Assembly: GCA_003558065.1 (NCBI GenBank)
Contig: PWMU01000034.1
Location: 1-64,000, forward strand
Length of the DNA: 64,000 nt
Direction of reading: 5' to 3'
Source of the DNA: Opitutia bacterium
GTDB taxonomy: Bacteria > Verrucomicrobiota > Verrucomicrobiia > Opitutales > T3Sed10-336
Shown: piece after piece, positions 1 to 64,000 of the stretch
How positions within the stretch are numbered: the stretch's first letter is position 1
Layout of the letters: the number at the start of each line of letters is the position of its first letter
Program-made: the position numbers and the translations under genes
The notes under the pieces: model-generated
Told to the model about the DNA's origin: nothing
Databases searched by the model: none
What the model saw: only the letters and a program-made list of their open reading frames with translations

Positions 1-120
1 ATCGGCATCGGCCTCTTCGCCCTTCCCACCGCCATTCTCGGCTCCGGGTTTATCGAGGAGATCAACAAACGAAAAGAGAAACGCACCTGCCCGCATTGCG
101 GGAAATCGCTCGAGGAGTAG
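1..120 (+). CDS. C-terminal end of a potassium/ion channel protein (partial)
   Basis: The window opens inside this gene. The readable 39 residues start IGIGLFALPTAILGSGFIEE and end in a charged tail with a CPHCGK zinc-ribbon-like pair of cysteines. A run of this kind, GIGLFALPTAILGSGF, is what the last pore-lining helix of six-helix voltage-gated-like potassium channels (Ion_trans family) looks like just after the selectivity filter. The N-terminus and the filter lie outside the window, so the family call rests only on this helix. The CxxC tail is seen directly; its role is unknown. The gene ends immediately before a decayed LacI fragment. Confidence 0.6.
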   Translation: MGIGLFALPTAILGSGFIEEINKRKEKRTCPHCGKSLEE

Positions 121-134
121 AGTCGGAAGCTTCG

Positions 135-375
135 TCTAGCGTCAAAAACTCCCCGTGTCCAACCGAACAGGAACACTGTGGCGAAGACTTCCCGTCCCTC
201 GGTGACAGGCACCGTAAGGTTCCGTACAATCGAGAAGGTTTGGTGGATGCATCCCATGCATCCGGCGAAAACCCTCCGGCGGAACGCGAATGGCCTGATT
301 TACTGACCGATACCCACTTCGGCAACGCAACTCACCTTTCCCTGGTCGGAATGTGCCGTTGCCGCGCGGATTAAG
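135..375 (+). pseudogene. Decayed LacI-family regulator fragment
   Basis: This stretch has no intact frame but aligns with the middle of the intact LacI gene at 9690-10781. Reading the frame through 300-370 gives NANGLIY, a stop, PIPTSATQLTFPWSECAVAA, against NVNGLIFGPMPTPGTRLTFPWSEFAVAA in the intact protein. Just upstream, HPMHPAKTLRR matches NPMRLAEILRTR, and WRRLP near 180-195 matches FRRLF. An in-frame stop replaces a glycine codon and at least one frameshift separates the blocks. Around 330-350 the DNA itself is nearly identical to the intact copy. The DNA-binding end and the C-terminal third are missing. It fills the gap between the channel gene and the first utilisation module, in the same relative position that the intact LacI gene holds for the second module. 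Confidence 0.8.
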
Positions 376-425
376 CCCGATACTTGTTTCACATCGGTTG
401 CCGGGTCGGCCGGGCCCGACAGCCT

Positions 426-3400
426 TCATTGCATCCAGTGCCGGAGTTCCTCATCGGTCCACAGATCCTCGCGGTCCGCGCTTTCCTCGCGAATACGGCG
501 GATCTCGGAGGCGTCGATCGGCTCCTTATCGTGCCAACGGACACGGATGTAGCTGAGAATCGCCGCCATTTCCTCGTCGTCCATCCAGCCAAACGGAGTC
601 ATGATGCTCCGGTCCCCTTCCTTGCCGTGCAGGAGAATCCGTACCAGGGCCTCCTGCGACCCGGCGGCCCACTCCGATTCCTTCATGACCGGGGCCACGC
701 CACCCGGACTGTGGCACGTTGCGCAATTCATCTCGAAATGCTCCCGACCCCCTACCAACCACTCCGGCTGGTCGCCGAAATCATCGTCCTCGGACTCGGA
801 ATCCGATTCGACTTCATCCTCCTCCCCGCGGGTTTGCGCAAGCAACTGCGATCGCACGTGACGCGCCGGTTCATCACCCTCGGCAAGCAGGTGAATCGTG
901 TGGTAAAGCGTGTTCTCGACTTCCTCACCGCCGGCAAATCGCAGCCGGTACTCAACGCTTTGCTGCATCACAGGAGCAATATCGGGAATTTCAAGAACCA
1001 CGGTCCTGCCGTCTTCGGAAAGGGAGGCAGCCGCCACTTCGACCGGATCGCGCCCCTCTGCTCCGGGATCCGCAACGGACACTTCTGGCGAACCGTAACG
1101 TCGCGTATACCTGTACTGCCAACGTTGAACCCGGTAGCTTTCGCTGTCTTCGGCAACCGCGCGGTCGAGCGGTTCGGAAAACGTCAACGCAACTCCGTCC
1201 GGCGACACGTTTAATTCCGTCGGCAGGCGGGAGGCTCCGCCCGCGAACCGGACGCGGTCGAAACTGCCGTCCTCGCGCGCCGAAGTGCCCCACCCTCGCA
1301 TCCCCAGCACGTAAAGCTGGCCGTCCGCCGGATTGACCCGGGCACGCACCGGCCCGGAGGCAAACTCGAGGGGAAACGGAACAACCCCGCCCTGCATCAC
1401 CGCACCGATCTCTTCGGTCAGCAATACGAACAGGGTGCCTCGCCCATAGGACCCCAGGACAAAATTTCCCGCGAGCGGCCCCCAGCGGGAATCGCCGGCA
1501 TGAGCCATCGCCCCGGTCGAATTATCGACCTGGTGGGGAATCCAGCAGACCGGCGACTCGAGGTCCTCCCGGCTCGTGCCGTCTTCCCGGTGACGGGGAA
1601 AGCCGTAATAGCCCCCCTTCTGATAATGGTCCACGCGCGTTGAAGGAACCCAGTTCCCTTCCTGGTCGGCGCCCATGATCGTATCGTCGGGTCCGATGGC
1701 CAACGTATTGGCTCCCCGGATACCCGTGGCGAACACTTCGCGGGTGCTTCCATCCGGCGGCACTCGAAACAGCGCCCCGTGATCGGGCACATCAGCGGGA
1801 ACCCGGTTGCCGTTCTTGAAAAAATAAAAATTGCCCGCCGAGTCGACTTCCAGGCAGAGCGCGTGAGCGCGCCGGTGCACAAAGCTGTCGTTGTTGAAGT
1901 TCTCATAGAAGTCGGCTTCACCGTTTCCATTCAGATCGTGCAGCCGCGTCAATTGCCCGCGCTCGGTCACGTGGATGACATCGTCCACGATGGCCAGGCC
2001 CAGCGGGGCGTAGAGGCCGGAAGCGAACCGCCGCCAGCGCAGTTCGCTCATCTCATCCGAGAAACCGGATACGATCCATACATCCCCGTTCCAGGTCGAT
2101 ACTGCGGCGCTGCGCCCATCGGAGAAGAAGTCGAATCCGGTTGGCCGGATCCATGAATCCCAGGGATTATCCTCCGGGAGCCCGATCCGATCGGCCACGT
2201 AACCCGAATCGTCCCCGGAAAGGGTCACTTTTTCGATCAGTTCGCGATCCCAGCGGGCAGGCCCCCCGCTCCGGATCCTGTCAAAATCGACGGGGTTCCG
2301 TTCGAGACGTTCGCGAATGGAACGGACGACCGCCGAGAGCCCGCTCTGCCCGGGAACCTCGGCGACGAACAGGTGGAACGGGCGCTCCCGTTTTCCGGCA
2401 GGAAGCCGCGCTTCGAGGCGGGCTCCCTCGGCGACACGGATCTCCGCCCCCGCGGGAGCCCCCGCCAAGCCCGCAACGAGGATCCCGTCCTCCGTGCGCA
2501 CCGTCACGGTCGCCGGCCCGGCATCCGCTACCTCGGCGCCGTCAGGGAGCTCGCACACGTAGATCCGTCGCGCGCCGGTGCCGCTCACGTCGAGCGTGCG
2601 CACAAAGGCCGCCGCGCCGCCGGCCTCGAAGGCGCGAGGCATTTCGTGGACATCGGCCCCCGAAACGGTGTAGTGAAGAAGGATCCGGTCGCCGTACCGG
2701 TAATAGCCCTTCCACCGCGCATGCCCGTGCGGCAGCGGTCCGCGTCCACCCTCGCGCGGGTCGGTGAAGCCGTCCGCTCCGGCCCATCCCGGGAGTTCCC
2801 CGGTACCGAAGACCTCAGTTCCCTCGGTACGGGCCAGGCCGGCGTCGCGGTAGCGCATGTAGGCTGTGAGGCTGATATCGACCCACCCGTCCCGAGTGGC
2901 CGAAGCCCAGCGAAGCAGGTCGGTGTCGCAGATCATCCCGTAGCCGTCGCCGGCGCGGACGGCCAACCCCTTCATGGCACGGTTACCCTCCGGCCATTGC
3001 GCTTCAATCGATTCGGCGATCACGGGTCCGTAATCCATTCCCTTCTTCGCGCCGGGAGGAAGGGAGGAGCGCACCCGGTCCTCCATATCCGAGCCGCTCA
3101 ATTGGAGGAGCAGCCCTTGCGGATCGAAATGGCCCCCCGAAACCAGTTCCTGCGCCTCACCGGGGGAAAGCACGCGATCGTAAATCCGTACATCCTCGAG
3201 TCGCCCCCGAAGAACACTGTCGCCCGCCGCTTTGGCCCCCGCTACCACGGGATCCTCCCGGACCGGAATCCCTCCGGCGGCCCCGGCTTCATCGGCCAGT
3301 TTCCCGTCGACATAGAGACGGATCGATTCGCCATCGTAGGTACCCAGGTAATGAACCCAGGTTTCGGGTTCCGGGAGTTCCGCGCTCGCGTACGTGTATC

Positions 3401-3725
3401 GGCCGGGCTCATACTCGACCAGCATACGGATTCGGTCCCGAAAGAGGTACAGCGTAAAGAGTTCGCCGCGCTCGCCCCGATTCACAAAGACCTGGGGGCT
3501 CTGCATGCCATCCAGACGCACCCAGGCTCCAACAGAGAATGCGCCGGGTTCCGGAAGCGGGAAATCTTCGATGACCACCGCCTGACTCACTCCGTCGAAT
3601 TCCAGCCCCTCTCCGGGCACGTTCCCTCCGGCAACCGGGACGAACAGGATCAGGTTGGCGAACGCGACCAGGAAGAGCGGAGCAAACAGACAACGCGCAG
3701 CCATCGAGCACCGATAAACCATCAT
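426..3725 (-). CDS. Secreted LamG - DUF6797 - dehydrogenase-like propeller - cytochrome c protein
   Basis: About 1099 residues. A signal peptide (MMVYRCSMAARCLFAPLFLV) is followed by a LamG/concanavalin-like domain (about 35-200), a DUF6797-type domain beginning MDYGPVIAES (about 230-470), a glucose/sorbosone dehydrogenase-like propeller with the calcium-site-like stretch HDLNGNGEADFYENFN (about 530-880), and a C-terminal c-type cytochrome with the heme motif CATCH and a likely distal methionine in IMTPFGWMDD. Proteins of this build are predicted periplasmic or surface oxidoreductases of PVC bacteria; the substrate is unknown. Last gene of a four-gene minus-strand run, starting 21 bp after the stop of the BNR_4 gene. 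An ATG at 3773 would overlap that gene; 3725 is chosen because it begins right at the signal peptide. A paralog without LamG lies at 22258-24960. Confidence 0.8.
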   Translation of the reverse strand: MMVYRCSMAARCLFAPLFLVAFANLILFVPVAGGNVPGEGLEFDGVSQAVVIEDFPLPEPGAFSVGAWVRLDGMQSPQVFVNRGERGELFTLYLFRDRIRMLVEYEPGRYTYASAELPEPETWVHYLGTYDGESIRLYVDGKLADEAGAAGGIPVREDPVVAGAKAAGDSVLRGRLEDVRIYDRVLSPGEAQELVSGGHFDPQGLLLQLSGSDMEDRVRSSLPPGAKKGMDYGPVIAESIEAQWPEGNRAMKGLAVRAGDGYGMICDTDLLRWASATRDGWVDISLTAYMRYRDAGLARTEGTEVFGTGELPGWAGADGFTDPREGGRGPLPHGHARWKGYYRYGDRILLHYTVSGADVHEMPRAFEAGGAAAFVRTLDVSGTGARRIYVCELPDGAEVADAGPATVTVRTEDGILVAGLAGAPAGAEIRVAEGARLEARLPAGKRERPFHLFVAEVPGQSGLSAVVRSIRERLERNPVDFDRIRSGGPARWDRELIEKVTLSGDDSGYVADRIGLPEDNPWDSWIRPTGFDFFSDGRSAAVSTWNGDVWIVSGFSDEMSELRWRRFASGLYAPLGLAIVDDVIHVTERGQLTRLHDLNGNGEADFYENFNNDSFVHRRAHALCLEVDSAGNFYFFKNGNRVPADVPDHGALFRVPPDGSTREVFATGIRGANTLAIGPDDTIMGADQEGNWVPSTRVDHYQKGGYYGFPRHREDGTSREDLESPVCWIPHQVDNSTGAMAHAGDSRWGPLAGNFVLGSYGRGTLFVLLTEEIGAVMQGGVVPFPLEFASGPVRARVNPADGQLYVLGMRGWGTSAREDGSFDRVRFAGGASRLPTELNVSPDGVALTFSEPLDRAVAEDSESYRVQRWQYRYTRRYGSPEVSVADPGAEGRDPVEVAAASLSEDGRTVVLEIPDIAPVMQQSVEYRLRFAGGEEVENTLYHTIHLLAEGDEPARHVRSQLLAQTRGEEDEVESDSESEDDDFGDQPEWLVGGREHFEMNCATCHSPGGVAPVMKESEWAAGSQEALVRILLHGKEGDRSIMTPFGWMDDEEMAAILSYIRVRWHDKEPIDASEIRRIREESADREDLWTDEELRHWMQ

Positions 3726-3745
3726 TATCCGTTCAGCCGCAGCGC

Positions 3746-5839
3746 TCAGCGGATACGCTCGGGTTCGATCCATTGGGCATCGTCGTCGTCGATGTCGAAC
3801 GGCAGCTTGTAGACCTCACCTTCCCGCGTTCCGAAGTAAAATCGGGAAGGCGACAGCTCGCGCCCATGGCCGTCCGCCCAGAAGGCGTAAAAACCGGGAT
3901 GGGCGTTTCTGGGGCGCCGCGGGTAGGTGTGGTTGTATTCGGAATCCTCGGTCAGATCCGCGACCTTTTCCCAGGACCGCCCCTGGTCCGACGATAGCCA
4001 CATCGCCATCTCGCCGCCGGTGTTGTATTCCTGGGGGCCGGTTTCGGTGGACCCGATGACTCGCCACTCATTCTCCCCTTCCAAATAAATCGAGGCGAAG
4101 TCGTAGTTATTGTCGGCGGAGGTCACGGGATGTGACACCCATTCCGACCCGGTCCAGCGGGCCACGGTAAACATGCGGGGATCGTTTTCCGGTCCCGACT
4201 CCCACCCGGGCGTGGTGAGGTACAGGATGACCGGGTGCCCTTCGTCGGTGTATTGAATATCCTTGAGGTAGATTATGTGGCCCCGGGACTCGTATTCGAT
4301 CGCGAGGGCGGGATTATCCGGTTCATCGAGCGGCAGTTCCAGCTGTTCGCCTTCAACGTTCCGCCAGGTTTTCCCGCCGTCGGCCGTTTCCATGTAGTAC
4401 AGGTTGGTGCGGTAGTTCAGCCCCCGGCCGAGCGGACTGCCTTCGGGTGGATGATAGTTGAAAACGGTGCCGATCGTCGACCCTTTGGGCCAGGATACCT
4501 GGTAATGGCCGTGGGCAATATTCGAAAGCCGTTTGGGCTCCGTCCAATCCTCGCCGTCCTCGCTGCTCATGACATAGAGAAACCTTCCGCCGGCGTACCG
4601 GGTGTGAAGGAAAACAAACCCGAATTCATCCAGGTACCACGGCTGGGAATAGGAATAGTTGGTGGTCTTGGTGTTTTGGAAAGCGTCGATGGAATAAGGT
4701 TCCTCCGACCGGTGAATGTAGGACGGACGGCCCGTACCGTGGGCGTTGGAAAAAATCCAGATGTAACCGTCCCGGTCGATGGCCATCGTCGGGTTGTCGT
4801 GGGCGTCGGTGGTGTGCTTGTCGAGAAGGATGCGGGGACGGGCGACTTTGCCGGTCTCATGGTCGTAGACACTCACCATGTGAAGGAGCCGACGGCGGTC
4901 CTTGCGGGTGCCTCCGTAGGTGAAGAACGTTTTATTGACCTCCTCCGCGTACACGGCGATCGGGATGTGCTGCTGGGGGTAGGTTCCTAGGCCGCCGGAA
5001 TACTTGTGAAGACCGTCGTCCCTGCGCTGGTTCAGGTACCAGATTCCGCGAAAGCCGTCAGTGGCGGGGATTTCGCCCACCGCGAACGGAAGCTCGGGTT
5101 CGCCATTGCCCATCATGTGCCCGGGAATATCGGAGCGCATGCGCTCCTCGAGATCCGCGGCCTCAAAACGGAGAACCCGGTCCGTCGCCGCCGGTTCACG
5201 GCCGGAAACCACCTGCCTTAGTTCGTCCTGCGACAAGGCCCTCCGGTAAACCCGGACATCTTCCAACCGCCCGTCGACCACATTCATGAGCGGCCCGGTC
5301 GAGCCGATAAACAGGAGGTCCTGGCGCGCGGGCATCCTTCCCTCCGCGGCGGTTGAATCCACTCTTTCGCCGTTGACATACAACGTGATTGTCTCCCCGT
5401 CATAGGTTCCGGCATAGTGGGTCCAGGTACCCGCTTCCGGCGGTTCGGTCGAGGCATGGCGGTAACGTCCTTCTTCGTGCTCCACCAGCATCCGGACATG
5501 GTCATTGAAAAGGTAGAGTGTGAACAGGTCGCCACGGGCTCCCCGGTTGAGGAACGTTTGGATTCCCGCCGCCTCGTCGAGTTTGACCCAAACCGAAACG
5601 GTAACGGAATCCAGGTCGGCATCGTCCTCCAGATCGACCCGGACATGGGTCTTCACCCCGTCAAATGACGCGCCGTCGCCAGCCGGCGCAGCCGGCACGT
5701 CGGCCTGAACCGCGCAGGCGCAGGAAAGGCCGGCGAGCAGCAGCGAGAAGAACAGGCGTCCCGGCCAGGATTTTGCGGCCTCCCGGGCATTGAATCGGTT
5801 GTTGGATGTCGTCGGATTTACACTTGGGCACATAATCAT
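3746..5839 (-). CDS. Secreted LamG - BNR_4 propeller protein, candidate polysaccharide lyase
   Basis: 697 residues. A hydrophobic signal (WPGRLFFSLLLAGLSCACAV, about 28-47) leads to a LamG domain (about 55-210) and then a BNR_4 domain from GFRGIWYLNQ (about 255) to the C-terminus. Marks of the family are the KYSGGLGTY and NKTFFTYGGT strands, the HDNP motif, GHYQVSWPKGSTIGT, and the terminal WADG element. BNR_4 (PF15892) proteins are beta-propellers; to my knowledge characterised relatives include ulvan lyases of families PL24/PL25, which use histidines, but the substrate here cannot be read from sequence. Third gene of module A. Its LamG resembles that of the downstream cytochrome protein closely (both have a FTLYLF...RMLVE stretch), so the two probably bind the same glycan. 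An in-frame ATG six bases inside is an alternative start. Confidence 0.75.
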   Translation of the reverse strand: MIMCPSVNPTTSNNRFNAREAAKSWPGRLFFSLLLAGLSCACAVQADVPAAPAGDGASFDGVKTHVRVDLEDDADLDSVTVSVWVKLDEAAGIQTFLNRGARGDLFTLYLFNDHVRMLVEHEEGRYRHASTEPPEAGTWTHYAGTYDGETITLYVNGERVDSTAAEGRMPARQDLLFIGSTGPLMNVVDGRLEDVRVYRRALSQDELRQVVSGREPAATDRVLRFEAADLEERMRSDIPGHMMGNGEPELPFAVGEIPATDGFRGIWYLNQRRDDGLHKYSGGLGTYPQQHIPIAVYAEEVNKTFFTYGGTRKDRRRLLHMVSVYDHETGKVARPRILLDKHTTDAHDNPTMAIDRDGYIWIFSNAHGTGRPSYIHRSEEPYSIDAFQNTKTTNYSYSQPWYLDEFGFVFLHTRYAGGRFLYVMSSEDGEDWTEPKRLSNIAHGHYQVSWPKGSTIGTVFNYHPPEGSPLGRGLNYRTNLYYMETADGGKTWRNVEGEQLELPLDEPDNPALAIEYESRGHIIYLKDIQYTDEGHPVILYLTTPGWESGPENDPRMFTVARWTGSEWVSHPVTSADNNYDFASIYLEGENEWRVIGSTETGPQEYNTGGEMAMWLSSDQGRSWEKVADLTEDSEYNHTYPRRPRNAHPGFYAFWADGHGRELSPSRFYFGTREGEVYKLPFDIDDDDAQWIEPERIR

Positions 5840-5848
5840 AATAGTTGT

Positions 5849-5870
5849 CGAAGGCTGCAGAAAGCCTTCG
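5849..5870. other. Hairpin in the leader between the terminator and the BNR_4 start
   Basis: CGAAGGCT and AGCCTTCG form an 8-bp stem with a six-base loop, located just upstream of the BNR_4 start at 5839. It may stabilise the 5' end of the message or be part of a control site. There is no T-run on the correct side, so it is probably not a terminator. Confidence 0.45.
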
Positions 5871-5880
5871 CCTCCGCATT

Positions 5881-5921
5881 TAAAAAGCCCGCCGGAAGAA
5901 AGAAGCGTCTCCTTCCGGCGG
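5881..5921 (-). terminator. Rho-independent terminator inside module A
   Basis: CCGCCGGAAG (5889-5898) and CTTCCGGCGG (5912-5921) form a perfect 10-bp stem. Read on the minus strand it is followed by GCTTTTTAAAT. It lies 26 bp after the stop of the multidomain protein gene, so it probably separates or attenuates transcription between that gene and the BNR_4 and cytochrome genes. Confidence 0.75.
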
Positions 5922-5946
5922 CAAGGCGGGCGCGTCCGAATTCTCC

Positions 5947-8781
5947 TTAATCCGTGGCCCCAATCGTCCGCACACGGTAGAAACGACGGTCGGAATCAGC
6001 GTCGGAATCGTCCACCTCCATGACGCTCCCGTCCCCGGAAACCGTGGTCAAGATCTGCCAATCGGCGGCTTCGAGAGTGTCTGTATACTCGACCTGGTAG
6101 TCGTAGCCTAGGTGGGTATCGAACGCCACCGAGAATCCGTCCGCCGAAGACGTCAACTCACGAATAACGGTGAGCGGCAGGTTGTCCGGCCCGTAGAATC
6201 GCTGCCCGAGCAACCTGACATTGTCGATATCCACGTACTCGCCGTCGGGCCCGCTGGCCGCGTTCACGCGTAGCGCGCTGATACTGCCTGTATCCGGATC
6301 AAAGGTTCTTCGGAAGGGAAGCTTTTCAGCGAGCAGCTCCCCATCGACGAACAGATCGAACGTGTTCGAATAGTGACCGGACAGGTAATTGACCATGCGG
6401 TAGTGATGCCACTCCTCGCCGGGCTCGAAAAGACCGATCCAGTTATCCCCGTCATAGTAGGTGAAATGGTCGGCTACGGTCCCCCAGCCGACAAAGCTGT
6501 ACTGTGTGCCGCTTCCCACGTCCGGAGCGAGGGTGAGATCCACCGTTCGCTCCGCCGTCGTGGAGACCCGGACGTCCATCTCCACCACGATGATCCCGGT
6601 ACTCCGACCGGGAAAGTAAAGCCAATCGCGCTGGGTTCCGCCCATCTGGTGGCGCCGCAGGACCTTATTGTAGGGCGCCTCCACTTCGACGATTTCCGAG
6701 GGATCGCTGGAATGCGGTTGCCATCCGGCGATGCGATCCTCGAATTCCTGGAGGTCTCCCAGCGGGTAATAGGTATCGCTGTCGAAACCCCGTGAATCGT
6801 AGATCGTAAAGGGCCCGCGAAGCACCGGCGTGCCCTGCACTGTAAAGAAGCCCGTAGTAGTCGCCTCCTCATTCGCTGCTTCGATCACGATATTATTTCC
6901 CGGATCGATTCCTTGATAAGAAACGAACCAGTGATTCTCGTCGCCCTCGATAGTCATACCAGCCGAAACATCCTGACCGTCGCGTAAGAGCTGGATTCCG
7001 GACTCCGGGGTGCCCACGGGGCCGGTGACTTCGAACTCCAGCGTTGCACCTTCGGACACCGGTTCGTCGATATCGGGTGACGTGATGCCGATGGCCGGAT
7101 ACGCCCGCCAGACCGGTGCGGTTCCGTATTCGTAGATGCCGAAGTTATCGACATCGTTAGTACCGTGAATGAGACGGGCGCCCACTTCACCGGCCTCCAG
7201 GAAACCGGAACTCGCTCCCGAAGAAATCGTGTAACTCATCTGGAAGTTCGGAGCCGCCAGGTAGTTCTGGGAGGCAAAGGCGCTGAGGGTTACCTCGATC
7301 TCGTTGCCGACGTTACGAACATCGAGCCGCATGTGGCACCATTCATCGAAGGCGATTCCCGACGGAGCACTCTCGTCGAACTGCAAATCTCCCGAGTCGC
7401 CGCCGGCCTCGATTCCGGAAGCCGTCCAGACTCGCATCCGCGAGCGATCGGTCAGCATCACGCGGATCGACTCATCGGTCTCCCGGTTGGCGCGCACGAT
7501 GAATCCCAGACTGCGGCTGCCCCGGTGATCGAACGTGATGGAAAAATCCTGGAAAGTCTGGGTTCCGGCCTCGCCGTCCGTATCGTAAATAAAGTTGGTA
7601 TTTCCCGAGTTCTGGGCGAACCCGCCGCGGCCGATGCCGCGGTCCCACTCCTCGTTAAACGACATCGTGCCGTCAGCAACGGTGAAGTTGTCCATCAGAT
7701 CCGATTCATCCTCGAACTCGACCACGTCGATCAAAGGCTGCGGATCGGGAGGCGTTTCGGAACGAAACTCAACGGTCCGGGTGGTGGTCGCGCCGGCGGC
7801 GGTGACTTCGATCTCGGCCGTATAATCGGTGTCCGGTTCCAGGCCGGAATAATGAACCCGCCGGTGTTCCGGATCCCCGCTGATCTCCAGGTCCCCGGAA
7901 ATATCGGTACCGTTGAGGACGACCGATACGTCAGCCTCGTCGATGGCATCGGTCGAAACGGCATCGAAATTAAAGCCGTCGTCCGCGCGGTGAAACTGGG
8001 CGTTCGGCTGGGGAAGCAGGTTGGTCAATTCCGGATACGGAAGAGACTCGGGGGCGGTCCCGTACTCGTAAACGGCGAAATTGTCGATACGGGTCCCGAC
8101 ACCGATCATGCGAAATCCGATCTCCCCGTCGTCGAGATAAGGCGAGGAATCCTCTTCGCTGAAGGTGTAGGTGTGCTCGGCAACCAGAGTGGATTCATCA
8201 AAACGCGTCTGCGAATCGTAGCCGCGGAAAACGATCTCCACCTGGTCGCCGACGTTCCGCACACTGAGACGAAGGTGCGACCAGTCGTTGCGGAGCGCCG
8301 TATCGGTTTCATCATACACCAGTTCCCCCGAGTCGTGCTCGGCGACCTGCGCCCCGTGCCAAACCCGGAAGCGATTCCGGTTCGTCAAGAGCGTCCGGAT
8401 ACTGTCGTTGCGGTTGGTATGACCGCGCACAATAAACCCGACGCTGTGGGTGGCCTGGTGGTCGACCGCGATGGTCACGTCCCCGAAGGTCTGCGTGCCG
8501 GCCGATCCGTCGGTATCGTAAACGAAATTGGTGGTCTCACCGATTTCCGGGGGAATCTCCACGAATCCTCCCCGGCCGATGCCACCGTCGTCTTCGTCGG
8601 TGTGCACCACGCTCAGCCCCGGAAAACCGGTCGTCAGGGTGAAGTTGTTGGTGAAATCGCTTTCAGTCGCAAATTCGTTTACGGGAACCAGCTCGTTGCC
8701 GAGCGCGGTCGCGGCAAAACCGGACAGCGCGATAATCGCCGCAACCAGGCGGCATTTGGAAGTCATTGGAGTGCGTTTCAT
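5947..8781 (-). CDS. Large secreted multidomain lectin-like protein with C-terminal Verrucomicrobia-type module
   Basis: 944 residues with a signal peptide ending near ATALGNE. Two similar lectin-like domains (about 30-250 and 345-560) share GIGRGGF, FIYDTDG.AGTQTF and SLGFIVR strands. Ig-like repeats follow each of them (about 255-345 and 565-660). A third domain beginning FTIYDSRGFDSDTYYPLGDL (about 665-860) is the YDSxGF domain found again in two other proteins of this locus. The C-terminus (DYQVEYTDTLEAADWQIL ... RFYRVRTI) matches the end of the paralog at 15480-18356. No catalytic signature was recognised; the likely role is glycan binding or scaffolding at the cell surface. A second ATG lies five codons in. 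Codon use and GC content resemble the neighbours. Confidence 0.7.
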   Translation of the reverse strand: MKRTPMTSKCRLVAAIIALSGFAATALGNELVPVNEFATESDFTNNFTLTTGFPGLSVVHTDEDDGGIGRGGFVEIPPEIGETTNFVYDTDGSAGTQTFGDVTIAVDHQATHSVGFIVRGHTNRNDSIRTLLTNRNRFRVWHGAQVAEHDSGELVYDETDTALRNDWSHLRLSVRNVGDQVEIVFRGYDSQTRFDESTLVAEHTYTFSEEDSSPYLDDGEIGFRMIGVGTRIDNFAVYEYGTAPESLPYPELTNLLPQPNAQFHRADDGFNFDAVSTDAIDEADVSVVLNGTDISGDLEISGDPEHRRVHYSGLEPDTDYTAEIEVTAAGATTTRTVEFRSETPPDPQPLIDVVEFEDESDLMDNFTVADGTMSFNEEWDRGIGRGGFAQNSGNTNFIYDTDGEAGTQTFQDFSITFDHRGSRSLGFIVRANRETDESIRVMLTDRSRMRVWTASGIEAGGDSGDLQFDESAPSGIAFDEWCHMRLDVRNVGNEIEVTLSAFASQNYLAAPNFQMSYTISSGASSGFLEAGEVGARLIHGTNDVDNFGIYEYGTAPVWRAYPAIGITSPDIDEPVSEGATLEFEVTGPVGTPESGIQLLRDGQDVSAGMTIEGDENHWFVSYQGIDPGNNIVIEAANEEATTTGFFTVQGTPVLRGPFTIYDSRGFDSDTYYPLGDLQEFEDRIAGWQPHSSDPSEIVEVEAPYNKVLRRHQMGGTQRDWLYFPGRSTGIIVVEMDVRVSTTAERTVDLTLAPDVGSGTQYSFVGWGTVADHFTYYDGDNWIGLFEPGEEWHHYRMVNYLSGHYSNTFDLFVDGELLAEKLPFRRTFDPDTGSISALRVNAASGPDGEYVDIDNVRLLGQRFYGPDNLPLTVIRELTSSADGFSVAFDTHLGYDYQVEYTDTLEAADWQILTTVSGDGSVMEVDDSDADSDRRFYRVRTIGATD

Positions 8782-8878
8782 ATAAACTCAGGGGTTATAA
8801 GTATAGGGATTGGAGAGAGTGAGGGCGAAAGATCGAAACAACCGCAAGCGGATGTCCCATGAGGGGAGCCGCGGAGCT

Positions 8879-9628
8879 TCAAAGCTCATCCAGCTCCTCG
8901 TAGAGTCTCAAGAGGATTCCGCCCGAGACACCGGAGCTGATATTGCTGGTGAGCGGGCCGGGTTCGGTCCACCGGACCGAACCGTCTCCAAACAAACGGT
9001 TAAAGCCACGATCCTGGTGAACGGGACCGATCCTCGCGCCGGAAATTCCGCCACCCTGAAAATTTTTAACGCCTACAAAATCGCTGTAAATAACCGCTCG
9101 CGTCACCTCGATCGGCCCCTTCGTCGGTCTCTCTATGTAGTCCGTCAGTCTCCATTCGGCAGGGTTGTCGGTGGTCGACAGGTAGCGCGCGGCGAATGAG
9201 GCCCGTTCCCGGCGTCCATCCGAGGTAATGTTGTTCGCGGAGTGGTAGCTCAAGGCTTCCTGCGGATCCACGTCGCGGCTGGGACAGAAGAAGACCTCGT
9301 CCGTGTCGACGTACCCCTGATCGAGCAGGTGACCCAGATTGGCGGGCGTGTTGCCCCGCCACAGCCAGTAGGTCGTAAAGGCGGAGGCGCTGGTACTGAC
9401 CGGCGGAAGGTGATCTTCGTGGTCGGAGGCATACAGATGCACGCCCACCCCGACCTGGCGGAGATTGCTCTGACAGACGGACTTGCGCGCCGATTCACGC
9501 ACCGCGGACACAACCGGAATAAGGATTGCCGCCAGTATCCCGATGATAGCGATCACCGTGAGGAGTTCGATCAGCGTAAAGGCGGAATTTTGCTTCCGCT
9601 TGAAAAGGGCAGATTGAGGTCTTGTCAT
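8879..9628 (-). CDS. Pseudopilin-like protein with type IV prepilin N-terminus (module A)
   Basis: 249 residues. The N-terminus has a basic leader and then [20 protein letters not shown], the class III signal of type IV pilins and type II secretion pseudopilins. The residue before the cleaved phenylalanine is alanine rather than glycine. The rest is a secreted globular domain with [20 protein letters not shown], typical of DUF1559-like pseudopilins, and a late H-x10-DG motif ([17 protein letters not shown]). The gene is first in module A and faces the LacI gene across 61 bp that contain a palindrome. GAGGAG lies two bases before the ATG. Its closest relative in the window is the module B pseudopilin at 18398-19165, including the C-terminal YEELD ending. 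Confidence 0.85.
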
Positions 9629-9651
9629 AACTCCTCAATCTAACCCCGGTC

Positions 9652-9680
9652 TTGACACATGGAAAGCGATCCTTTATGCA
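9652..9680 (+). promoter_or_regulatory. Candidate promoter of the LacI gene
   Basis: TTGACA at 9652-9657 is a perfect -35 hexamer. With a 17-base spacer it is followed by TATGCA at 9675-9680, a weak -10. Transcription would start around 9687-9690, at or just before the ATG at 9690, implying a leaderless message. Confidence 0.45.
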
Positions 9681-9691
9681 ACTGGTTGCAT
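9676..9691. promoter_or_regulatory. LacI-type operator palindrome
   Basis: ATGCAACTGGTTGCAT is palindromic except for its two central bases. It overlaps the proposed -10 and the start codon of the LacI gene and lies 48 bp upstream of the divergent pseudopilin gene, so one bound repressor could control both. A related sequence, TGCAATCGGTTGCA, lies at 12893-12906. Confidence 0.6.
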
Positions 9692-10781
9692 GAAGCCGCC
9701 GCCCTCGCTCCAGGAAATCGCCGAAGCCGCCCGGGTTTCCCGCTCCACCGCATCGCGGGCACTCCGCAACAGTGCTCTGATTTCAGAAAAGACCCGCACG
9801 CACGTTCGCGCGGTCGCGGACGAGCTCGGCTATCGCTCCGACCCGCTCGTATCCACGCTCATGGCTCGGCTCCGGGAGGGGCGCCCGCGGGGTGAACAAC
9901 CTATTATCGGCTACGTGACCAGCCACCCGCCGGAACAGAACTGGCGGCAAACCGCGTATTTCCGGCGCCTTTTCGAGGGTGCGGAACAGCGGGCGCGACA
10001 GCTGGGTTTCCGTCTCCAGGAATTCTCCCTTCCCGCGGTAGGGAACCCCATGCGTCTGGCGGAGATCCTCCGGACGCGCAACGTGAACGGCCTGATTTTC
10101 GGCCCGATGCCCACCCCGGGAACGCGACTCACCTTTCCCTGGTCGGAATTCGCCGTTGCCGCGCTGGGCACAACCCTGGAACAGCCGGGGCTGCACCGCG
10201 TACGGGGCAACTACTTTCAGGTCATGACCCTGACATGCACCCGGCTGAGGGAACGCGGCTACCGTCGGCTTGGCTTCGTGGCGCGAGAGCACATGGATCG
10301 CCGCGGCAGCCGTCGCTGGCGGGCGGCGTTTCTTCTGGACCAGGATCTCCACGGGGGTATCGAACCGGATGCGATGAAGCTTGTTCCCGGCGGTGAGCTG
10401 AACCGAGATGTCGTAGAAGCGTGGATACGCCGTTACCGTCCCGACGCGATAATCACCTCCCGGAACGCGATCTATGACTGGATAACCGACATGGGGTTCA
10501 GCGTTCCCGACGACATCGCCCTCGCCTACACGGGTCTCGGCGCACAGGAATCGTTTCTTTCGGGAGTCGACCAGCGCCTCGAAGCGGTCGGCGCCCACGC
10601 TGTCAACCTCGTGGTGGAGCAATTCCACCACAACGAAAGAGGGCTCCACCCGGACCCGAAAACCGTCGTACTCGACGGCGTCTGGATCGACGGCAAGACG
10701 GCGCCGCGACGCAGTGGCAATCGTAAAACCACTCGAACCGGACCGAGAAATCCGGGCGCCAAGCTGTCCGTGCCTGAGTAG
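9690..10781 (+). CDS. LacI-family transcriptional regulator
   Basis: 363 residues. The N-terminal helix-turn-helix and hinge (about 5-55, SLQEIAEAARVSRSTASRAL then DELGYR) are typical of LacI/GalR repressors, followed by a periplasmic-binding-protein-like sugar-sensing domain (about 65-335; GYVTSHPPEQ, RNVNGLIFGPMP, GYRRLGFVAREH). It probably senses a breakdown product of the polysaccharide handled by the adjacent genes. It is divergent from module A and convergent with module B, ending 36 bp from the BNR_4 stop at 10818. The ATG at 9690 overlaps an inverted repeat and has no ribosome-binding site, suggesting leaderless translation and autoregulation. A decayed copy lies at 135-375. Confidence 0.9.
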   Translation: MKPPPSLQEIAEAARVSRSTASRALRNSALISEKTRTHVRAVADELGYRSDPLVSTLMARLREGRPRGEQPIIGYVTSHPPEQNWRQTAYFRRLFEGAEQRARQLGFRLQEFSLPAVGNPMRLAEILRTRNVNGLIFGPMPTPGTRLTFPWSEFAVAALGTTLEQPGLHRVRGNYFQVMTLTCTRLRERGYRRLGFVAREHMDRRGSRRWRAAFLLDQDLHGGIEPDAMKLVPGGELNRDVVEAWIRRYRPDAIITSRNAIYDWITDMGFSVPDDIALAYTGLGAQESFLSGVDQRLEAVGAHAVNLVVEQFHHNERGLHPDPKTVVLDGVWIDGKTAPRRSGNRKTTRTGPRNPGAKLSVPE

Positions 10782-10817
10782 AAACCCTGCTGCCAATTCC
10801 TTTGGCGTGAACGGAAC

Positions 10818-12764
10818 CTACCGCTCGTTCATGGGGATCGGCTCGGCGTACTCCCCTTCCATGTCGTAGGAAAGCTTCCAGTACCGGGTTCCATCGGAGT
10901 TCCCGAAATAGAGCCGGGACTCGCTGTACCTCTCCGCGTGTCCGTCCGCCCAGAAGGAGTAGAAGGGATCGCGGGCCGGCTTCGGACGGCGCGAAAAACC
11001 GTGATTGAACTCGCTGTCGCGGGTAATATCGCGCTCCTTGGACCACGTTTCGCCCCGGTCCCGGCTCACCCATAAGGCGATCTCACCACCGGTTCCCCAA
11101 CGCTGCGGCCCCGCTTCGGTGGGACCGATAATACGCCAGACCTCTTCCTCGATGTACAGCGCGCCGAAGTCGTAGTTGTGGGTCGACGCGGTCACCACGT
11201 GGCTCACCCATTCGTCGCCGGTCCACCGGGTGACGACCCATTCCCGCGGGTCGTTTTCAGGTCCCGGCCGGTGGCGGCGCGCCCGAACGTAGAGAAGCAC
11301 GGGATGGCCGTCGCCATCGAAATTGAGATCGACCGTGTACATGAGGCGCTCCTGCGACGCGTAGTCGATCACCCGCTCCGCATTGTCCTCCGTTTCCAGG
11401 GGCAGATCGACGGGAGTGCCGTCCGCCATAGTCCAGGTTTCGCCGAAATCGGTGGTCTGAACGTAATAAACATCGGTGCGCCGGTCCACGCTCCCCGGAT
11501 GCCGGTTGAAGAACGTCCCAATGGTGTTTCCCTGCTGCGCGCTCACCTGGTAGTGGCCGCGAATTCCCGCAAGTTTCCGGTCCTCGCTCCATTCCCTTCC
11601 GTCCTCGCTGGTCGCCCAGTACAATTCCCGTCCCCGGGTGTACTTGGTAAACAAGTGGAAGTACCCTTCGCCCTCGACGTATTTCGGCTGCGGATACGTA
11701 AATTCGGCCTCCCGGATGAACTCGAACTCCGACACATCGTAAGGCCGGACGGACCGGTAAATCGATCCGTCCCGGCGCCGGGAGCGGCCGGCGACAAACA
11801 CCCAGACGTGGCCGTCGCCATCGATCATCAGGCTCGGGTTGTCGTGCGCGTCCACCACTCCGCGACGGTCGTGGACCACCGTGGGCCTGGGCACCCGGTG
11901 ATTCTCGTGATCGTAATACGAGGCCATGGCCTGCAGGTGGCGCCGTCCCCGAACGGAGCCGCCGTAGACGAAAAAGGTTTTGTCCACTTCCGGGGCGTAC
12001 ACGGCCATGGGACGATGATTGGCGGTGTAGGTTCCCAGACCGCCGGAATATTTGGCGCCGTGTTCGGAGAACTGACGCAGCGTGTACCAGATCCCCCGAT
12101 ACCCGTCGGTCTGGTAGGACGGCTGTCCCGGAAGCGGTCCCGGCTTGGAAATTTCCTCCGGAGAATCGAACGCCAGCGGGACCAAATTCGTCGGGAGGTG
12201 CTCCTCCGAGGTGGCGATGAAATACGCGTCGATGACCACCATGCCGCTGGTCGCCTCCAGACTCAGGTCCACCGGCCCCGCGGGCAACGGCAGGTGGAAC
12301 AGGACATTCGGCCGCTGACCGGTGCTGCCGGGGCCCCATTCGCGGTGGTGAAGCTCCTCGCCGTTCTTCCGGATCACCAGGCCCGCCCCGCGCCGGGAAA
12401 TACCCGCAATGTGAAGACCGAGGACCTTCGGCTCGGAAAAGTCGCTCCGGATCACGAGCGGCTCGTGCAGGGTTCCGCTGCTGAAAAGCCGCCAACTGAT
12501 CCGGCTCGCCGCTTCCCTCGCCTCCTCCTCTGATTTCCCCCGCAGGTCGAGGGTCCAGGTTTCGGGCGGCTCCCCGGTGGTCACAATACGCGGGTGGAGA
12601 GTCCAGAGGTCGGCGCCGTAGGCCGCGGGAGCGGCCATTGCGAACAAAAGCACCAGGAACGCCACCACCGGACTCAGCCAGGCGCCCGCCGGGTAGCGGG
12701 TTCCGCCGCCAGCGGAGAGGCGGCGGCAACGGAAAAACTGCGTGAAGTGATGAATAGCAGTCAT
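10818..12764 (-). CDS. Secreted BNR_4 propeller protein, candidate polysaccharide lyase
   Basis: 648 residues. After a signal segment (LSPVVAFLVLLFAMAAPAAY, about 30-50) comes a distinct N-terminal beta domain (about 52-195) and a BNR_4 propeller from GYRGIWYTLRQ (about 222). Family motifs include KYSGGLGTYTANH, DKTFFVYGGS, HDNPSLMIDGDGHVWVF, GHYQVSAQQGNTIGTFFNRH, HNYDFGALYI and WADG. The DUF-like N-terminal domain contains HHREWGPG and may bind carbohydrate; it is unlike the LamG of the module A protein. Fourth and last gene of module B. A LacI-type inverted repeat lies 129 bp upstream (12893), so the gene may have its own promoter. Lyase activity is inferred only from the family. Confidence 0.75.
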   Translation of the reverse strand: MTAIHHFTQFFRCRRLSAGGGTRYPAGAWLSPVVAFLVLLFAMAAPAAYGADLWTLHPRIVTTGEPPETWTLDLRGKSEEEAREAASRISWRLFSSGTLHEPLVIRSDFSEPKVLGLHIAGISRRGAGLVIRKNGEELHHREWGPGSTGQRPNVLFHLPLPAGPVDLSLEATSGMVVIDAYFIATSEEHLPTNLVPLAFDSPEEISKPGPLPGQPSYQTDGYRGIWYTLRQFSEHGAKYSGGLGTYTANHRPMAVYAPEVDKTFFVYGGSVRGRRHLQAMASYYDHENHRVPRPTVVHDRRGVVDAHDNPSLMIDGDGHVWVFVAGRSRRRDGSIYRSVRPYDVSEFEFIREAEFTYPQPKYVEGEGYFHLFTKYTRGRELYWATSEDGREWSEDRKLAGIRGHYQVSAQQGNTIGTFFNRHPGSVDRRTDVYYVQTTDFGETWTMADGTPVDLPLETEDNAERVIDYASQERLMYTVDLNFDGDGHPVLLYVRARRHRPGPENDPREWVVTRWTGDEWVSHVVTASTHNYDFGALYIEEEVWRIIGPTEAGPQRWGTGGEIALWVSRDRGETWSKERDITRDSEFNHGFSRRPKPARDPFYSFWADGHAERYSESRLYFGNSDGTRYWKLSYDMEGEYAEPIPMNER

Positions 12765-12892
12765 AGCGTTTCGAAACGGACGGTTTTCATTGCCTCCCGA
12801 AGGCGGGTTTTCGCGGGGGGACCGAACGCGGCGCGGCAGGCGGGCCCTCCTTCATCCAACATATCCCGGTGATCCGGAAAAGAGGGCAACAA

Positions 12893-12906
12893 TGCAATCG
12901 GTTGCA
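12893..12906. promoter_or_regulatory. Second LacI-type operator-like repeat
   Basis: TGCAATCGGTTGCA is an inverted repeat with 12 of 14 positions symmetric and a central CG. It shares the GCAA..GGTTGC pattern with the repeat overlapping the LacI start and lies in the 175-bp gap upstream of the BNR_4 gene that begins at 12764. Confidence 0.5.
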
Positions 12907-12939
12907 CCATGACGGGGACCGGCCGGCCGCCACCCTGTT

Positions 12940-15360
12940 TCAAGGAAGGGAGGTCGAACGGCGGGGGCGTTCGATTGAAATCGGTTCGGCCTCCTCGCCG
13001 TCCATGTGATACGGCAGCTTGTAGAGCTGCTCGCCTTCGGAGTCGGTAAAGTAGAGGCGGGAAATGGAAAAATCCGAGGAATCGCCGTCCGCCCACATGG
13101 CGTAAAACGGATCGACCGGGTTGTGCGGCCGGCGCACGTAGCTGTGGTTGAACGGACTCTCCCGCGTAATTGCCTTCTTGAAACTCCATGTGTATCCATT
13201 ATCCAACGACTCCCAAAGGCCGACCTCCCCGCCGGTGTGGTAGGATTGCGGCCCTTCGAGCGCCGGCCCGATGACGGTCCACCGGTCGCCGTCGATGTAG
13301 AGACTGCCCATGTCATAGTTGTGATCGGAGCGGGCGATTTCGACAGTCTTCCATTCCTGACCGGTCCAACGTATAATTTCCCAGATACGCGGGTCATTCT
13401 GCGGCCCCGGTTCGTGCCCGCCCGAAGTGACCGCAAGCACCACGGGATACCCGTCGTCGTCGAAGAGCAGTTTGGTGATGTAGGCGAGCCGCTCCTCGGC
13501 CTCGTAGTCGACCGCGAGCGCCGGGTTGTCGCGGTGCTCCAGCGGGGTCGAAACCACCTCGCCGCCGATCGTCTTCCAGGTTTCGAAGTCGTCGGTCTCG
13601 ACGTAGTAAATGTTCGTGCGGGTATCGACTCCGCGCGGATGATAATTGAAGGCGGTTCCGACGCGCTTTTTCTCGGGGTCGATCCGGCTGACCTGGTAAT
13701 GTCCCCCGAACCCGGCGAGTTTCGGCAGGTCGTCGGCGGGTTCGTCGGTCCAGTCGCGTCCGTCGACACTCGTTTCCCAGTAAAGCTCGCGGCCCCGGGT
13801 GTAGAGCGTCTGCAGGTGCAGGAATCCTTTGCCGGGAACATACCAGACCTGGGAGTAGGTCGTCTCACGGTCCACGATCTGCTCGAACTCCCGGACGGAG
13901 TAAGGCTCGGTGGACCGGAAAATCTGTCCCGGCCGCCTCCGCCCGCGGCCGGCGACAAATACCCAGACGTGTCCGTCGCCGTCGATGGTCAGGCTCGGAT
14001 TGTCATGCGGATCGTCCACACCGCGCTGGTCCCGGATAATGACCGGCCGCGACACCACGTGACGGGCGTGATCGTAGTAGGCCCCCATGATCAGCAGGTA
14101 CCGGTTCTCCGGACCGGTTGTCCCGCCGTAAACGAAAAAGGTCTTGTCCACCTCCGGCGCATACACCGCCATCGGCGTCAGGGTGTGGCTGAAGCAGAAT
14201 GCCAGGCCGCCCGCGTATTTGTCGCCGTACTCCCCGGAGAGCTGCCCCAGGGTGAACCAGATTCCCCGGTACCCGTCGACCGCATCGACAAACGTGTAAA
14301 CGTTGTGCTCGCTCGTGGTGGTCCCTCGCTCATTGGTGGCCGTAATGGTCACCTGATACGTCTTATTCTCCTCAAGGCCGGATGCATCGACGAGGGTCAG
14401 ATCGCGTTTGGTCGGAGTCCCGGAGATCTCGAACCGGCCGGTGGCCTCCCTCCCGTTCACGCGAACGTTGATGCTCGACTCGTCGACCGGGACATCGCTG
14501 CTGACCTGGAACCGCACGAATTCGTCGGGCTGCACGATTCCGCTGGCGGACGACGGCGAGAGCATCGAAATGGTCGGAGGCGTCGGTTCGGCGTGGATGC
14601 GGATATTCGTGATGTCCGCATAATCCCCCTCTTCCCCCCGGACGGCGCCAATGCGCAACCGTCCGAACGCGGTTCCCGGGCTGAAACGATTGCGCCACGG
14701 CAGGTCACTGGCTATCAGCTCGCCGTTGACCCGCAGATCAAAGGTGTTGGCATCGAGATGATTCACCATCTCGTAACTGTTCCAATCGTCATCGATGGGT
14801 GTCAGCTCGTTGTAATCCCCGTCGAAGTAGGAAAGGTAGCCGGGATGATACCCCCACATCAAAATGGATCCCTGATGGGCCGGCGCCGTCATTCCTGGAC
14901 GAAGCAAGAAGAGGTCAAGGGTCCGTGATTCGGTTGTGGAAACCCGGGCGTCAAACGCGATCACCAGGCGAGTGCTCGACACTGGCGGGAAATCGATCAG
15001 GTCCGCATCCCGCTGCGCGCTGGCGATCTGGTACCGGCGCAGCGCCCGTTCAGCGGGCCCGTCATCCACCTCCACAATCTCCCCGGGCCGTGCCCGGCCG
15101 GACGCAGGGGTCCAGTTTACCCGGCCGTCGGCAACCGATTGAAGATCGCCGAGCGGATAGAGTTCGTCGTTCGAAAACCCTTTGCTGTCATAGAGGGTCC
15201 AAAGGTCCGACCGCTCGGGCTCCGATTCGCCACCCTCCAATCCGGCGGCCCCGAGCAGGAGGATCAGGCACGGCAGGACGTTTCCAACGAAGCGCCCGCA
15301 AAACAAAAACAGGCGGATGAACCGTTTCCGGAGGAGGGCTTTTTCAAGAGAATCAGTCAT
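12940..15360 (-). CDS. Secreted YDSxGF domain - Ig - BNR_4 protein, candidate polysaccharide lyase
   Basis: About 806 residues from the ATG at 15360, chosen because it precedes a basic N-terminus and hydrophobic signal (LFLFCGRFVGNVLPCLILLL); longer frames run back into the preceding gene. Order: signal (about 12-40), a YDSxGF domain starting WTLYDSKGFSNDELYPLGDL (about 50-265), one Ig-like repeat (about 268-360), then BNR_4 from GYRGIWFTLGQ (about 367) to the end with HDNPSLTIDGDGHVWVF, GHYQVSRIDPEKKRVGTAF, HNYDMGSLYIDGD and MWADGD. The YDSxGF domain also occurs in both large lectin-like proteins of this locus, which ties all of them to one substrate. Third gene of module B, 119 bp after the multidomain gene. 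Confidence 0.75.
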   Translation of the reverse strand: MTDSLEKALLRKRFIRLFLFCGRFVGNVLPCLILLLGAAGLEGGESEPERSDLWTLYDSKGFSNDELYPLGDLQSVADGRVNWTPASGRARPGEIVEVDDGPAERALRRYQIASAQRDADLIDFPPVSSTRLVIAFDARVSTTESRTLDLFLLRPGMTAPAHQGSILMWGYHPGYLSYFDGDYNELTPIDDDWNSYEMVNHLDANTFDLRVNGELIASDLPWRNRFSPGTAFGRLRIGAVRGEEGDYADITNIRIHAEPTPPTISMLSPSSASGIVQPDEFVRFQVSSDVPVDESSINVRVNGREATGRFEISGTPTKRDLTLVDASGLEENKTYQVTITATNERGTTTSEHNVYTFVDAVDGYRGIWFTLGQLSGEYGDKYAGGLAFCFSHTLTPMAVYAPEVDKTFFVYGGTTGPENRYLLIMGAYYDHARHVVSRPVIIRDQRGVDDPHDNPSLTIDGDGHVWVFVAGRGRRRPGQIFRSTEPYSVREFEQIVDRETTYSQVWYVPGKGFLHLQTLYTRGRELYWETSVDGRDWTDEPADDLPKLAGFGGHYQVSRIDPEKKRVGTAFNYHPRGVDTRTNIYYVETDDFETWKTIGGEVVSTPLEHRDNPALAVDYEAEERLAYITKLLFDDDGYPVVLAVTSGGHEPGPQNDPRIWEIIRWTGQEWKTVEIARSDHNYDMGSLYIDGDRWTVIGPALEGPQSYHTGGEVGLWESLDNGYTWSFKKAITRESPFNHSYVRRPHNPVDPFYAMWADGDSSDFSISRLYFTDSEGEQLYKLPYHMDGEEAEPISIERPRRSTSLP

Positions 15361-15479
15361 ACGGATTTGGAATTTTGAGTTTTTAAAGCAATTCACCGGC
15401 ACACCGAATCGGATCAACGCCGGCTTCGGGCCGCCCTGGAAATACGTATTCGACGAAGCCTCGGACACCCGGGCGAGGC

Positions 15480-18356
15480 TTATTGCGAGGTGAGAATTCG
15501 GACGCGATAGAACCGGCGCGTGACTCCGGGATTCGGGTCGGTAATGACCTCCACACTGTCGTTCCCCGATACCGTCGCCAGGATTGTCCAATCGTCGGGC
15601 TCCAGGGTATCCGAGTACTCCACCACATAATCGGATCCTCCTTCGGTCGCCAGGTCAAAGGTCACCTCGGCTCCCGAATGCCTCAGGTTGCGTATCACGT
15701 CCAACGGTGCGGCGGGCGGAGGAAGCTCCGAGGGCGCCGCCGTAACAACCAGGTTATCCACGTCGGCGAAATCGCCCGGAACCCCGCGAATTGTGGCCAA
15801 GCGAAGGCGGCCGAGCGCCGTCCCCTCCGGAAATACGTTTCGCCACGTCAGATCGGCGCCGATCAATTCCCCGTCGACCTTCAGGTCGAAGCGGTTCCTG
15901 TCCAGGTAGTGGATCACGTCATACCGATGCCACTCCTCATCCAATTCGTAGATCTCCCGATAGGAGCCGTCATAATAACTCAGTTGCTCGGGAATATGTC
16001 CCCAGATCAGAAGCGACGCCTGGTTCCCCCCTGAGGTTTGCCCCGGTCGCAGCAGAAACACATCCAGGGTCCGGTCGTGAACCCACGAAACCCGCGCGTC
16101 AAAACTGATTGTCAGGATACCGCTCGATACGGGAGGAAAATCCAAATAATCGACATCTCCTCCCTCGTTTCTCTGGGTCTTGCGGAGGATCTTATTGTAG
16201 GGTTCTTCGACGACGGTAACCTCCGGCGGCTGATCACCCGGAATCCATAACCAGTCGTCTCCCTCGACCGGGCCCAACGGGCCGGGAGGATAGACCGCAT
16301 CATCCTCAAAGCCGCCCGAATCAAACAACGTCACCGGCTCTTCGGTCACCAGGAAGGTCCAACTGATCACCGTGGTTCCGGCCGAATTGCTCGCGCTCAC
16401 CTCCGCCAGGTAACGTTCGCCGGCACTCAGATCGCCCGCGTACGTGACGACCAGATGACTCTCGGAGCCGTCCGCTGCGAGACCCGCTGAAACATCGTCT
16501 CCGTTGATGAGAAGGGAAATATCGTCCGGCGAGATAGGGATGTGGGAGGTGACTTCAAACGACAAGCCCTCCTGCGGACGGACCACCGCGTGATCAAACG
16601 GCCGGAGATTGATGATTTCAGGCGGCGGAAAGGCGTCCTGATCCTCAGGGGCACCGGTAATCACGAGATTGTCGATATGGGCGTATTCAAAAACCGGGCC
16701 GCTCCCGTGACTGTGCAACCGAAACCGCCCGATCGGCGTCCCCGGTTCGACATTGCGCCACGGAAGCATTTCTCCGACCGGGTCACCGTTGACCAAAAGA
16801 TCGAAGCGGCCGGCAGCCGGGCCGCTCAGGTAATTGATGACCTCGTAATGGTGCCACTCTTCGTCGATATCCATCAACGGGATCCAATCGCTCCCGTCGT
16901 AATACGACAGTTTTCCCTCCTCCACGCCCCAGCCGAGGAGATGCGTCATCTGTCCGGACTCCATCGGAGAAAAGCTTACATCAAACATTCTGCCTTCCGT
17001 CGTTGAAACCCGCGCGTCGAATTCAACGCCGAGGGTTCCCGAAGCGATCAAAGGAAAGTGCAGCCAGTCGGCGCGACCGGACCCCATGTTCATACGTTCG
17101 AGCACCTTCCCCTGGGGCGGTCCGATCTCCACGATCTCAGACGGTTCCGATCCGTGGGGAAACCAGGTGGCGAGCCCGTGCGTCACTTCACCCAGAGGCC
17201 CCTGCGGGTACAACGTATCACTGGCGAAACCTTCGGAGTCGTAAAGGACGAACGGGCCGCTCGCGGTCGAGAACGTTCGTGCAATAACAACCGTTCCGGC
17301 ATCGTTGGTCGCGGTGATTTCGAACGTGTAGGCCTCGTCGGGCTCAAGCCCGTCGTAGATCACCGAGCGATAGGTGGGCTCGCCCGAAATCTGAAGTTGA
17401 TCGGAGACGTCCGCGGCGTTGACAACCAGGGTGATCGCGCTGTCATCCACCGGCTCGGAATCGATCACGTCAAACCGGATCCCTTCCTCCGCCGGATGAA
17501 TGGCGTAGTCGATCGGAACCACGTTTTCAACGGCAGGCGGAAGCAGGGGAACTCCTTGGTCAATGGACACGGAATCGAGGTCGAACAACAAAATGTCTTC
17601 ATTCGAACCGGCCTGCACGCTGAAATGCAGCCAGGTATGACTGGTGGCCGTCGCCTCGGACGAGCGAAAGCGGTGGAGGTCCTGACTCTGGAAGGCGGCG
17701 CCGCTCGTCTCATCCAGGATGGAAACGGTGTAACTGAGGTCGTCCGGATAGACCGTGACGGCAAACGAATAAACGTGGCCGGCCAGCATCGGGACGCCCG
17801 TGTCCAGATTGTTGTTCAGATTATTGGCTCCGGTACCGTCCAGGTTATCGTAGACCCAGAAGGTCTGCCCACTCCCGACTCCGCTGATGGGGGAACCGGA
17901 AGCGAATATCTGCCAACTGGTATTGCCATCCTGGCGGTTCGTCAGCCGGGGAGCCCCCCGGCCGAAAAATGAAACGCTGTCGCTGGAACCGGTGAAGGTT
18001 TCCGAGAACTCCTCCTGGGAAAGCGGAACCCGGAATTTCCAGCGAATGGTGTGGACCTGTTCGATCTCGACCCCGGCGCCCGATTCGTATTGGCGCGCGA
18101 CATTCCGTGTGGACGGAGTGGCCCCCGGCGCCACATCCATGCGAAGGTACGGAGTGCCTCCGTCGATCGGATCCTCGGTAAGGATCTCCCCCTCCATGGT
18201 TGAGGCGTGCTGCCAGGCGTCGACCCATCCGTCGCCCGCTTCGCCCGGGAAGACGAAGTCGTCGAAATTCGACTCGATCGCTCCGTGCGCAACCGTCGAC
18301 GCGACCAGCATCCCAGCCGTCCCGCCCAGGATCCGGATTCTTTTTGCTGTATTCAT
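15480..18356 (-). CDS. Large secreted multidomain lectin-like protein (module B)
   Basis: About 958 residues from the ATG at 18356, which starts the signal peptide MNTAKRIRILGGTAGMLVAS. Order: an N-terminal lectin-like jelly-roll (about 28-285), Ig-like repeat, YDSxGF domain one (FVLYDSEGFASDTLYPQGPL), Ig-like repeat, YDSxGF domain two (VTLFDSGGFEDDAVYPPGPL), and a C-terminal module (DYVVEYSDTLEPDDWTIL ... RRFYRVRIL). No catalytic signature was recognised. The domain set and C-terminus make it the counterpart of the 5947-8781 protein, but its N-terminal domain is different and it has two YDSxGF copies rather than one. It lies 41 bp after the module B pseudopilin and is probably cotranscribed with it. 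Confidence 0.7.
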   Translation of the reverse strand: MNTAKRIRILGGTAGMLVASTVAHGAIESNFDDFVFPGEAGDGWVDAWQHASTMEGEILTEDPIDGGTPYLRMDVAPGATPSTRNVARQYESGAGVEIEQVHTIRWKFRVPLSQEEFSETFTGSSDSVSFFGRGAPRLTNRQDGNTSWQIFASGSPISGVGSGQTFWVYDNLDGTGANNLNNNLDTGVPMLAGHVYSFAVTVYPDDLSYTVSILDETSGAAFQSQDLHRFRSSEATATSHTWLHFSVQAGSNEDILLFDLDSVSIDQGVPLLPPAVENVVPIDYAIHPAEEGIRFDVIDSEPVDDSAITLVVNAADVSDQLQISGEPTYRSVIYDGLEPDEAYTFEITATNDAGTVVIARTFSTASGPFVLYDSEGFASDTLYPQGPLGEVTHGLATWFPHGSEPSEIVEIGPPQGKVLERMNMGSGRADWLHFPLIASGTLGVEFDARVSTTEGRMFDVSFSPMESGQMTHLLGWGVEEGKLSYYDGSDWIPLMDIDEEWHHYEVINYLSGPAAGRFDLLVNGDPVGEMLPWRNVEPGTPIGRFRLHSHGSGPVFEYAHIDNLVITGAPEDQDAFPPPEIINLRPFDHAVVRPQEGLSFEVTSHIPISPDDISLLINGDDVSAGLAADGSESHLVVTYAGDLSAGERYLAEVSASNSAGTTVISWTFLVTEEPVTLFDSGGFEDDAVYPPGPLGPVEGDDWLWIPGDQPPEVTVVEEPYNKILRKTQRNEGGDVDYLDFPPVSSGILTISFDARVSWVHDRTLDVFLLRPGQTSGGNQASLLIWGHIPEQLSYYDGSYREIYELDEEWHRYDVIHYLDRNRFDLKVDGELIGADLTWRNVFPEGTALGRLRLATIRGVPGDFADVDNLVVTAAPSELPPPAAPLDVIRNLRHSGAEVTFDLATEGGSDYVVEYSDTLEPDDWTILATVSGNDSVEVITDPNPGVTRRFYRVRILTSQ

Positions 18357-18397
18357 AACGTGGGTACTCGATTGAGGTTTGTGTTCCGAGCGAAAGC

Positions 18398-19165
18398 TCA
18401 GGGAAGTTGATCCAGCTCCTCGTAAAACTGCATCAGCCGGGCCGGACTGGGATTGGCGCTGGAAATCCGGCTCGTCATCGGCCCCGGCGCGGTCCACCTG
18501 ACCGATCCGTCGCCAAAGAGGCGGTTGAATCCGCTCCCCTTGTGGGTTTCGTTGATGACCGACCCGCCGGAAATTCCACCGCCGGACCAGTCCTTCACTC
18601 CGACAAAATCGCTGTAGATGACGGCGTGCACGACTTCGATCTCCCCGCTCCTCGGCCGGTCAATATAACCGGTCAGCTTCCAATCGGCCGGACTGGTGCC
18701 CGAAATGGTCCGCGCGGGAAACGAGGACCGCTCACGCCGGCCGTTCGCGGTGATATTGATGGGCGAATGATACCCGATCGCTTCCCGGGCGTCGATTGCG
18801 CGCCCCGGACAGAAGAAAATCTCATCAGCATCCACATAGCCGTGCTCCAGGAGCAGCCCGAGGTTTCGGGCCTGCCCGCCGTACCACATCCAGTAAGTGG
18901 AAAACGGGGAGGCCGTGCGAAAAACAGGCGGAAGGTCTTCGTCATTTTCCGCCGCGTACATGTGCACCCCGATCCCCACCTGGCGCAAGTTGCTCGCGCA
19001 AACCGACCTTCGCGCAGAATCGCGCACCGCCCCGACGACCGGAATGAGGATCGCCGCGAGAATCCCGATAATCGCGATCACTGTCAGTAACTCGATCAGA
19101 GTAAAGCCGCAACCGGAAGTCCGTCGGGCGCTGGGGGCTCTTGAACCCGGGAGGAGATTGTTCAT
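18398..19165 (-). CDS. Pseudopilin-like protein with type IV prepilin N-terminus (module B)
   Basis: 255 residues. The prepilin motif is [20 protein letters not shown], with the canonical glycine before the cleavage site. The globular part has [20 protein letters not shown], a GYHSPINIT stretch and an H-x10-DG motif ([17 protein letters not shown]), and ends YEELDQL. It is clearly paralogous to the 8879-9628 protein along its length. First gene of module B; upstream lies the stop of the second LacI gene. Such proteins may be minor pseudopilins of a type II-like secretion system or surface sugar-binding subunits; no assembly genes lie beside it. Confidence 0.85.
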
Positions 19166-19277
19166 TTGCTGTAGGGGATTGAGGTTGGCCTGCCGGGCGC
19201 CCCGAGGCGTTCAGGAAAACCCGCAGCTTATGGCGTGAGGATGGGACGAGACGGGAAAGAGGTCAAGAGTGTTGTTT

Positions 19278-19335
19278 AATAAAAATAAAAAAAACCCCGA
19301 AAGAATTATATTTATCACCACCCCGTGCGGGGCTC
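19278..19335 (-). terminator. Possible terminator of the second LacI gene
   Basis: On the minus strand a small CCCC-GCAC-GGGG hairpin (near 19324-19335) is followed 20-odd bases later by CGGGG and a run of eight T (19289-19298). The position, just past the LacI stop at 19352, fits, but the best stem has either a short arm or a long loop. The AT-rich part could equally be promoter sequence for the module B pseudopilin. Confidence 0.35.
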
Positions 19336-19351
19336 TCCCGCAGATTCGCGC

Positions 19352-20449
19352 TCACCGGACCGTTTGGAATTCGGCCGACGCAGCGGCGGTGGAGCCCCTG
19401 GGAGTCAGAAGGGCGGGAAGCACCACGTCGGTAAAAACCTCGTCCGGAGTGCCGGTGGCCTCCAGCAGGATCCGGCCGGCCATGGCCCCCATTTCTTCCG
19501 GGTCGGTGAACGCCCCGGTCAGAGTCGGTTCCTCCTCGTCGCAGACCCGGGTGCCGTCGATCGCCGCCAGGCTGACTTCGCCGGGAACGGAAACCTGGCG
19601 GGAAAGCAGGAAGTTGGCCGCCCCCCGGGCCATCAGTCCGTTGTAGGCCACCCACGCCGTCGGCATGCGCTCGCGCTCGAATTTTTCCAGGAGCTGCCGG
19701 GCCGCGGACCGCCCCTCCATGCGGTCGCCTCCGTCAACCAGGGCTTCCGATTCCGGGCGGCAGGTGACCCCGTGGCGATCGACCGCGTCACGAAAGGCCG
19801 CGAGCCGCTGACGGTGGCGTTCGCGTTTCTTGTGCTCGCACAATCCGATCCAGGCGAACGAACGGTGGCCGAGCTCCACCAGGTGGCTCACCAGCAGGTC
19901 GGCCGCCTGGCTTTCGTTGTTGAGCACCGAGTGACAGGTCCCCGGATAACTGGCCGAGACGGTGACCACCCTGGGGAACAACCGGCGCAACCCCCTCAGG
20001 AAACCGAGGTCCACCTGCCCCATGACCACCACCCCGTGGAGCTGTTCGCGCATCGGGTTCAGGCTTTCCCATCCCTTTTCGGCCAGAGTATTTTCGGTCC
20101 CCAGAAAAAAGGAGGACAGCCCCCGCTCCTCCAGGAATGCGTGCAGGCCGTGCTGAACGTGACTGAAGAAATTGCTCTGGGTATAAAGCGTAAGCCGTGA
20201 GCGCAGAATGAAGCCGACCAGGGACCGCCGCGGCGAACTTCCCTCGCCGCGCATTCTCATCCCCTTCGGCCGGTAACCGACGCCCACCGCGTAATCCCAG
20301 ATCCGGCGATAAGTCTCCCGGGCGATTCCCTTGCTCCGCCCGTTCAGAACCATGGACACCAGCGCCTGGGAAACACCCAGCTCCCGAGCGATTCGCTGCT
20401 GCGACACCCGCCCCTGACGGTCGTTTTCGGAACTCGATTTCCCGTTCAT
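19352..20449 (-). CDS. LacI-family transcriptional regulator (second)
   Basis: 365 residues. The helix-turn-helix is RVSQQRIARELGVSQALVSM with the hinge region VGYRPKGMRM, preceded by a 13-residue polar extension. The sensing domain (about 75-345) includes FFLGTENTLAEKGWESL and HLVELGHRSFAWIGL. It is divergent from the beta-helix lipoprotein gene at 20615 and lies upstream of, and in the same direction as, the module B pseudopilin, so it may control either side. It is only distantly related to the LacI protein at 9690, and its DNA-binding helix (SQALVSMVLNG) differs, so a different operator is expected; the shared 165-bp upstream gap is strikingly AT-rich. Confidence 0.9.
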   Translation of the reverse strand: MNGKSSSENDRQGRVSQQRIARELGVSQALVSMVLNGRSKGIARETYRRIWDYAVGVGYRPKGMRMRGEGSSPRRSLVGFILRSRLTLYTQSNFFSHVQHGLHAFLEERGLSSFFLGTENTLAEKGWESLNPMREQLHGVVVMGQVDLGFLRGLRRLFPRVVTVSASYPGTCHSVLNNESQAADLLVSHLVELGHRSFAWIGLCEHKKRERHRQRLAAFRDAVDRHGVTCRPESEALVDGGDRMEGRSAARQLLEKFERERMPTAWVAYNGLMARGAANFLLSRQVSVPGEVSLAAIDGTRVCDEEEPTLTGAFTDPEEMGAMAGRILLEATGTPDEVFTDVVLPALLTPRGSTAAASAEFQTVR

Positions 20450-20531
20450 CCGTCCCTATTAAGGATGCTGGCGGCCCTCAACTCAAGCTTTCATTTATAA
20501 TTTTAATATTAATAAATCCGCATTGACCCAA

Positions 20532-20560
20532 TCACCATCCTTAAACACCTTTCTTATAAT
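20532..20560 (+). promoter_or_regulatory. Candidate promoter of the beta-helix lipoprotein gene
   Basis: A perfect TATAAT lies at 20555-20560, 54 bp upstream of the ATG, in an AT-rich stretch that is unusual for this genome. The -35 at the right distance is poor, so activation or a different sigma factor is possible. Confidence 0.35.
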
Positions 20561-20576
20561 CATCATCATTTCCCTT

Positions 20577-20596
20577 GACACCGATTTTCCGGTGTC
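20577..20596. promoter_or_regulatory. Inverted repeat in the leader of the beta-helix gene
   Basis: GACACCG and CGGTGTC form perfect 7-bp arms around six bases, between the proposed -10 and the start at 20615. It could be an operator for the divergent LacI protein or an RNA hairpin in the 5' leader. Confidence 0.45.
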
Positions 20597-20614
20597 GAAG
20601 AACCGTGGATCAAC

Positions 20615-22210
20615 ATGAAACCTATGGCCCGAATCCCCTTTCTTCAGTCCGTGCCCCTCGCTTTCGCCGCGGCCTTTCTTTTCTCCGCGGGATGTGCTTT
20701 CAGCAATCCCGCGGCGTCGAACCTCCCGACCAGCCGCCTGGTGTATCCGGGGGAGGACGGGAAACTGGTTTACGAACCGGTCGGCGAGCGCGGGGACCGG
20801 ATTCCCGATTTTTCGCACAGCGGCTACCGGGGCGGCGGGAAAGCGCTCCCGGAGGTCGCGGCGGCGGCCACGGTCGCGCCCGGGGGCGACGGGGGCGACG
20901 ACACCGCCCGCGTCCAGGCTGCGATCGACGAGGTGGCGGAACGCGAGCCCGGTGCCAACGGCTACCGCGGCGCGGTACTCCTGGAGCCGGGAACTTACCG
21001 CATCCACGGCCAACTGCAGGTCGACACCGGGGGCGTGGTGCTGCGCGGCTCCGGCCGCGGCGACGGAGGAACGGTGCTGCTGGGGATCGGCGAGGAATCC
21101 CGGCCGATCGTCCGTTTTCAATCGCCCGACAACAAGAACCGCGACGCCGGCAGCCGGCAGGCGGTGACCGAGGCTTACGTACCGCTGGGAAGCGACCGGC
21201 TCACCGTGGAAGACGCTTCCGGGTTCTCCGTCGGCGATACGGTGGACGTCGTGCGCAAGGGGAACGCGGCATGGATTTCCCACCTGGGCATGGACGCCAT
21301 CACGCCCCGCCCCTCGAACCCGGACGCGACCCGGAACTGGGGGCCCTTCGATCTTGCTTTCGACCGCATCGTCACGGCGGTGGAAGGGAACCGGATCACC
21401 CTGGATGCGCCCATCGGCATGGCGATCGACGAGCGCTGGGGAGGCGGAGCCGTCCACCGGTACGAGGAACGGAGAATCGCCCACGTCGGGATCGAGAACC
21501 TGAGCCTCGTGTCAGATCCCGCGCACGAGACCGATGAAAACCACCGGGGGCGGGGCGTACAGTTCGACCGGATCACCAACGGCTGGGCGCGCGACCTGAC
21601 GTTCCGCAAGCTTTCGCACGCCGCGGTCAGTGTCACCGGCAACAGCAAGTGGATCACGGTCAGGGATTGCGAGTACCTGGAACCCGCCTCGGAAATCCGC
21701 GGGGGCCGCCGGGCGGTTTACGCGGTCTCGTCGGGACAACTGGTGCTGGTCTACCGCTGCGAAGCGGATGAAGGGCGCCACTCATTTCATGTCGGCTCCC
21801 GCACCGCCGGGCCCAACGCGTTTGTGGAAGGGAAGGCCACCAACACTCACGGCAAATCCGGGCCGCATCACCGCTGGTCGGTGAGCACCCTGTACGACAG
21901 CATGGACGGTGGCGAGTACCGGGCCGAAGACCGGCAATGGTACGGGACCGGCCACGGTTGGGCCGGGGTCAACGTCGTCTTCTGGAATTGCCGGGGAAAA
22001 CTCTTCATTCAGGACCCCCCGACCGCCTGGAACTTCGCGATCGGGTTCGTCGGAGAAAAAACGGGGCCCAGTCATGACTTCACCGGCCATGACTGGGGCT
22101 ACGTGGAGCATTTCGGCGAGCACGTCACGCCCGGCAGTCTCTACTTTGCGCAACTCGAGGATCGGTTGGGCGCTGAAGCGGTTGAAGCGGTGCGCGGCGA
22201 GCCTGAGTGA
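20615..22210 (+). CDS. Right-handed beta-helix lipoprotein, pectate-lyase-superfamily-like
   Basis: 531 residues. A lipoprotein signal with lipobox FSAGC (cysteine near residue 27) is followed by a beta-helix fold. The start of the helix is recognisable as a Pectate_lyase_3-like region (DDTARVQAAIDEV ... GAVLLEPGTYRIHGQLQVD, about 88-145), and later coils carry repeated short strands such as SKWITVRDCEYLEP and LVLVYRCEADEGRHSFHVGS. Members of this superfamily include lyases and hydrolases acting on uronic-acid polymers; the activity here is unknown. The gene is divergent from the second LacI gene, which probably regulates it, and convergent with the cytochrome gene at 22258. No ribosome-binding site is visible before the ATG. 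Confidence 0.65.
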   Translation: MKPMARIPFLQSVPLAFAAAFLFSAGCAFSNPAASNLPTSRLVYPGEDGKLVYEPVGERGDRIPDFSHSGYRGGGKALPEVAAAATVAPGGDGGDDTARVQAAIDEVAEREPGANGYRGAVLLEPGTYRIHGQLQVDTGGVVLRGSGRGDGGTVLLGIGEESRPIVRFQSPDNKNRDAGSRQAVTEAYVPLGSDRLTVEDASGFSVGDTVDVVRKGNAAWISHLGMDAITPRPSNPDATRNWGPFDLAFDRIVTAVEGNRITLDAPIGMAIDERWGGGAVHRYEERRIAHVGIENLSLVSDPAHETDENHRGRGVQFDRITNGWARDLTFRKLSHAAVSVTGNSKWITVRDCEYLEPASEIRGGRRAVYAVSSGQLVLVYRCEADEGRHSFHVGSRTAGPNAFVEGKATNTHGKSGPHHRWSVSTLYDSMDGGEYRAEDRQWYGTGHGWAGVNVVFWNCRGKLFIQDPPTAWNFAIGFVGEKTGPSHDFTGHDWGYVEHFGEHVTPGSLYFAQLEDRLGAEAVEAVRGEPE

Positions 22211-22257
22211 GACGCCACGTTGCTCGCTCCGAAGGCCGGGTACTCCGGAATCTCAAT

Positions 22258-24960
22258 CTATTGCAATAACCGCCGCAGCTCCTCCTCGGTCCAAAGGTCC
22301 TCCCTGTCGCCGCTTTCCTCGCGTATCCGGCGCACGTCGGAGGCGTCGACCAGGTTCTCGTCGTGCCAGCGGACCCGGATATAACTGAGAATGGCGGCAA
22401 TCTCGTCGTCGTCCATCCACTCGAAGGGCGTCATGATGCCCCGGTTTCCCTCCTTGCCGTGCAGGACGATCCGGACCAGCGCTTCGGGCGAGCCATCGGC
22501 CCAATCCGAATCGCGCATGGCCGGGGCGACGCCGCCGGACTGGTGGCAGGTGTAGCAGTTGGTTTCGAAGGCCGTTCTGCCCGCCTCGAACCATACCGGC
22601 AGCTCCCCCTCGACGTCCTCTTCAAGCCATCGGTCGACCTCCTCCTCCATCACGGCCTCGGTCCTGACCCGCCTCGCGGGTTCGTCGCCTTCCCTTAACA
22701 CATGGATCGTGTGGTAAACGGCGTTCTCCTCCTCGTGCCCGTCGGCGAACCTGAGGTCGTAGGCGACCATCTGCTGCATGACCGGCATGATGTCCGGGAT
22801 TTCGATAAAGAGGGTTTTGGCATCGCCGGAAAGCGACGCCCCGGTCACTTCGACCGGATCCCGTCCCTCCTGTCCGGGATTGCGCACCGACATTTCGGGA
22901 GACCCGTAGGCGTGCGAATAGATGTATTCCCACCGCTCGACCTCGTAGCGATCAAGCTCGTCCACGACAGCACGGTCAAGGGGCTCTGAAAACGTGATCG
23001 AAACTCCTTCCGGCGTCACCCCGAACCCGGTGGGCAGGTAATCCGCCCCGCCGGCGTAACGCACGCGGTCGAGATTGCCGTCGTGCCGGGCCGAGGTTCC
23101 CCATCCCCGCAAGCCCGCCACGTAAAGCTGGCCGTCCCCGGGATTCACCCGGGCGCGGATCAATCCGGAAGTGAACGCGAGGGGAAACCGCACGACACCG
23201 CCCTGCATGACGTCACCGATTTCCTGGGTCAACACCGCGAACAGAGCCTGACGCCCGTAGGAGCCTAGAATCCAGTTTCCGTATTGAGGACCCCAGCGAT
23301 CGTCGCCGGCAAAGTGCATCGCCCCGGAAGAATTATTGACCCCGTGCGGCACCCAGCACACCGGGGGCTCGAACTCCCCGAAGGGCAGATCCTCTCCCCC
23401 GTGCGGACGATACCCGTAGAACTTCCCCCGTTGGAGCCGGTCGATCCGTTCGGTGGGAACCAGGTTTCCCTGCTGGTCGGCCGAAAGGACGGTGTCGTCG
23501 GGCCCGATGCCGAGGGAGTTGGCTCCGCGAATGCCGTTGGCAAAGACCTCGCGCTCATTCCCGTCGGGCGAAACACGGATCAGCGCCCCGTGCTGCGGGA
23601 CGTCGCCCGGTACGCGGTTGCCGTTCTTAAAGAAGTAAAAGTAGCCGGCGGAATCGACTTCCAGGGTCAGGGTGTGAGCCCGCGGATGAAGCGGCCCGTC
23701 GTTGTTGAAATTTTCGTAGAAATCCGCCTCCCCGTTCCCGTTGAGGTCGTGGAGCCGCGTCAACTGGCCGCGCTCGGTGACGTAAATGCCACCGTCCACG
23801 ACCGCGACGCCCATGGCGTAGAACAGCCCGGAGGCAAACCGCCGCCAGGTGACGTTCTCCAGGGAGTCGTCGATGCCGGAGACGATCCAGACGTCCCCGT
23901 TCCAGGTGGAGAGGACGGCGCGGGTCCCGCACTCGAAGAAGTCCAGGCCGGCCGGCCGCATCCAGCTTCCCCAGGGGTTGTCTTCGGGCAGCGGAATCCG
24001 GTCGACGACGTAACCGGTGTCACCTTCGGCCACCGTTCCCTTGACCGCGACCTCCTCGTTCCAGCGAGCCGGGCCTCCGCGGGTCATTTTTGAAAAATCC
24101 GGCAGCTCCCGCTCCGCAATCGACCCGGGGACATTCCGGTAAGCCTCGGAACCGGCCGAACTCATTTCAAAGATCACGATCCGAAACCCGCGTGTGTCGT
24201 CCGAAGGCGGCAGATGCAGTTCGATACGATCGCCGTTCGTCGTCAATCGCGCCTCCCCGGGAGCACCGACCAGCCGCACCGCCACCGCCCCTTCGCCGGT
24301 ATCCAGCACGAGGCCATGCGCGTCGGAGCGGGCGAGCGACCAGGCCTCGCGTTTCTCGCCAAGGTAAGCCCGCATCTCCTCATCCACCCCCTCAATCCGC
24401 AGCGTCCGCATGAAAGCGAGGGTTTCGCCTTCGTGTACGGCTTCAGGCAACTCCAACACCTTCGTTTCGCCCACGCTGTATTCCAGCACCACCTGGTTCC
24501 CGTGCCGGTAGTACCCCCGGTAATGCGCCCAGTCGCGGGGGAGATTCCCGTAGCGGCCGTCCCGGGGACCGTCGAAACGCCCGTCCTTCGCCCAACCCGC
24601 GAGTTCGGAAGCCCCCCAGACTTGCCTCCCCTCGACAGCGGCGGTGTCGGACCCCTTGTAACTGGTACGGTCGGTACGCGAGATGTCGACCCAGCCGTCC
24701 ACCGTGGCGGCGGCAAATCGGAGCAGGTCGGTGTCGAAGATCAGGGCCGCATCATGATCCAGGCGAATGGCCAGCCCCTTGCGCACCAGATTATTTTCGG
24801 GCCAGTCCGTCCTGACCATATGGCCGATAACCGGTCCGTAGTCCATCGCCTCGTAGGAACCGGGCTTCGCCTCCTCGGCGGTCGCTTTCAAAGTGGACAA
24901 TAACAGGATTCCGATAAATGGAATCCAACAGAAGGGATAATGAATGCCGCGTCTCTCCAT
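22258..24960 (-). CDS. Secreted DUF6797 - dehydrogenase-like propeller - cytochrome c protein
   Basis: 900 residues. A signal peptide (FCWIPFIGILLLSTLKATAE) leads directly to the DUF6797-type domain (MDYGPVIGHMVRTDWPENN, about 40-270), then the propeller (about 320-680, with HDLNGNGEADFYENFN and GIRGANSLGIGPDD), an Ig-like strand region, and a C-terminal c-type cytochrome (heme motif CYTCH near 803; IMTPFEWMDDDEIAAILSYI). It is a close paralog of the 426-3725 protein but lacks the LamG domain. Predicted to oxidise a sugar or sugar derivative outside the cytoplasmic membrane and pass electrons to a respiratory cytochrome; that is inferred from the family. A weak LacI-type half-palindrome lies about 70 bp upstream. 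Confidence 0.8.
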   Translation of the reverse strand: MERRGIHYPFCWIPFIGILLLSTLKATAEEAKPGSYEAMDYGPVIGHMVRTDWPENNLVRKGLAIRLDHDAALIFDTDLLRFAAATVDGWVDISRTDRTSYKGSDTAAVEGRQVWGASELAGWAKDGRFDGPRDGRYGNLPRDWAHYRGYYRHGNQVVLEYSVGETKVLELPEAVHEGETLAFMRTLRIEGVDEEMRAYLGEKREAWSLARSDAHGLVLDTGEGAVAVRLVGAPGEARLTTNGDRIELHLPPSDDTRGFRIVIFEMSSAGSEAYRNVPGSIAERELPDFSKMTRGGPARWNEEVAVKGTVAEGDTGYVVDRIPLPEDNPWGSWMRPAGLDFFECGTRAVLSTWNGDVWIVSGIDDSLENVTWRRFASGLFYAMGVAVVDGGIYVTERGQLTRLHDLNGNGEADFYENFNNDGPLHPRAHTLTLEVDSAGYFYFFKNGNRVPGDVPQHGALIRVSPDGNEREVFANGIRGANSLGIGPDDTVLSADQQGNLVPTERIDRLQRGKFYGYRPHGGEDLPFGEFEPPVCWVPHGVNNSSGAMHFAGDDRWGPQYGNWILGSYGRQALFAVLTQEIGDVMQGGVVRFPLAFTSGLIRARVNPGDGQLYVAGLRGWGTSARHDGNLDRVRYAGGADYLPTGFGVTPEGVSITFSEPLDRAVVDELDRYEVERWEYIYSHAYGSPEMSVRNPGQEGRDPVEVTGASLSGDAKTLFIEIPDIMPVMQQMVAYDLRFADGHEEENAVYHTIHVLREGDEPARRVRTEAVMEEEVDRWLEEDVEGELPVWFEAGRTAFETNCYTCHQSGGVAPAMRDSDWADGSPEALVRIVLHGKEGNRGIMTPFEWMDDDEIAAILSYIRVRWHDENLVDASDVRRIREESGDREDLWTEEELRRLLQ

Positions 24961-25027
24961 AAAAACTCAACAATCTCTACAGTTTCCGGCAAAGGGCAAG
25001 CGCGAGTTCGACCGGGCGGCGGAGATC

Positions 25028-25038
25028 GCAACAGGTTG
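25028..25038. promoter_or_regulatory. Weak third LacI-type site
   Basis: GCAACAGGTTG shares GCAACNGGTTG with the repeat at 9676-9691, but the outer bases are not symmetric. It lies 68 bp upstream of the cytochrome gene starting at 24960 and 92 bp upstream of the divergent hydrolase. Confidence 0.3.
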
Positions 25039-25129
25039 GCCGCACCCGCTCAGGGCCGTGCCGGTCGGAAGATGGAGTCCTAAAAGAGATTTTGAAAACA
25101 AGGCGGCGCTTCATTTAAAATTCGTCATC

Positions 25130-25945
25130 ATGTCCTTGCGCCATTCCCTGGTCGCATTGATTCTGATCGGCACAGCCCTCATGCTCACTGCCTGCCAGAA
25201 TCAGTTCGTCTATTATCCCGAAAAAGGTTCGCGGAAAGAACTGGAATCGTTGGCCAGAAACGCCGGGATAGTCCCTTGGGAGGACGCGGAAGGGCGCTAC
25301 CTCGGGTGGAAGACCGAACACCCGGAACCGCCGCCCAACCGGATTGTATTCTTCCACGGCAACGCGGGACACGCCCTTCACCGGACCTATTTTGCCGACG
25401 GTTTCCGGGCGCTGGACAAAGGCTCCCTCTGGGAGGTCCACCTGTTCGAATACCCCGGCTACGGCGCCCGGGAAGGCAAGCCCGGCGAACGCTCGTTCCA
25501 GGAGGCTTCCGTCGCGGCCTTCCGCGAACTGAAGGCCGACGACGACCGCCCGGTGTTTCTGGCGGGCGAATCGATCGGCTCCGGCCCGGCTACGCACGTA
25601 GCCGGATGTTTTCCCGGGGAGGTGGCCGGTATCTTTCTGATCACGCCCTTCACCAACCTCGCCGACGTTGGACGGCACCATATAGGTCGGGCGCTGGTCG
25701 CTCTGTTCCTGCGTGACCGCTACGACAACGAAGCGGCATTACAGGACTACTCCGGACCAGTCGCGTTTCTGCTGGCTGGACGGGACGAGGTGGTGCCGCC
25801 GCTCCTCGGAGAAAAACTCTACGAGGGCTACCCGGGCCCGAAAAAACTCTGGATACAGAAACAGGCCGGCCACAACACCCTGGATTACGACCCGCGGGCT
25901 GAATGGTGGAGGGAAGTCTCGGACTTTCTCCTGGAGGGGGGCTAG
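25130..25945 (+). CDS. Alpha/beta hydrolase lipoprotein (BEM46-like)
   Basis: 271 residues from the ATG at 25130, which begins a lipoprotein signal with lipobox LTAC (cysteine 22). Alpha/beta-hydrolase features: oxyanion motif FFHGNAG (about 74-80), nucleophile elbow GESIG with serine 148, aspartate 219 in AGRDEVVP, and histidine 248 in AGHNT. This layout fits BEM46/YfhR-type serine hydrolases; the substrate is unknown, though an esterase removing acyl groups would suit the neighbouring polysaccharide genes. A longer frame from 24944 would run antisense into the start of the cytochrome gene and has no signal, so it is not used. The stop codon lies within the left arm of an inverted-repeat element. 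Confidence 0.8.
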   Translation: MSLRHSLVALILIGTALMLTACQNQFVYYPEKGSRKELESLARNAGIVPWEDAEGRYLGWKTEHPEPPPNRIVFFHGNAGHALHRTYFADGFRALDKGSLWEVHLFEYPGYGAREGKPGERSFQEASVAAFRELKADDDRPVFLAGESIGSGPATHVAGCFPGEVAGIFLITPFTNLADVGRHHIGRALVALFLRDRYDNEAALQDYSGPVAFLLAGRDEVVPPLLGEKLYEGYPGPKKLWIQKQAGHNTLDYDPRAEWWREVSDFLLEGG

Positions 25946-26092
25946 CAGGAATGCCACTCGGTTAAGGGCACTCGTCGTAGCGACGCCTGCAAAGGCGTCG
26001 ACCCGGGCGCGCCCCGTACGCCTCTCGTTTCGAATCTTCAGCGGAAGATTCGCTACAGGAAACGACCTTAACCGAGTGCCATTCGGGCTAGC
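25941..26092. mobile_element. MITE/BIME-like element with two GTAG-footed hairpins
   Basis: The ends, 25941-25967 and 26066-26092, are inverted repeats matching at 24 of 27 positions and both bounded by GCTAGC. Inside, GTAG at 25977 precedes the hairpin CGACGCCT/AGGCGTCG (25981-26000), and CTAC at 26053 (GTAG on the other strand) follows the hairpin CGAATCTTC/GAAGATTCG (26031-26052). GTAG before an imperfect hairpin is the mark of REP sequences moved by Y1/RAYT transposases. No transposase is encoded here. Confidence 0.65.
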
Positions 26093-26095
26093 GGC

Positions 26096-26115
26096 CTGTC
26101 GGGCTTCGCCGACAG
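26096..26115. other. Hairpin near the TauE/SafE stop
   Basis: CTGTCGG and CCGACAG form a 7-bp stem with a six-base loop, five bases beyond the stop of the minus-strand exporter. There is no T-run, so it is at best a weak 3' stabiliser. Confidence 0.4.
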
Positions 26116-26120
26116 CCTGC

Positions 26121-26876
26121 TCACCACAACAGCCGGATCCCCGCAAGCGTGGTGAAGAAAAGCGCGATGTTCTCGAAGAGTTTCTGCGAGATTCGCCCCA
26201 TGAGAAAACGTCCCAGCGCGGCCCCGATCAAGACCCCGGGCACGAGTTGCAGGTCGAGGAGGAGCGATTGAGAATTGATGATGCCGAGGTCCACTCCGAA
26301 CGGCACCTTGAACAGATTGAGGCACAGAAAATACACCGCTCCGGTTCCCAGAAATTCCCTCTTCGGAAGTTTCATGGACAGCAGGTACAGGATCATGATC
26401 GGTCCGGCAGCGTTCGACACCATCGTCGTAAAACCCGCCAGCGCCCCCATCAAGACGGGGTACCAGAGAGGAAACCGGCGGGTTTCGTCCACAATCTCCC
26501 CTCCCCGGCTCTCCCGGTAACGTTTCCACAGCTGAAAACAACAGAGCCCGAGCAGAATCACTCCGATGATCCGCGCAATCGTATCGTCGGTGACGCGATC
26601 CATCGTCAGGTAGCCGATCACCACTCCGATCGCGGCCGACGGAAAGAGGCGGAAGAGATGGAACCACTGCGCGTGCTTGCGGTAGAGAAAGAGAGCTACA
26701 ATATCGCCGCAGATCAGCAGCGGCAATACGACCCCCACCGAAACCTTTCCCGGCAGGACCAGCGCGAACAGGGCCACGAACAGGATCCCCACCCCGGCGA
26801 TGCCGGTCTTGGCGAGCCCGATGATCATCGCCCCCAGAAACATCGCCCCCCACTGCCACAGTTCGACCTCGTACAT
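26121..26876 (-). CDS. TauE/SafE-family membrane exporter
   Basis: 251 residues with about seven to eight membrane segments. The first, GAMFLGAMIIGLAKTGIAGV, carries the GLxKTGxxG motif of the TauE/SafE family (DUF81). A second family repeat appears in the middle: LMGALAGFTTMVSNAAGPIM with the NAAGP signature. Family members export sulfite, sulfoacetate or related organic anions. A link to sulfated polysaccharide breakdown is possible but no sulfatase is present in the window. The ATG at 26876 begins right before the first helix. It is transcribed away from the pseudopilin gene at 27202. Confidence 0.85.
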   Translation of the reverse strand: MYEVELWQWGAMFLGAMIIGLAKTGIAGVGILFVALFALVLPGKVSVGVVLPLLICGDIVALFLYRKHAQWFHLFRLFPSAAIGVVIGYLTMDRVTDDTIARIIGVILLGLCCFQLWKRYRESRGGEIVDETRRFPLWYPVLMGALAGFTTMVSNAAGPIMILYLLSMKLPKREFLGTGAVYFLCLNLFKVPFGVDLGIINSQSLLLDLQLVPGVLIGAALGRFLMGRISQKLFENIALFFTTLAGIRLLW

Positions 26877-27201
26877 TAAGGGCTCTCATTGTCGCCGCGG
26901 CGCCGCCGAGGTCAAGCGGCGGGAGTTGCCACACGTCCTCCATAGCGTATCAGAGCCAAGGGGAATGGGACGATTAAGGAGCCGTCTAACAAGCTTAGGC
27001 TTCCAACCTGAGACAACACGCTGGAAGCGTGTTCTGCTTTGGGCTCAACAGAGCGCCTTTCGGCTTGGCCCAGGTCCAGGTTGCCCCGGGTGGACTCACA
27101 CCCGCGCCAGCGTGTGGACGGGAGCTTGAACCCATTTGGACAAGCTGTAAATGAGTTGCAGTTGGCGAGATGAAAGCTAGCTTTCAGAAGGTTTACCCGT
27201 T
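26877..27201. other. Intergenic region with a hairpin and a perfect palindrome
   Basis: No gene is visible in these 325 bases between the divergent exporter and pseudopilin genes. AACACGCT/AGCGTGTT (27015-27033) forms an 8-bp stem with a three-base loop, and a perfect 16-bp palindrome lies at 27171-27186. Short frames present here show no recognisable product. Confidence 0.5.
27171..27186. promoter_or_regulatory. Perfect 16-bp palindrome upstream of the third pseudopilin
   Basis: TGAAAGCTAGCTTTCA is fully self-complementary and ends 15 bases before the ATG. It resembles LacI/GalR operators of the TGAAAGC...GCTTTCA kind, with two extra central bases. It also overlaps the likely ribosome-binding site AGAAGG, so a bound protein would block expression. 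Confidence 0.5.
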
Positions 27202-27981
27202 ATGACAAAAAGACACGAAGAACACCCATTCCGTGCGACCGGTCCAAGCGCGTTCACCCTGATCGAACTTTTGACCGTAATCGCCATCATCGGCATCCTC
27301 GCGGCCATCCTCATCCCGGTGGTGAGCGCCGCGCGGGAATCCGCGCGTAACGCCGACTGCAAAAGCCGCCTCCGGGTTTTGAACGACGCGGCCAACCTGT
27401 ACGCACTCGAACACAACGACAGGATCCCCCAGGGATTCAACACCCCCCACTGGTACTGGTGGCAGGACGTGAACCCTTACATGGACGTGAACGACCCGGT
27501 CAACTCCTCCCGGCACCAACGTTGCCCTTCGGGTTGGGCGTATGAAGAATACGGGGACCGGCAGATTCGCGCCAAATGGGCGAATATGGACTACGGCATG
27601 CGGTGGACGGGCTATCCGCTGGATGATCGTCTGGTCAGTATCGCCGAGATTCGCGAACCGAGCCGCTACGCCATGTTCATGGACGCCCTTCACTCACATC
27701 CGCCTTCGGGTACCCCCGGGTCCACCGCGATTTTTGGTTCGACGCGTTTTGCGCGCATGTGGAACAACGTCGACGCGGCGGGAAGCGGGCCGTTCAGCGA
27801 CGGATCGAGACTGATCGACGAGCTCGTATTCCGTCACGGCGGAAAAATCAACGTGGTTCGTCTGGACGGCAATGTTCGGAGTTTCAGCAGTTCCGAAGTC
27901 AGGGCGGCGGGCGGCCCGGTCCAATTCTGGATCGAGGAAATGGGCGACAACCCCTCGGACGAGCATTTCGGCGGCCTCTAA
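27202..27981 (+). CDS. Pseudopilin-like protein with type IV prepilin N-terminus (third)
   Basis: 259 residues. The prepilin segment is [20 protein letters not shown] with alanine at the position before cleavage. The globular part differs from the two module pseudopilins (CKSRLRVLNDAANLYALEHN; tryptophan-rich HWYWWQDVNPY) and carries H-x9-DG (HGGKINVVRLDGNVRSF), the spacing typical of DUF1559-like pseudopilins. AGAAGG about ten bases before the ATG is a plausible ribosome-binding site, one of few in the window. It is followed after 67 bp by an oxidoreductase gene on the same strand, possibly an operon. Confidence 0.85.
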   Translation: MTKRHEEHPFRATGPSAFTLIELLTVIAIIGILAAILIPVVSAARESARNADCKSRLRVLNDAANLYALEHNDRIPQGFNTPHWYWWQDVNPYMDVNDPVNSSRHQRCPSGWAYEEYGDRQIRAKWANMDYGMRWTGYPLDDRLVSIAEIREPSRYAMFMDALHSHPPSGTPGSTAIFGSTRFARMWNNVDAAGSGPFSDGSRLIDELVFRHGGKINVVRLDGNVRSFSSSEVRAAGGPVQFWIEEMGDNPSDEHFGGL

Positions 27982-28048
27982 AGAATCAGCGGAGACATCC
28001 CATTCCCGCAGTTGACTCCGCTCCCCGCGCATGCGTTAATCCGGGCTT

Positions 28049-29110
28049 ATGAAAACACTTCGCGTGGGCCTTATCGGCGCCGGACAGATCTCCTACCGGC
28101 ACGCTGCGGAAATCAACGAACTTTCTCATGCGGAAGTAATCGCCGCTGCCGATCCGAACCGTGAACGGCTGGAAGCTCTTGGCGAGGAGCACCGGATTGC
28201 CCGCCTCTATGAAAAGGCCGAAGACCTGATCGCGGACGCCGATTTGGACGCGGTGTCGATCGCGGCACCGAACGCGTTTCATGCTCCCTACGCCCTGGCA
28301 GCGCTGGACGCGGGAAAGCACGTCATGCTGGAGAAGCCCTTCGCGATGAATTACGGGGAAGCGCAAAAGGTGGCCGAGCGCGCCGAAATGACCGGCAAGG
28401 TTCTGACAGTCGGGATGAACCAGCGATTCGTTCCCGCGGTGCAGACCATGAAAGCCCGCATTGAAGAAGGCGATGCCGGCGAGATTTATCACGGAAAAGC
28501 ATTCTGGTTACGCCGCAGCGGGATTCCGCGCCTGGGAACCTGGTTTTCGCAGAAGGAGCTGGCCGGAGGCGGCGTCCTGTTCGACATTGGCGTGCACCTC
28601 CTCGACCTTTGCCTTTACCTCATGGATAATTTCGAACCCGAGACCGTTTCGGGCGCAACGTACTCGAAGTTCGGAAACCGGGGACTCGGCGAAGGCGGAT
28701 GGGGAATGTCGGATCGCGGAGAGCAGGTTTTCGACGTCGACGACTTCGCGACGGCGATGATCCGCCTCAAAGGCGGCGCCACGGTCACCCTCGACGTTTC
28801 GTGGGCCATGCACATCGACCGTCCTTCCCGTCAGAACGTGGAGCTTTTCGGTACCGAAGCGGGGATTAACGCTTTGGAAGGCAAACTCATGCGCTACGGC
28901 GATGCCGGGGAGGGATTCCAGGTGATCGAACCGCCGAACGTACAGGTTCCCGGGCCCCAGAAGAATCGATTCGCCAACTGGATCGGATCCATCCGCGGCG
29001 AGACGGAACCGCTGTGTACGCTCCCCCAGGCCCTGGCCGTCCAACGGATTCTCGACGCGATTTATGAATCGTCCATCACCGAACGGGAAGTGCGGCTCGG
29101 CAAGGAATGA
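28049..29110 (+). CDS. Gfo/Idh/MocA-family NAD(P)-dependent oxidoreductase
   Basis: 353 residues. The N-terminal Rossmann fold shows the dinucleotide motif GLIGAGQIS (about 7-15), and the family EKP motif is present in MLEKPFAMNYGEA (about 93-106). The C-terminal alpha/beta substrate domain contains GGGVLFDIGVHLLDLCLYLM with the conserved D-x3-H pair. Family members oxidise or epimerise sugars, inositols or sugar acids in the cytoplasm, which suits an organism living on polysaccharides. The exact sugar cannot be told. No ribosome-binding site is visible before the ATG. Confidence 0.85.
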   Translation: MKTLRVGLIGAGQISYRHAAEINELSHAEVIAAADPNRERLEALGEEHRIARLYEKAEDLIADADLDAVSIAAPNAFHAPYALAALDAGKHVMLEKPFAMNYGEAQKVAERAEMTGKVLTVGMNQRFVPAVQTMKARIEEGDAGEIYHGKAFWLRRSGIPRLGTWFSQKELAGGGVLFDIGVHLLDLCLYLMDNFEPETVSGATYSKFGNRGLGEGGWGMSDRGEQVFDVDDFATAMIRLKGGATVTLDVSWAMHIDRPSRQNVELFGTEAGINALEGKLMRYGDAGEGFQVIEPPNVQVPGPQKNRFANWIGSIRGETEPLCTLPQALAVQRILDAIYESSITEREVRLGKE

Positions 29111-29306
29111 CCGCTCTTTGCAGCCTAGGAACGCCGCAAAAAGCGAGTGCCACTTCGTCCGCCCCTCCGCGAATCGATCCGGCGATCCGTCTTTTTCCAA
29201 TCTTGATGCTTGAGAACCGCCCCGCTCTCCCGTAAGCTCTCGCCAACTTTTCCTTCATTCACCGATTCACCGAGGCCGGATCTCTCAAGAACGCCGGCCC
29301 GCTGTC

Positions 29307-30020
29307 ATGAACGTCGCCGCAGCCAGTCTCAAGACCTCCACCCACCCGGGTATTTCCGTTGCGGCGCTGGCTCTCGGCGTTGGCGGTTTGATTTCCGGGA
29401 CCCTGGGTTTCGGTTCGGCCTCCTTACAGGCGGGCACGGCGGGCTCCGGACTGGACGGGATCATCGAGTTACGGGGGTATGCGAAAATCGGCGACGAATA
29501 CGAATTCAGCATCTATAACACGCACACCGAACGCGGCGAATGGTTGCGGGAAGATGAATCCCGGGAGGGATATGAGATCAAAGCCTTTGATCCCGAAAAC
29601 AATACGGTTACCATTCGCTACAATGACCAGATCGGCACGATTTCGCTGCAGAGATCGCGAATCGTCGCCTACGATCCGTCGGCGACCCCGTCAATGCCTG
29701 CCCGGGAGCCTCCTACGCCGGCTCCGAGCGGGCCGCCCGCCTCGCCGTCCGAAGGCGGAGGCGGAGGCGGCGGTTCGGCACCGCAACAAGCCGGGGAGAA
29801 TACACCCCGGGCAAGCCGCGACGACGCGGCTTCACCTGGCACTCCCGGCATCATCTCCGGCGGCTCCGGAGAAGCGGAGCAACCCGACGCCTTGCCTCCT
29901 TCCGGAGGCGGGTCGGGAGGCGTGACCGAGGACGATGACAACGATTCTCCATCGGAGTTATCCGACAGCCCGCCCCCCGATCCCGACAGTGCGCCTCCCG
30001 GGTATACTCCGGAACAGTAG
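29307..30020 (+). CDS. Exported protein with small beta domain and proline/glycine-rich acidic tail
   Basis: 237 residues, not assigned to a family. A hydrophobic segment (GISVAALALGVGGLISGTLG, about 17-36) would anchor or export the protein. Residues about 50-120 (LRGYAKIGDEYEFSIYN ... GYEIKAFDPENNTVTI) look like the small beta domain of GspC/PilP-type proteins, where a sensed or processed value is written as short strands. The last 110 residues are low-complexity, rich in Pro, Gly, Ser and Asp. A GspC/PilP-like link to the secretion of pseudopilins is only a guess. It stands alone, 196 bp after the oxidoreductase. Confidence 0.6.
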   Translation: MNVAAASLKTSTHPGISVAALALGVGGLISGTLGFGSASLQAGTAGSGLDGIIELRGYAKIGDEYEFSIYNTHTERGEWLREDESREGYEIKAFDPENNTVTIRYNDQIGTISLQRSRIVAYDPSATPSMPAREPPTPAPSGPPASPSEGGGGGGGSAPQQAGENTPRASRDDAASPGTPGIISGGSGEAEQPDALPPSGGGSGGVTEDDDNDSPSELSDSPPPDPDSAPPGYTPEQ

Positions 30021-30125
30021 GGAAAAGCCGTTGCCGCGGTTCGGGATTCCTCGTTCACAATTCAACGCCCGGAACCGCGACGGATGGGATCCGACAAGCC
30101 GCTGACGTTGCCTGGACGGCTCGAT

Positions 30126-30689
30126 TCAGGATCCCTTCCCTTCGGCCAGCTCGCGGTTCATCCGCGCGCGCTTGCGGGCGAGGGGAACCTTAATGGCGAG
30201 GTAGGTTCCGACAATCAGCAACCGCACCGCCCAAGAATCGGTCACGAACAACATGATGAGCGCGGAAACCATTACGATCCCCAGAAGAAAACGGGAGATG
30301 TGCTTGAGCGGCCGCGACAGATCGAAAACGTGCGTGATCAAAGTCGGAGCCAACATCAGGATGAAGAGGCCGGCAACTTCGACGACGGCCATTCGTCCCG
30401 GCCAGCCGGTCAACGCAGCCAGCAGCGCCCCCGCCAGCATACCGATCAGGGTCACCAAGCATCCCTTGCAGAAATAGAGCCCCTTGATCTTCCAAACATG
30501 ATTCCGAAAGCAGGAGTCGGGAGGATGATGGGAAAAGATGTGCGGATCCTTTTCGGCTAGAAATTCGAACAGGGTTTGGCCGGCTTCCGGGGACGATCGT
30601 TGCCGGTATTCCCGGAACAGGTCTAAAAGTCGATGGTTCACAGGTATTGGCGCTCTTTCGGGTGTCCGCTTCGCAATCCACCGGCACAA
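30126..30689 (-). CDS. Membrane protein with C-x13-CxxC motif, DUF2085-like
   Basis: 187 residues from a TTG at 30689; the true start may lie further in, for instance at the GTG before NHRLLDLF. A soluble N-terminal part ends in the cysteine motif C-x13-CxxC (DSCFRNH then GLYFCKGC), directly followed by about four membrane segments (LIGMLAGALLAALTG, VAGLFILMLAPTLI, FLLGIVMVSALIMLF, LLIVGTYLAI). DUF2085 membrane proteins have a similar short CxxC loop before their helices, so a distant link is possible. The function is unknown; metal or redox binding at the membrane is conceivable. It follows the ABC exporter operon on the same strand. Confidence 0.5.
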   Translation of the reverse strand: MCRWIAKRTPERAPIPVNHRLLDLFREYRQRSSPEAGQTLFEFLAEKDPHIFSHHPPDSCFRNHVWKIKGLYFCKGCLVTLIGMLAGALLAALTGWPGRMAVVEVAGLFILMLAPTLITHVFDLSRPLKHISRFLLGIVMVSALIMLFVTDSWAVRLLIVGTYLAIKVPLARKRARMNRELAEGKGS

Positions 30690-30762
30690 GACCGGAAACC
30701 TTCCGCCGGCTTGGGGAGCACCGCCCTTTCCCCTTCACCCTTCATCCCTCCAACTTCATCCC

Positions 30763-31482
30763 TCATTCTTCCCCTCCGGTCAGCTCCCCGTCGAGCATGG
30801 CTAGTCGTCGATCGCAGCGGTCGGCAATATTGTTGTTGTGAGTAACGACGACCACGGAACGGCTCCGTTCCCGGGCGAGCTGCATCAATAAATCGGCCAC
30901 CGCCCGGGCATTCCCGGCATCCAGGTTCCCGGTGGGCTCATCGGCGAGAATGATGGCAGGATCATTGGCCAACGCCCGGGCCACCGCCACACGCTGTTGC
31001 TCGCCTCCTGAGAGATGGGTGGCCGCACGGTCTCCTTTGTGGCCCAGGCCTACCTGGTCAAGCAAGGCATCCGCCCTCCGGCGCATTTCGACGGGCGTCC
31101 ATCGACCCAACCGGTACATAGGGAGCATCACATTCTCTTTGGCGGAGAATTCGGGCAGGAGAAAGTGAAACTGGAAAACAAACCCGATCGACTCGTTGCG
31201 GATTCCCGTGCGCACATCGTCCGCGGCGCCGGCGAGGTCCATTCCCTTTACACGGATCCGCCCCGAATCCGGCCGGTCCAACAGACCCAGGGAATACAGC
31301 AGGGTGCTTTTTCCGCAACCGGAAGGACCGGCTACCGCGTAGATCACGCCGGGCGGGATATCGAGGGAAATCCCGCGGAGTACATGAACTCTCCCCTCGG
31401 CCTCGCCGAGATAGCGATGCAGGCCCCGGCAGGACAGCACCGTAGCCGCTTCACCCGGAACTTGTTTTGAAGATTCAATCAT
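30763..31482 (-). CDS. ABC transporter ATP-binding protein, LolD/MacB type
   Basis: 239 residues from the ATG at 31482 (a TTG five codons upstream is possible). Walker A is GPSGCGKST, the signature is LSGGEQQRVAVARAL, Walker B is IILADEPTGNLD, and the switch histidine is in VVTHN. The close resemblance to LolD/MacB/FtsE ATPases and the adjacent FtsX permease, HlyD-like adaptor and TolC-like channel define a tripartite MacAB-TolC-like export system. It is the last gene of the operon, separated from the permease by 137 bp holding a REP-like repeat. Confidence 0.9.
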   Translation of the reverse strand: MIESSKQVPGEAATVLSCRGLHRYLGEAEGRVHVLRGISLDIPPGVIYAVAGPSGCGKSTLLYSLGLLDRPDSGRIRVKGMDLAGAADDVRTGIRNESIGFVFQFHFLLPEFSAKENVMLPMYRLGRWTPVEMRRRADALLDQVGLGHKGDRAATHLSGGEQQRVAVARALANDPAIILADEPTGNLDAGNARAVADLLMQLARERSRSVVVVTHNNNIADRCDRRLAMLDGELTGGEE

Positions 31483-31500
31483 TTCAATCGTTGGCAAGAT

Positions 31501-31550
31501 AGCTGATCGCGGCGTAAAGCTGATCGCGGCGTAAAGCCGCTCCTACGGGG
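31501..31550. repeat. REP-like hairpin with an adjacent 17-bp tandem duplication
   Basis: GCGGC (31526-31530) and GCCGC (31536-31540) form a hairpin, followed by CTAC at 31543, which is GTAG on the minus strand. AGCTGATCGCGGCGTAA occurs twice in tandem at 31501-31517 and 31518-31534, giving a duplicated left arm. The arrangement of GTAG and hairpin matches the element at 25941-26092 in kind, not sequence. It sits between the permease and ATPase genes. Confidence 0.6.
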
Positions 31551-31619
31551 ATGCGTGAGTGAATGCCCAGGGAGCAATGGAAATGGCATAAGCTATTCTT
31601 TCCCGAAGGGTTCCCGGGG

Positions 31620-32867
31620 TCATGCCGCAGACCTCCGGATGACATCTCCGGGTTCGAGGCGGGCGGCGCGACGGGCGGGGATCAGGGCGGCCACCAAGAC
31701 CACCGCCGCGGCAATGACAACCGCCCAGATATAATGGCTGAGAGACCAGCTGACCACGAAATAATCGGTGGCGAAGATTCCACGAATTCGAATCGGAATT
31801 CTCGATACGGCGAAGGTGAACAATGCTCCCAGCAACCAGCCTGTTCCGACCCCGGCGGTAAGCACCGCTGCTCCCTGCCAGAGGAATATCCGAAGAATAT
31901 CCTTTCTCCTGTATCCCATCGATCGAAGAATGGCGATCTCGCGGGTTTTCTCCATGACGATCATGGCAAGCGTATTGAACATACCCAGACCGGCGATCAG
32001 GATAATCGTGGCAACCGTCAAGCCGGATGAAACCCGCAAAGCACGGAACACCTCGAGCCAGGCCCTTTCGCGCTCCTGCCAACTGTAGGCAAAATGACCG
32101 ATCACTTCTTCCATCCGGGCCGCATCACGAACCGCCCGGTCGGGATCCCGGAGCTCCACTTGAAGGAAGGACGCACCGAAGGGGCGCTTCAACAAAGAGC
32201 GGGCTTCGCCGAGATGGAGGTAGATCCGCGCCTCGTCGATATCGCGAACCCCCGTTTCATAAATCGCCGCGACACGGTAACGGCGGCTCTGGTCCGGGGT
32301 GTCCAGATGGAACGAGTCGCCGACCTGCAACTGCATCCTCCGGGCCAGCGTCGAGCCAACCAGCACCCCTTGCGAACTCTGACGAAAATCCTGGAGGTTG
32401 CCGCGAACCAGCTGTTCCGAGAGATTGGAGACCATCAGGTGATCCTCCAACCGTATGCCGTACAACCGGATGGACTGGTCGCGAACCGGTGTTCGCAGCC
32501 GTGCGGAGCCGGAAACCACTTCGGAGACCCCCGTGACATTGGAAAACTCCCGGATTGCCGCGCTCACCCTGCCCGGTTCCGCGACACCTTCGACGTACTG
32601 CCGGGCCTCACGATGGGCGATCCGAAAAGCAGCCCCGTTCTCCCTGCCGGCCTCCATGGTGCGCAAGGTATCCTGAAACCTGTCGTGAACCTGGATCGCA
32701 CCGGTGGTCCCGAGAATCGTGCGAATGTAAAAATCCTCGAAACCCCTCGTCTGCGCCTGGGTAAGAATGAAAAAAGCCACGCCGAAGGCGATCCCCGCCA
32801 CACTCATCAGCATGGCGCGCTTCCTGGCCAGCAGAAAGCGGAAAGCGATCTTCAATTCAGCGGACAT
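31620..32867 (-). CDS. FtsX-like ABC transporter permease, LolE/MacB type
   Basis: 415 residues. The first membrane helix (AMLMSVAGIAFGVAFFILT, about 14-32) is followed by a large periplasmic MacB_PCD-like domain (about 35-275) and three C-terminal helices (VATIILIAGLGMFNTLAMIV, GAAVLTAGVGTGWLLGALFT, WAVVIAAAVVLVAALIPARRAA), the FtsX layout. The RLEPGDVIR ending is typical of MacB/LolE permeases. Its start overlaps the adaptor gene by 11 bp, pointing to translational coupling. Together with the ATPase it would drive outward transport of a peptide, lipid or small compound. Confidence 0.85.
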   Translation of the reverse strand: MSAELKIAFRFLLARKRAMLMSVAGIAFGVAFFILTQAQTRGFEDFYIRTILGTTGAIQVHDRFQDTLRTMEAGRENGAAFRIAHREARQYVEGVAEPGRVSAAIREFSNVTGVSEVVSGSARLRTPVRDQSIRLYGIRLEDHLMVSNLSEQLVRGNLQDFRQSSQGVLVGSTLARRMQLQVGDSFHLDTPDQSRRYRVAAIYETGVRDIDEARIYLHLGEARSLLKRPFGASFLQVELRDPDRAVRDAARMEEVIGHFAYSWQERERAWLEVFRALRVSSGLTVATIILIAGLGMFNTLAMIVMEKTREIAILRSMGYRRKDILRIFLWQGAAVLTAGVGTGWLLGALFTFAVSRIPIRIRGIFATDYFVVSWSLSHYIWAVVIAAAVVLVAALIPARRAARLEPGDVIRRSAA

Positions 32868-34002
32868 GACCCCTTATCCGCACGCGATCTCCGTCACGGA
32901 GGCGATCCAGATCCTCCACAACGACCTGATCCCCCTCTTCCAGACCGGAAACAATCTCCACGCGGTTCAAGCTCACGAATCCCGTCTCGACCTCCCTGAG
33001 TTCCACATGCGCATCCCTCACCACAAAAACCTCCCGGCCGAACAGGGCTCGTCGCGGAATAATCACGGCGTTTTCACGTTCATCGCGGACAATACTGACT
33101 TCGCCGGTGATTCCGGGAACAATGAGTTCCTCCGGCATATCGACTTCAAGATAAACGGTGTAACGCTGGGTGTCGGGATCGGCGGAAGGCAACACCCGGG
33201 AAATCTCTCCCTGGAACAACCGCCTCCCATAGCTCAGGAACCGTACCGTAGCCGATTGCCCCACTTGCACCCCGGCAAAATCCTCCTCGCTTATGGACGC
33301 TTCAATCAACCGTTCGGCCGAAAGAAGCCGGGCCAGGCGTGCCCGCGGGCCGACAACGTCGCCCGGGTACGCATAGAGGTCGACCAGGTCCCCGTCCATC
33401 GGCGCCCGAACGAAGGTCCGGTCAAGCTCTCGATCCAGCCGCTCCAATTCCTGCTCGAGCGCTCTCAACCGTTGCCGGTCCCGGATGGCCTCCCGCCGGA
33501 TCTCGTCGGAAAGCCGGGCGACACGACGCTTCTGAACGTCGAGTTCCCGGCGGGAATACTCTCCATCCTCGTAAAGTTCCCGTTTGTGTTCCAATTCCTC
33601 ACGCGCCTCCTCGATATCGTAACGCAGCAAGGATCCGATCTCCTGGAGCGCTTGTTCGGTTTCGAATTCAATTTGGACCCGCTCTTTTTCAGCCTCAAGA
33701 TCCTCGGGATCGAGCCGGAACAGGAGCTGCCCGACTTCCACCCGGTCGCCGGTTTCGACGTCGCTTTCAATCACCCTTCCCCCGGCTTCGGAACGCAGCT
33801 CCAGCGTATAGCGGGCGGATGCTTCGACCACACCTGGGACAGCGTCGACTGCCGCCCCTCGTTCAACCGGCGCCACCACCACTTCGGGACGCACGAAGTA
33901 GGTTCCCCCAACGTAAACAGCCGCCAGGCCGGCGGCGACCAGAAAAAGCCACATCGCCCTCAGCCAGAAGCGCCTCCGATTCATCGCGTTCTCATTCGAC
34001 AT
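32857..34002 (-). CDS. HlyD/MacA-type periplasmic adaptor subunit
   Basis: 381 residues. One N-terminal membrane anchor (MWLFLVAAGLAAVYVGGTYF, about 15-34) is followed by a lipoyl-like half (about 55-90), a long coiled-coil hairpin (about 95-195, rich in Glu, Arg and Leu), the second lipoyl half (VRAPMDGDLVDLYAYPGDVV), and beta-barrel and membrane-proximal domains. This is the order of membrane fusion proteins that bridge an inner-membrane pump to TolC. It overlaps the TolC-like gene by 11 bp upstream and the permease gene by 11 bp downstream. Confidence 0.85.
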   Translation of the reverse strand: MSNENAMNRRRFWLRAMWLFLVAAGLAAVYVGGTYFVRPEVVVAPVERGAAVDAVPGVVEASARYTLELRSEAGGRVIESDVETGDRVEVGQLLFRLDPEDLEAEKERVQIEFETEQALQEIGSLLRYDIEEAREELEHKRELYEDGEYSRRELDVQKRRVARLSDEIRREAIRDRQRLRALEQELERLDRELDRTFVRAPMDGDLVDLYAYPGDVVGPRARLARLLSAERLIEASISEEDFAGVQVGQSATVRFLSYGRRLFQGEISRVLPSADPDTQRYTVYLEVDMPEELIVPGITGEVSIVRDERENAVIIPRRALFGREVFVVRDAHVELREVETGFVSLNRVEIVSGLEEGDQVVVEDLDRLRDGDRVRIRGHVR

Positions 34003-35377
34003 CTTTTCCTCGTCGCCTCGCCCTCTCCCGGTAGTAATCCATCACCGGGTCAAATCCCGCCTCGGAAAGGAACTCGGCAAAACCCATCAAATACTCGGCC
34101 CGCCGCTCCGTAGCGGCAAGCTCCCTTTGCATGTATTCGATCCGCGCCAGACTCATCTCCCTCGACGAAATCCGTCCCGCCTCCAAAGCCCGTTCATCCC
34201 GCTCCAAACGCTCCCTCTCCAGCACCAGGCGATCCTCCGCGAGGTTGAGTTCGCGTTGGAGGAAGCCCAGCGTGCTTTCCAGGCGCTCCACTTCCGCCGC
34301 CCACTCCCTCTCCTCGCGATTCCGCCTCTGCTCCTCCATCCTCCGGCGTGCGTTTGCCGCCGCCCGGCGACCGCGCGCCTCGTACCCGTCAAACAGGTTC
34401 CAGGTAACTTCGAGCCCCGCAAACCCGACCGTTCGATCAATATCGCCGCGATCAAACACCGCCACCTGATCCTGGGTAACTCCAGCCACCAGATTCAGTT
34501 GCGGCCGGACACGGGAGCGTTCGGCATCCCGCCGGCTCTCCGCCTCGTCCACTCTTTTCCGGGCAGCGTCCATTCGCGGAAGGTACCGGCCGTCCTTCCG
34601 GATCAACTCGCGAAACCGGGATGGCTCGTCAGACGCCTCCACCCCAAGGTACGGAACCCCGGCGGGAATCCCAGTATCCTCCGTCACCTCCACACCGACG
34701 ACACGGGAAAAGTCACGCTCTGCCAACCGGTACTCCGCTTCACGCCGCTCCTTCCGCAATTGGTGCTCTTCCGCGTTCAGGCGTAGCTCCCTGACCTCTT
34801 CCTGAGCTATCTCCTCGCGTTCCAGAAGCCTTTCACCCCGTCGCAGTTCCTGCTCGGCCAACTCGTGCTCATAGGCGGCCACCTCGAGCTCCTTGGCGCG
34901 GACGACCAAATCGAGAAACTGCCCGCGTATTTCGAGCGCAAGCAATCGATACGCTTCCGCCCGGTTGTGTTCCGCGATCGCCTGACGGATCCGCCCGACA
35001 CGGCTTTCAGCTCGGAGCGCCCCCCAATGGTACAGGGGTTGACGGACCATCAAACCAGCCTGGGGCTGAGTGTCGCGCCGGCGTCTCTCCCGATCATCCC
35101 GTTCCTCTAAACGTGCCAGGTAGCGGAAATTTCCCGAAACCGAAGGATAAAGCCCCGAAGCCCGCGCCTCGGCCTCGCCGCGGGCTTCCTCTTGACGAAA
35201 GGACTCTTCGACCATTCGAAAGGAATAATCCAGCGACTGCCTCAGAGCCGCGTCCAGGCGGGGAAAGACCGATTCGGGAAGGAGTTCCGCCTCCCCTCCA
35301 ACCATCGGCTCACCATAAACCCGAATGCTGCCGACCAGTACCAGTAATGACAGCGTCGCGATAATTAAACGCACCAC
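33992..35377 (-). CDS. TolC-family outer-membrane efflux protein
   Basis: 461 residues from a GTG at 35377. A signal peptide (LIIATLSLLVLVGSIRVYGE) precedes two long helical repeats typical of OEP/TolC proteins; each has Glu/Arg-rich heptads and a beta-strand region (SVSGNFRYLARLEERDD; PQLNLVAGVTQDQVAVFDRG ... GFAGLEVTWNLFDGYEARGR). It is the first gene of the four-gene export operon and would form the outer-membrane duct. A terminator of the preceding lipoprotein gene lies 69 bp upstream, so the promoter must be between 35378 and 35446. Confidence 0.85.
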   Translation of the reverse strand: MVRLIIATLSLLVLVGSIRVYGEPMVGGEAELLPESVFPRLDAALRQSLDYSFRMVEESFRQEEARGEAEARASGLYPSVSGNFRYLARLEERDDRERRRRDTQPQAGLMVRQPLYHWGALRAESRVGRIRQAIAEHNRAEAYRLLALEIRGQFLDLVVRAKELEVAAYEHELAEQELRRGERLLEREEIAQEEVRELRLNAEEHQLRKERREAEYRLAERDFSRVVGVEVTEDTGIPAGVPYLGVEASDEPSRFRELIRKDGRYLPRMDAARKRVDEAESRRDAERSRVRPQLNLVAGVTQDQVAVFDRGDIDRTVGFAGLEVTWNLFDGYEARGRRAAANARRRMEEQRRNREEREWAAEVERLESTLGFLQRELNLAEDRLVLERERLERDERALEAGRISSREMSLARIEYMQRELAATERRAEYLMGFAEFLSEAGFDPVMDYYRERARRRGKDVE

Positions 35378-35445
35378 TGAACCTAACTGCCCGAACAGGG
35401 CAAAGGGATCAAGCCCGTTTTCCCCGCGAAGCCCTTCCTTCTCTG

Positions 35446-35480
35446 ATAAAAAACAGCCCCCCTCGGACAGAGGGGGGCGT
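35446..35480 (-). terminator. Rho-independent terminator after the small lipoprotein gene
   Basis: CCCCCCTC and GAGGGGGG (about 35458-35479) form an 8-bp stem around GGACA, and on the minus strand the hairpin is followed by CTGTTTTTTAT. It lies 67 bp beyond the lipoprotein stop and isolates the surface-protein genes from the export operon. Confidence 0.8.
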
Positions 35481-35546
35481 CGTGAAAGGGGAAAAAATCG
35501 ATGAGACTCTTAACACCGCTCGAAGGGCAACTCCGGCTGTGTCGCG

Positions 35547-35747
35547 CTAATCGCTCGGCGGAGGCGGCTTGTCACCTTCATCCACATCGTCATCCGGTTC
35601 CTCTTGTCCGGGGGCGCCCCTGGAGTTGTCGCTGCTACTGCTACTGCCACTGCTGCAACCTGTAAACAGGGCCACACACAATACCAAAAGCGACAGCAAC
35701 GCCATCCATCCGTAATCTGAAAGATTTTTCTTCATATCTCGTTTCAA
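35547..35747 (-). CDS. Small serine-rich lipoprotein
   Basis: 66 residues; an ATG four codons inside is an alternative start. A hydrophobic stretch (WMALLSLLVLCVALFTGC) ends in the lipobox LFTGC, followed by a run of serines and an acidic, proline-rich tail. Nothing beyond a lipid-anchored, disordered peptide can be claimed. It lies just downstream of the giant surface protein gene and ahead of a strong terminator, so the two are probably cotranscribed. Confidence 0.65.
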   Translation of the reverse strand: MKRDMKKNLSDYGWMALLSLLVLCVALFTGCSSGSSSSSDNSRGAPGQEEPDDDVDEGDKPPPPSD

Positions 35748-35808
35748 TCGAACAAAAGCTCGTGGTTTTCTAATTCCGTTTCAAGTCGTTCCGTAATGCT
35801 CCTAAGGC

Positions 35809-38800
35809 TCAATCGACCTCCTGCCAGGTCCCGGTGTCCGCTCCTTCGTCATAGAAGTAGAACATCCGGCTCTCCGGAGAGCCGCCCTTCTCATAGAAGA
35901 GCCAAGTGTTCTCATTATGACTGTAGAAGAACGGATAAATGCCGGAATTAGTCCAGACCCAGCCACCCATGATGTCATCGTAAACCCAGGACCGGCTGGT
36001 GCCTGTCCGGTACCACCACCCATGCTCCTCATGATTGATCCAGCCCGTGTTCGTGCCGTAATCAAAATGCCCATCACCGAAAGCACCGAGCCAGTCGGAA
36101 TGTTTCCGATTCGTGCCGGTTCGTTCGATTGGCGCAAAGTAACTGCCATGCTGATTCTGATAGTCGGCGCTGCCCAGAATCCTGGCCGCCGCATCGCTCC
36201 GGGATCCGGACTGGAGGTCATTAAATTCCTGCGGAGTCGGAACATTGTCAGTCAATGCATAGAAGGCCGCGCCCCGACGGAAACGCTCCCGAACCCCATC
36301 GGGCATCCCGAACTCAAATGGCCCGGTATTGGGACCTGGATCGGTATAGGTCGCGCTCATAACAAACCCCGTGGCGTAAATCAGGCGGTTGAAATCCGCG
36401 ATAACGGTTACTGCCTGGACTTGCCGCAGCTCACTCATACTCCGGCCAATATTACGCCAAAGCAACTTGGCAAAGTCGACATCCTGATTAAACAGATAGC
36501 CGCCGCTCCAATTTGGCTTGCTTCGGAATTCATTGGTTTCCAATAAACTGAGAATCAGTGTCTGCAGTCCTGCGAACAACGCCTCATCGGGAACGACCAC
36601 TTCACCGTCCCCGTCGGGATCCGGCAAGTCAACGTCATCGGCAAAAGTGAGGATCATATCAATCGCCGTTTCCATTTCCGTGTTGGTTTCCGGAATACGT
36701 CCCAGAATGGCGGGATAGGCCGCATAACCGTCGACTCGCAACCTTTCAAACTCCATTCGGTCCATCAACTGCGCGATCAGGCCCGGCCGGGAAACGTCGC
36801 CATCCTCCAGCCGGTTTTGATCACGGTTCAACTCGAAGGCATCCGGCGACCGCCCGAGAAGCCGCTCATAAACATCCCGCACGAAATCCTCGTCCCGGAC
36901 GCCAGGGTCAGATGTGGTCACGGTAACGGTGACCGGAGTCGCTGTGGCCGACTCACCCCGGGTATCATGGGCACGGGCGGCAATGACGTATTCCCCGGGC
37001 AAATCGGGTTGCCACTCGACGCTGAAGGGACGGGAATTGTCACTTCCGACTATTTCCCCGTTCACCAGGAAATCAACGCCCTGGATCTCGGCTCCCGGAT
37101 GGGCGGAATTGGCGAGAGCGGTAGCCCCCAGCGTCACGGTACGTCCGAGGCCGAGCACCTGCCCGTCGACCGGCTCATTCAGACTGACGGTGGGCGGGAA
37201 AGTCGGTTCCGGGTCAGAAACGCCCGAGGAGAATTTCCGATCATGGATGAACACATCCCGCAGCCGATTGCTGTTAATCGAATGACGGTTGGTCATACCG
37301 ACGGCCAGGGCCCCGCCGTGGTAGGTTTCATCTCCCGCCCGCGGAGAGGCGAAGCTGTTGTTGTTGTATCTCTGATTATCCGAGGCAAAGACCACGTAAC
37401 GCCCATCGGCACTCATCACCGCATTGCGATTCGAAGTCGGAAACCCGATGGTAACCGATCCCCCGACACCCGGGGTCTCTCCGAAGCGGTTGACGCTGAC
37501 CCGTTCGTTGATCCCGGTTTCCCGGTCGCGCACATAAATATCAGAAAATCTGCCGTTTTCGGTAAAGTTATTGATCCGGTCTTTCAGGACAAAAAGCAGA
37601 CTGGTTACCGATCCAACATCCTCGTCGTCGACCGGAATCTCATCCCCGACCGGAAACACCAGAGTCGGTCCGAAAACATTCGGAAACACCTGGCCGTCCG
37701 AACGTTCCACGGTCAAGGGCTGCATGCCGAAACCGAAAGTGCGGAAGGACACGTATCTGCCATCATTGCTGATATCGGGCTCCAGGCTCGGATGCTGACC
37801 AAATTCACCGGTCTCGGTCAGGCTGACAGGTTCAATCATCAGATTGCCAATCTGGTCGTAAACATCGTTCTGGTTGGTATCCCGATCATGTACGTAAACC
37901 TGCGGGGTGCCGTCGCCCCGGAGGCCGCCCCCGCTCATTCCGTCCACTTCGAAAGAGGGGAAATCCTCGGGAACGGTGGTGATGAAAACGTTCCCTTCGG
38001 GGCCCGGAACCCGGTTGGTCAGGTTGATTCCGGGCGCACCGTCGCCGTCGGCCGGAACGGCCGTTATTTTCAGATCGGTTCCGCGCACCGCGGCCACCAG
38101 ATTCTCAAAGGTCTCGTCGCGCGCCTGGTTTTCGCCAAGCACGACCGCAACATGGCCCTCATCTTCGTCACCGGCTGCATCGACAAACTCAAAAGTCACT
38201 TCCAGTTCGCCGTCACTCAGCGTGAAGCTTTCGCCGGCAACCGGGTTATCGTGCCCTTCGATTATCGAAATAGATACACTCCCGGGCAGATCCTCACCCG
38301 TAACAAACGGATCGCCGGGAAGCGCCCCTCGCCGGTTGTTAACGACGCGCACCGTGGGATGTTCGCGGGTGGCATCCTCTGCGGAAACTTCGAGGTCGGA
38401 CCCCTGAATCAGACTGATCAGGAGGTCGCGGATGGCCGCGGCGCTCCGTCCGACCGGAACCGCGATATGGTCATTATCGACCATCCCGTTCTGATCGAAC
38501 TCGAATGTCACGGTATTGTCCCCGTCATTAATAGTAATCGTCGCGCCATCGCGGGGCGTATTCACGGTGCCCCCTTCAAAGACAAGTTCCAACGCGTCAT
38601 TCTCAGCAGTCGACTCGGCCTCGAACACGATATTGTTGAGACCGGACGGCAGGAGACTGGTCAGGAATACGGAGTGTGGGGCCTCCTCGTCCACGGAAGG
38701 GCGAATCCGGGGTATGCCGATCGAATCAATCGCATCGAGAAGATTCCCAAGAGTCGCGTCTCCGCTTCCGGCCAGGCCCGCACGAATATTCCCCTGACCC

Positions 38801-41715
38801 ACCTGGGTTCCGACCGTGAACTCGAAAGTGACGGACGGATGAAGCAATTCGTGTTCGTAATAGGTGTGAAGGTCGCCGCCCTCGGCGTTCTGAACGCCGC
38901 CTCCATCCATTCCGACGGTTACGATAATCGGCTCGTCGGCTTCTTCGTCCGGGTCGTCCGGCGGTTCGGGCTCCGGAGTGGCTTCGATCGGAATATTCCC
39001 AACCTCTCCGATCTCGTGGTGAATCAGCTCGATGACAAGATTGTCGTCCTCGTCGAAAGCCGGACGGGCGGTCATGGCCAGCGGAGAACGATTGATAGCG
39101 GTCATCAGCCGGTCCTGAGTTTGGCCAGCCGTGCCGCCGATGCGAATCAGAACGTCTTCAGGTTCCCGGTCGTCGATAATGGCCTCTTCAAAGTCGAAGT
39201 CCGGGTCGTCCTCATCTTCCTCGAACTCTTCGACGAAGCTGAAAACCACAACGGTACCGCCGTCGTCGATCGTCACGGTGGCGTCGTCGTCGGCAGCGGG
39301 ATTGACGCGGATCCGGATCGATCCCCGGGCGGGAGTATCTCCCAGGGGCGGAAGGTCTTCAAAATCGAAGAAAGCCTGCAAGGTTCGAACGAGGTTCCCG
39401 CGGGTGACTTCCAGACTATTGCCGATCGTCACTTCGATCGCTTGGCCTGTCAGAATGACCGAGGGATCGAACTGAATGTCGCGTTCGACAAACTGGAAAA
39501 CAATCTCATCGCCTTCATGCACGAAGGTAAAAGTATCCTGGTGCTCGGGATTGCTGGCAAGGGGGCCGACAAGGAAAGTCCCGGCATCGGTGGGGGGGGT
39601 AATATCGGGAATATCCAACTCGAGCAACCCCTCAAGGACCGCCATTAAGTTGTTCCGTGTCCCAGCGGCGGTATTGGCGATCTCGATTTCGTTGTCCTCC
39701 TGGGGTTCGCCGTCGACAAATCGCAACACGGTCTCAAACAGCCCGTTATCGATCAGTATTTCGTCGCCATCCTGAACATTGGTGATCTGGGCCTGGTTTT
39801 CGGGATCGGTACCGATCCCGGTGACCTCGACAACGGTGTCGAGATTGGCGGTCTCGATCGGTTCATCGTTCCCCGCTTCGCCCCGCTCGATGTTCTCGAG
39901 ACGCAGCATCGGGTTACCGTCGTCGCTCACATCCGCGGTGACCGAAAGGGCAAGCCCGGAGTCAAGGATCGCGTTCCGGAGATTATTACGGGTTGAAGCG
40001 GGGCTGGATCCTACTATCACCGCGAGGTTGTCCGGATCGGTGGTGTAAAATTCGGGGTTGGCGAACTCGAAGGTGGAGCTTTCCTCGCCGTCGCTGAAGG
40101 TGATGGTTCTCCGCTCCGACTGGGTCGGCGTTGGGTTGCCCAGAAACTCGACGGTGCCGGTCGCATTGACATCCTCGGCGAAAGTTATTGTGCCGCTTCC
40201 GGGCACATTATCCTCAAAAACAATGTCCGCTTCGGTCGCACGTCCGGACAGGGTCACCGATCCCGTGGCCGGGTGATTGTAGAGATTCGCGGCCTCGGAC
40301 ACAAAGGCGATAAACCGCCCGTCGTCGGTAATCGACGGGGAGTAACTGTCTCCGTCAGCCGGAAACGCGTTGCCATCGGCGTCGAACCCGACACTGAGTT
40401 GAACGGTGCGGGTCGAACCCGATTCATCAAAGGATCCGGAATGGTTGGCGTCGCGGTCGTGCACAAAGACGTCCCAGCGCTGTTCGGAAGAACCGAGGTT
40501 GGTCGCCCGGGATTCAAACGCGACGTGGCGTCCATCTGCACTGATGACCGGGTTCCGACTATGCCCGCCGACGGCCTGTGCGGCATCATCGGTAACGTTA
40601 ACCCGCCGGGTGGTCCCGGTATTGAGATTGTAGAGGAAGATATCCGAAAACCCGTTGTCGTCGCCCTGCACCAGATTCTCCGCCTCCGATTCGAACGCCA
40701 CGTAACGATGGCCGTTGTGATCGGGATTGCTAACGACGGCATTGAAGCTGGGGGCATCGGGCAGGCTGCCGTCATACCCTCGGCTCACGCGCTGGAGTGT
40801 GGCACTCAAGCGGTCGTAAACGTAGACATCGGAAAAGCCATTGTCGCCCCCTGAGACCAGATTGTTCGCCGTGGAATGAAAAGCGACGTAACGACCGTCC
40901 GGGCTGATGGACGGGTTCAGGCTGTTTCCGTTGCTGAATTCGCCTACCCCCCCGGGCTTGCTGGCCAGGACCACATCACCTTCTTTGGTATCCTGTATAT
41001 AGACATCGAACACGTTGCCGGACGGGAAGACGGTAACAGAGTCTTCCTCTTCGCCATCGGGAAAGATCTCCACCCCCGGGACCAGGTTGGTCGCCCGCGA
41101 GGCGTACACAACGTACCGGCCGTCCGCGCTGATGGAGGGAGTCTCGCTGTTTCCGTTCGTGTTGAAGCCGGGCACCCCTTCATCGTCGTCATCGAGGCCG
41201 GCGTAACTGACCTCCTCATCCTGGAGGTCCGGCGAATTGAAATTCCGGGTTAGAAGAGACGTGGTCGGAAAGGTCCCGCTCTGCTCCGACTGAATCTCGA
41301 TTCGCGCCGTTCCCGCACCGGTTCCCCACATCCGTATGCCACTGCCGACATCGCCGTAGACTTCCGCATCGACGATAAACTCGCCGGTCAGGTTGCCCGG
41401 AAGGTACTGGACCCATTCATACGTGTGACTCTGCCCGGGCCAAAGGACCCCGGTGAAAAACTGGAGAAAATGGTCGGTCACACTGCGAAACTCGCCATCC
41501 GGTGTCAGGTGAATATCAACCTGATATCCATCATCATCGGCGGGATTATCCCCGAAATTCGTCACGGTAACCGACATGGGAACCGGATCGCCCGGGAAAT
41601 AAATCCCGTCTTCGACCGTGAGATCCGTTATGTGGACGTTAGCGGCTTCCGCATTCAGGAAGAGCAACGTTGGAGCCAGGGCCAGCAGGGAAAACAGCTT
41701 GATGAACTTCTTCAT
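35809..41715 (-). CDS. Giant surface protein: CARDB, split PD40 propeller, repeat insertion, Ig, DUF4214-like, C-terminal WxY module
   Basis: About 1968 residues from the ATG at 41715, which starts the signal peptide MKKFIKLFSLLALAPTLLFL. Order: CARDB-like domain (about 25-135); PD40 blades with repeated SxDGRYVAFxSxAxNL and SDVYVYDR strands (about 180-480); about seven divergent roughly 100-residue repeats with VTFEF ... VxVG ... NLxxAI ... GN patterns (about 480-1255); resumed PD40 blades (about 1260-1495); an Ig-like domain; a DUF4214-like helical region (VRDEDFVRDVYERLLGRSP); and an aromatic C-terminal module (WINHEEHGWWY, GGWVWTNSGIYPFFY, WLFYEKGG) known from many verrucomicrobial surface proteins. 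Likely a cell-surface adhesin or matrix protein. The insertion falls within one propeller blade. Confidence 0.75.
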   Translation of the reverse strand: MKKFIKLFSLLALAPTLLFLNAEAANVHITDLTVEDGIYFPGDPVPMSVTVTNFGDNPADDDGYQVDIHLTPDGEFRSVTDHFLQFFTGVLWPGQSHTYEWVQYLPGNLTGEFIVDAEVYGDVGSGIRMWGTGAGTARIEIQSEQSGTFPTTSLLTRNFNSPDLQDEEVSYAGLDDDDEGVPGFNTNGNSETPSISADGRYVVYASRATNLVPGVEIFPDGEEEDSVTVFPSGNVFDVYIQDTKEGDVVLASKPGGVGEFSNGNSLNPSISPDGRYVAFHSTANNLVSGGDNGFSDVYVYDRLSATLQRVSRGYDGSLPDAPSFNAVVSNPDHNGHRYVAFESEAENLVQGDDNGFSDIFLYNLNTGTTRRVNVTDDAAQAVGGHSRNPVISADGRHVAFESRATNLGSSEQRWDVFVHDRDANHSGSFDESGSTRTVQLSVGFDADGNAFPADGDSYSPSITDDGRFIAFVSEAANLYNHPATGSVTLSGRATEADIVFEDNVPGSGTITFAEDVNATGTVEFLGNPTPTQSERRTITFSDGEESSTFEFANPEFYTTDPDNLAVIVGSSPASTRNNLRNAILDSGLALSVTADVSDDGNPMLRLENIERGEAGNDEPIETANLDTVVEVTGIGTDPENQAQITNVQDGDEILIDNGLFETVLRFVDGEPQEDNEIEIANTAAGTRNNLMAVLEGLLELDIPDITPPTDAGTFLVGPLASNPEHQDTFTFVHEGDEIVFQFVERDIQFDPSVILTGQAIEVTIGNSLEVTRGNLVRTLQAFFDFEDLPPLGDTPARGSIRIRVNPAADDDATVTIDDGGTVVVFSFVEEFEEDEDDPDFDFEEAIIDDREPEDVLIRIGGTAGQTQDRLMTAINRSPLAMTARPAFDEDDNLVIELIHHEIGEVGNIPIEATPEPEPPDDPDEEADEPIIVTVGMDGGGVQNAEGGDLHTYYEHELLHPSVTFEFTVGTQVGQGNIRAGLAGSGDATLGNLLDAIDSIGIPRIRPSVDEEAPHSVFLTSLLPSGLNNIVFEAESTAENDALELVFEGGTVNTPRDGATITINDGDNTVTFEFDQNGMVDNDHIAVPVGRSAAAIRDLLISLIQGSDLEVSAEDATREHPTVRVVNNRRGALPGDPFVTGEDLPGSVSISIIEGHDNPVAGESFTLSDGELEVTFEFVDAAGDEDEGHVAVVLGENQARDETFENLVAAVRGTDLKITAVPADGDGAPGINLTNRVPGPEGNVFITTVPEDFPSFEVDGMSGGGLRGDGTPQVYVHDRDTNQNDVYDQIGNLMIEPVSLTETGEFGQHPSLEPDISNDGRYVSFRTFGFGMQPLTVERSDGQVFPNVFGPTLVFPVGDEIPVDDEDVGSVTSLLFVLKDRINNFTENGRFSDIYVRDRETGINERVSVNRFGETPGVGGSVTIGFPTSNRNAVMSADGRYVVFASDNQRYNNNSFASPRAGDETYHGGALAVGMTNRHSINSNRLRDVFIHDRKFSSGVSDPEPTFPPTVSLNEPVDGQVLGLGRTVTLGATALANSAHPGAEIQGVDFLVNGEIVGSDNSRPFSVEWQPDLPGEYVIAARAHDTRGESATATPVTVTVTTSDPGVRDEDFVRDVYERLLGRSPDAFELNRDQNRLEDGDVSRPGLIAQLMDRMEFERLRVDGYAAYPAILGRIPETNTEMETAIDMILTFADDVDLPDPDGDGEVVVPDEALFAGLQTLILSLLETNEFRSKPNWSGGYLFNQDVDFAKLLWRNIGRSMSELRQVQAVTVIADFNRLIYATGFVMSATYTDPGPNTGPFEFGMPDGVRERFRRGAAFYALTDNVPTPQEFNDLQSGSRSDAAARILGSADYQNQHGSYFAPIERTGTNRKHSDWLGAFGDGHFDYGTNTGWINHEEHGWWYRTGTSRSWVYDDIMGGWVWTNSGIYPFFYSHNENTWLFYEKGGSPESRMFYFYDEGADTGTWQEVD

Positions 41716-41830
41716 AGGTAAGCGAGTGAAAATCTTAGGCATACGAGGTTGCTGAATGAACAGCTAAAGATCAAGTGATTAAAGGATTGATTGCCGCAAA
41801 ACATTTTTGGCGGGCGGGCTGACCCGTCCG

Positions 41831-44800
41831 TCAGAGGCCCTCATGCCGAATCCGGAGGCGCAGGTACCGGACACTCCCCTCGGGCGCGGGAGCTTTCTCG
41901 CGAAGCAGTACGAGCTCGGTATCCTCGTCGATTTGCTTAAGGACCCGGGTAACGGCGGGTACCGCCTCCCAGTTTTCGAGGTCGTCACTGGCGTCCAGAA
42001 TAAAAGAGACCCCGACCGCCTGGCGCGAGCGTTCGAACTTGAGACCGAAATGCTTTTCACCGTCGATTCGCGTGTCCACGAGGTCGCCTTCGGCGGCCGA
42101 CGCCGTGCCGATCAACTCCTCGGAAGTGACAACCGCCTCGGGCGCCCGTCGGCTTCCGGTGGCGTAGTGGTACAGACTCGCCGCCGTATCGGAAGCTGAG
42201 CCGACGGCTTCACCTCCGCCCGATGCCTGCAAAAATCCGTCAAAAGTACCCTCGTGACCGACGACAGTGACGGCGGCCTGTCCGGAAGTAACGGTCCCGG
42301 CGGCATTGCTGACCGTGGCCGAGTAAAGCCCGGAGTCATCTTCGTCAACGCTCTCCAGGGTCAAACGATCGCCGGACGCCCCTTCGATCGGGGCGCCATT
42401 CTTATTCCATTGAACCTCGAGAGGAGCGGTGCCGCCGTAACCGACGCGGAGAACGACGGTATCGCCCTCGACGGCGTCGGTGTCCTCCGGTTCGGCGGTG
42501 ATGAACGGCGCGTTCGGCTCGGCTACAACGGTTACCTGGACGGGAACACTCCTTAAGGTGCCGTAGCTGTTCCAGACCGCGACCTCGTAGACGCCCGCAT
42601 CCTCTTCAGCGATTTCCCGCAATTCAAGACGTCTCGTAGTCCTGCCTTCAAGGCGTTCTCCATTGCGATACCAGCGGTACTGAGGGGAGGGATCACCGGA
42701 TGCCGTAACGCTCAGACGGGCGGTATCGCCTTCCAGCACTTCGATCGATCGAGGCTGTTCAATGATATGGGGAAATCGATGTTCCACGGAAACATTGCGT
42801 ACCCAGCCCGCATCTTCCCCGTCGCTGCCGACCAAATCCTTTTCGTACGACCAGGCCACCTGATGGGAACCGGTTTCGGAAAGATCGAACGTGATCGACT
42901 CCCATCCGGTTTCGCCTGAAATCGCGTGTTTTTCTTCGCCATTTACGCGAAAGCGCAACTTATCATAATGGCGTTCGGAGGAAACCTTCCACTCAAAGGA
43001 AACGGTTGCCGGTCCGTTGATGGTGGTGATCAATTTCGAAGACTCGTCGTTGCCGAGGGCGGGATAGCTACGGGCCTCTTCTCCTCCGACGGTTTCCCAG
43101 GGACGGTCTTCCGATGTGGTCCAAACCAGGTCGGGGGCACCGACAGCGTGGGCGAGGGCGTCGTTGCCGGGGTTGTAGCGAAGCCTGGCACTGCTTTCGA
43201 CGGTTCCGGCCTCGTTGGAAATTTCCACTCGATAAATCCCCGCCTCTTCGGCCGTCATGCCTACGAGTGTCAAGGTCGCCTCCTCTTCGCCCGGAATCAA
43301 ATCATCATTCCGGTACCAGGTGTACTCCACTGCGGGCCGGCCGGCCGCGTCGACCTCGAGGGTTCGGGTGTCTCCGTCTGTGAACTCGAGGTCCTGCAAC
43401 GGGGTGAACAGGATGGGTTCGTCGCCCTGCGATAGGGGACCATAGAGGTTGGCCAAGCGGCTATCCCGAATCAACCCCTCGAAAAAGTACGATTCCTCAC
43501 GGGTGCCGGCGAGGAAGCGGTTGATCTGTGTCCGGTAGTCCTCTGACCCGTATTCCGCGGCGATCAGGGCCATAATCCCCGAAACGTGGGGAGCGGCCAT
43601 TGAGGTTCCGCTCATGAACGTATAAGCGGAGTCGCTGAAGACTTCCTCGCCGAGATCGGGATCAAACTCCCAGACATAAGTCGAAAAGATGGAGGCCCCG
43701 GGAGCGATGACATCGACCTTTTCCGGTCCGTAATTGGAAAAGGAAGCCAAACGATTATTCGGATCGGACGCCCCCACCCTCACAATATTGTCCAGGTCGT
43801 AGCCCGCTGGGAAAAAGTGGTCAAACGTGTCGATGTTCTTCTGATCATTGCCGGCGGCCGCGACGAACACGATTCCGGCGTCGCGTGCGCGGCGGATGGC
43901 TTCCTTTTCCGCGCGGGAATAGTAGAATCCTCCGTAACTGGCGTTGATGACCTCGGCTCCGTTCTCGCGGGCATAGTCAACCGAAAGAATGGCGCCGGAA
44001 AGCGTACCGAATGGATCGAGGAATTTAACCGCCATCAGCTGAACATCCCAGGCGACCCCCGTCACGCCTACGTGATTGTTGCCCGCGGCCCCGATCGTTC
44101 CGGCGACATGGGTTCCGTGACCGTTGAAATCCATCGGGCTGCCGCCGGTCATCACGTTGACGCCGTGAATATCATCCTCGTAACCGTTGCCGCTGTTGTC
44201 GAGGCCGTCTTCCTGCTCGCGGGGATTGCGCCACATGTTGCGCTTGAGGTCCTCGTGGTTATAATTGACGCCTGTATCGAGCACGGCGACAACGACATCG
44301 GAAGCATCCGCGGTGACCTCCCAGCCCCGAAGCGCGTCAATATCCGCACCTTCCACACCACCGAACTGGCTGGTATTGTGGAGCCCCCATTGGAAATCAA
44401 AGCTTGGATCGTTCGGCTCCTCAATCGCGGCCGGCGTCACGATGTAGTCGGGTTCCGCATACTCGACCACTTCCCCGGTTTCATTGAGCCGGGCCAGGGC
44501 GGCCTCGACTGCGTCAACGTCATTGAGGGGAAACTGGAGCAGGAAGAGACTCTGTGGTTCCATCCGGCGGCGGACGCTCATACCGACATCGGCGAACATC
44601 GTTTCGATTTCGGAATCGGAAAGAGAGGTGTCCATCTTCGCGACGACGTGGTCGGCCACCATGGCCTGCCACCCGCGCACAACTTCGTCTCCGGTTGCCG
44701 CATCCCGCTCCAGAGTTTCGACAATCCGTAAATGGGGATAGTGGAAATCCGTCTCCACCACCCGGACTCGTTTGAAACGGCCGTCGGGACCGGGTTCGCC

Positions 44801-45106
44801 CACTTCTTCAAAAAGGATATTTTCGTAGTCGATGAGGCCGAGACCGGCCGGCTGGGTATCAGCCGTTCTCTGCGAATGAGAAGACGCTTCGCTCTCATCC
44901 GAGACCGGCCCCGGGAGACGCGAAAAAGCCGAATCCAGGAAATCGGGCGTCGAGACCTGTTCGGCGGGTTCGCTGACAGCCGGATCCTTCTCCCCGGAGG
45001 CATCTGTCGCGCTACGGTCGGCAAGAATACCCGGAAAAAGAAAAAGGAGAAAGGCCAGGAGTGCGCCGCTGACTAAGGTAGTAAAGAGGAGCGATTTTTT
45101 GTTCAT
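41831..45106 (-). CDS. Secreted subtilisin-like serine protease (S8) with Ig-like C-terminal domains
   Basis: 1091 residues. Signal peptide (LLFTTLVSGALLAFLLFLFP), a propeptide to about 225 with an I9-like end (EAALARLNETGEVVEYAEPDY), then the S8 domain with catalytic Asp277 (VVVAVLDTGVNYNHEDL), His330 (NGHGTHVAG) and Ser502 (SGTSMAAPHVSG). C-terminal parts include three Ig-like repeats with the YTWYRNDD/YRWYRNGE/VQWNKNGA and AGxYxVExSNxAG signatures (about 570-655, 765-860, 870-955) and a lectin-like insert (about 675-765). Complete triad, so active protease expected; it may process surface or pilin-like proteins. It is upstream of the giant protein gene on the same strand. Confidence 0.9.
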   Translation of the reverse strand: MNKKSLLFTTLVSGALLAFLLFLFPGILADRSATDASGEKDPAVSEPAEQVSTPDFLDSAFSRLPGPVSDESEASSHSQRTADTQPAGLGLIDYENILFEEVGEPGPDGRFKRVRVVETDFHYPHLRIVETLERDAATGDEVVRGWQAMVADHVVAKMDTSLSDSEIETMFADVGMSVRRRMEPQSLFLLQFPLNDVDAVEAALARLNETGEVVEYAEPDYIVTPAAIEEPNDPSFDFQWGLHNTSQFGGVEGADIDALRGWEVTADASDVVVAVLDTGVNYNHEDLKRNMWRNPREQEDGLDNSGNGYEDDIHGVNVMTGGSPMDFNGHGTHVAGTIGAAGNNHVGVTGVAWDVQLMAVKFLDPFGTLSGAILSVDYARENGAEVINASYGGFYYSRAEKEAIRRARDAGIVFVAAAGNDQKNIDTFDHFFPAGYDLDNIVRVGASDPNNRLASFSNYGPEKVDVIAPGASIFSTYVWEFDPDLGEEVFSDSAYTFMSGTSMAAPHVSGIMALIAAEYGSEDYRTQINRFLAGTREESYFFEGLIRDSRLANLYGPLSQGDEPILFTPLQDLEFTDGDTRTLEVDAAGRPAVEYTWYRNDDLIPGEEEATLTLVGMTAEEAGIYRVEISNEAGTVESSARLRYNPGNDALAHAVGAPDLVWTTSEDRPWETVGGEEARSYPALGNDESSKLITTINGPATVSFEWKVSSERHYDKLRFRVNGEEKHAISGETGWESITFDLSETGSHQVAWSYEKDLVGSDGEDAGWVRNVSVEHRFPHIIEQPRSIEVLEGDTARLSVTASGDPSPQYRWYRNGERLEGRTTRRLELREIAEEDAGVYEVAVWNSYGTLRSVPVQVTVVAEPNAPFITAEPEDTDAVEGDTVVLRVGYGGTAPLEVQWNKNGAPIEGASGDRLTLESVDEDDSGLYSATVSNAAGTVTSGQAAVTVVGHEGTFDGFLQASGGGEAVGSASDTAASLYHYATGSRRAPEAVVTSEELIGTASAAEGDLVDTRIDGEKHFGLKFERSRQAVGVSFILDASDDLENWEAVPAVTRVLKQIDEDTELVLLREKAPAPEGSVRYLRLRIRHEGL

Positions 45107-45357
45107 ACCGTGGTACAGGAGTTGGCAGGATTCGACTCGCCGAAGGATGTGAAAATCGGATAAAACCGAGAGTAAAAGACCTTGATTAGAAAAGAGCTTC
45201 GGACAGGTGAGGTAAAGCCTTAAAATTAAATTTTTCCTTATGGTTCAGCCATTCAACCGCGAAGGCAGGATTGCCCGAGTCACGTTTCGCTGAAGCCCGC
45301 CAAGAGCGACTTGCGAGTTCCGCCCGCCGGGCTGCGCTGCGGGGATCGGCCCTTCGC

Positions 45358-46221
45358 TTAAAAACGCTTTCGGGCATCGGCCAGCGCTCCTTTCATTTCC
45401 ATTCTCTCGAGAAAGGCGAAGAGTTGCCGCGGATCGACGGTGGCCTTCGTCAATTCCGGCAGTGGCACCCGGCAATTGAGACGCGTCAGCTCAAGGTTGC
45501 GCCGCAGGAGGTCGGCCTTGTCTCGCACCTGCTCGCGAAAGCGCTTGGGTTCAAGCCCCTCTGCATTCCGGATAACGTCCTCCACGTCGGCATACTCCCG
45601 CAACCATTTCGCGGCGGTCTTCGGTCCCACTCCGCTCAACCCGGGAATATTGTCCGAACTGTCACCGACGAGGGCGAGGAGGTCCGCGATCCGGTTGGGC
45701 GGCACTCCGTATTTTTCCGCGACGCCACCTTCGTCAAGCACCGTTCCCGCCACTTTCGCGCGGGCACTCGCGGGCGGGATCAACATCCGCACGCGCGGCG
45801 TGACGCACTGGGCCAGATCCTTGTCGGCACTGACGATCAAAACCTCATCGCCCTTTTCATCAAACCCTGCGGCCAGGGTCGCTATTAGGTCGTCCGCCTC
45901 GGTCTCATACAACTCCACGGTTCCGAATCCCATCAGCGCGGCCGATTCCTTGAGATAGGGCAGCTGCCGGGAAAGCTCTTCCGGCATGGCTTTTCGGTTC
46001 TCCTTGTAAGCGGGGAGGAGCTCCTTCTTTTTTCGATCCTCTCCGAAATCAAAGATCACAATCGCCTCGACCGGCGAGTACTCGTCCCGCACCCGCAACA
46101 GCGAGCGCACCCATCCATGGAGGGCGTTTGTGGGAAAGCCGTCGCTCCGTGTCAGTTCGGGAACCGCGTGATAAGCGCGGTAAGCAAGATTCATCCCGTC
46201 GAAAAGGAGCCATTTTGCCAT
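45358..46221 (-). CDS. Stand-alone 5'-3' exonuclease (Pol I N-terminal domain family)
   Basis: 287 residues from the ATG at 46221 (a TTG two codons earlier is possible). The family motifs are LLFDGMNLAYRAYHA near the N-terminus, IVIFDFGEDRKKKELLPAYK, ETEADDLIATLA, and VSADKDLAQCV, containing the metal-binding acidic residues, followed by the helix-hairpin-helix GDSSDNIPGLSGVGPKTAAK. The order and length match the 5'-nuclease domain of DNA polymerase I or bacterial ExoIX/XNI proteins. As it ends after this domain, it is not a full polymerase. Likely roles are Okazaki-fragment primer removal or flap repair. It sits between a surface protease and the pilus-like cluster, beyond a bidirectional terminator. 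Confidence 0.9.
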   Translation of the reverse strand: MAKWLLFDGMNLAYRAYHAVPELTRSDGFPTNALHGWVRSLLRVRDEYSPVEAIVIFDFGEDRKKKELLPAYKENRKAMPEELSRQLPYLKESAALMGFGTVELYETEADDLIATLAAGFDEKGDEVLIVSADKDLAQCVTPRVRMLIPPASARAKVAGTVLDEGGVAEKYGVPPNRIADLLALVGDSSDNIPGLSGVGPKTAAKWLREYADVEDVIRNAEGLEPKRFREQVRDKADLLRRNLELTRLNCRVPLPELTKATVDPRQLFAFLERMEMKGALADARKRF

Positions 46222-46242
46222 AATCAATTACTCAGGCGAAAA

Positions 46243-46268
46243 AAAGGCCCCGATGAAACGGGGCCTTT
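46243..46268. terminator. Terminator after the secretin gene
   Basis: GGCCCCG and CGGGGCC with three more A-T pairs form a 10-bp stem around ATGAAA. On the minus strand it is followed by at least five further T residues, so it ends the pilus-like operon before the exonuclease gene. The A/T flanks on both sides would also let it act on plus-strand transcripts. Confidence 0.9.
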
Positions 46269-46286
46269 CTTCTCAATCTTTGAACA

Positions 46287-49100
46287 TCAATCGTCGTCGA
46301 CCTGAATCCGCGGCGACGGTCCTCCCGGCGTCACGTGCGTGGGTGCCTGGTAGGTGGAACCGGGCGCGACGTTCCGGAGTTCCTGATTCTTGAGGGACCC
46401 GCCCGGAGTCACCAGGTTGGCGGTTACAAAAATCAACAGGTTCCGCTTCGAGCTCGCTTCGCCTTCGCTTCGGAACAGCCGTCCGAGCAAGGGGATATCC
46501 CCGAGCACCGGAACCTTGTCTGTGACTGTGCGGACCTCTTCACGGGTCAATCCCCCCATGACGAGTGTCGCCCCGTCCCAGATAGTGACTTTCGTATCAA
46601 TAGTCCGGGTTGCGAAGATCGGCTGGAAAAAGCCGGATGGCACGGTAACGGTGGTGTCGCCCTGAATCGCGACACTGGGACCGCCGTATTCGACAAAGCC
46701 TTCAAACTCAGTCACACGCGGACTCAACTCAAGACTGATGCTCCGGTCGTCGTCTTCGACTGTCGGCGTAACGGCCAGCTCCACCCCGATATTGCGGGTT
46801 TGAAAATCCTGCGGCGTCCCGGCGGTGATCGTCACTCCGGCAGCGCCGGCGCCGGCCGCGGTCCCCCCGGCCTGACTGACCTGACTTTGGACATCCGAGA
46901 ACGTATCCGGGTAACGAAACTCCTGCGCCACGACAATCTCAGCACGTTCTCCGGAGAGCACGGTCACCTTCGGCGCACTCAGCAAGTCACTGCCGGTTTG
47001 GCGGGACAGCGCCCGAATGGTCGCCTCGACACCAAAATCTCCGATACTTCCCGTGAGTCTGGCAAAATCACCTGCGGCACCCGCCAAGCCGACCGTGCCC
47101 GGCAGCTGGGGAGGGGCCTGGGGAACAGTTATATCCTCCCCGGGACGGGAAATCCTGAGCTCGCCTCCCGATTCGATTCCGGTTCGGACGTCGGACAGGC
47201 GTCGGTTGTCGGTGCCGAATATCTGGCGGAATTGGCCCATCACGGGATTCCCGGACTGGTCCACGATAGGGTTGCCGGATGCGTCGAACTGGGCTCTTCC
47301 GCCCCCTTCAACGTCCAAATTGAACCCGAGTTCGTCGAGGGAGCCCTGTTGGACTTCGAGAAACCGCGCTTCAATCTCGACCTGGCGGATATCGGCGTAA
47401 CGGGAAAGGAGATTGCGGATCCGGTCGAGGTTCCGCCGGGAGTTGGTGACAATAATCGCCGAGCCGTCGTAGACCAGGCTGGCGTCCGAGGGAAAACCGA
47501 CTCCCGCGCGCCGGAGGAAATTCTGCAAGCGCCGACTGGTTTCGTCGGTAGCGGGGGCGGCCTCCGCTTCACCCGGGTCGGCAAACGGATCGTCGGGCGG
47601 GGCATCGACGCCGGCTGCATCGGCGCCTGTCATACGGATGAGCGTGGCGCGATCGATCGCGAAAATTTCGGTTTCCATTCCGTGCCGTATATCCTCTCCC
47701 GGTGAAATTACCACAACATCCTCCATCACCTCGTACATGAAGCCGGTATCTTCCAGGATAAAATCAAGGATCCGTCCCAGTGCCATGTTGCGCAACTGAA
47801 TCGTGATCTCGGGATCCTCCCCATCGGGATCGCGCAACACCAGGTTGACGCCTTCGTCCTCGTCGTCGTATTCCCGTGAAATATCGTTGAGCGTCGACAC
47901 AACCCGGCGCAGGGGGACTTCGCTGAAATTCACGCTGGGGATAACGATATTCCGAAGTTTTGCTTCCGGCGGAAACTCTTCCTCCTCTTCAATTTCCTCC
48001 TCTTCCTCCAGGTAAATCTGCGGACGCTGCCAGGCGTCAGCAACCTCTTCCAGAAGTTGGGCACGGGTTTTCTCGCGATTGAGGTGCGCCCCGGCAGCGC
48101 GCTCGTCGGAAATCCTGCGAAGGAAGGCTTTGGCCTGAGGATTATTGGCATCCATTGCCTCAACCCGACGGAACGAATCCTCCGCCCCCTGTAAATCACC
48201 GTTAATAAACTGGGCGCGGCCGCGGAGCAACAGTTCCCTCACCCTTTCGGATTGAGCGGGGTAATCCGGACTGACGTCTTCGATCGGTATGTAGCTGGGA
48301 TCGTCCAGACCTCGCTCAACCTCGCGCGCTGTTTGGCGCGCCTCCCTGTTGGTCTCCTCGTATTGTTCATATTGAGCGTAGGTTTGCCCGGCTTCCCGCA
48401 TGCGCCCTTCCCTCAGTTGCGCCAGGGCCTTCTTGATGGTCGCCTCCGAACGTTTCTTTTCCAACTCGGCAATCAGATTCACGGTACGGACGTTTTCCGG
48501 CAGTTCGTCGAGCACGGCGTTAATCTCGTCGATCGTGCGGTCGTAGCGCCCCGCCGCGATCCACTCGGGAGCAGATTGGAGCACCGCCCGGGCGTCCGTA
48601 CTGGCAGCTTCGATACGACGGGCTTCCTCCAAAGCGACCCGGCGGTCGGCCAGACTGTCCAGAAAAGGCTCAACCCGTGTATCGTCCGGATACTCTTCAC
48701 CTATTGTTTCAGCGATACGGCGGGCCTCATCGAAATCCGCCTCGCCGCGGGCACTCACGGCCCGTGACCAAAGCTCGATTCGACGGACGTCCCGGCGGGC
48801 GGGCTGGGCGGCGGGTTCCACTTCCTCCTCGTCGTCAGCCTCGGCCATGGCGGTCTCGACATTCTCCAGAAGTCGACGGACTCCCTCGTCGTCAGGAGCA
48901 ATTTCCCGCAGCTGTTCGAGTTTATCCCTGGCGGTCTCGAGATCACCGGCGTTCCGTGCCGTAAGCGCTTCCGACATCAGTCGGATCTTAGCCTGGGTAT
49001 CGGTTTCGGCGGAAAGATCGGTCAAAAAGAGGCCGGAGCCCAAGATCAAGCAACAGGATAGGAAGGCCAACAGTGTTTTCGTCGCTCGGTGTTTTTTCAT
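46287..49100 (-). CDS. Secretin-family outer-membrane protein (Amuc_1098-like)
   Basis: About 937 residues from the ATG at 49100, which begins the signal MKKHRATKTLLAFLSCCLIL; an ATG at 49124 is possible. A long TPR/coiled-coil region (about 25-375) is followed by an STN-like domain (about 385-475), an N1/secretin_N domain (IVTNSRRNLDRIRNLLSRYA, about 550-585) and the secretin channel (about 660-890; VELAVTPTVEDDDRSISLEL, LVMGGLTREEVRTVTDKVPV, GDIPLLGRLF). GspD/PilQ-family secretins form outer-membrane gates. Position and neighbours match Amuc_1098 of Akkermansia muciniphila. It is the last gene of the five-gene cluster. No pilus ATPase or platform gene is nearby. Confidence 0.85.
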   Translation of the reverse strand: MKKHRATKTLLAFLSCCLILGSGLFLTDLSAETDTQAKIRLMSEALTARNAGDLETARDKLEQLREIAPDDEGVRRLLENVETAMAEADDEEEVEPAAQPARRDVRRIELWSRAVSARGEADFDEARRIAETIGEEYPDDTRVEPFLDSLADRRVALEEARRIEAASTDARAVLQSAPEWIAAGRYDRTIDEINAVLDELPENVRTVNLIAELEKKRSEATIKKALAQLREGRMREAGQTYAQYEQYEETNREARQTAREVERGLDDPSYIPIEDVSPDYPAQSERVRELLLRGRAQFINGDLQGAEDSFRRVEAMDANNPQAKAFLRRISDERAAGAHLNREKTRAQLLEEVADAWQRPQIYLEEEEEIEEEEEFPPEAKLRNIVIPSVNFSEVPLRRVVSTLNDISREYDDEDEGVNLVLRDPDGEDPEITIQLRNMALGRILDFILEDTGFMYEVMEDVVVISPGEDIRHGMETEIFAIDRATLIRMTGADAAGVDAPPDDPFADPGEAEAAPATDETSRRLQNFLRRAGVGFPSDASLVYDGSAIIVTNSRRNLDRIRNLLSRYADIRQVEIEARFLEVQQGSLDELGFNLDVEGGGRAQFDASGNPIVDQSGNPVMGQFRQIFGTDNRRLSDVRTGIESGGELRISRPGEDITVPQAPPQLPGTVGLAGAAGDFARLTGSIGDFGVEATIRALSRQTGSDLLSAPKVTVLSGERAEIVVAQEFRYPDTFSDVQSQVSQAGGTAAGAGAAGVTITAGTPQDFQTRNIGVELAVTPTVEDDDRSISLELSPRVTEFEGFVEYGGPSVAIQGDTTVTVPSGFFQPIFATRTIDTKVTIWDGATLVMGGLTREEVRTVTDKVPVLGDIPLLGRLFRSEGEASSKRNLLIFVTANLVTPGGSLKNQELRNVAPGSTYQAPTHVTPGGPSPRIQVDDD

Positions 49101-49225
49101 AATTCGGGACAATTGAAGGATCATTTCAGAATAAAAGGCAAAGATAAATTTGGGAAAAAGGGTGAAATTCCGGTGCTAAGGGTTTTCTCCGGACAATTCA
49201 ATCGCAATCGACCAGGGTTGGCGGG

Positions 49226-50044
49226 TTAGAAGCGGCCGCCGGGCTCAAGCGACCGGCTTTCAGGCTCCTCGTTGACTTCTGAAAGTTTTGAGAGGACTAC
49301 ACGCGGCGGATCGACGGTGTACTCCTCAACCCGGTAGGTGTACTCGGCTACGTCAAATGATTCGTCGGGGCGGGCATTGATTGTCCGGGGCGGATCTTCG
49401 CTTGTACGCACAACGATGGCCGGTTCATCGAGGTATTTGGTTTCTTCTTCCAGAAGGGTGACCTCCTCGCCCGATCGGCGATCGAGAATCACGGCGCGGG
49501 CGACACGCACCACCACCCCGTTCTCCTCTTCACGGGTGACACTGAAATTCTCGATCCGTATATCGGCCTCCGAAACCTCACGTCCCTTGCGGGTCACGAT
49601 GACATCTCCCGTTTCGCGATTCAAAAAGGTGATTAGATAATCGTCCTCGCGTCCGGCATAACCGGTCAGCTGGATGCGATAGGGTTCCTCCTCAAAACCG
49701 ACGAACTCGACCTCGATCACCTCTTCCGGTTCGGTATCGACATCGGGGCGGCGTACGTCGAACCGGTCCTGGGTCTCATGGTAGTAGATTCTCGGCGGGG
49801 TGAACACGTCGTAAATCCAGTCGTCGCCGGCGGGTTGAGGGCTCGGCGGACTCCAAGTCCGGACCTCGAGATCCAGCTCCACCTGAGGAGTCATTTCGTA
49901 CTGATGGATATTCTCCACAGCGGGAATCTCGGTGTCGAGTTCCTCGACTATCTGCTGCCCGCGCTGGTAAAAGACGATTGAAAAACCGATGAGGATAAGG
50001 ACCGAAATCCCGAAAATGATCTTGTCGTAATTTTTGCTTAGCAT
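49226..50044 (-). CDS. Single-span pilus-cluster protein (Amuc_1099-like)
   Basis: About 272 residues from the ATG at 50044; upstream starts would overlap the preceding gene. A short cytoplasmic N-terminus and one helix (IIFGISVLILIGFSIVFY, about 8-25) anchor a periplasmic part rich in beta strands and acidic residues (EVIEVEFVGFEEEPYRIQLTGY; VRVARAVILDRRSGEEVTLL). No catalytic motif. The place between the PilO-like protein and the secretin corresponds to Amuc_1099, which may link inner-membrane and secretin parts. That match is based on order and topology, not on an alignment. Confidence 0.65.
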   Translation of the reverse strand: MLSKNYDKIIFGISVLILIGFSIVFYQRGQQIVEELDTEIPAVENIHQYEMTPQVELDLEVRTWSPPSPQPAGDDWIYDVFTPPRIYYHETQDRFDVRRPDVDTEPEEVIEVEFVGFEEEPYRIQLTGYAGREDDYLITFLNRETGDVIVTRKGREVSEADIRIENFSVTREEENGVVVRVARAVILDRRSGEEVTLLEEETKYLDEPAIVVRTSEDPPRTINARPDESFDVAEYTYRVEEYTVDPPRVVLSKLSEVNEEPESRSLEPGGRF

Positions 50045-50072
50045 TTCTAGTCGCCAGTTGGGAGCCAGGTCC

Positions 50073-51005
50073 TTATTCGGAGGGTGAGACCAGTTCGATA
50101 AATTCAATCGTTACCACAAAGCGAGAACGATTGGCCTCGACAATGGGCACGGCTCCATTTCCGTCCTCTTCCGCTCTCTCATCGCGGCCCGCCCCTTCGC
50201 GGCGATCGCGGCGACCGGAACGCTCCGCTCCAGCGGGCTGCACTTCGACGCTCCTTACCAGAAGCGGCATCTCAAAGGTGGCCAGACGGTTAAGAAAATC
50301 GCGCAAGGTTGAGGTGTATCCAATAAAGGTTAACTGGAACTCATAGGTTTCGACGAAATCGGGTATACGGGCTGACATCCCTCCCGGAATCGTGAAGGTA
50401 TCGTCCCGTTCCCCGGAGGGGGCGCTTATACCCTGGCGGGAGGCGACATCCCCGCGCCGAAAGCGCACCAGTTCGTTCGGCCTGACCTCGAAGAGCGTGT
50501 CCAGCAAATAACCGGCAATCTGTCGCTGCTTATAGACGCTTTCGATCAGCCCCGAAGGAGGCCCGGAATTCCTGTAGCGGGAAAACCCAAAGTACTCGTC
50601 ATCGCGGAACCTCATGGGCTCGCCGTTTTCCAGTACGACCTGCCGCGCTTTCTCGCGGTACTCATCGACAAAGGACGTTATATCAAAAAAGGCTTGGGTC
50701 GTGTCGGCCGGCATATCCTCAAACATCTCCGACACATCCGCCTGGGCGCCCAGGGCGCTGCGAATCGCCTCCAGGTTCTCTTCAACCCGCGCCAGATCCT
50801 GCTGCGCCAGCTCCAGGTTTTCCCGGGTCAGGGAAGGGTCATGCCCCCTCAATCGGTCGTACTCGTCGACCTTCGACTCATAGGTGTTGCGTATCTCCTC
50901 GGCTTCACTCGCCTGCCGCATGAAAAACACCAACTCGAGGACCAGGACAACCCCCAGCAGAATGAGAATTGAGAAGAATAAAGGATTTCGCTTAAACCAG
51001 TGCAT
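50073..51005 (-). CDS. PilO-like single-span periplasmic protein (Amuc_1100-like)
   Basis: 310 residues. MHWFKRNPLFFSILILLGVV opens with a short cytoplasmic part and one helix (about 8-28), followed by a coiled coil (about 30-90, EIRNTYESKVDEYDRLRG ... LAQQDLARVEENLEAIRSAL) and an alpha/beta globular domain (LTFIGYTSTLRDFLNRLATF) as in PilO. Near the C-terminus a charged insert (RSGRRDRREGAGRDERAEED) precedes the last strand. Gene order matches Amuc_1100, the Akkermansia protein noted for its action on host TLR2. Whether this marine-type protein has any such effect cannot be told; the likely job is pilus alignment. Confidence 0.7.
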   Translation of the reverse strand: MHWFKRNPLFFSILILLGVVLVLELVFFMRQASEAEEIRNTYESKVDEYDRLRGHDPSLTRENLELAQQDLARVEENLEAIRSALGAQADVSEMFEDMPADTTQAFFDITSFVDEYREKARQVVLENGEPMRFRDDEYFGFSRYRNSGPPSGLIESVYKQRQIAGYLLDTLFEVRPNELVRFRRGDVASRQGISAPSGERDDTFTIPGGMSARIPDFVETYEFQLTFIGYTSTLRDFLNRLATFEMPLLVRSVEVQPAGAERSGRRDRREGAGRDERAEEDGNGAVPIVEANRSRFVVTIEFIELVSPSE

Positions 51006-51016
51006 AGGATATCAAC

Positions 51017-52714
51017 TCAGAGAGGCCGGTCCGGATCGACCACCAGCGTCACTTCAAACCTGAGGATGCCGGGGTTGCTGGTATCGAAGACTTCGTCTCG
51101 TTTGCTTTCAATGTATTGAGACTCCAGAATACTCTCAAAAAGGGCGCTGACCCGGGCCCGGGTATCCTGGCTGGCGCGTTCCAGGGGGTTCTCGCGATCG
51201 AGCATTCTGCCGGTCAGTTGCAAGCGTACATCGCCTGACCCGCCGGACTCTTCCTGCTGTTGGCCACCGAAGAGACCGCCTGAACCTGATGCGCGAGCCT
51301 GCCCACCGTTGGAACGCACAATCTCCAGTCGTTCGATCCACACATCCTCGACCTCCGCCAGACGTTCCTGGAGGTCGCCGAAGAAATCAATCCAGTTGGC
51401 TCGTGATTCACTGAGCCCTTTCATAGCGGCGATCCGCTCGCGAGTATTCCGCACCTGATCCCTGACCTCGCTGTACTCGCGGTAAATACGCTCCAGCGGA
51501 TTGAGCCGGGTATCGATTTCGGCAATCTTGTCCTCGAAGACAAACGCGGTATGCTGGGCGCTGTAAATGGGCATGTAAGCGGCTCCGACCAGAACCAACG
51601 CGGCGGCCATAATGAGCGGCTTTTTCTTGCGGAAGCGGATCTGCCTGGCAATCAGGGGCGGAAGGAGATTGAAGTGAGTGGCGGGCTCGCCGAGTTCCCT
51701 CAGCGCACATCCGAGCAACTCACCGATATTGTGCTGGAACCCAGCCGCGAAATCCTCGTCGACACGGCTCCCCAGGGCAACAGCCTCGAAAGGCGTGTAA
51801 TAGTCGACCGGCATTTTGAGTTTCTCGCTCAGGTGCTCGGCCATGCCGGGAACCAGAGAACCTCCACCGGTCAGGTAAATGCGATCGATCTTCTCTTCCC
51901 CGCTCTGCCGCCGGAAGTTAACGATGGATCGCGTCGTCTCCATCACCAACCGGCGAAGGAAGGCGTCTATGTGTTGTTGGTACCGCGCGGCATCCCCGCT
52001 GTCAAAAGCGGCGCCCACATCCTCCCACTTTTCCGCCTCAGCGTCCGCGAGAGACTGACCCGTTTCGTCGGCGATGGCTTGAGTCAAGCCGTTGCCAGCC
52101 AGCGTAATATTGCGGACAAAAAAGCCCCCTTCGCTGATAAACAGGAGGTTGCTGGACTTTCCGCCTATATTGGCGATGAGGACATTCTCGCTGTTATCGG
52201 GATGTGAGCAACGAAAGGCATTATACTGGGCCATGCAGGACGGCTCCACCAACTGCACTTCGACGCCGAGCCGCGTGATTTCCGAACAGAGCCGGTCGAC
52301 AATGTCCAGCTTGACCGCGACCAGCGCGACCTCGAACTCGGCCCCGTCGTCGGCGACAACCTCGTAGTCCCAGACGACCTCGTTCAGCGGAAAGGGAATA
52401 TTCTGCTGTGCCTCGAACCGCACGATCTGATCCCGCTTCGATTTCGCCACATGCGGAATCTTGAGAAATTTGGTAAGGAGGAGATGACCCGGGACGATGA
52501 TGGCGACATTGCCGCGGAACTTCTGCTGCTGGTGGATGGATTCCACCGCTTGATAGACTCCGGTAATCCACTCCTCATCGTTCGAGAAGTCACAGCCGAT
52601 GCTCTCAGTATAGAACCCTTCCAGGGTTACCGCGCCGTCCTTCCCCGAAAAGAATCCCGCCGACACATGGGTGGCTCCACAATCAATAACCTGGGCAAAC
52701 TTTTGAGAACTCAT
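51017..52714 (-). CDS. PilM-PilN fusion protein (Amuc_1101-like)
   Basis: 565 residues. The first 350 are an actin-like PilM ATPase fold with nucleotide loops VIDCGATHVSAGFF (about 9-22), IANIGGKSSNLLF (about 180-192) and YLTGGGSLVPGM (about 280-291). A membrane helix (PLIMAAALVLVGAAYMPIY, about 366-384) is followed by a coiled coil and a PilN-like periplasmic domain (WIDFFGDLQERLAEVEDVWI, about 440-460). In most bacteria PilM and PilN are separate, so this is a fused assembly platform. Second gene of the cluster, 12 bp upstream of the PilO-like gene and translated in the same direction. Confidence 0.85.
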   Translation of the reverse strand: MSSQKFAQVIDCGATHVSAGFFSGKDGAVTLEGFYTESIGCDFSNDEEWITGVYQAVESIHQQQKFRGNVAIIVPGHLLLTKFLKIPHVAKSKRDQIVRFEAQQNIPFPLNEVVWDYEVVADDGAEFEVALVAVKLDIVDRLCSEITRLGVEVQLVEPSCMAQYNAFRCSHPDNSENVLIANIGGKSSNLLFISEGGFFVRNITLAGNGLTQAIADETGQSLADAEAEKWEDVGAAFDSGDAARYQQHIDAFLRRLVMETTRSIVNFRRQSGEEKIDRIYLTGGGSLVPGMAEHLSEKLKMPVDYYTPFEAVALGSRVDEDFAAGFQHNIGELLGCALRELGEPATHFNLLPPLIARQIRFRKKKPLIMAAALVLVGAAYMPIYSAQHTAFVFEDKIAEIDTRLNPLERIYREYSEVRDQVRNTRERIAAMKGLSESRANWIDFFGDLQERLAEVEDVWIERLEIVRSNGGQARASGSGGLFGGQQQEESGGSGDVRLQLTGRMLDRENPLERASQDTRARVSALFESILESQYIESKRDEVFDTSNPGILRFEVTLVVDPDRPL

Positions 52715-52756
52715 ATAATTATTGGAACTGATACCTCGGAGAAAACCGGCGCGCGG

Positions 52757-53383
52757 CTAGCGTTCACCCTGACGCCGGACCGAGGGCATCTCACGCAGAT
52801 ACTGCCGGTCATTCACGAACGGAGTCAAATGAATCGGCAAAAGGATCCCGTCATTCACACCCGCCTCGCTTTCGACACGTCCCTGGAAACTCTCCCGAAC
52901 GGATTCGCGCTCCAGGATGCGGGACAAAGCGCTCGAGGACAAATTCTGCTGCACGCCATCGACCGACAGATTCACGAGGTAAGCCTGGGGGTCCCCCGAG
53001 ATACGGTCCCGTGAAACGACTTCCGGAGGCAGGTAAAAATGAACCGTGTGGCGCCCCCGCTCCAGCGTGGGGATAGCCACCGCCGACCGGTAGAAGCGGG
53101 TCGTCTCGACCTCGCCCCGGGATACCTCAAAACTCAGGTTCAGCTCCACGTCGATATTGTCTACATAGCGCGGGTTAATGACGTTGCGGTCGGCCGGACC
53201 GCGAACGTTCAACTGCACCTCAATCTCACGCCAGGTCCGGCCGCTTCCGGCCGGCTGTGCGTTGCTGAAACGGACCCGCTGCACCTCCACCTGGCCCTCT
53301 TCCTCCTCGGCCTGCAGGCTCACGAAAAACGGAGGCAGCAGCAGCACCGCAACGAGGAAACCGTTAAAGAATCTGAGCCGCAT
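52757..53383 (-). CDS. Periplasmic protein of the pilus-like cluster (Amuc_1102-like)
   Basis: 208 residues. A signal peptide (LRFFNGFLVAVLLLPPFFVS) precedes a mainly beta domain that begins with QRVRFSNAQPAGSGRTWREI, a strand pair common to pilus-associated domains of Akkermansia. It is the first gene of the five-gene run, 42 bp before the PilM-PilN gene. The function is unknown; position and signal peptide match Amuc_1102. The upstream gap to the divergent NUDIX gene (53384-53560) holds an AT-rich patch near 53410-53450 that probably contains the cluster promoter. Confidence 0.65.
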   Translation of the reverse strand: MRLRFFNGFLVAVLLLPPFFVSLQAEEEEGQVEVQRVRFSNAQPAGSGRTWREIEVQLNVRGPADRNVINPRYVDNIDVELNLSFEVSRGEVETTRFYRSAVAIPTLERGRHTVHFYLPPEVVSRDRISGDPQAYLVNLSVDGVQQNLSSSALSRILERESVRESFQGRVESEAGVNDGILLPIHLTPFVNDRQYLREMPSVRRQGER

Positions 53384-53560
53384 CGTTTCAAGAGAATTCG
53401 CCTCGGATGGAATAAATCAATATAAAAATGGAAATTCGCTTTAAAAAGCGGTTCCCGCTTGCCACGCACCGGAACACGCCTCCATAACCACCGGTTTCCG
53501 GGAATTCAACCGTCTGGTCATCATCAACAGAGACACCCGTCCGACCCTTGCAGTTCCGCC

Positions 53561-54073
53561 ATGACGACGAGAAACGACACCGTTCTGCCATTCAAAATCA
53601 GTGTTTTGGTCTTTCTGCAAAACGGCCAGGGCAAGGAACTTCTGATGTGCCGCCGCAAATCTCCCAACCTGGGATGCTGGAGTCCGATAGGTGGAAAATT
53701 GAAAATGGAGGCGGGCGAGTCCCCCTGCCAATGCGCCATTCGGGAAACCCACGAGGAAACGGGCCTCGAAATCAGCCCCGAAGAGCTGCATCTCTTTGCC
53801 GTGATTTCGGAAACGGCCTACGAAGGCACCGGCCACTGGCTCATGTTCCTGTACAAATGCCGCAAACCGGTCGGCAAACTCCCGGAGGCGATCACCGAGG
53901 GTCACTTCGGTTTCTTTTCGCGGTCCGAGATCGAAACACTGAACATCCCCGAAACCGACCGGTTGGCCCTCTGGCCGCTCTACGATCAGTACAGCGACCG
54001 TTTCGTCGCGCTCCGGGCCGATTGCACGCCGGGAGGAAAACCCGAGATCGTGATCGAGGAGATATTTGATTGA
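53561..54073 (+). CDS. NUDIX hydrolase
   Basis: 170 residues from the ATG at 53561, chosen since residues upstream of it look unlike protein. The Nudix box is GGKLKMEAGESPCQCAIRET followed by HEETGLE, with two extra residues compared with the usual G-x5-E spacing but with the metal-binding REThEE intact. The first strand, VLVFLQNGQGKELLMCRRKS, and the following helix fit the fold. Family members hydrolyse nucleoside diphosphates linked to other groups, such as oxidised dNTPs or ADP-ribose. Which one cannot be told. It stands alone between the divergent pilus cluster and pdhA. Confidence 0.85.
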   Translation: MTTRNDTVLPFKISVLVFLQNGQGKELLMCRRKSPNLGCWSPIGGKLKMEAGESPCQCAIRETHEETGLEISPEELHLFAVISETAYEGTGHWLMFLYKCRKPVGKLPEAITEGHFGFFSRSEIETLNIPETDRLALWPLYDQYSDRFVALRADCTPGGKPEIVIEEIFD

Positions 54074-54369
54074 TGCTCCCGGCCCAATTTGCACGACATT
54101 TCCCGGCAGGTGCCGGACTTACGCAGCCATTTTCGTCGGGAACGGAGCCGTCCGGCGGAACCGCGGGAATCCGTCTTGCCGTTAATGCCGGGGTTTTCAC
54201 ACGGGTTAAGCGTACCTCCCGGAACAGCAAAGCCGTCGGGAAACTCGCTTGCCAACGACGCCTGGACCGTATCAGGGTTCTGCCCTCAAACCTTTCCGGC
54301 CACTTATAGCCTTGATTTATTCGCGTCAGCCGTGGATTTTAGGCAGTTTAACCATTTCTTTTCTGAATC
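54074..54369. other. Intergenic region upstream of the pyruvate dehydrogenase operon
   Basis: 296 bases with no credible gene. Possible promoter elements (TTGATT near 54312 with ATTTTA near 54336, spaced 18 bases) lie close to the GTG start of pdhA, but they are weak and are not called as a promoter. Confidence 0.4.
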
Positions 54370-55476
<1,107 letters not shown>

Positions 55477-55522
55477 GGCGCGCGCCGCTCCAGAGCTTAA
55501 CACCTTTCACTTTCCGCCCACC

Positions 55523-56497
55523 ATGCCGCAGATCACCTACCGCAAAGCCCTGAATGACGCGTTCGCCGAAGAGCTCGAGCGCGACGAAAACGTCATCATG
55601 CTCGGCGAGGAAATCGCCCAGTACAACGGCGCCTACAAGGTGACCGAAGGATTGCACGCCCGCTTCGGCGACGGCCGCATCATGGACACACCCATCAGTG
55701 AAGCCGGCTTCGCGGGACTCGGCATCGGCGCCTCCATGCTGGGAGTCCGCCCGATCATCGAGCTGATGTTCTGGAGTTTCTCGTACGTCGCGTTCGACCA
55801 GCTCTTCAATAATGCGCCCATGATCCGTTACATGTCCGGGGGCCTCATCAACGTCCCCATCGTCGTCCGCGGGCCGGCCAACGGCGGCACCAATGTCGGC
55901 GCCACCCACTCGCACACACCGGAAAATTTCGCCGCCTACACTCCCGGCCTCAAGGTGGTTTGTCCCTCGAACGCCTACGACGCCAAGGGCCTCATGAAGA
56001 GCGCCGTTCGCGACAACGACCCGGTCTTCGTCATGGAGAACACCCTTCTTTACGGGCAGAAATGGGACGTGCCCGAAGAGGAATACCTGATTCCGCTCGG
56101 CAAGGCGGACATCAAGCGCGAAGGCACGGATATTTCGCTCATCGCCCACGGCCGTTGCGTGATCACCTGCCTGGAAGCCGCCCGGGTCCTGAAGGAGGAG
56201 CACGAAATCGACGCCGAAGTCGTCGACCTGCGCTCGATCCGGCCGCTAGACCAGGAAGCCATCATCGATTCCGTCAAGAAGACCAATCGAGCGGTACTGG
56301 TCGATGAAAACAAGCCTTTCTGCGGCACCAGCGCACAGATCGCGGCCCTCATCCAGGAGCACGCCTTCGATTATCTCGACGCCCCGGTCAAACGGGTCTC
56401 TTCGCTAGACGCCCCCCAGATCTACAGCAAACCCCTCGAAGACGAAATGGTTCCCAACGCGAAGCGCATCGTCAAAGCCGTCCAGGAAATCCTGTAA
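55523..56497 (+). CDS. pdhB: Pyruvate dehydrogenase E1 component subunit beta
   Basis: 324 residues. Start MPQITYRKALNDAFAEELER is typical of E1 beta, with EEIAQYNGAYKVTEGL, GIGASMLGVRPIIELMFWSF, a transketolase-like pyrimidine-binding domain (about 1-180) and a C-terminal transketolase domain (about 195-320; VDLRSIRPLDQEAIIDSVKK). It pairs with E1 alpha around thiamine diphosphate. It starts 46 bp after pdhA and is followed after 63 bp by pdhC, a probable operon. No Shine-Dalgarno sequence precedes the ATG. Confidence 0.95.
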   Translation: MPQITYRKALNDAFAEELERDENVIMLGEEIAQYNGAYKVTEGLHARFGDGRIMDTPISEAGFAGLGIGASMLGVRPIIELMFWSFSYVAFDQLFNNAPMIRYMSGGLINVPIVVRGPANGGTNVGATHSHTPENFAAYTPGLKVVCPSNAYDAKGLMKSAVRDNDPVFVMENTLLYGQKWDVPEEEYLIPLGKADIKREGTDISLIAHGRCVITCLEAARVLKEEHEIDAEVVDLRSIRPLDQEAIIDSVKKTNRAVLVDENKPFCGTSAQIAALIQEHAFDYLDAPVKRVSSLDAPQIYSKPLEDEMVPNAKRIVKAVQEIL

Positions 56498-56560
56498 CGG
56501 TTCGCCCACCAGGGTTTTTCTCTCTAATATAAGACTAACGAAACCACGTTCCGAATCCCC

Positions 56561-57931
56561 ATGGCTACCATTATCGAAATGCCCAAACTGAGCGACACCA
56601 TGACCGCGGGCACCCTGGTCAAATGGCTGAAGAAAGAAGGTGATTCCGTGTCCACCGGCGATATGCTCGCCGAAGTCGAAACCGACAAGGCAACCATGGA
56701 ACTCGAGTCCTTCGAAGACGGCGTGCTTCTCAAGCAGTTGGTCAAAAACGGCGCGGAAGTGCCCGTCGGGTCGCCCGTCGCCGCCATCGGTGAAAAGGGC
56801 GAGAAATTTGATCCGTCGTCCGTGAAACAGGAAAGCGCGCCGGAGAAAGAATCGGAACAGGACGCCCCGAAAAAGGAACAAACGGAGGAGGCCAGGACGT
56901 CCGAAAAGGCCGAGCCCCGGGAGGAAACCGCCTCCGGAGAGGCCGGAGGCAGTGAGACCGCTCAGGAAGAACCCCCGAGCGAACCGGCACCGGACACCTC
57001 CCGGCGCCTCCGGATCTCGCCTCTCGCCCGGAAGCTTGCCCGCGAAAAGGGCGTTCCCGTCGAGCGGCTCAAGGGTTCCGGTCCGGGCGGGCGCATCGTT
57101 AAGGCCGACATTCAGGCGGCTCTGGAGCAGGGGGTTCCGGCGGATACGGGAAAGGACGGCGCGGGTCGCTCCAAGGCGCCCGCCGGCGTCCCGGCCATGT
57201 ACGCGGCTTCCGGGGGAACGATCGCCGAGGAAAAGGATATTCCCGTCTCCAACATGCGCGGTACCATCGCCAGGAGGCTTCTCGAATCGAAGACCCAAAT
57301 CCCCCACTACTACCTTGAGGTCGAAGTCGACGCGGCCCCTATCCTGGCCGCGCGAGCCTCGATCAACGCCTCGATCGCCGAACTTCCTCCCGAAAAGGGC
57401 GGCGGCAAGCTCAGTGTCAACGACTTCATCATGAAGGCCGCCGCCGAGGCCCTGCGGCGGGTCCCGGCGGTCAATTGCTCCTGGGCCGACAGCAGCATCA
57501 AACAGCATCCCGCCGCCCACGTTTCCTTCGCCGTCGCCATCGACGAAGGCCTGATCACACCGGTTATTTTCGACGCCCACGCCAAAACCCTGCGCCACAT
57601 CAGCGCGGAGACCAAGGACCTTGCCTGGAAGGCGAAGAACAAGAAGCTCAAACCCGAAGAGTTTACCGGCGGCACCTTTTGTGTCTCGAATCTCGGGATG
57701 TTCGGACTCGATCGGTTCTCAGCCATCATCAACCCCCCCAACGCGGCGATCCTCGCCGTCGGAGCCACGCGTAAAATCCCGGTCGTCTCCGGGAACGATC
57801 AAATCGAGATAGGCCACCGCATGGCGCTCACCCTTTCCTGCGACCACCGCGTCGTCGACGGGGCCACGGGGGCCGAATTTCTGGCCACTCTCCGGAACCT
57901 GCTGGAAAATCCGGCACTCATGCTGGCCTGA
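56561..57931 (+). CDS. pdhC: Dihydrolipoamide acetyltransferase, E2 of pyruvate dehydrogenase
   Basis: 456 residues. One lipoyl domain (about 1-80) with the lipoylated lysine 43 in VETDKATME; a Glu/Pro/Lys-rich linker (about 85-145); a peripheral-subunit-binding domain (about 148-185, RISPLARKLAREKGVPVERL); and a catalytic acyltransferase core (about 225-456) ending in CDHRVVDGATGAEFLATL with the active-site His and Asp. E2 forms the core of the complex and transfers acetyl groups to coenzyme A. Third gene of the operon, 23 bp before a DUF481 gene. Confidence 0.95.
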   Translation: MATIIEMPKLSDTMTAGTLVKWLKKEGDSVSTGDMLAEVETDKATMELESFEDGVLLKQLVKNGAEVPVGSPVAAIGEKGEKFDPSSVKQESAPEKESEQDAPKKEQTEEARTSEKAEPREETASGEAGGSETAQEEPPSEPAPDTSRRLRISPLARKLAREKGVPVERLKGSGPGGRIVKADIQAALEQGVPADTGKDGAGRSKAPAGVPAMYAASGGTIAEEKDIPVSNMRGTIARRLLESKTQIPHYYLEVEVDAAPILAARASINASIAELPPEKGGGKLSVNDFIMKAAAEALRRVPAVNCSWADSSIKQHPAAHVSFAVAIDEGLITPVIFDAHAKTLRHISAETKDLAWKAKNKKLKPEEFTGGTFCVSNLGMFGLDRFSAIINPPNAAILAVGATRKIPVVSGNDQIEIGHRMALTLSCDHRVVDGATGAEFLATLRNLLENPALMLA

Positions 57932-57954
57932 TCGCGCCCGACCGCGCGATTCGT

Positions 57955-58734
57955 ATGTTTTCTGGGTCGCTCAGCTCGCCCGCCGCCAGTATTCGGTTCC
58001 TGGTTACAGTGGTGCTGGCGACGCTTGTAACCAATCTCCCCTTGCCCGGAGAGGAGCGGGAATCTCCGGAAAATCCTGCTTTTTTCCGGGAGTGGACGGG
58101 CTCCCTTGAAGGAGGGCAAACCCTTCAGTCGGGACGCACCAGGCGCAACGAGATTACCCTGCGCGGGGAACTGGAGCGGCAGGTTGGCCGACACTCCCAT
58201 CGCGCCGTCGCTGAATATATTTACGGCAAACAGGACGGCTCCAAAAGCAGCGACCGCTACGGGACGAATTATCGCTGGAGATATGAGCTCAACGACTATT
58301 TCTACACCCAGTCGCTCACCTCCTTCGAGGCCGACCACATGCGCCGGATCAGGGAGCGGGCGGAACAAAATCTGAGCTTCGGGTATCGCTTCCTGGATAC
58401 AGAGCGCATGGGAGCTTCGTTCGGTCCCGGCGTCACCGCCCAGTACAATCGGGAGATCGGGGTCGAGTCCGAAATGAACTACCTGGCGACCTTCTTTCAG
58501 GATTTCACCTGGCAGATGACGGACACCCATCACTTCAAGGAAGACAGCACCTTTCTGTTCAACCCCGAAAACAGCGAGGATTACACCTACCGTTTCAACG
58601 CCACCTTCTCCAGTAATGTCACCCAGGCGATCGACCTGCGGCTCCGCTACAATTTCATCTACGAAAACCAGGTGGCCCCGGACGTCGAACAGGCGGAACA
58701 CCGGCTAACCACCTCACTCCGGTATTCGTTTTAA
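57955..58734 (+). CDS. DUF481-family outer-membrane beta-barrel protein
   Basis: 259 residues. After an N-terminal hydrophobic signal (FLVTVVLATLVTNLPL) the sequence is a string of amphipathic strands (SLEGGQTLQSGRTRRNEITL, YRWRYELNDYFYTQSLTSFE, LSFGYRFLDT) ending in aromatic LRYSF, the terminal phenylalanine needed for outer-membrane insertion. This fits DUF481/YdiY proteins, which are salt- or acid-linked barrels of unknown role. It starts 23 bp after pdhC. A close paralog with the same strand order lies at 59753-60556. Confidence 0.8.
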   Translation: MFSGSLSSPAASIRFLVTVVLATLVTNLPLPGEERESPENPAFFREWTGSLEGGQTLQSGRTRRNEITLRGELERQVGRHSHRAVAEYIYGKQDGSKSSDRYGTNYRWRYELNDYFYTQSLTSFEADHMRRIRERAEQNLSFGYRFLDTERMGASFGPGVTAQYNREIGVESEMNYLATFFQDFTWQMTDTHHFKEDSTFLFNPENSEDYTYRFNATFSSNVTQAIDLRLRYNFIYENQVAPDVEQAEHRLTTSLRYSF

Positions 58735-58741
58735 GAACCAC

Positions 58742-59608
58742 TCACCCCCCGGCTTCCCGGCCCTCGCCGTACAAATGCACGTCGCGTTGCGGGAACGGGA
58801 TGCTCACGCCGGCCTTGGCGAATTCCTGCTTGATCTTTTTGTTGAAATCCAGCTTCGTCGCCCACCAGTCGGGCCGTTTCGTCCAGGCATGCACCAGCAG
58901 ATCGACCGAGCTGTCGTTGAGATTGCCCACCGCCACCATGGGCTCCGGGTCCGACAAAAAACGTTCGTCCGAGGCGATAATTCCTTTGACCACCGAGATC
59001 GCTTTGTCGATGTCATCCGAATAGGAGATCCCGAAGGTTTCGTTTACCCGGCGGATGTCGTTGTGCGTGCGCGAAAGATTGGTAATCACGCTGCCCCAGA
59101 TCTGACTGTTGGGGATAATGACATAGGGGCCGTCCGGCACATGGGCGCGAGTGATAAAGAGCCCAAGCTCGTCCACAACGTAGAAATTCCCGCCGACAAC
59201 AATGATCTCACCGACGCTGAAGGGCCGGAGCATCATCATCATGACCCCGGCAGCAACGTTGGTCAGCGTTCCCTGAAGCGCCAGACCGACCGTCAGGCCC
59301 GCCGCACCAATCAACGCGACAAGCCCCGTTGTTTCGACTCCAAATGCTGACAGGGTGGCGTAAAGGGTGAATCCCAGAACAAGCACCTTGGTCACCTTCA
59401 CCAAAATGCCACGGATCACCGGATCGATCTTTTCGGTTTTACCGCACATGCGGTCAACCAAACGGGAGATCACTTTCGATGCGTAAAAGCCTGCAAGCAG
59501 AATCAGGATCGCCCCGACCACCTGCATGCCGTACGAGCTGACGCCTTCCAGTACCGTATCCACCGCGGCGCTTCCCCACTCCGTTTCCGATTCGTTGGTC
59601 TCAGGCAT
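58742..59608 (-). CDS. Small-conductance mechanosensitive channel, MscS family
   Basis: 288 residues. Three membrane segments (VVGAILILLAGFYASKVI, VTKVLVLGFTLYATLSAFGV, and the pore helix GLVALIGAAGLTVGLALQGT with its glycine/alanine packing) are followed by the MscS beta domain (FSVGEIIVVGGNFYVVDELG, IIPNSQIWGSVITNLSR) and a C-terminal alpha/beta domain. It releases solutes during osmotic downshock from the inner membrane. It is convergent with one DUF481 gene and divergent from the other, so all three may respond to osmotic change; no shared site is obvious. Confidence 0.9.
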   Translation of the reverse strand: MPETNESETEWGSAAVDTVLEGVSSYGMQVVGAILILLAGFYASKVISRLVDRMCGKTEKIDPVIRGILVKVTKVLVLGFTLYATLSAFGVETTGLVALIGAAGLTVGLALQGTLTNVAAGVMMMMLRPFSVGEIIVVGGNFYVVDELGLFITRAHVPDGPYVIIPNSQIWGSVITNLSRTHNDIRRVNETFGISYSDDIDKAISVVKGIIASDERFLSDPEPMVAVGNLNDSSVDLLVHAWTKRPDWWATKLDFNKKIKQEFAKAGVSIPFPQRDVHLYGEGREAGG

Positions 59609-59752
59609 AATGAAAGTTACGATGCTGCATCAAAGTGTTTCAATTGAATTCAGTACCGAAGGTACAATCTTTCCGACTCGCAAGAATAAAGGCCCCCTCC
59701 AACAAAATATCACTCTTTACACCGCTTGTGACTTCCCCTAAAAGCCTATCCC

Positions 59753-60556
59753 ATGCTCTACCACTCATTGAAATCCCGTCTTGCCCGACTGGCCTCGGTC
59801 TCTGCGCTGGGCATCCTTGTGCTGGCTCCTCCAGTCACCCTCAATGCGCAGGAAGAGGACCAGGAGGAGTACGACCATTTTTTCCAGGGATGGTCCGGTC
59901 GCCTTGATCTCGGGTACACCTATCAATCCGGGAGGACCAACCGCAACGAGCTGACTCTTCGGGGCCAGGCCGATCGGGAAGCGGGGCGCAACAAGTACCG
60001 GGCGATCGCCGAGTACGTTTACGGCGAGCAAAAGGTCGACACGGATGACGGCACCACCACGATCAAGAGCAGCGATCGCTACGGCGCCAACTTCCGCTGG
60101 CGGCGAACCCTGAGCGAATACTTTTTCACCCAGAGCCTCACTTCCTACGAAGTCGACCAGGTTCGCGGCGTCAAGCAACGAGCCGAGCAGAACCTCAGTC
60201 TCGGGTACCAATACCTCTATACGGACACCTTCGAAGCGTCGGTCGGCCCCGGTTTCACGGCGCAGTACAACAGGGAACTCGGGGTCGAGGCGGGGATGAA
60301 TTACATGGCAACCGCCTTCCAGGATTTCATCTGGAACATCACCGACGCCTATAAATTCGAGGAGGACAGCACCTTTCTGGTCAACGTGGAAGACAGCGAC
60401 GACTATATCTACCGTTTCAACGCGGGGCTGGTCGGTACGGTTACCGAGAGCATCAATATGAGCATCCGGTACAATTTCCTCTACGAAAACCAAGCGCCTC
60501 CAGGCGTGGACAGATCCGAGCACCGCCTCGTGACCTCCATTGGATACTCCTTCTAA
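59753..60556 (+). CDS. DUF481-family outer-membrane beta-barrel protein (second)
   Basis: 267 residues. Signal segment (LARLASVSALGILVLAPPVT) then amphipathic strands that follow the 57955-58734 protein closely (LDLGYTYQSGRTNRNELTLR; RAIAEYVYGEQ; FRWRRTLSEYFFTQSLTSYE; FGASVGPGFTAQYNRELGVE) and a terminal GYSF. It differs from the paralog by a short extra loop (KVDTDDGTTTIK). Divergent from the MscS gene across 144 bp that hold an AT-rich leader. Function unknown. Confidence 0.8.
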   Translation: MLYHSLKSRLARLASVSALGILVLAPPVTLNAQEEDQEEYDHFFQGWSGRLDLGYTYQSGRTNRNELTLRGQADREAGRNKYRAIAEYVYGEQKVDTDDGTTTIKSSDRYGANFRWRRTLSEYFFTQSLTSYEVDQVRGVKQRAEQNLSLGYQYLYTDTFEASVGPGFTAQYNRELGVEAGMNYMATAFQDFIWNITDAYKFEEDSTFLVNVEDSDDYIYRFNAGLVGTVTESINMSIRYNFLYENQAPPGVDRSEHRLVTSIGYSF

Positions 60557-60583
60557 GAAGGCATCAGGAGGGGGTTCAGCGGG

Positions 60584-60988
60584 CTACCGTCTCCCCTGGA
60601 CCTTCTCCCGCGGGTTCCCAACCGGCAGCAGGGTATCTATCGGAATCTCCTCGGCATCCTTCCACAGGGAATCCAGCCGGTAGTAATCACGTTTCTCCGG
60701 AAGGAAGAGGTGGATGATGATATCAAACGCGTCCACCGCATTCCATCCGCTGTCTCCGGAAACATCTTTTCCGAGAACGTGCACGTGATTCTCCTTGAGC
60801 ACATGCGCCACCTCGTTGGTCAATGCCCGCAAATGAGGCTCGGAGTTGCCGTTGGCAATGATAAAGTAATCGGTAATTGAAGACACGCGACTCACGTCGA
60901 GCACCCTGATCTCCTCGGCCTTCTTCTCATCCAGCGCGTGGCAACAGAGTTTCAAAATCTCCAGTTGGTCGGGCGTTTGATCCGTCAT
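60584..60988 (-). CDS. rsfS: Ribosome silencing factor RsfS
   Basis: 134 residues. The family strand ADRV... is replaced here by EIRVLDVSRVSSITDYFIIA, followed by NGNSEPHLRALTNEVAHVL and the SGWNAVDAFDIIIHLFLPE stretch that makes up the RsfS (DUF143/YbeB) fold. It binds ribosomal protein L14 and blocks subunit joining in starvation. Near nadD on the same strand, as in many bacteria, with 138 bp between the two. Confidence 0.95.
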   Translation of the reverse strand: MTDQTPDQLEILKLCCHALDEKKAEEIRVLDVSRVSSITDYFIIANGNSEPHLRALTNEVAHVLKENHVHVLGKDVSGDSGWNAVDAFDIIIHLFLPEKRDYYRLDSLWKDAEEIPIDTLLPVGNPREKVQGRR

Positions 60989-61126
60989 GTTCTATAGCGG
61001 CCATCGGAACACTCCCGTGACACGGGCAGCTCCCGGCAGGGGGCAGTTTCAGATCTGTGTTGCGTCATCATTGGAAGGTCTAAATCACCCGATCGCGCTT
61101 AGCAATACCGGGAGTTGAAAAGTTTA

Positions 61127-61705
61127 CTAAGAATACCACTTTCTTTCAAGGATGTGTGAAACCACACGGGCTGGTGTGAGAAAGTGAATGGGACGTCCCT
61201 CCCGAATACGTTTCCGAATATCGGTGGAGCTGATGTCGCAGGCATGCGAATCCACCGGACACAGCCTCAGACCGGGAACCTCCGGCGTCCCAGGCGCCGA
61301 TACGCCCGGCCGTTTTACCGAAGCGAACCCAATCAGCCCCGCCAGTTCCTCGATCCCGCGCCAATCGGAAAGTTTTCCCACCTGGTCCTGGCCGATAATC
61401 CAGTACAGGTCGTCCGATGGGTAACACCTTTTCAATTCCCGGACCGTTTCGACGGTGTAACTGACTCCCCCGCGGTCAATTTCGACCGTGGAAACGTCGA
61501 AACCGGGAACCCCCTCCACAGCAAGCCTCACCAGCATCGTCCTCTCTTCCCCGGAAAGCCCCGGATTCATGTCCTTTAGCGGTGAATGAAAACTGGGAAC
61601 AAAGATCACCCGGTCCAGAGAAAGAGTTTCCAATACGTCCTGAGCCGCGATCAGGTGGCCGTGATGGATAGGATCAAAGCTGCCCCCGAACAATCCCAGC
61701 TTCAT
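61127..61705 (-). CDS. nadD: Nicotinate-nucleotide adenylyltransferase
   Basis: 192 residues. The nucleotidyltransferase motif is LGLFGGSFDPIHHGHLIAAQ (HxxH near 15-18), and the C-terminal ISSTDIRKRIREGRPIHFLT is the ISSTxIR motif that completes the ATP site. It catalyses deamido-NAD synthesis from nicotinate mononucleotide and ATP. The start overlaps the stop of the sigma factor gene by four bases (ATGA), so translation is probably coupled to it. Confidence 0.95.
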   Translation of the reverse strand: MKLGLFGGSFDPIHHGHLIAAQDVLETLSLDRVIFVPSFHSPLKDMNPGLSGEERTMLVRLAVEGVPGFDVSTVEIDRGGVSYTVETVRELKRCYPSDDLYWIIGQDQVGKLSDWRGIEELAGLIGFASVKRPGVSAPGTPEVPGLRLCPVDSHACDISSTDIRKRIREGRPIHFLTPARVVSHILERKWYS

Positions 61706-62817
61706 TCATAAATCTCTGCAAGGTACGGCAACAGCACCGTTTGGAGTTTCTGAAGCGCCCGCTTTTCGCGCATGCTCACCTGTTGATGGGAAATGCCGAC
61801 TTTCCGCGAAATCTCCGTAAGCGTGTGCGCACGGCCTTCGTCACATAAACCAAAACGCAACTCCAACACTTCTTTCTGCTTCTTCGTCAAATGATGGATC
61901 AGCCCGGCGACCAATCCGCACAGGTCCTTTTGCGAGATCGCGGCCAACGGGTTCTCCGCAAGATCGTCGGGCAGCTTCTCGGACAACGGGGCGGAATCCT
62001 CCATCACCTCATTCAACGACACACTCGGCTGACGAAGCCGCTCCATCAAAAGGACCGCCTTTTTTTCGTCCACCGTCTCAGGGCCGCGCGTTTTATCGCT
62101 TGGATTGGCCTGAGTCAGGGCCTTGGAGGCCAGATTGATCGGGACGTGAACCGGAAACCGTTCGCCCATCAGATAGTTTTTGACCTGACGCTTGATCCAG
62201 GCCTGGGCGTAGGCGGCAAACGACGCCCGCGAATCCTCCACCTTGTCAATGGCGTGCAACAGAGCCAGGCACCCTTCCTGGACCGAGTCATGCCGTTTGC
62301 CCGGATCGAAAACGGTTCGATTCACCGTGATTTCGATCAAATCCTGATACCGGTAGAACATGAGTCCCTGCGCCCTTTTATAGCGGCGGTGATGCCGGGA
62401 CAGAACAAAGGTCAGGTTTTCCTTAAACCGGGTCCATTGACGATCGGTCAATTGCTCGTCGAGTTCCAGCGAATTGAAAAGATCCATCCCGAACATCCGG
62501 TCGAGCCTCCGCGCACTGGCTGCGGGAAACCGATTCCGGTACCGCTCGATCGACCACCGGATCAATTCGAATTTGTTTTCCATCAGGAGGGCATTGAGTG
62601 CCGCACGAAGGCCGATTCCCTTCCGTGCCCCCGGCAACTCCAGAGCCCGAAGGCCGCCGACGAACGCTTCCTCCAACTCGGGAAGCATGAGGATGTATTC
62701 CAGTTTACGGCGATAGGCAGCAATGATCCGCCGGCAAACACTCTCCTCAAGAGAGGGATCCGCCGTTGTTTCAGCCTGCAACGGGTGCAAGGTTTCCACG
62801 CCGTGTTCTTTAGTCAT
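61702..62817 (-). CDS. Sigma-70-family RNA polymerase sigma factor
   Basis: About 371 residues from the ATG at 62817, preceded by a purine-rich AAGGCGGG; a GTG 36 codons upstream is less likely. Region 2 is seen in DSVQEGCLALLHAIDKVEDS and FAAYAQAWIKRQVKNYLMGE (about 195-235), and region 4 in LTKKQKEVLELRFGLCDEGR and HTLTEISRKVGISHQQVSMR (about 305-360). The long N-terminal part (about 1-170) is unlike RpoD and not recognised. It appears to be an alternative sigma factor. It overlaps nadD by four bases and faces the ExoD gene across 135 bp. Confidence 0.85.
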   Translation of the reverse strand: MTKEHGVETLHPLQAETTADPSLEESVCRRIIAAYRRKLEYILMLPELEEAFVGGLRALELPGARKGIGLRAALNALLMENKFELIRWSIERYRNRFPAASARRLDRMFGMDLFNSLELDEQLTDRQWTRFKENLTFVLSRHHRRYKRAQGLMFYRYQDLIEITVNRTVFDPGKRHDSVQEGCLALLHAIDKVEDSRASFAAYAQAWIKRQVKNYLMGERFPVHVPINLASKALTQANPSDKTRGPETVDEKKAVLLMERLRQPSVSLNEVMEDSAPLSEKLPDDLAENPLAAISQKDLCGLVAGLIHHLTKKQKEVLELRFGLCDEGRAHTLTEISRKVGISHQQVSMREKRALQKLQTVLLPYLAEIYE

Positions 62818-62952
62818 AAGCCCGCCTTCGTTCAAAGATGCCGCATAAAAGGCCCGGGTCAATACCGGTGGCCGGATTTTAAAATTGTCTAAGGAGGTAA
62901 TAACACCAAAAGATGCCTGTTTCACCGTTATTCACTATCGCCGAAATTCGTC

Positions 62953-63585
62953 ATGCACACTCGCCGTTTATCTGCGGAGCTTTCGCAACTACAGGAACGA
63001 ACCGGAGAGGCGGGATACCGGCTTGATGAACTTCTCAACGCATTCGGCGACAGAGGTTTCGGTGTTTTCCTAACCATTCTGGCGGTCCCCAGCGCCCTGC
63101 CCGTTCCGGCCCCGGGCTACAGCACCCCATTCGGAATTCTCCTCGCCCTCCTCGGCGTACAGATGGTATTTCAAAGGCCCCGCCCCTGGCTGCCCCGCCG
63201 TGCGCGAAGCTTTCGTATATCCGCGGCCACCGGCAGAAGGATGGCCGCCAGCCTGACCCGGATCTTCGCCAAACTGGAGACCCTGATAAAACCCAGGTGC
63301 CTGTGGATGGAGAGCAAATTGTGTTCGTCGGCGATCGGCGCCCTGGTGGTTCTCATGGGCCTGCTGATGTGCTTCCCCATTCCCCTCACCAACACCGCCC
63401 CGGCCCTTATCATCCTTCTCACAGGAATCGGTCTGATCGAAAAAGACGGCCTGATCACCTCCGGAGCACTCGTACTCGGCTTGCTCCTCGCCTTATTTTA
63501 CGCTGCCTCCATGGTGGCGGTCTTTTACTTCGGTCTCCAGGGAATGGAGGAAGTTAAGGAGATTATCAAGGGCCGGCTCCACTGA
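62953..63585 (+). CDS. ExoD-family membrane protein
   Basis: 210 residues. LDELLNAFGDRGFGVFLTIL and ALPVPAPGYSTPFGILLALL match the ExoD N-terminal motif, followed by two more hydrophobic stretches (LVVLMGLLMCFPIPLTNTAP; LGLLLALFYAASMVAVFYFG). ExoD proteins were first linked to exopolysaccharide synthesis in Rhizobium; the molecular role is unclear. Divergent from the sigma factor gene and immediately before tRNA-Leu. No ribosome-binding site is seen at a normal distance. Confidence 0.85.
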   Translation: MHTRRLSAELSQLQERTGEAGYRLDELLNAFGDRGFGVFLTILAVPSALPVPAPGYSTPFGILLALLGVQMVFQRPRPWLPRRARSFRISAATGRRMAASLTRIFAKLETLIKPRCLWMESKLCSSAIGALVVLMGLLMCFPIPLTNTAPALIILLTGIGLIEKDGLITSGALVLGLLLALFYAASMVAVFYFGLQGMEEVKEIIKGRLH

Positions 63586-63651
63586 AACAGGCGAATGACA
63601 TTGACTCACCGACTCCCTTGAGACACTTAAATCTCTTTCCACGTGCTTGGA

Positions 63652-63734
63652 GCCCGGATGGCGGAATGGTAGACGCTGCGGACTTAAAATCCGTTCCTTG
63701 CAAAAGGGTGAGGGTTCGAGTCCCTCTCCGGGCA
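63652..63734 (+). tRNA. tRNA-Leu (UAA)
   Basis: 83 bases fold as a class II tRNA. The acceptor stem is GCCCGGA/TCCGGGC with discriminator A. The anticodon arm GGACTTAAAATCC carries TAA, reading UUA. The variable arm TCCTTGCAAAAGGGT is long as in leucine tRNAs, and the T arm is GAGGGTTCGAGTCCCTC. CCA is not encoded. Confidence 0.95.
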
Positions 63735-64000
63735 ACGTTGAACATCAATACCTTACCTTAACAATCAGAGGGTATTATTATTTGCGAAACCATTGCGTTA
63801 TTTGCAATTTTCCGCAATAATCTGCAGGCTTTTTGGTAAAGTTTTGGAGACGTATTCAGGCGAGATATATTGACCTAATCCCGCGACCGGTCGCGGAAAT
63901 AACTCCTATCCCAGCAACGGGTCCTGGGCGCGCATTTTCACTCCGTCATCCCGGGATCACGTCCAATCCGGCGGTACAGGTGGGCTTCAGGGAGTGCTCG
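63735..64000. other. AT-rich tail downstream of tRNA-Leu
   Basis: No gene is visible. The first 130 bases are AT-rich with repeated TTGCG/CGCAA elements, including ATTGCG and CGCAAT arms around 63800-63825, and a perfect palindrome lies at 63881-63896. A tRNA 3' end followed by such sequence could be an integration site or simply the control region of the next gene outside the window. Confidence 0.35.
63881..63896. promoter_or_regulatory. Perfect 16-bp palindrome
   Basis: CCGCGACCGGTCGCGG is fully self-complementary with a central CG, as in LacI/GalR operators, and lies about ten bases after a TTGACC (63870-63875). It may control a gene starting beyond the window. Confidence 0.45.

What the first reader, a model, noticed from the sequence alone, without database searches (positions are those of the whole stretch)
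12940..18356. Recurrent about 200-residue YDSxGF domain, possibly an uncatalogued carbohydrate-binding module
A domain starting YDSxGFxxDxxYPxGxL and later showing DARVST, a YYDG-like turn and FDLxVxGExI..LPWRN occurs four times in three proteins (once in 5947-8781, once in 12940-15360, twice in 15480-18356). It is always next to an Ig-like repeat, and once it is fused to a BNR_4 propeller. I do not recognise it as a named Pfam domain. The pairing with a candidate lyase suggests it targets the same glycan.
Basis: partly seen in the sequence, partly recalled or inferred. Interest (0 to 1): 0.65.

Follow-up and report, generated by a model that had tools for sequence, protein, structure and literature searches.

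The report
Unnamed sugar-binding-type domain beside lyase propellers
Four copies of an unlisted, rare protein module with the fold of sugar-binding lectins sit in three secreted proteins of a Verrucomicrobiota bacterium, next to predicted enzymes that cut rhamnose-glucuronate polysaccharides; it looks like a new family of a familiar kind of module, not a new kind of thing.

Summary
Four copies (38-46% identical to the first copy) lie in three secreted proteins at the stated coordinates, far above chance, and they are the only copies in this genome. No Pfam, NCBIfam or PDB sequence matches the domain. It is rare: clear members were found in nine genomes, all Verrucomicrobiota except one planctomycete. 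AlphaFold2 (pLDDT 93) gives a jelly-roll (concanavalin A-like) beta-sandwich. The closest solved structure is the beta-sandwich inside the two-activity pectin enzyme BT_1020 (Z 21), then the sandwiches of propeller sialidases and calreticulin. In seven genomes the domain is fused to a BNR_4 propeller; in the other two it lies near a BNR_4 gene or is fused to a phosphodiester glycosidase. The propeller of 12940-15360 folds like PL25 ulvan lyase and PL42/GH145 (Z 30-33) and keeps the catalytic His and Tyr, but not the PL25 Arg. Best reading: a new sequence family of carbohydrate-binding-module-like domains that tether lyases, and two enzyme-free companions, to a rhamnose-glucuronate glycan. Binding is not shown, and a comparable orphan family (X122) failed binding tests. 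Ordinary in kind, new as a family.

The parts
6193..6807 (-). YDSxGF domain, copy A (in secreted protein 5947-8781, no catalytic domain found)
14581..15198 (-). YDSxGF domain, copy B (N-terminal part of the BNR_4 protein 12940-15360); structure predicted
16638..17249 (-). YDSxGF domain, copy C1 (secreted protein 15480-18356)
15726..16331 (-). YDSxGF domain, copy C2 (secreted protein 15480-18356); groups with copy B in the tree
14287..14583 (-). Ig-like domain (Big_5-like) between copy B and the propeller
   Evidence: Big_5 E 2.4e-4, just under its cut-off; limits approximate
17253..17525 (-). Ig/FN3-like repeat before copy C1
   Evidence: FN3-like E 7e-7, fn3 E 0.001; limits approximate
16338..16604 (-). 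second Ig-like repeat, before copy C2
   Evidence: sequence similarity to the first, by eye; limits approximate
6814..7083 (-). Ig-like stretch before copy A
   Evidence: by eye; no significant Pfam match; limits approximate
12943..14277 (-). BNR_4 seven-bladed-propeller domain of the B protein, PL25/PL42-like; His91 and Tyr141 of this stretch align with PL25 His123 and Tyr188
10818..12764 (-). second BNR_4 protein, GH145/PL42-like
3746..5839 (-). third BNR_4 protein with N-terminal LamG; keeps the full PL25-like set His/His/Tyr/Arg in the alignment
8879..9628 (-). DUF1559-type prepilin directly upstream of protein A
18398..19165 (-). DUF1559-type prepilin directly upstream of protein C

Best explanation
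The YDSxGF domain is a secreted, non-catalytic, concanavalin A-like beta-sandwich that most likely works as a carbohydrate-binding module. Fused to the BNR_4 propeller it holds the predicted lyase on its polysaccharide. In single or tandem copy in proteins A and C it gives enzyme-free glycan-binding proteins of the same locus. Shown: the repeat, its rarity, its partners and the family relation of the propeller to PL25/PL42/GH145. Predicted with confidence: the fold. Inferred: secretion (signal-peptide-like starts), glycan binding, the ligand (a polymer with rhamnose-glucuronate linkages, from the specificity of PL25, PL42 and GH145), and the binding face (charged residues D85, R87, D97, D156 and R184 of copy B alternate with the hydrophobic residues of their strands and so should point outwards; W/Y131, W141 and W170 are possible stacking residues).
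For: Predicted fold pLDDT 93.4, pTM 0.90. Best solved match is BT_1020 residues 413-615, Z 21.0, 2.5 A over 178 residues, then propeller sialidase sandwiches Z 16, the sialic-acid-binding domain 2w68 Z 15.5, calreticulin lectin domain Z 14-15. Fused to BNR_4 in seven genomes (window, L006, L007, L008, L027/L028, L041, L043), near a BNR_4 gene in L024, fused to NAGPA in L025; a weak relative is fused to an esterase in L026. Propeller of B: PL25 Z 33.1, GH145 31-33, PL42 about 30, with the catalytic His and Tyr invariant in 14 of 14. Substrates of those families are Rha-GlcA linkages (PMC8377490; PMC13193363). Invariant polar residues on outward strand positions.
Against: No binding data. The jelly-roll fold is also common in catalytic and structural domains. 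X122 domains (Z about 14 here) have the same fold and similar company yet showed no clear binding or activity (PMC10916295). The strongest match, the BT_1020 sandwich, has no binding function known to me. In the B propeller the residue aligned with the PL25 neutralising Arg204 is Leu and that aligned with His143 is Arg, so lyase activity and its substrate are uncertain. Facing of the conserved residues was inferred from alternation, not from coordinates.
Confidence: 0.6

Rival explanations
1. Structural spacer: a beta-sandwich that, like the sandwich inside BT_1020 or the orphan X122 domains, positions or stabilises neighbouring domains and binds no glycan.
For: Best fold match is an internal sandwich of the bimodular enzyme BT_1020 (enzyme described in PMC6811678). 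X122 has the same fold and no clear binding. The conserved YDSxGF start and the D-I-D-N end look like the metal/termini region of jelly rolls (inference).
Against: It occurs in proteins A and C without any recognised catalytic neighbour, in different orders, in tandem, and fused to unrelated enzymes, as expected of a mobile binding module rather than of a fixed spacer. Polar residues on outward strand positions are invariant.
Confidence: 0.22
2. The domain is itself an enzyme: a jelly-roll lyase or hydrolase with the invariant Asp/Arg set as catalytic residues.
For: Fold matches at Z about 14 include GH16-type, GH131, PL14, glucuronan lyase and alginate lyase enzymes. Invariant D85, R94, D97 and near-invariant R87, D156, R184. 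Proteins A and C have no other recognised catalytic domain.
Against: Those Z values are tied with lectins and lower than the non-catalytic sandwiches. No GH16 ExDxE-type motif is seen on the conserved strands. The domain is often fused to complete catalytic domains.
Confidence: 0.1
3. Protein-protein or surface-attachment module that docks the proteins to a pseudopilus or the cell surface.
For: Proteins of type A/C lie directly next to a DUF1559 prepilin gene in the window (twice) and in L005, L006, L007, L024, L028 and L043.
Against: The domain occurs in loci without a prepilin gene in the stretch seen: L025, L027, L041 and L042. Prepilins in this genome also sit beside other large proteins, while the domain is confined to the window's four copies.
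Confidence: 0.08

Closest known systems
Beta-sandwich of BT_1020 (PDB 5mqr, residues 413-615), RG-II beta-L-arabinofuranosidase/Dha-hydrolase
   Same: Fold over nearly the whole domain (Z 21.0, 2.5 A, 178 residues); part of a protein with a beta-propeller glycan enzyme
   Different: 15% identity, no match by sequence profile; built into a bimodular enzyme; no known ligand (own knowledge)
Laminin_G_3 (PF13385) and other concanavalin A-like lectin/glucanase domains
   Same: Jelly-roll fold; position in secreted glycan-degrading proteins; weak profile overlap with LamG-type repeats in L035
   Different: No Pfam match even at E 10; own N-terminal YDSxGF and DARVST..RTLD motifs
Sialic-acid-binding domain of Vibrio cholerae sialidase (2w68, CBM40) and the C-terminal sandwich of Amuc_1547 (GH181)
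   Same: Sandwich appended to a sialidase-type propeller (Z 15.5 and 16.3); Amuc_1547 sandwich described as CBM-like (PMC12018670)
   Different: 11-13% identity; sialic acid ligand, not expected here
X122 domains of Teredinibacter turnerae (8q29, 8q2a)
   Same: Orphan jelly roll in large secreted glycan-related proteins, conserved inner-face patch around an Arg (PMC10916295); Z 13.7-14.2
   Different: Partners are redox domains; no sequence relation found; binding tests negative
PL25 ulvan lyase / PL42 (former GH145) propellers, for the B protein's BNR_4 domain
   Same: Seven-bladed propeller, Z 30-33; His and Tyr of the PL25 site
   Different: PL25 Arg204 position is Leu and His143 position is Arg in B; about 15% identity

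Membership tests
Carbohydrate-binding module (CAZy sense) | Discrete non-catalytic fold inside a carbohydrate-active protein | tested here: inconclusive
   Discrete confident fold, fused to BNR_4 in seven genomes and to NAGPA in one; that it is non-catalytic is inferred, not tested
Carbohydrate-binding module (CAZy sense) | Demonstrated carbohydrate binding | not testable with these tools
   No experiment available
Any CBM family catalogued in dbCAN/CAZy | Sequence profile match | not tested
   dbCAN not on hand; Pfam's models gave no match
Concanavalin A-like lectin/glucanase fold | Two-sheet jelly-roll sandwich | tested here: met
   Model and fold matches, Z 14-21 over 165-198 residues
Laminin_G_3 (PF13385) | Pfam profile above cut-off | tested here: not met
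   No match at E 10
BT_1020-type sandwich | Fold | tested here: met
   Z 21.0, over 4 units above the next entry
BT_1020-type sandwich | Sequence relation | tested here: not met
   Profile searches of PDB sequences with 4 and 18 rows did not find it
PL25 (propeller of 12940-15360) | Seven-bladed propeller fold | tested here: met
   Z 33.1, 3.2 A, 379 residues; model pLDDT 77.5
PL25 (propeller of 12940-15360) | Catalytic His123 and Tyr188 | tested here: met
   Align with H91 and Y141, invariant in 14 sequences; the residue aligned with H91 is His in 5uam and Asn in 5uas, which fixes the numbering
PL25 (propeller of 12940-15360) | Charge-neutralising Arg204 | tested here: not met
   Leu158 in B, Lys in 10818-type, Arg in 3746-type; nearby Arg163 is invariant
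PL42/GH145 | NCBIfam profile NF052497 above its cut-off | tested here: not met
   13 of 14 propellers match weakly (best E 1.3e-9); the scores listed are far below the cut-off of 700 bits

The most novel reading that the evidence does not exclude
The domain founds a new CBM family specific for an acidic rhamnose-glucuronate polysaccharide, and proteins A and C, each encoded beside its own prepilin, are pseudopilus-delivered, enzyme-free glycan-capture proteins: a Verrucomicrobiota counterpart, in function only, of SusD-like surface glycan-binding proteins.
Probability: 0.12. Interest if true: 0.6.

Novelty: new member of a known kind. Interest (0 to 1): 0.33.

Why it matters
It adds an uncatalogued, rare sequence family to the jelly-roll modules that accompany beta-propeller glycan enzymes, and it marks loci in little-studied Verrucomicrobiota and one planctomycete that probably degrade a rhamnose-uronate polysaccharide. 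If binding is shown, the enzyme-free proteins beside prepilin genes become a testable case of glycan capture in a phylum whose uptake of polysaccharides is poorly understood.

Tried and rejected
Pfam, NCBIfam and PDB sequence searches with whole proteins, four copies and 18 copies: nothing. DUF4397 (E 0.061, one copy only) rejected as chance. A hit of the B protein to 1foe (E 0.0017) covers the Ig/propeller junction and was set aside as chance. Plasmid records: no copy. Planctomycetes: 1 of 392 genomes sampled, so the L008 copy looks acquired. Weak hits in L029, L035 and L026 look like other jelly-roll/LamG-type domains and are not counted as members; L026 is the only one with a fair score. 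The primary paper on BT_1020 (10.1038/nature21725) is not in the library. The viral structure library was not searched. A profile of the C-terminal FYRV module of A and C recognises only one of the other prepilin-neighbour proteins.

Full report
OBSERVATION. The domain limits by profile are 6193-6807, 14581-15198, 15726-16331 and 16638-17249, all minus strand. The copies are 38-46% identical to the first. A leave-one-out profile scores each held-out copy at 206-216 bits against at most 9.3 bits for 1000 shuffles of it. The genome holds exactly these four (4.13 Mb, 97% complete). All three proteins begin with a signal-peptide-like stretch, judged by eye.

DISTRIBUTION. A scan of genome contigs found four loci in three further genomes, and profile searches of order, phylum and class samples added others. 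Clear members come from the window's genome, G106 (same genus; its coordinates agree with the T3Sed10_319 record of L005/L006), G072 (same family), G773 (UBA6082), G179, G399, G673, G751 and one planctomycete record (G772, L008). Of 392 planctomycete genomes sampled only that one has it, and no plasmid record does. A same-genus genome (G024) lacks it, so the locus is accessory.

ARCHITECTURE. In the window the domain is always beside an Ig-like stretch; in relatives it can instead be followed by an about 80-residue 'VEYTDTL...FYRV' module. Three layouts recur: domain plus BNR_4 propeller (window B, L006, L007, L008, L027, L028 with LamG in between, L041, L043); two-copy or one-copy proteins without a recognised enzyme (window A and C, L005, L006, L007, L024, L028, L042, L043); and domain plus phosphodiester glycosidase (L025, NAGPA E 1e-28). 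L024 has a BNR_4 gene close by.

FOLD. AlphaFold2 on 12 sequences gives pLDDT 93.4 and pTM 0.90, an all-beta sandwich. Foldseek ranks calreticulin lectin domains, Akkermansia GH181 sialidase and BT_1020 among the first. VIA-align 2 puts BT_1020 residues 413-615 clearly first (Z 21.0, 2.5 A over 178 residues), then GH181 sialidase sandwiches (Z 16.4), a sialic-acid-binding domain (15.5), galactocerebrosidase's C-terminal part (14.9), calreticulin (14-15), and beta-glucanases, GH131 and polysaccharide lyases (about 14). So the fold is not new; it is a new sequence family in a large superfamily.

POSSIBLE BINDING SITE. Over 18 sequences, G9, F10, G19, W31, D68, D85, S89, R94, D97, W141 and G190 of copy B are invariant, and D6, R57, R87, D156, G161, R171, R184 and N200 nearly so. 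On strands 80-88, 96-101, 154-159 and 180-186 the charged conserved residues alternate with hydrophobic ones, so they should face outwards, which is what a ligand-binding sheet would show.

PARTNER ENZYME. The BNR_4 domain of 12940-15360 was modelled (pLDDT 77.5) and matches PL25 ulvan lyase (Z 33.1), GH145 (31-33) and PL42 (29-30), with PL24 lower (21). The family profile also finds PL25 by sequence (E 8e-15). PL25 His123 and Tyr188 align with invariant H91 and Y141. PL25 Arg204 aligns with Leu158 in B and Lys in 10818-12764 but Arg in 3746-5839, and PL25 His143 with Arg, Arg and His respectively. The 3746-5839 protein thus has the complete PL25-like set; B may use another Arg (R163 is invariant) or have a changed activity. 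PL25, PL42 and GH145 act at rhamnose-glucuronate linkages (PMC13193363; PMC8377490), hence the proposed ligand class. That three BNR_4 proteins lie within 12 kb with two LacI-type regulators supports one dedicated degradation locus.

TREE. The domain copies of the enzymes of G000, G106, G072 and the planctomycete group together (99/96) and, with moderate support (80/71; 92/90 with a G179 copy), with copy C2 of the enzyme-free protein. This favours a shared ligand for B and C2, but weakly.

CAUTION. X122 domains, the same fold in similar company, gave no clear binding and no activity when tested (PMC10916295). For Amuc_1547 the sandwich is called CBM-like on structural grounds, with a putative binding pocket and activation of the enzyme by glycans (PMC12018670). 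So fold plus context is suggestive and no more; I put CBM-type function at 0.6.

VERDICT. It is a new family of a known kind. Interest is moderate.

Noticed in passing
window 8879-9628 and 18398-19165; L005, L006, L007, L024, L028, L043: A DUF1559-type prepilin gene lies directly beside almost every enzyme-free protein that carries the domain (window A and C, and relatives; divergent in L024, absent near L042). With 70 N_methyl genes in the genome, six of seven independent cases by chance is about 3e-8 under a rough assumption of 3500 genes.
   Followed up: partly
G000 loci L052-L071 compared with L072-L091: Across this genome prepilin genes often neighbour a large ORF ending in 'RRF(M/F/L/Y)R(L/V)xV': 14 of 91 ORFs of 250 aa or more in 20 prepilin loci end so, against 4 of 105 in 20 control stretches. 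Possible pairing of a prepilin with a C-terminal sorting signal; a profile of the window's own C-terminal module recognises only one of them.
   Followed up: partly
window 7114-7725 and 8041-8685: Protein A carries two further unnamed about 205-residue repeats (46% identical), found in only three of 19 genomes searched, always in the A-type protein.
   Followed up: partly
window about 17500-18300 and the C-terminal part of the L042 protein: Protein C starts with another unnamed beta-rich domain ('SNFDD..PGEAGDGWVDAW'); a similar stretch appears near the C-terminus of the L042 protein.
   Followed up: no
window 426-3773 and 22258-24960: Two DUF6797 plus cytochrome c proteins flank the locus, one with a LamG domain; planctomycete-type cytochrome c genes are reported near glycan genes in freshwater Verrucomicrobia (PMC5615132).
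   Followed up: no
G000, 19 places: The genome has 19 BNR_4 matches, yet the YDSxGF domain is confined to this one locus.
   Followed up: no
L008 (planctomycete record SLMF01000322.1): A full B-type protein (71% identical propeller) with a LamG gene downstream, in a single planctomycete genome: likely transfer between phyla.
   Followed up: partly
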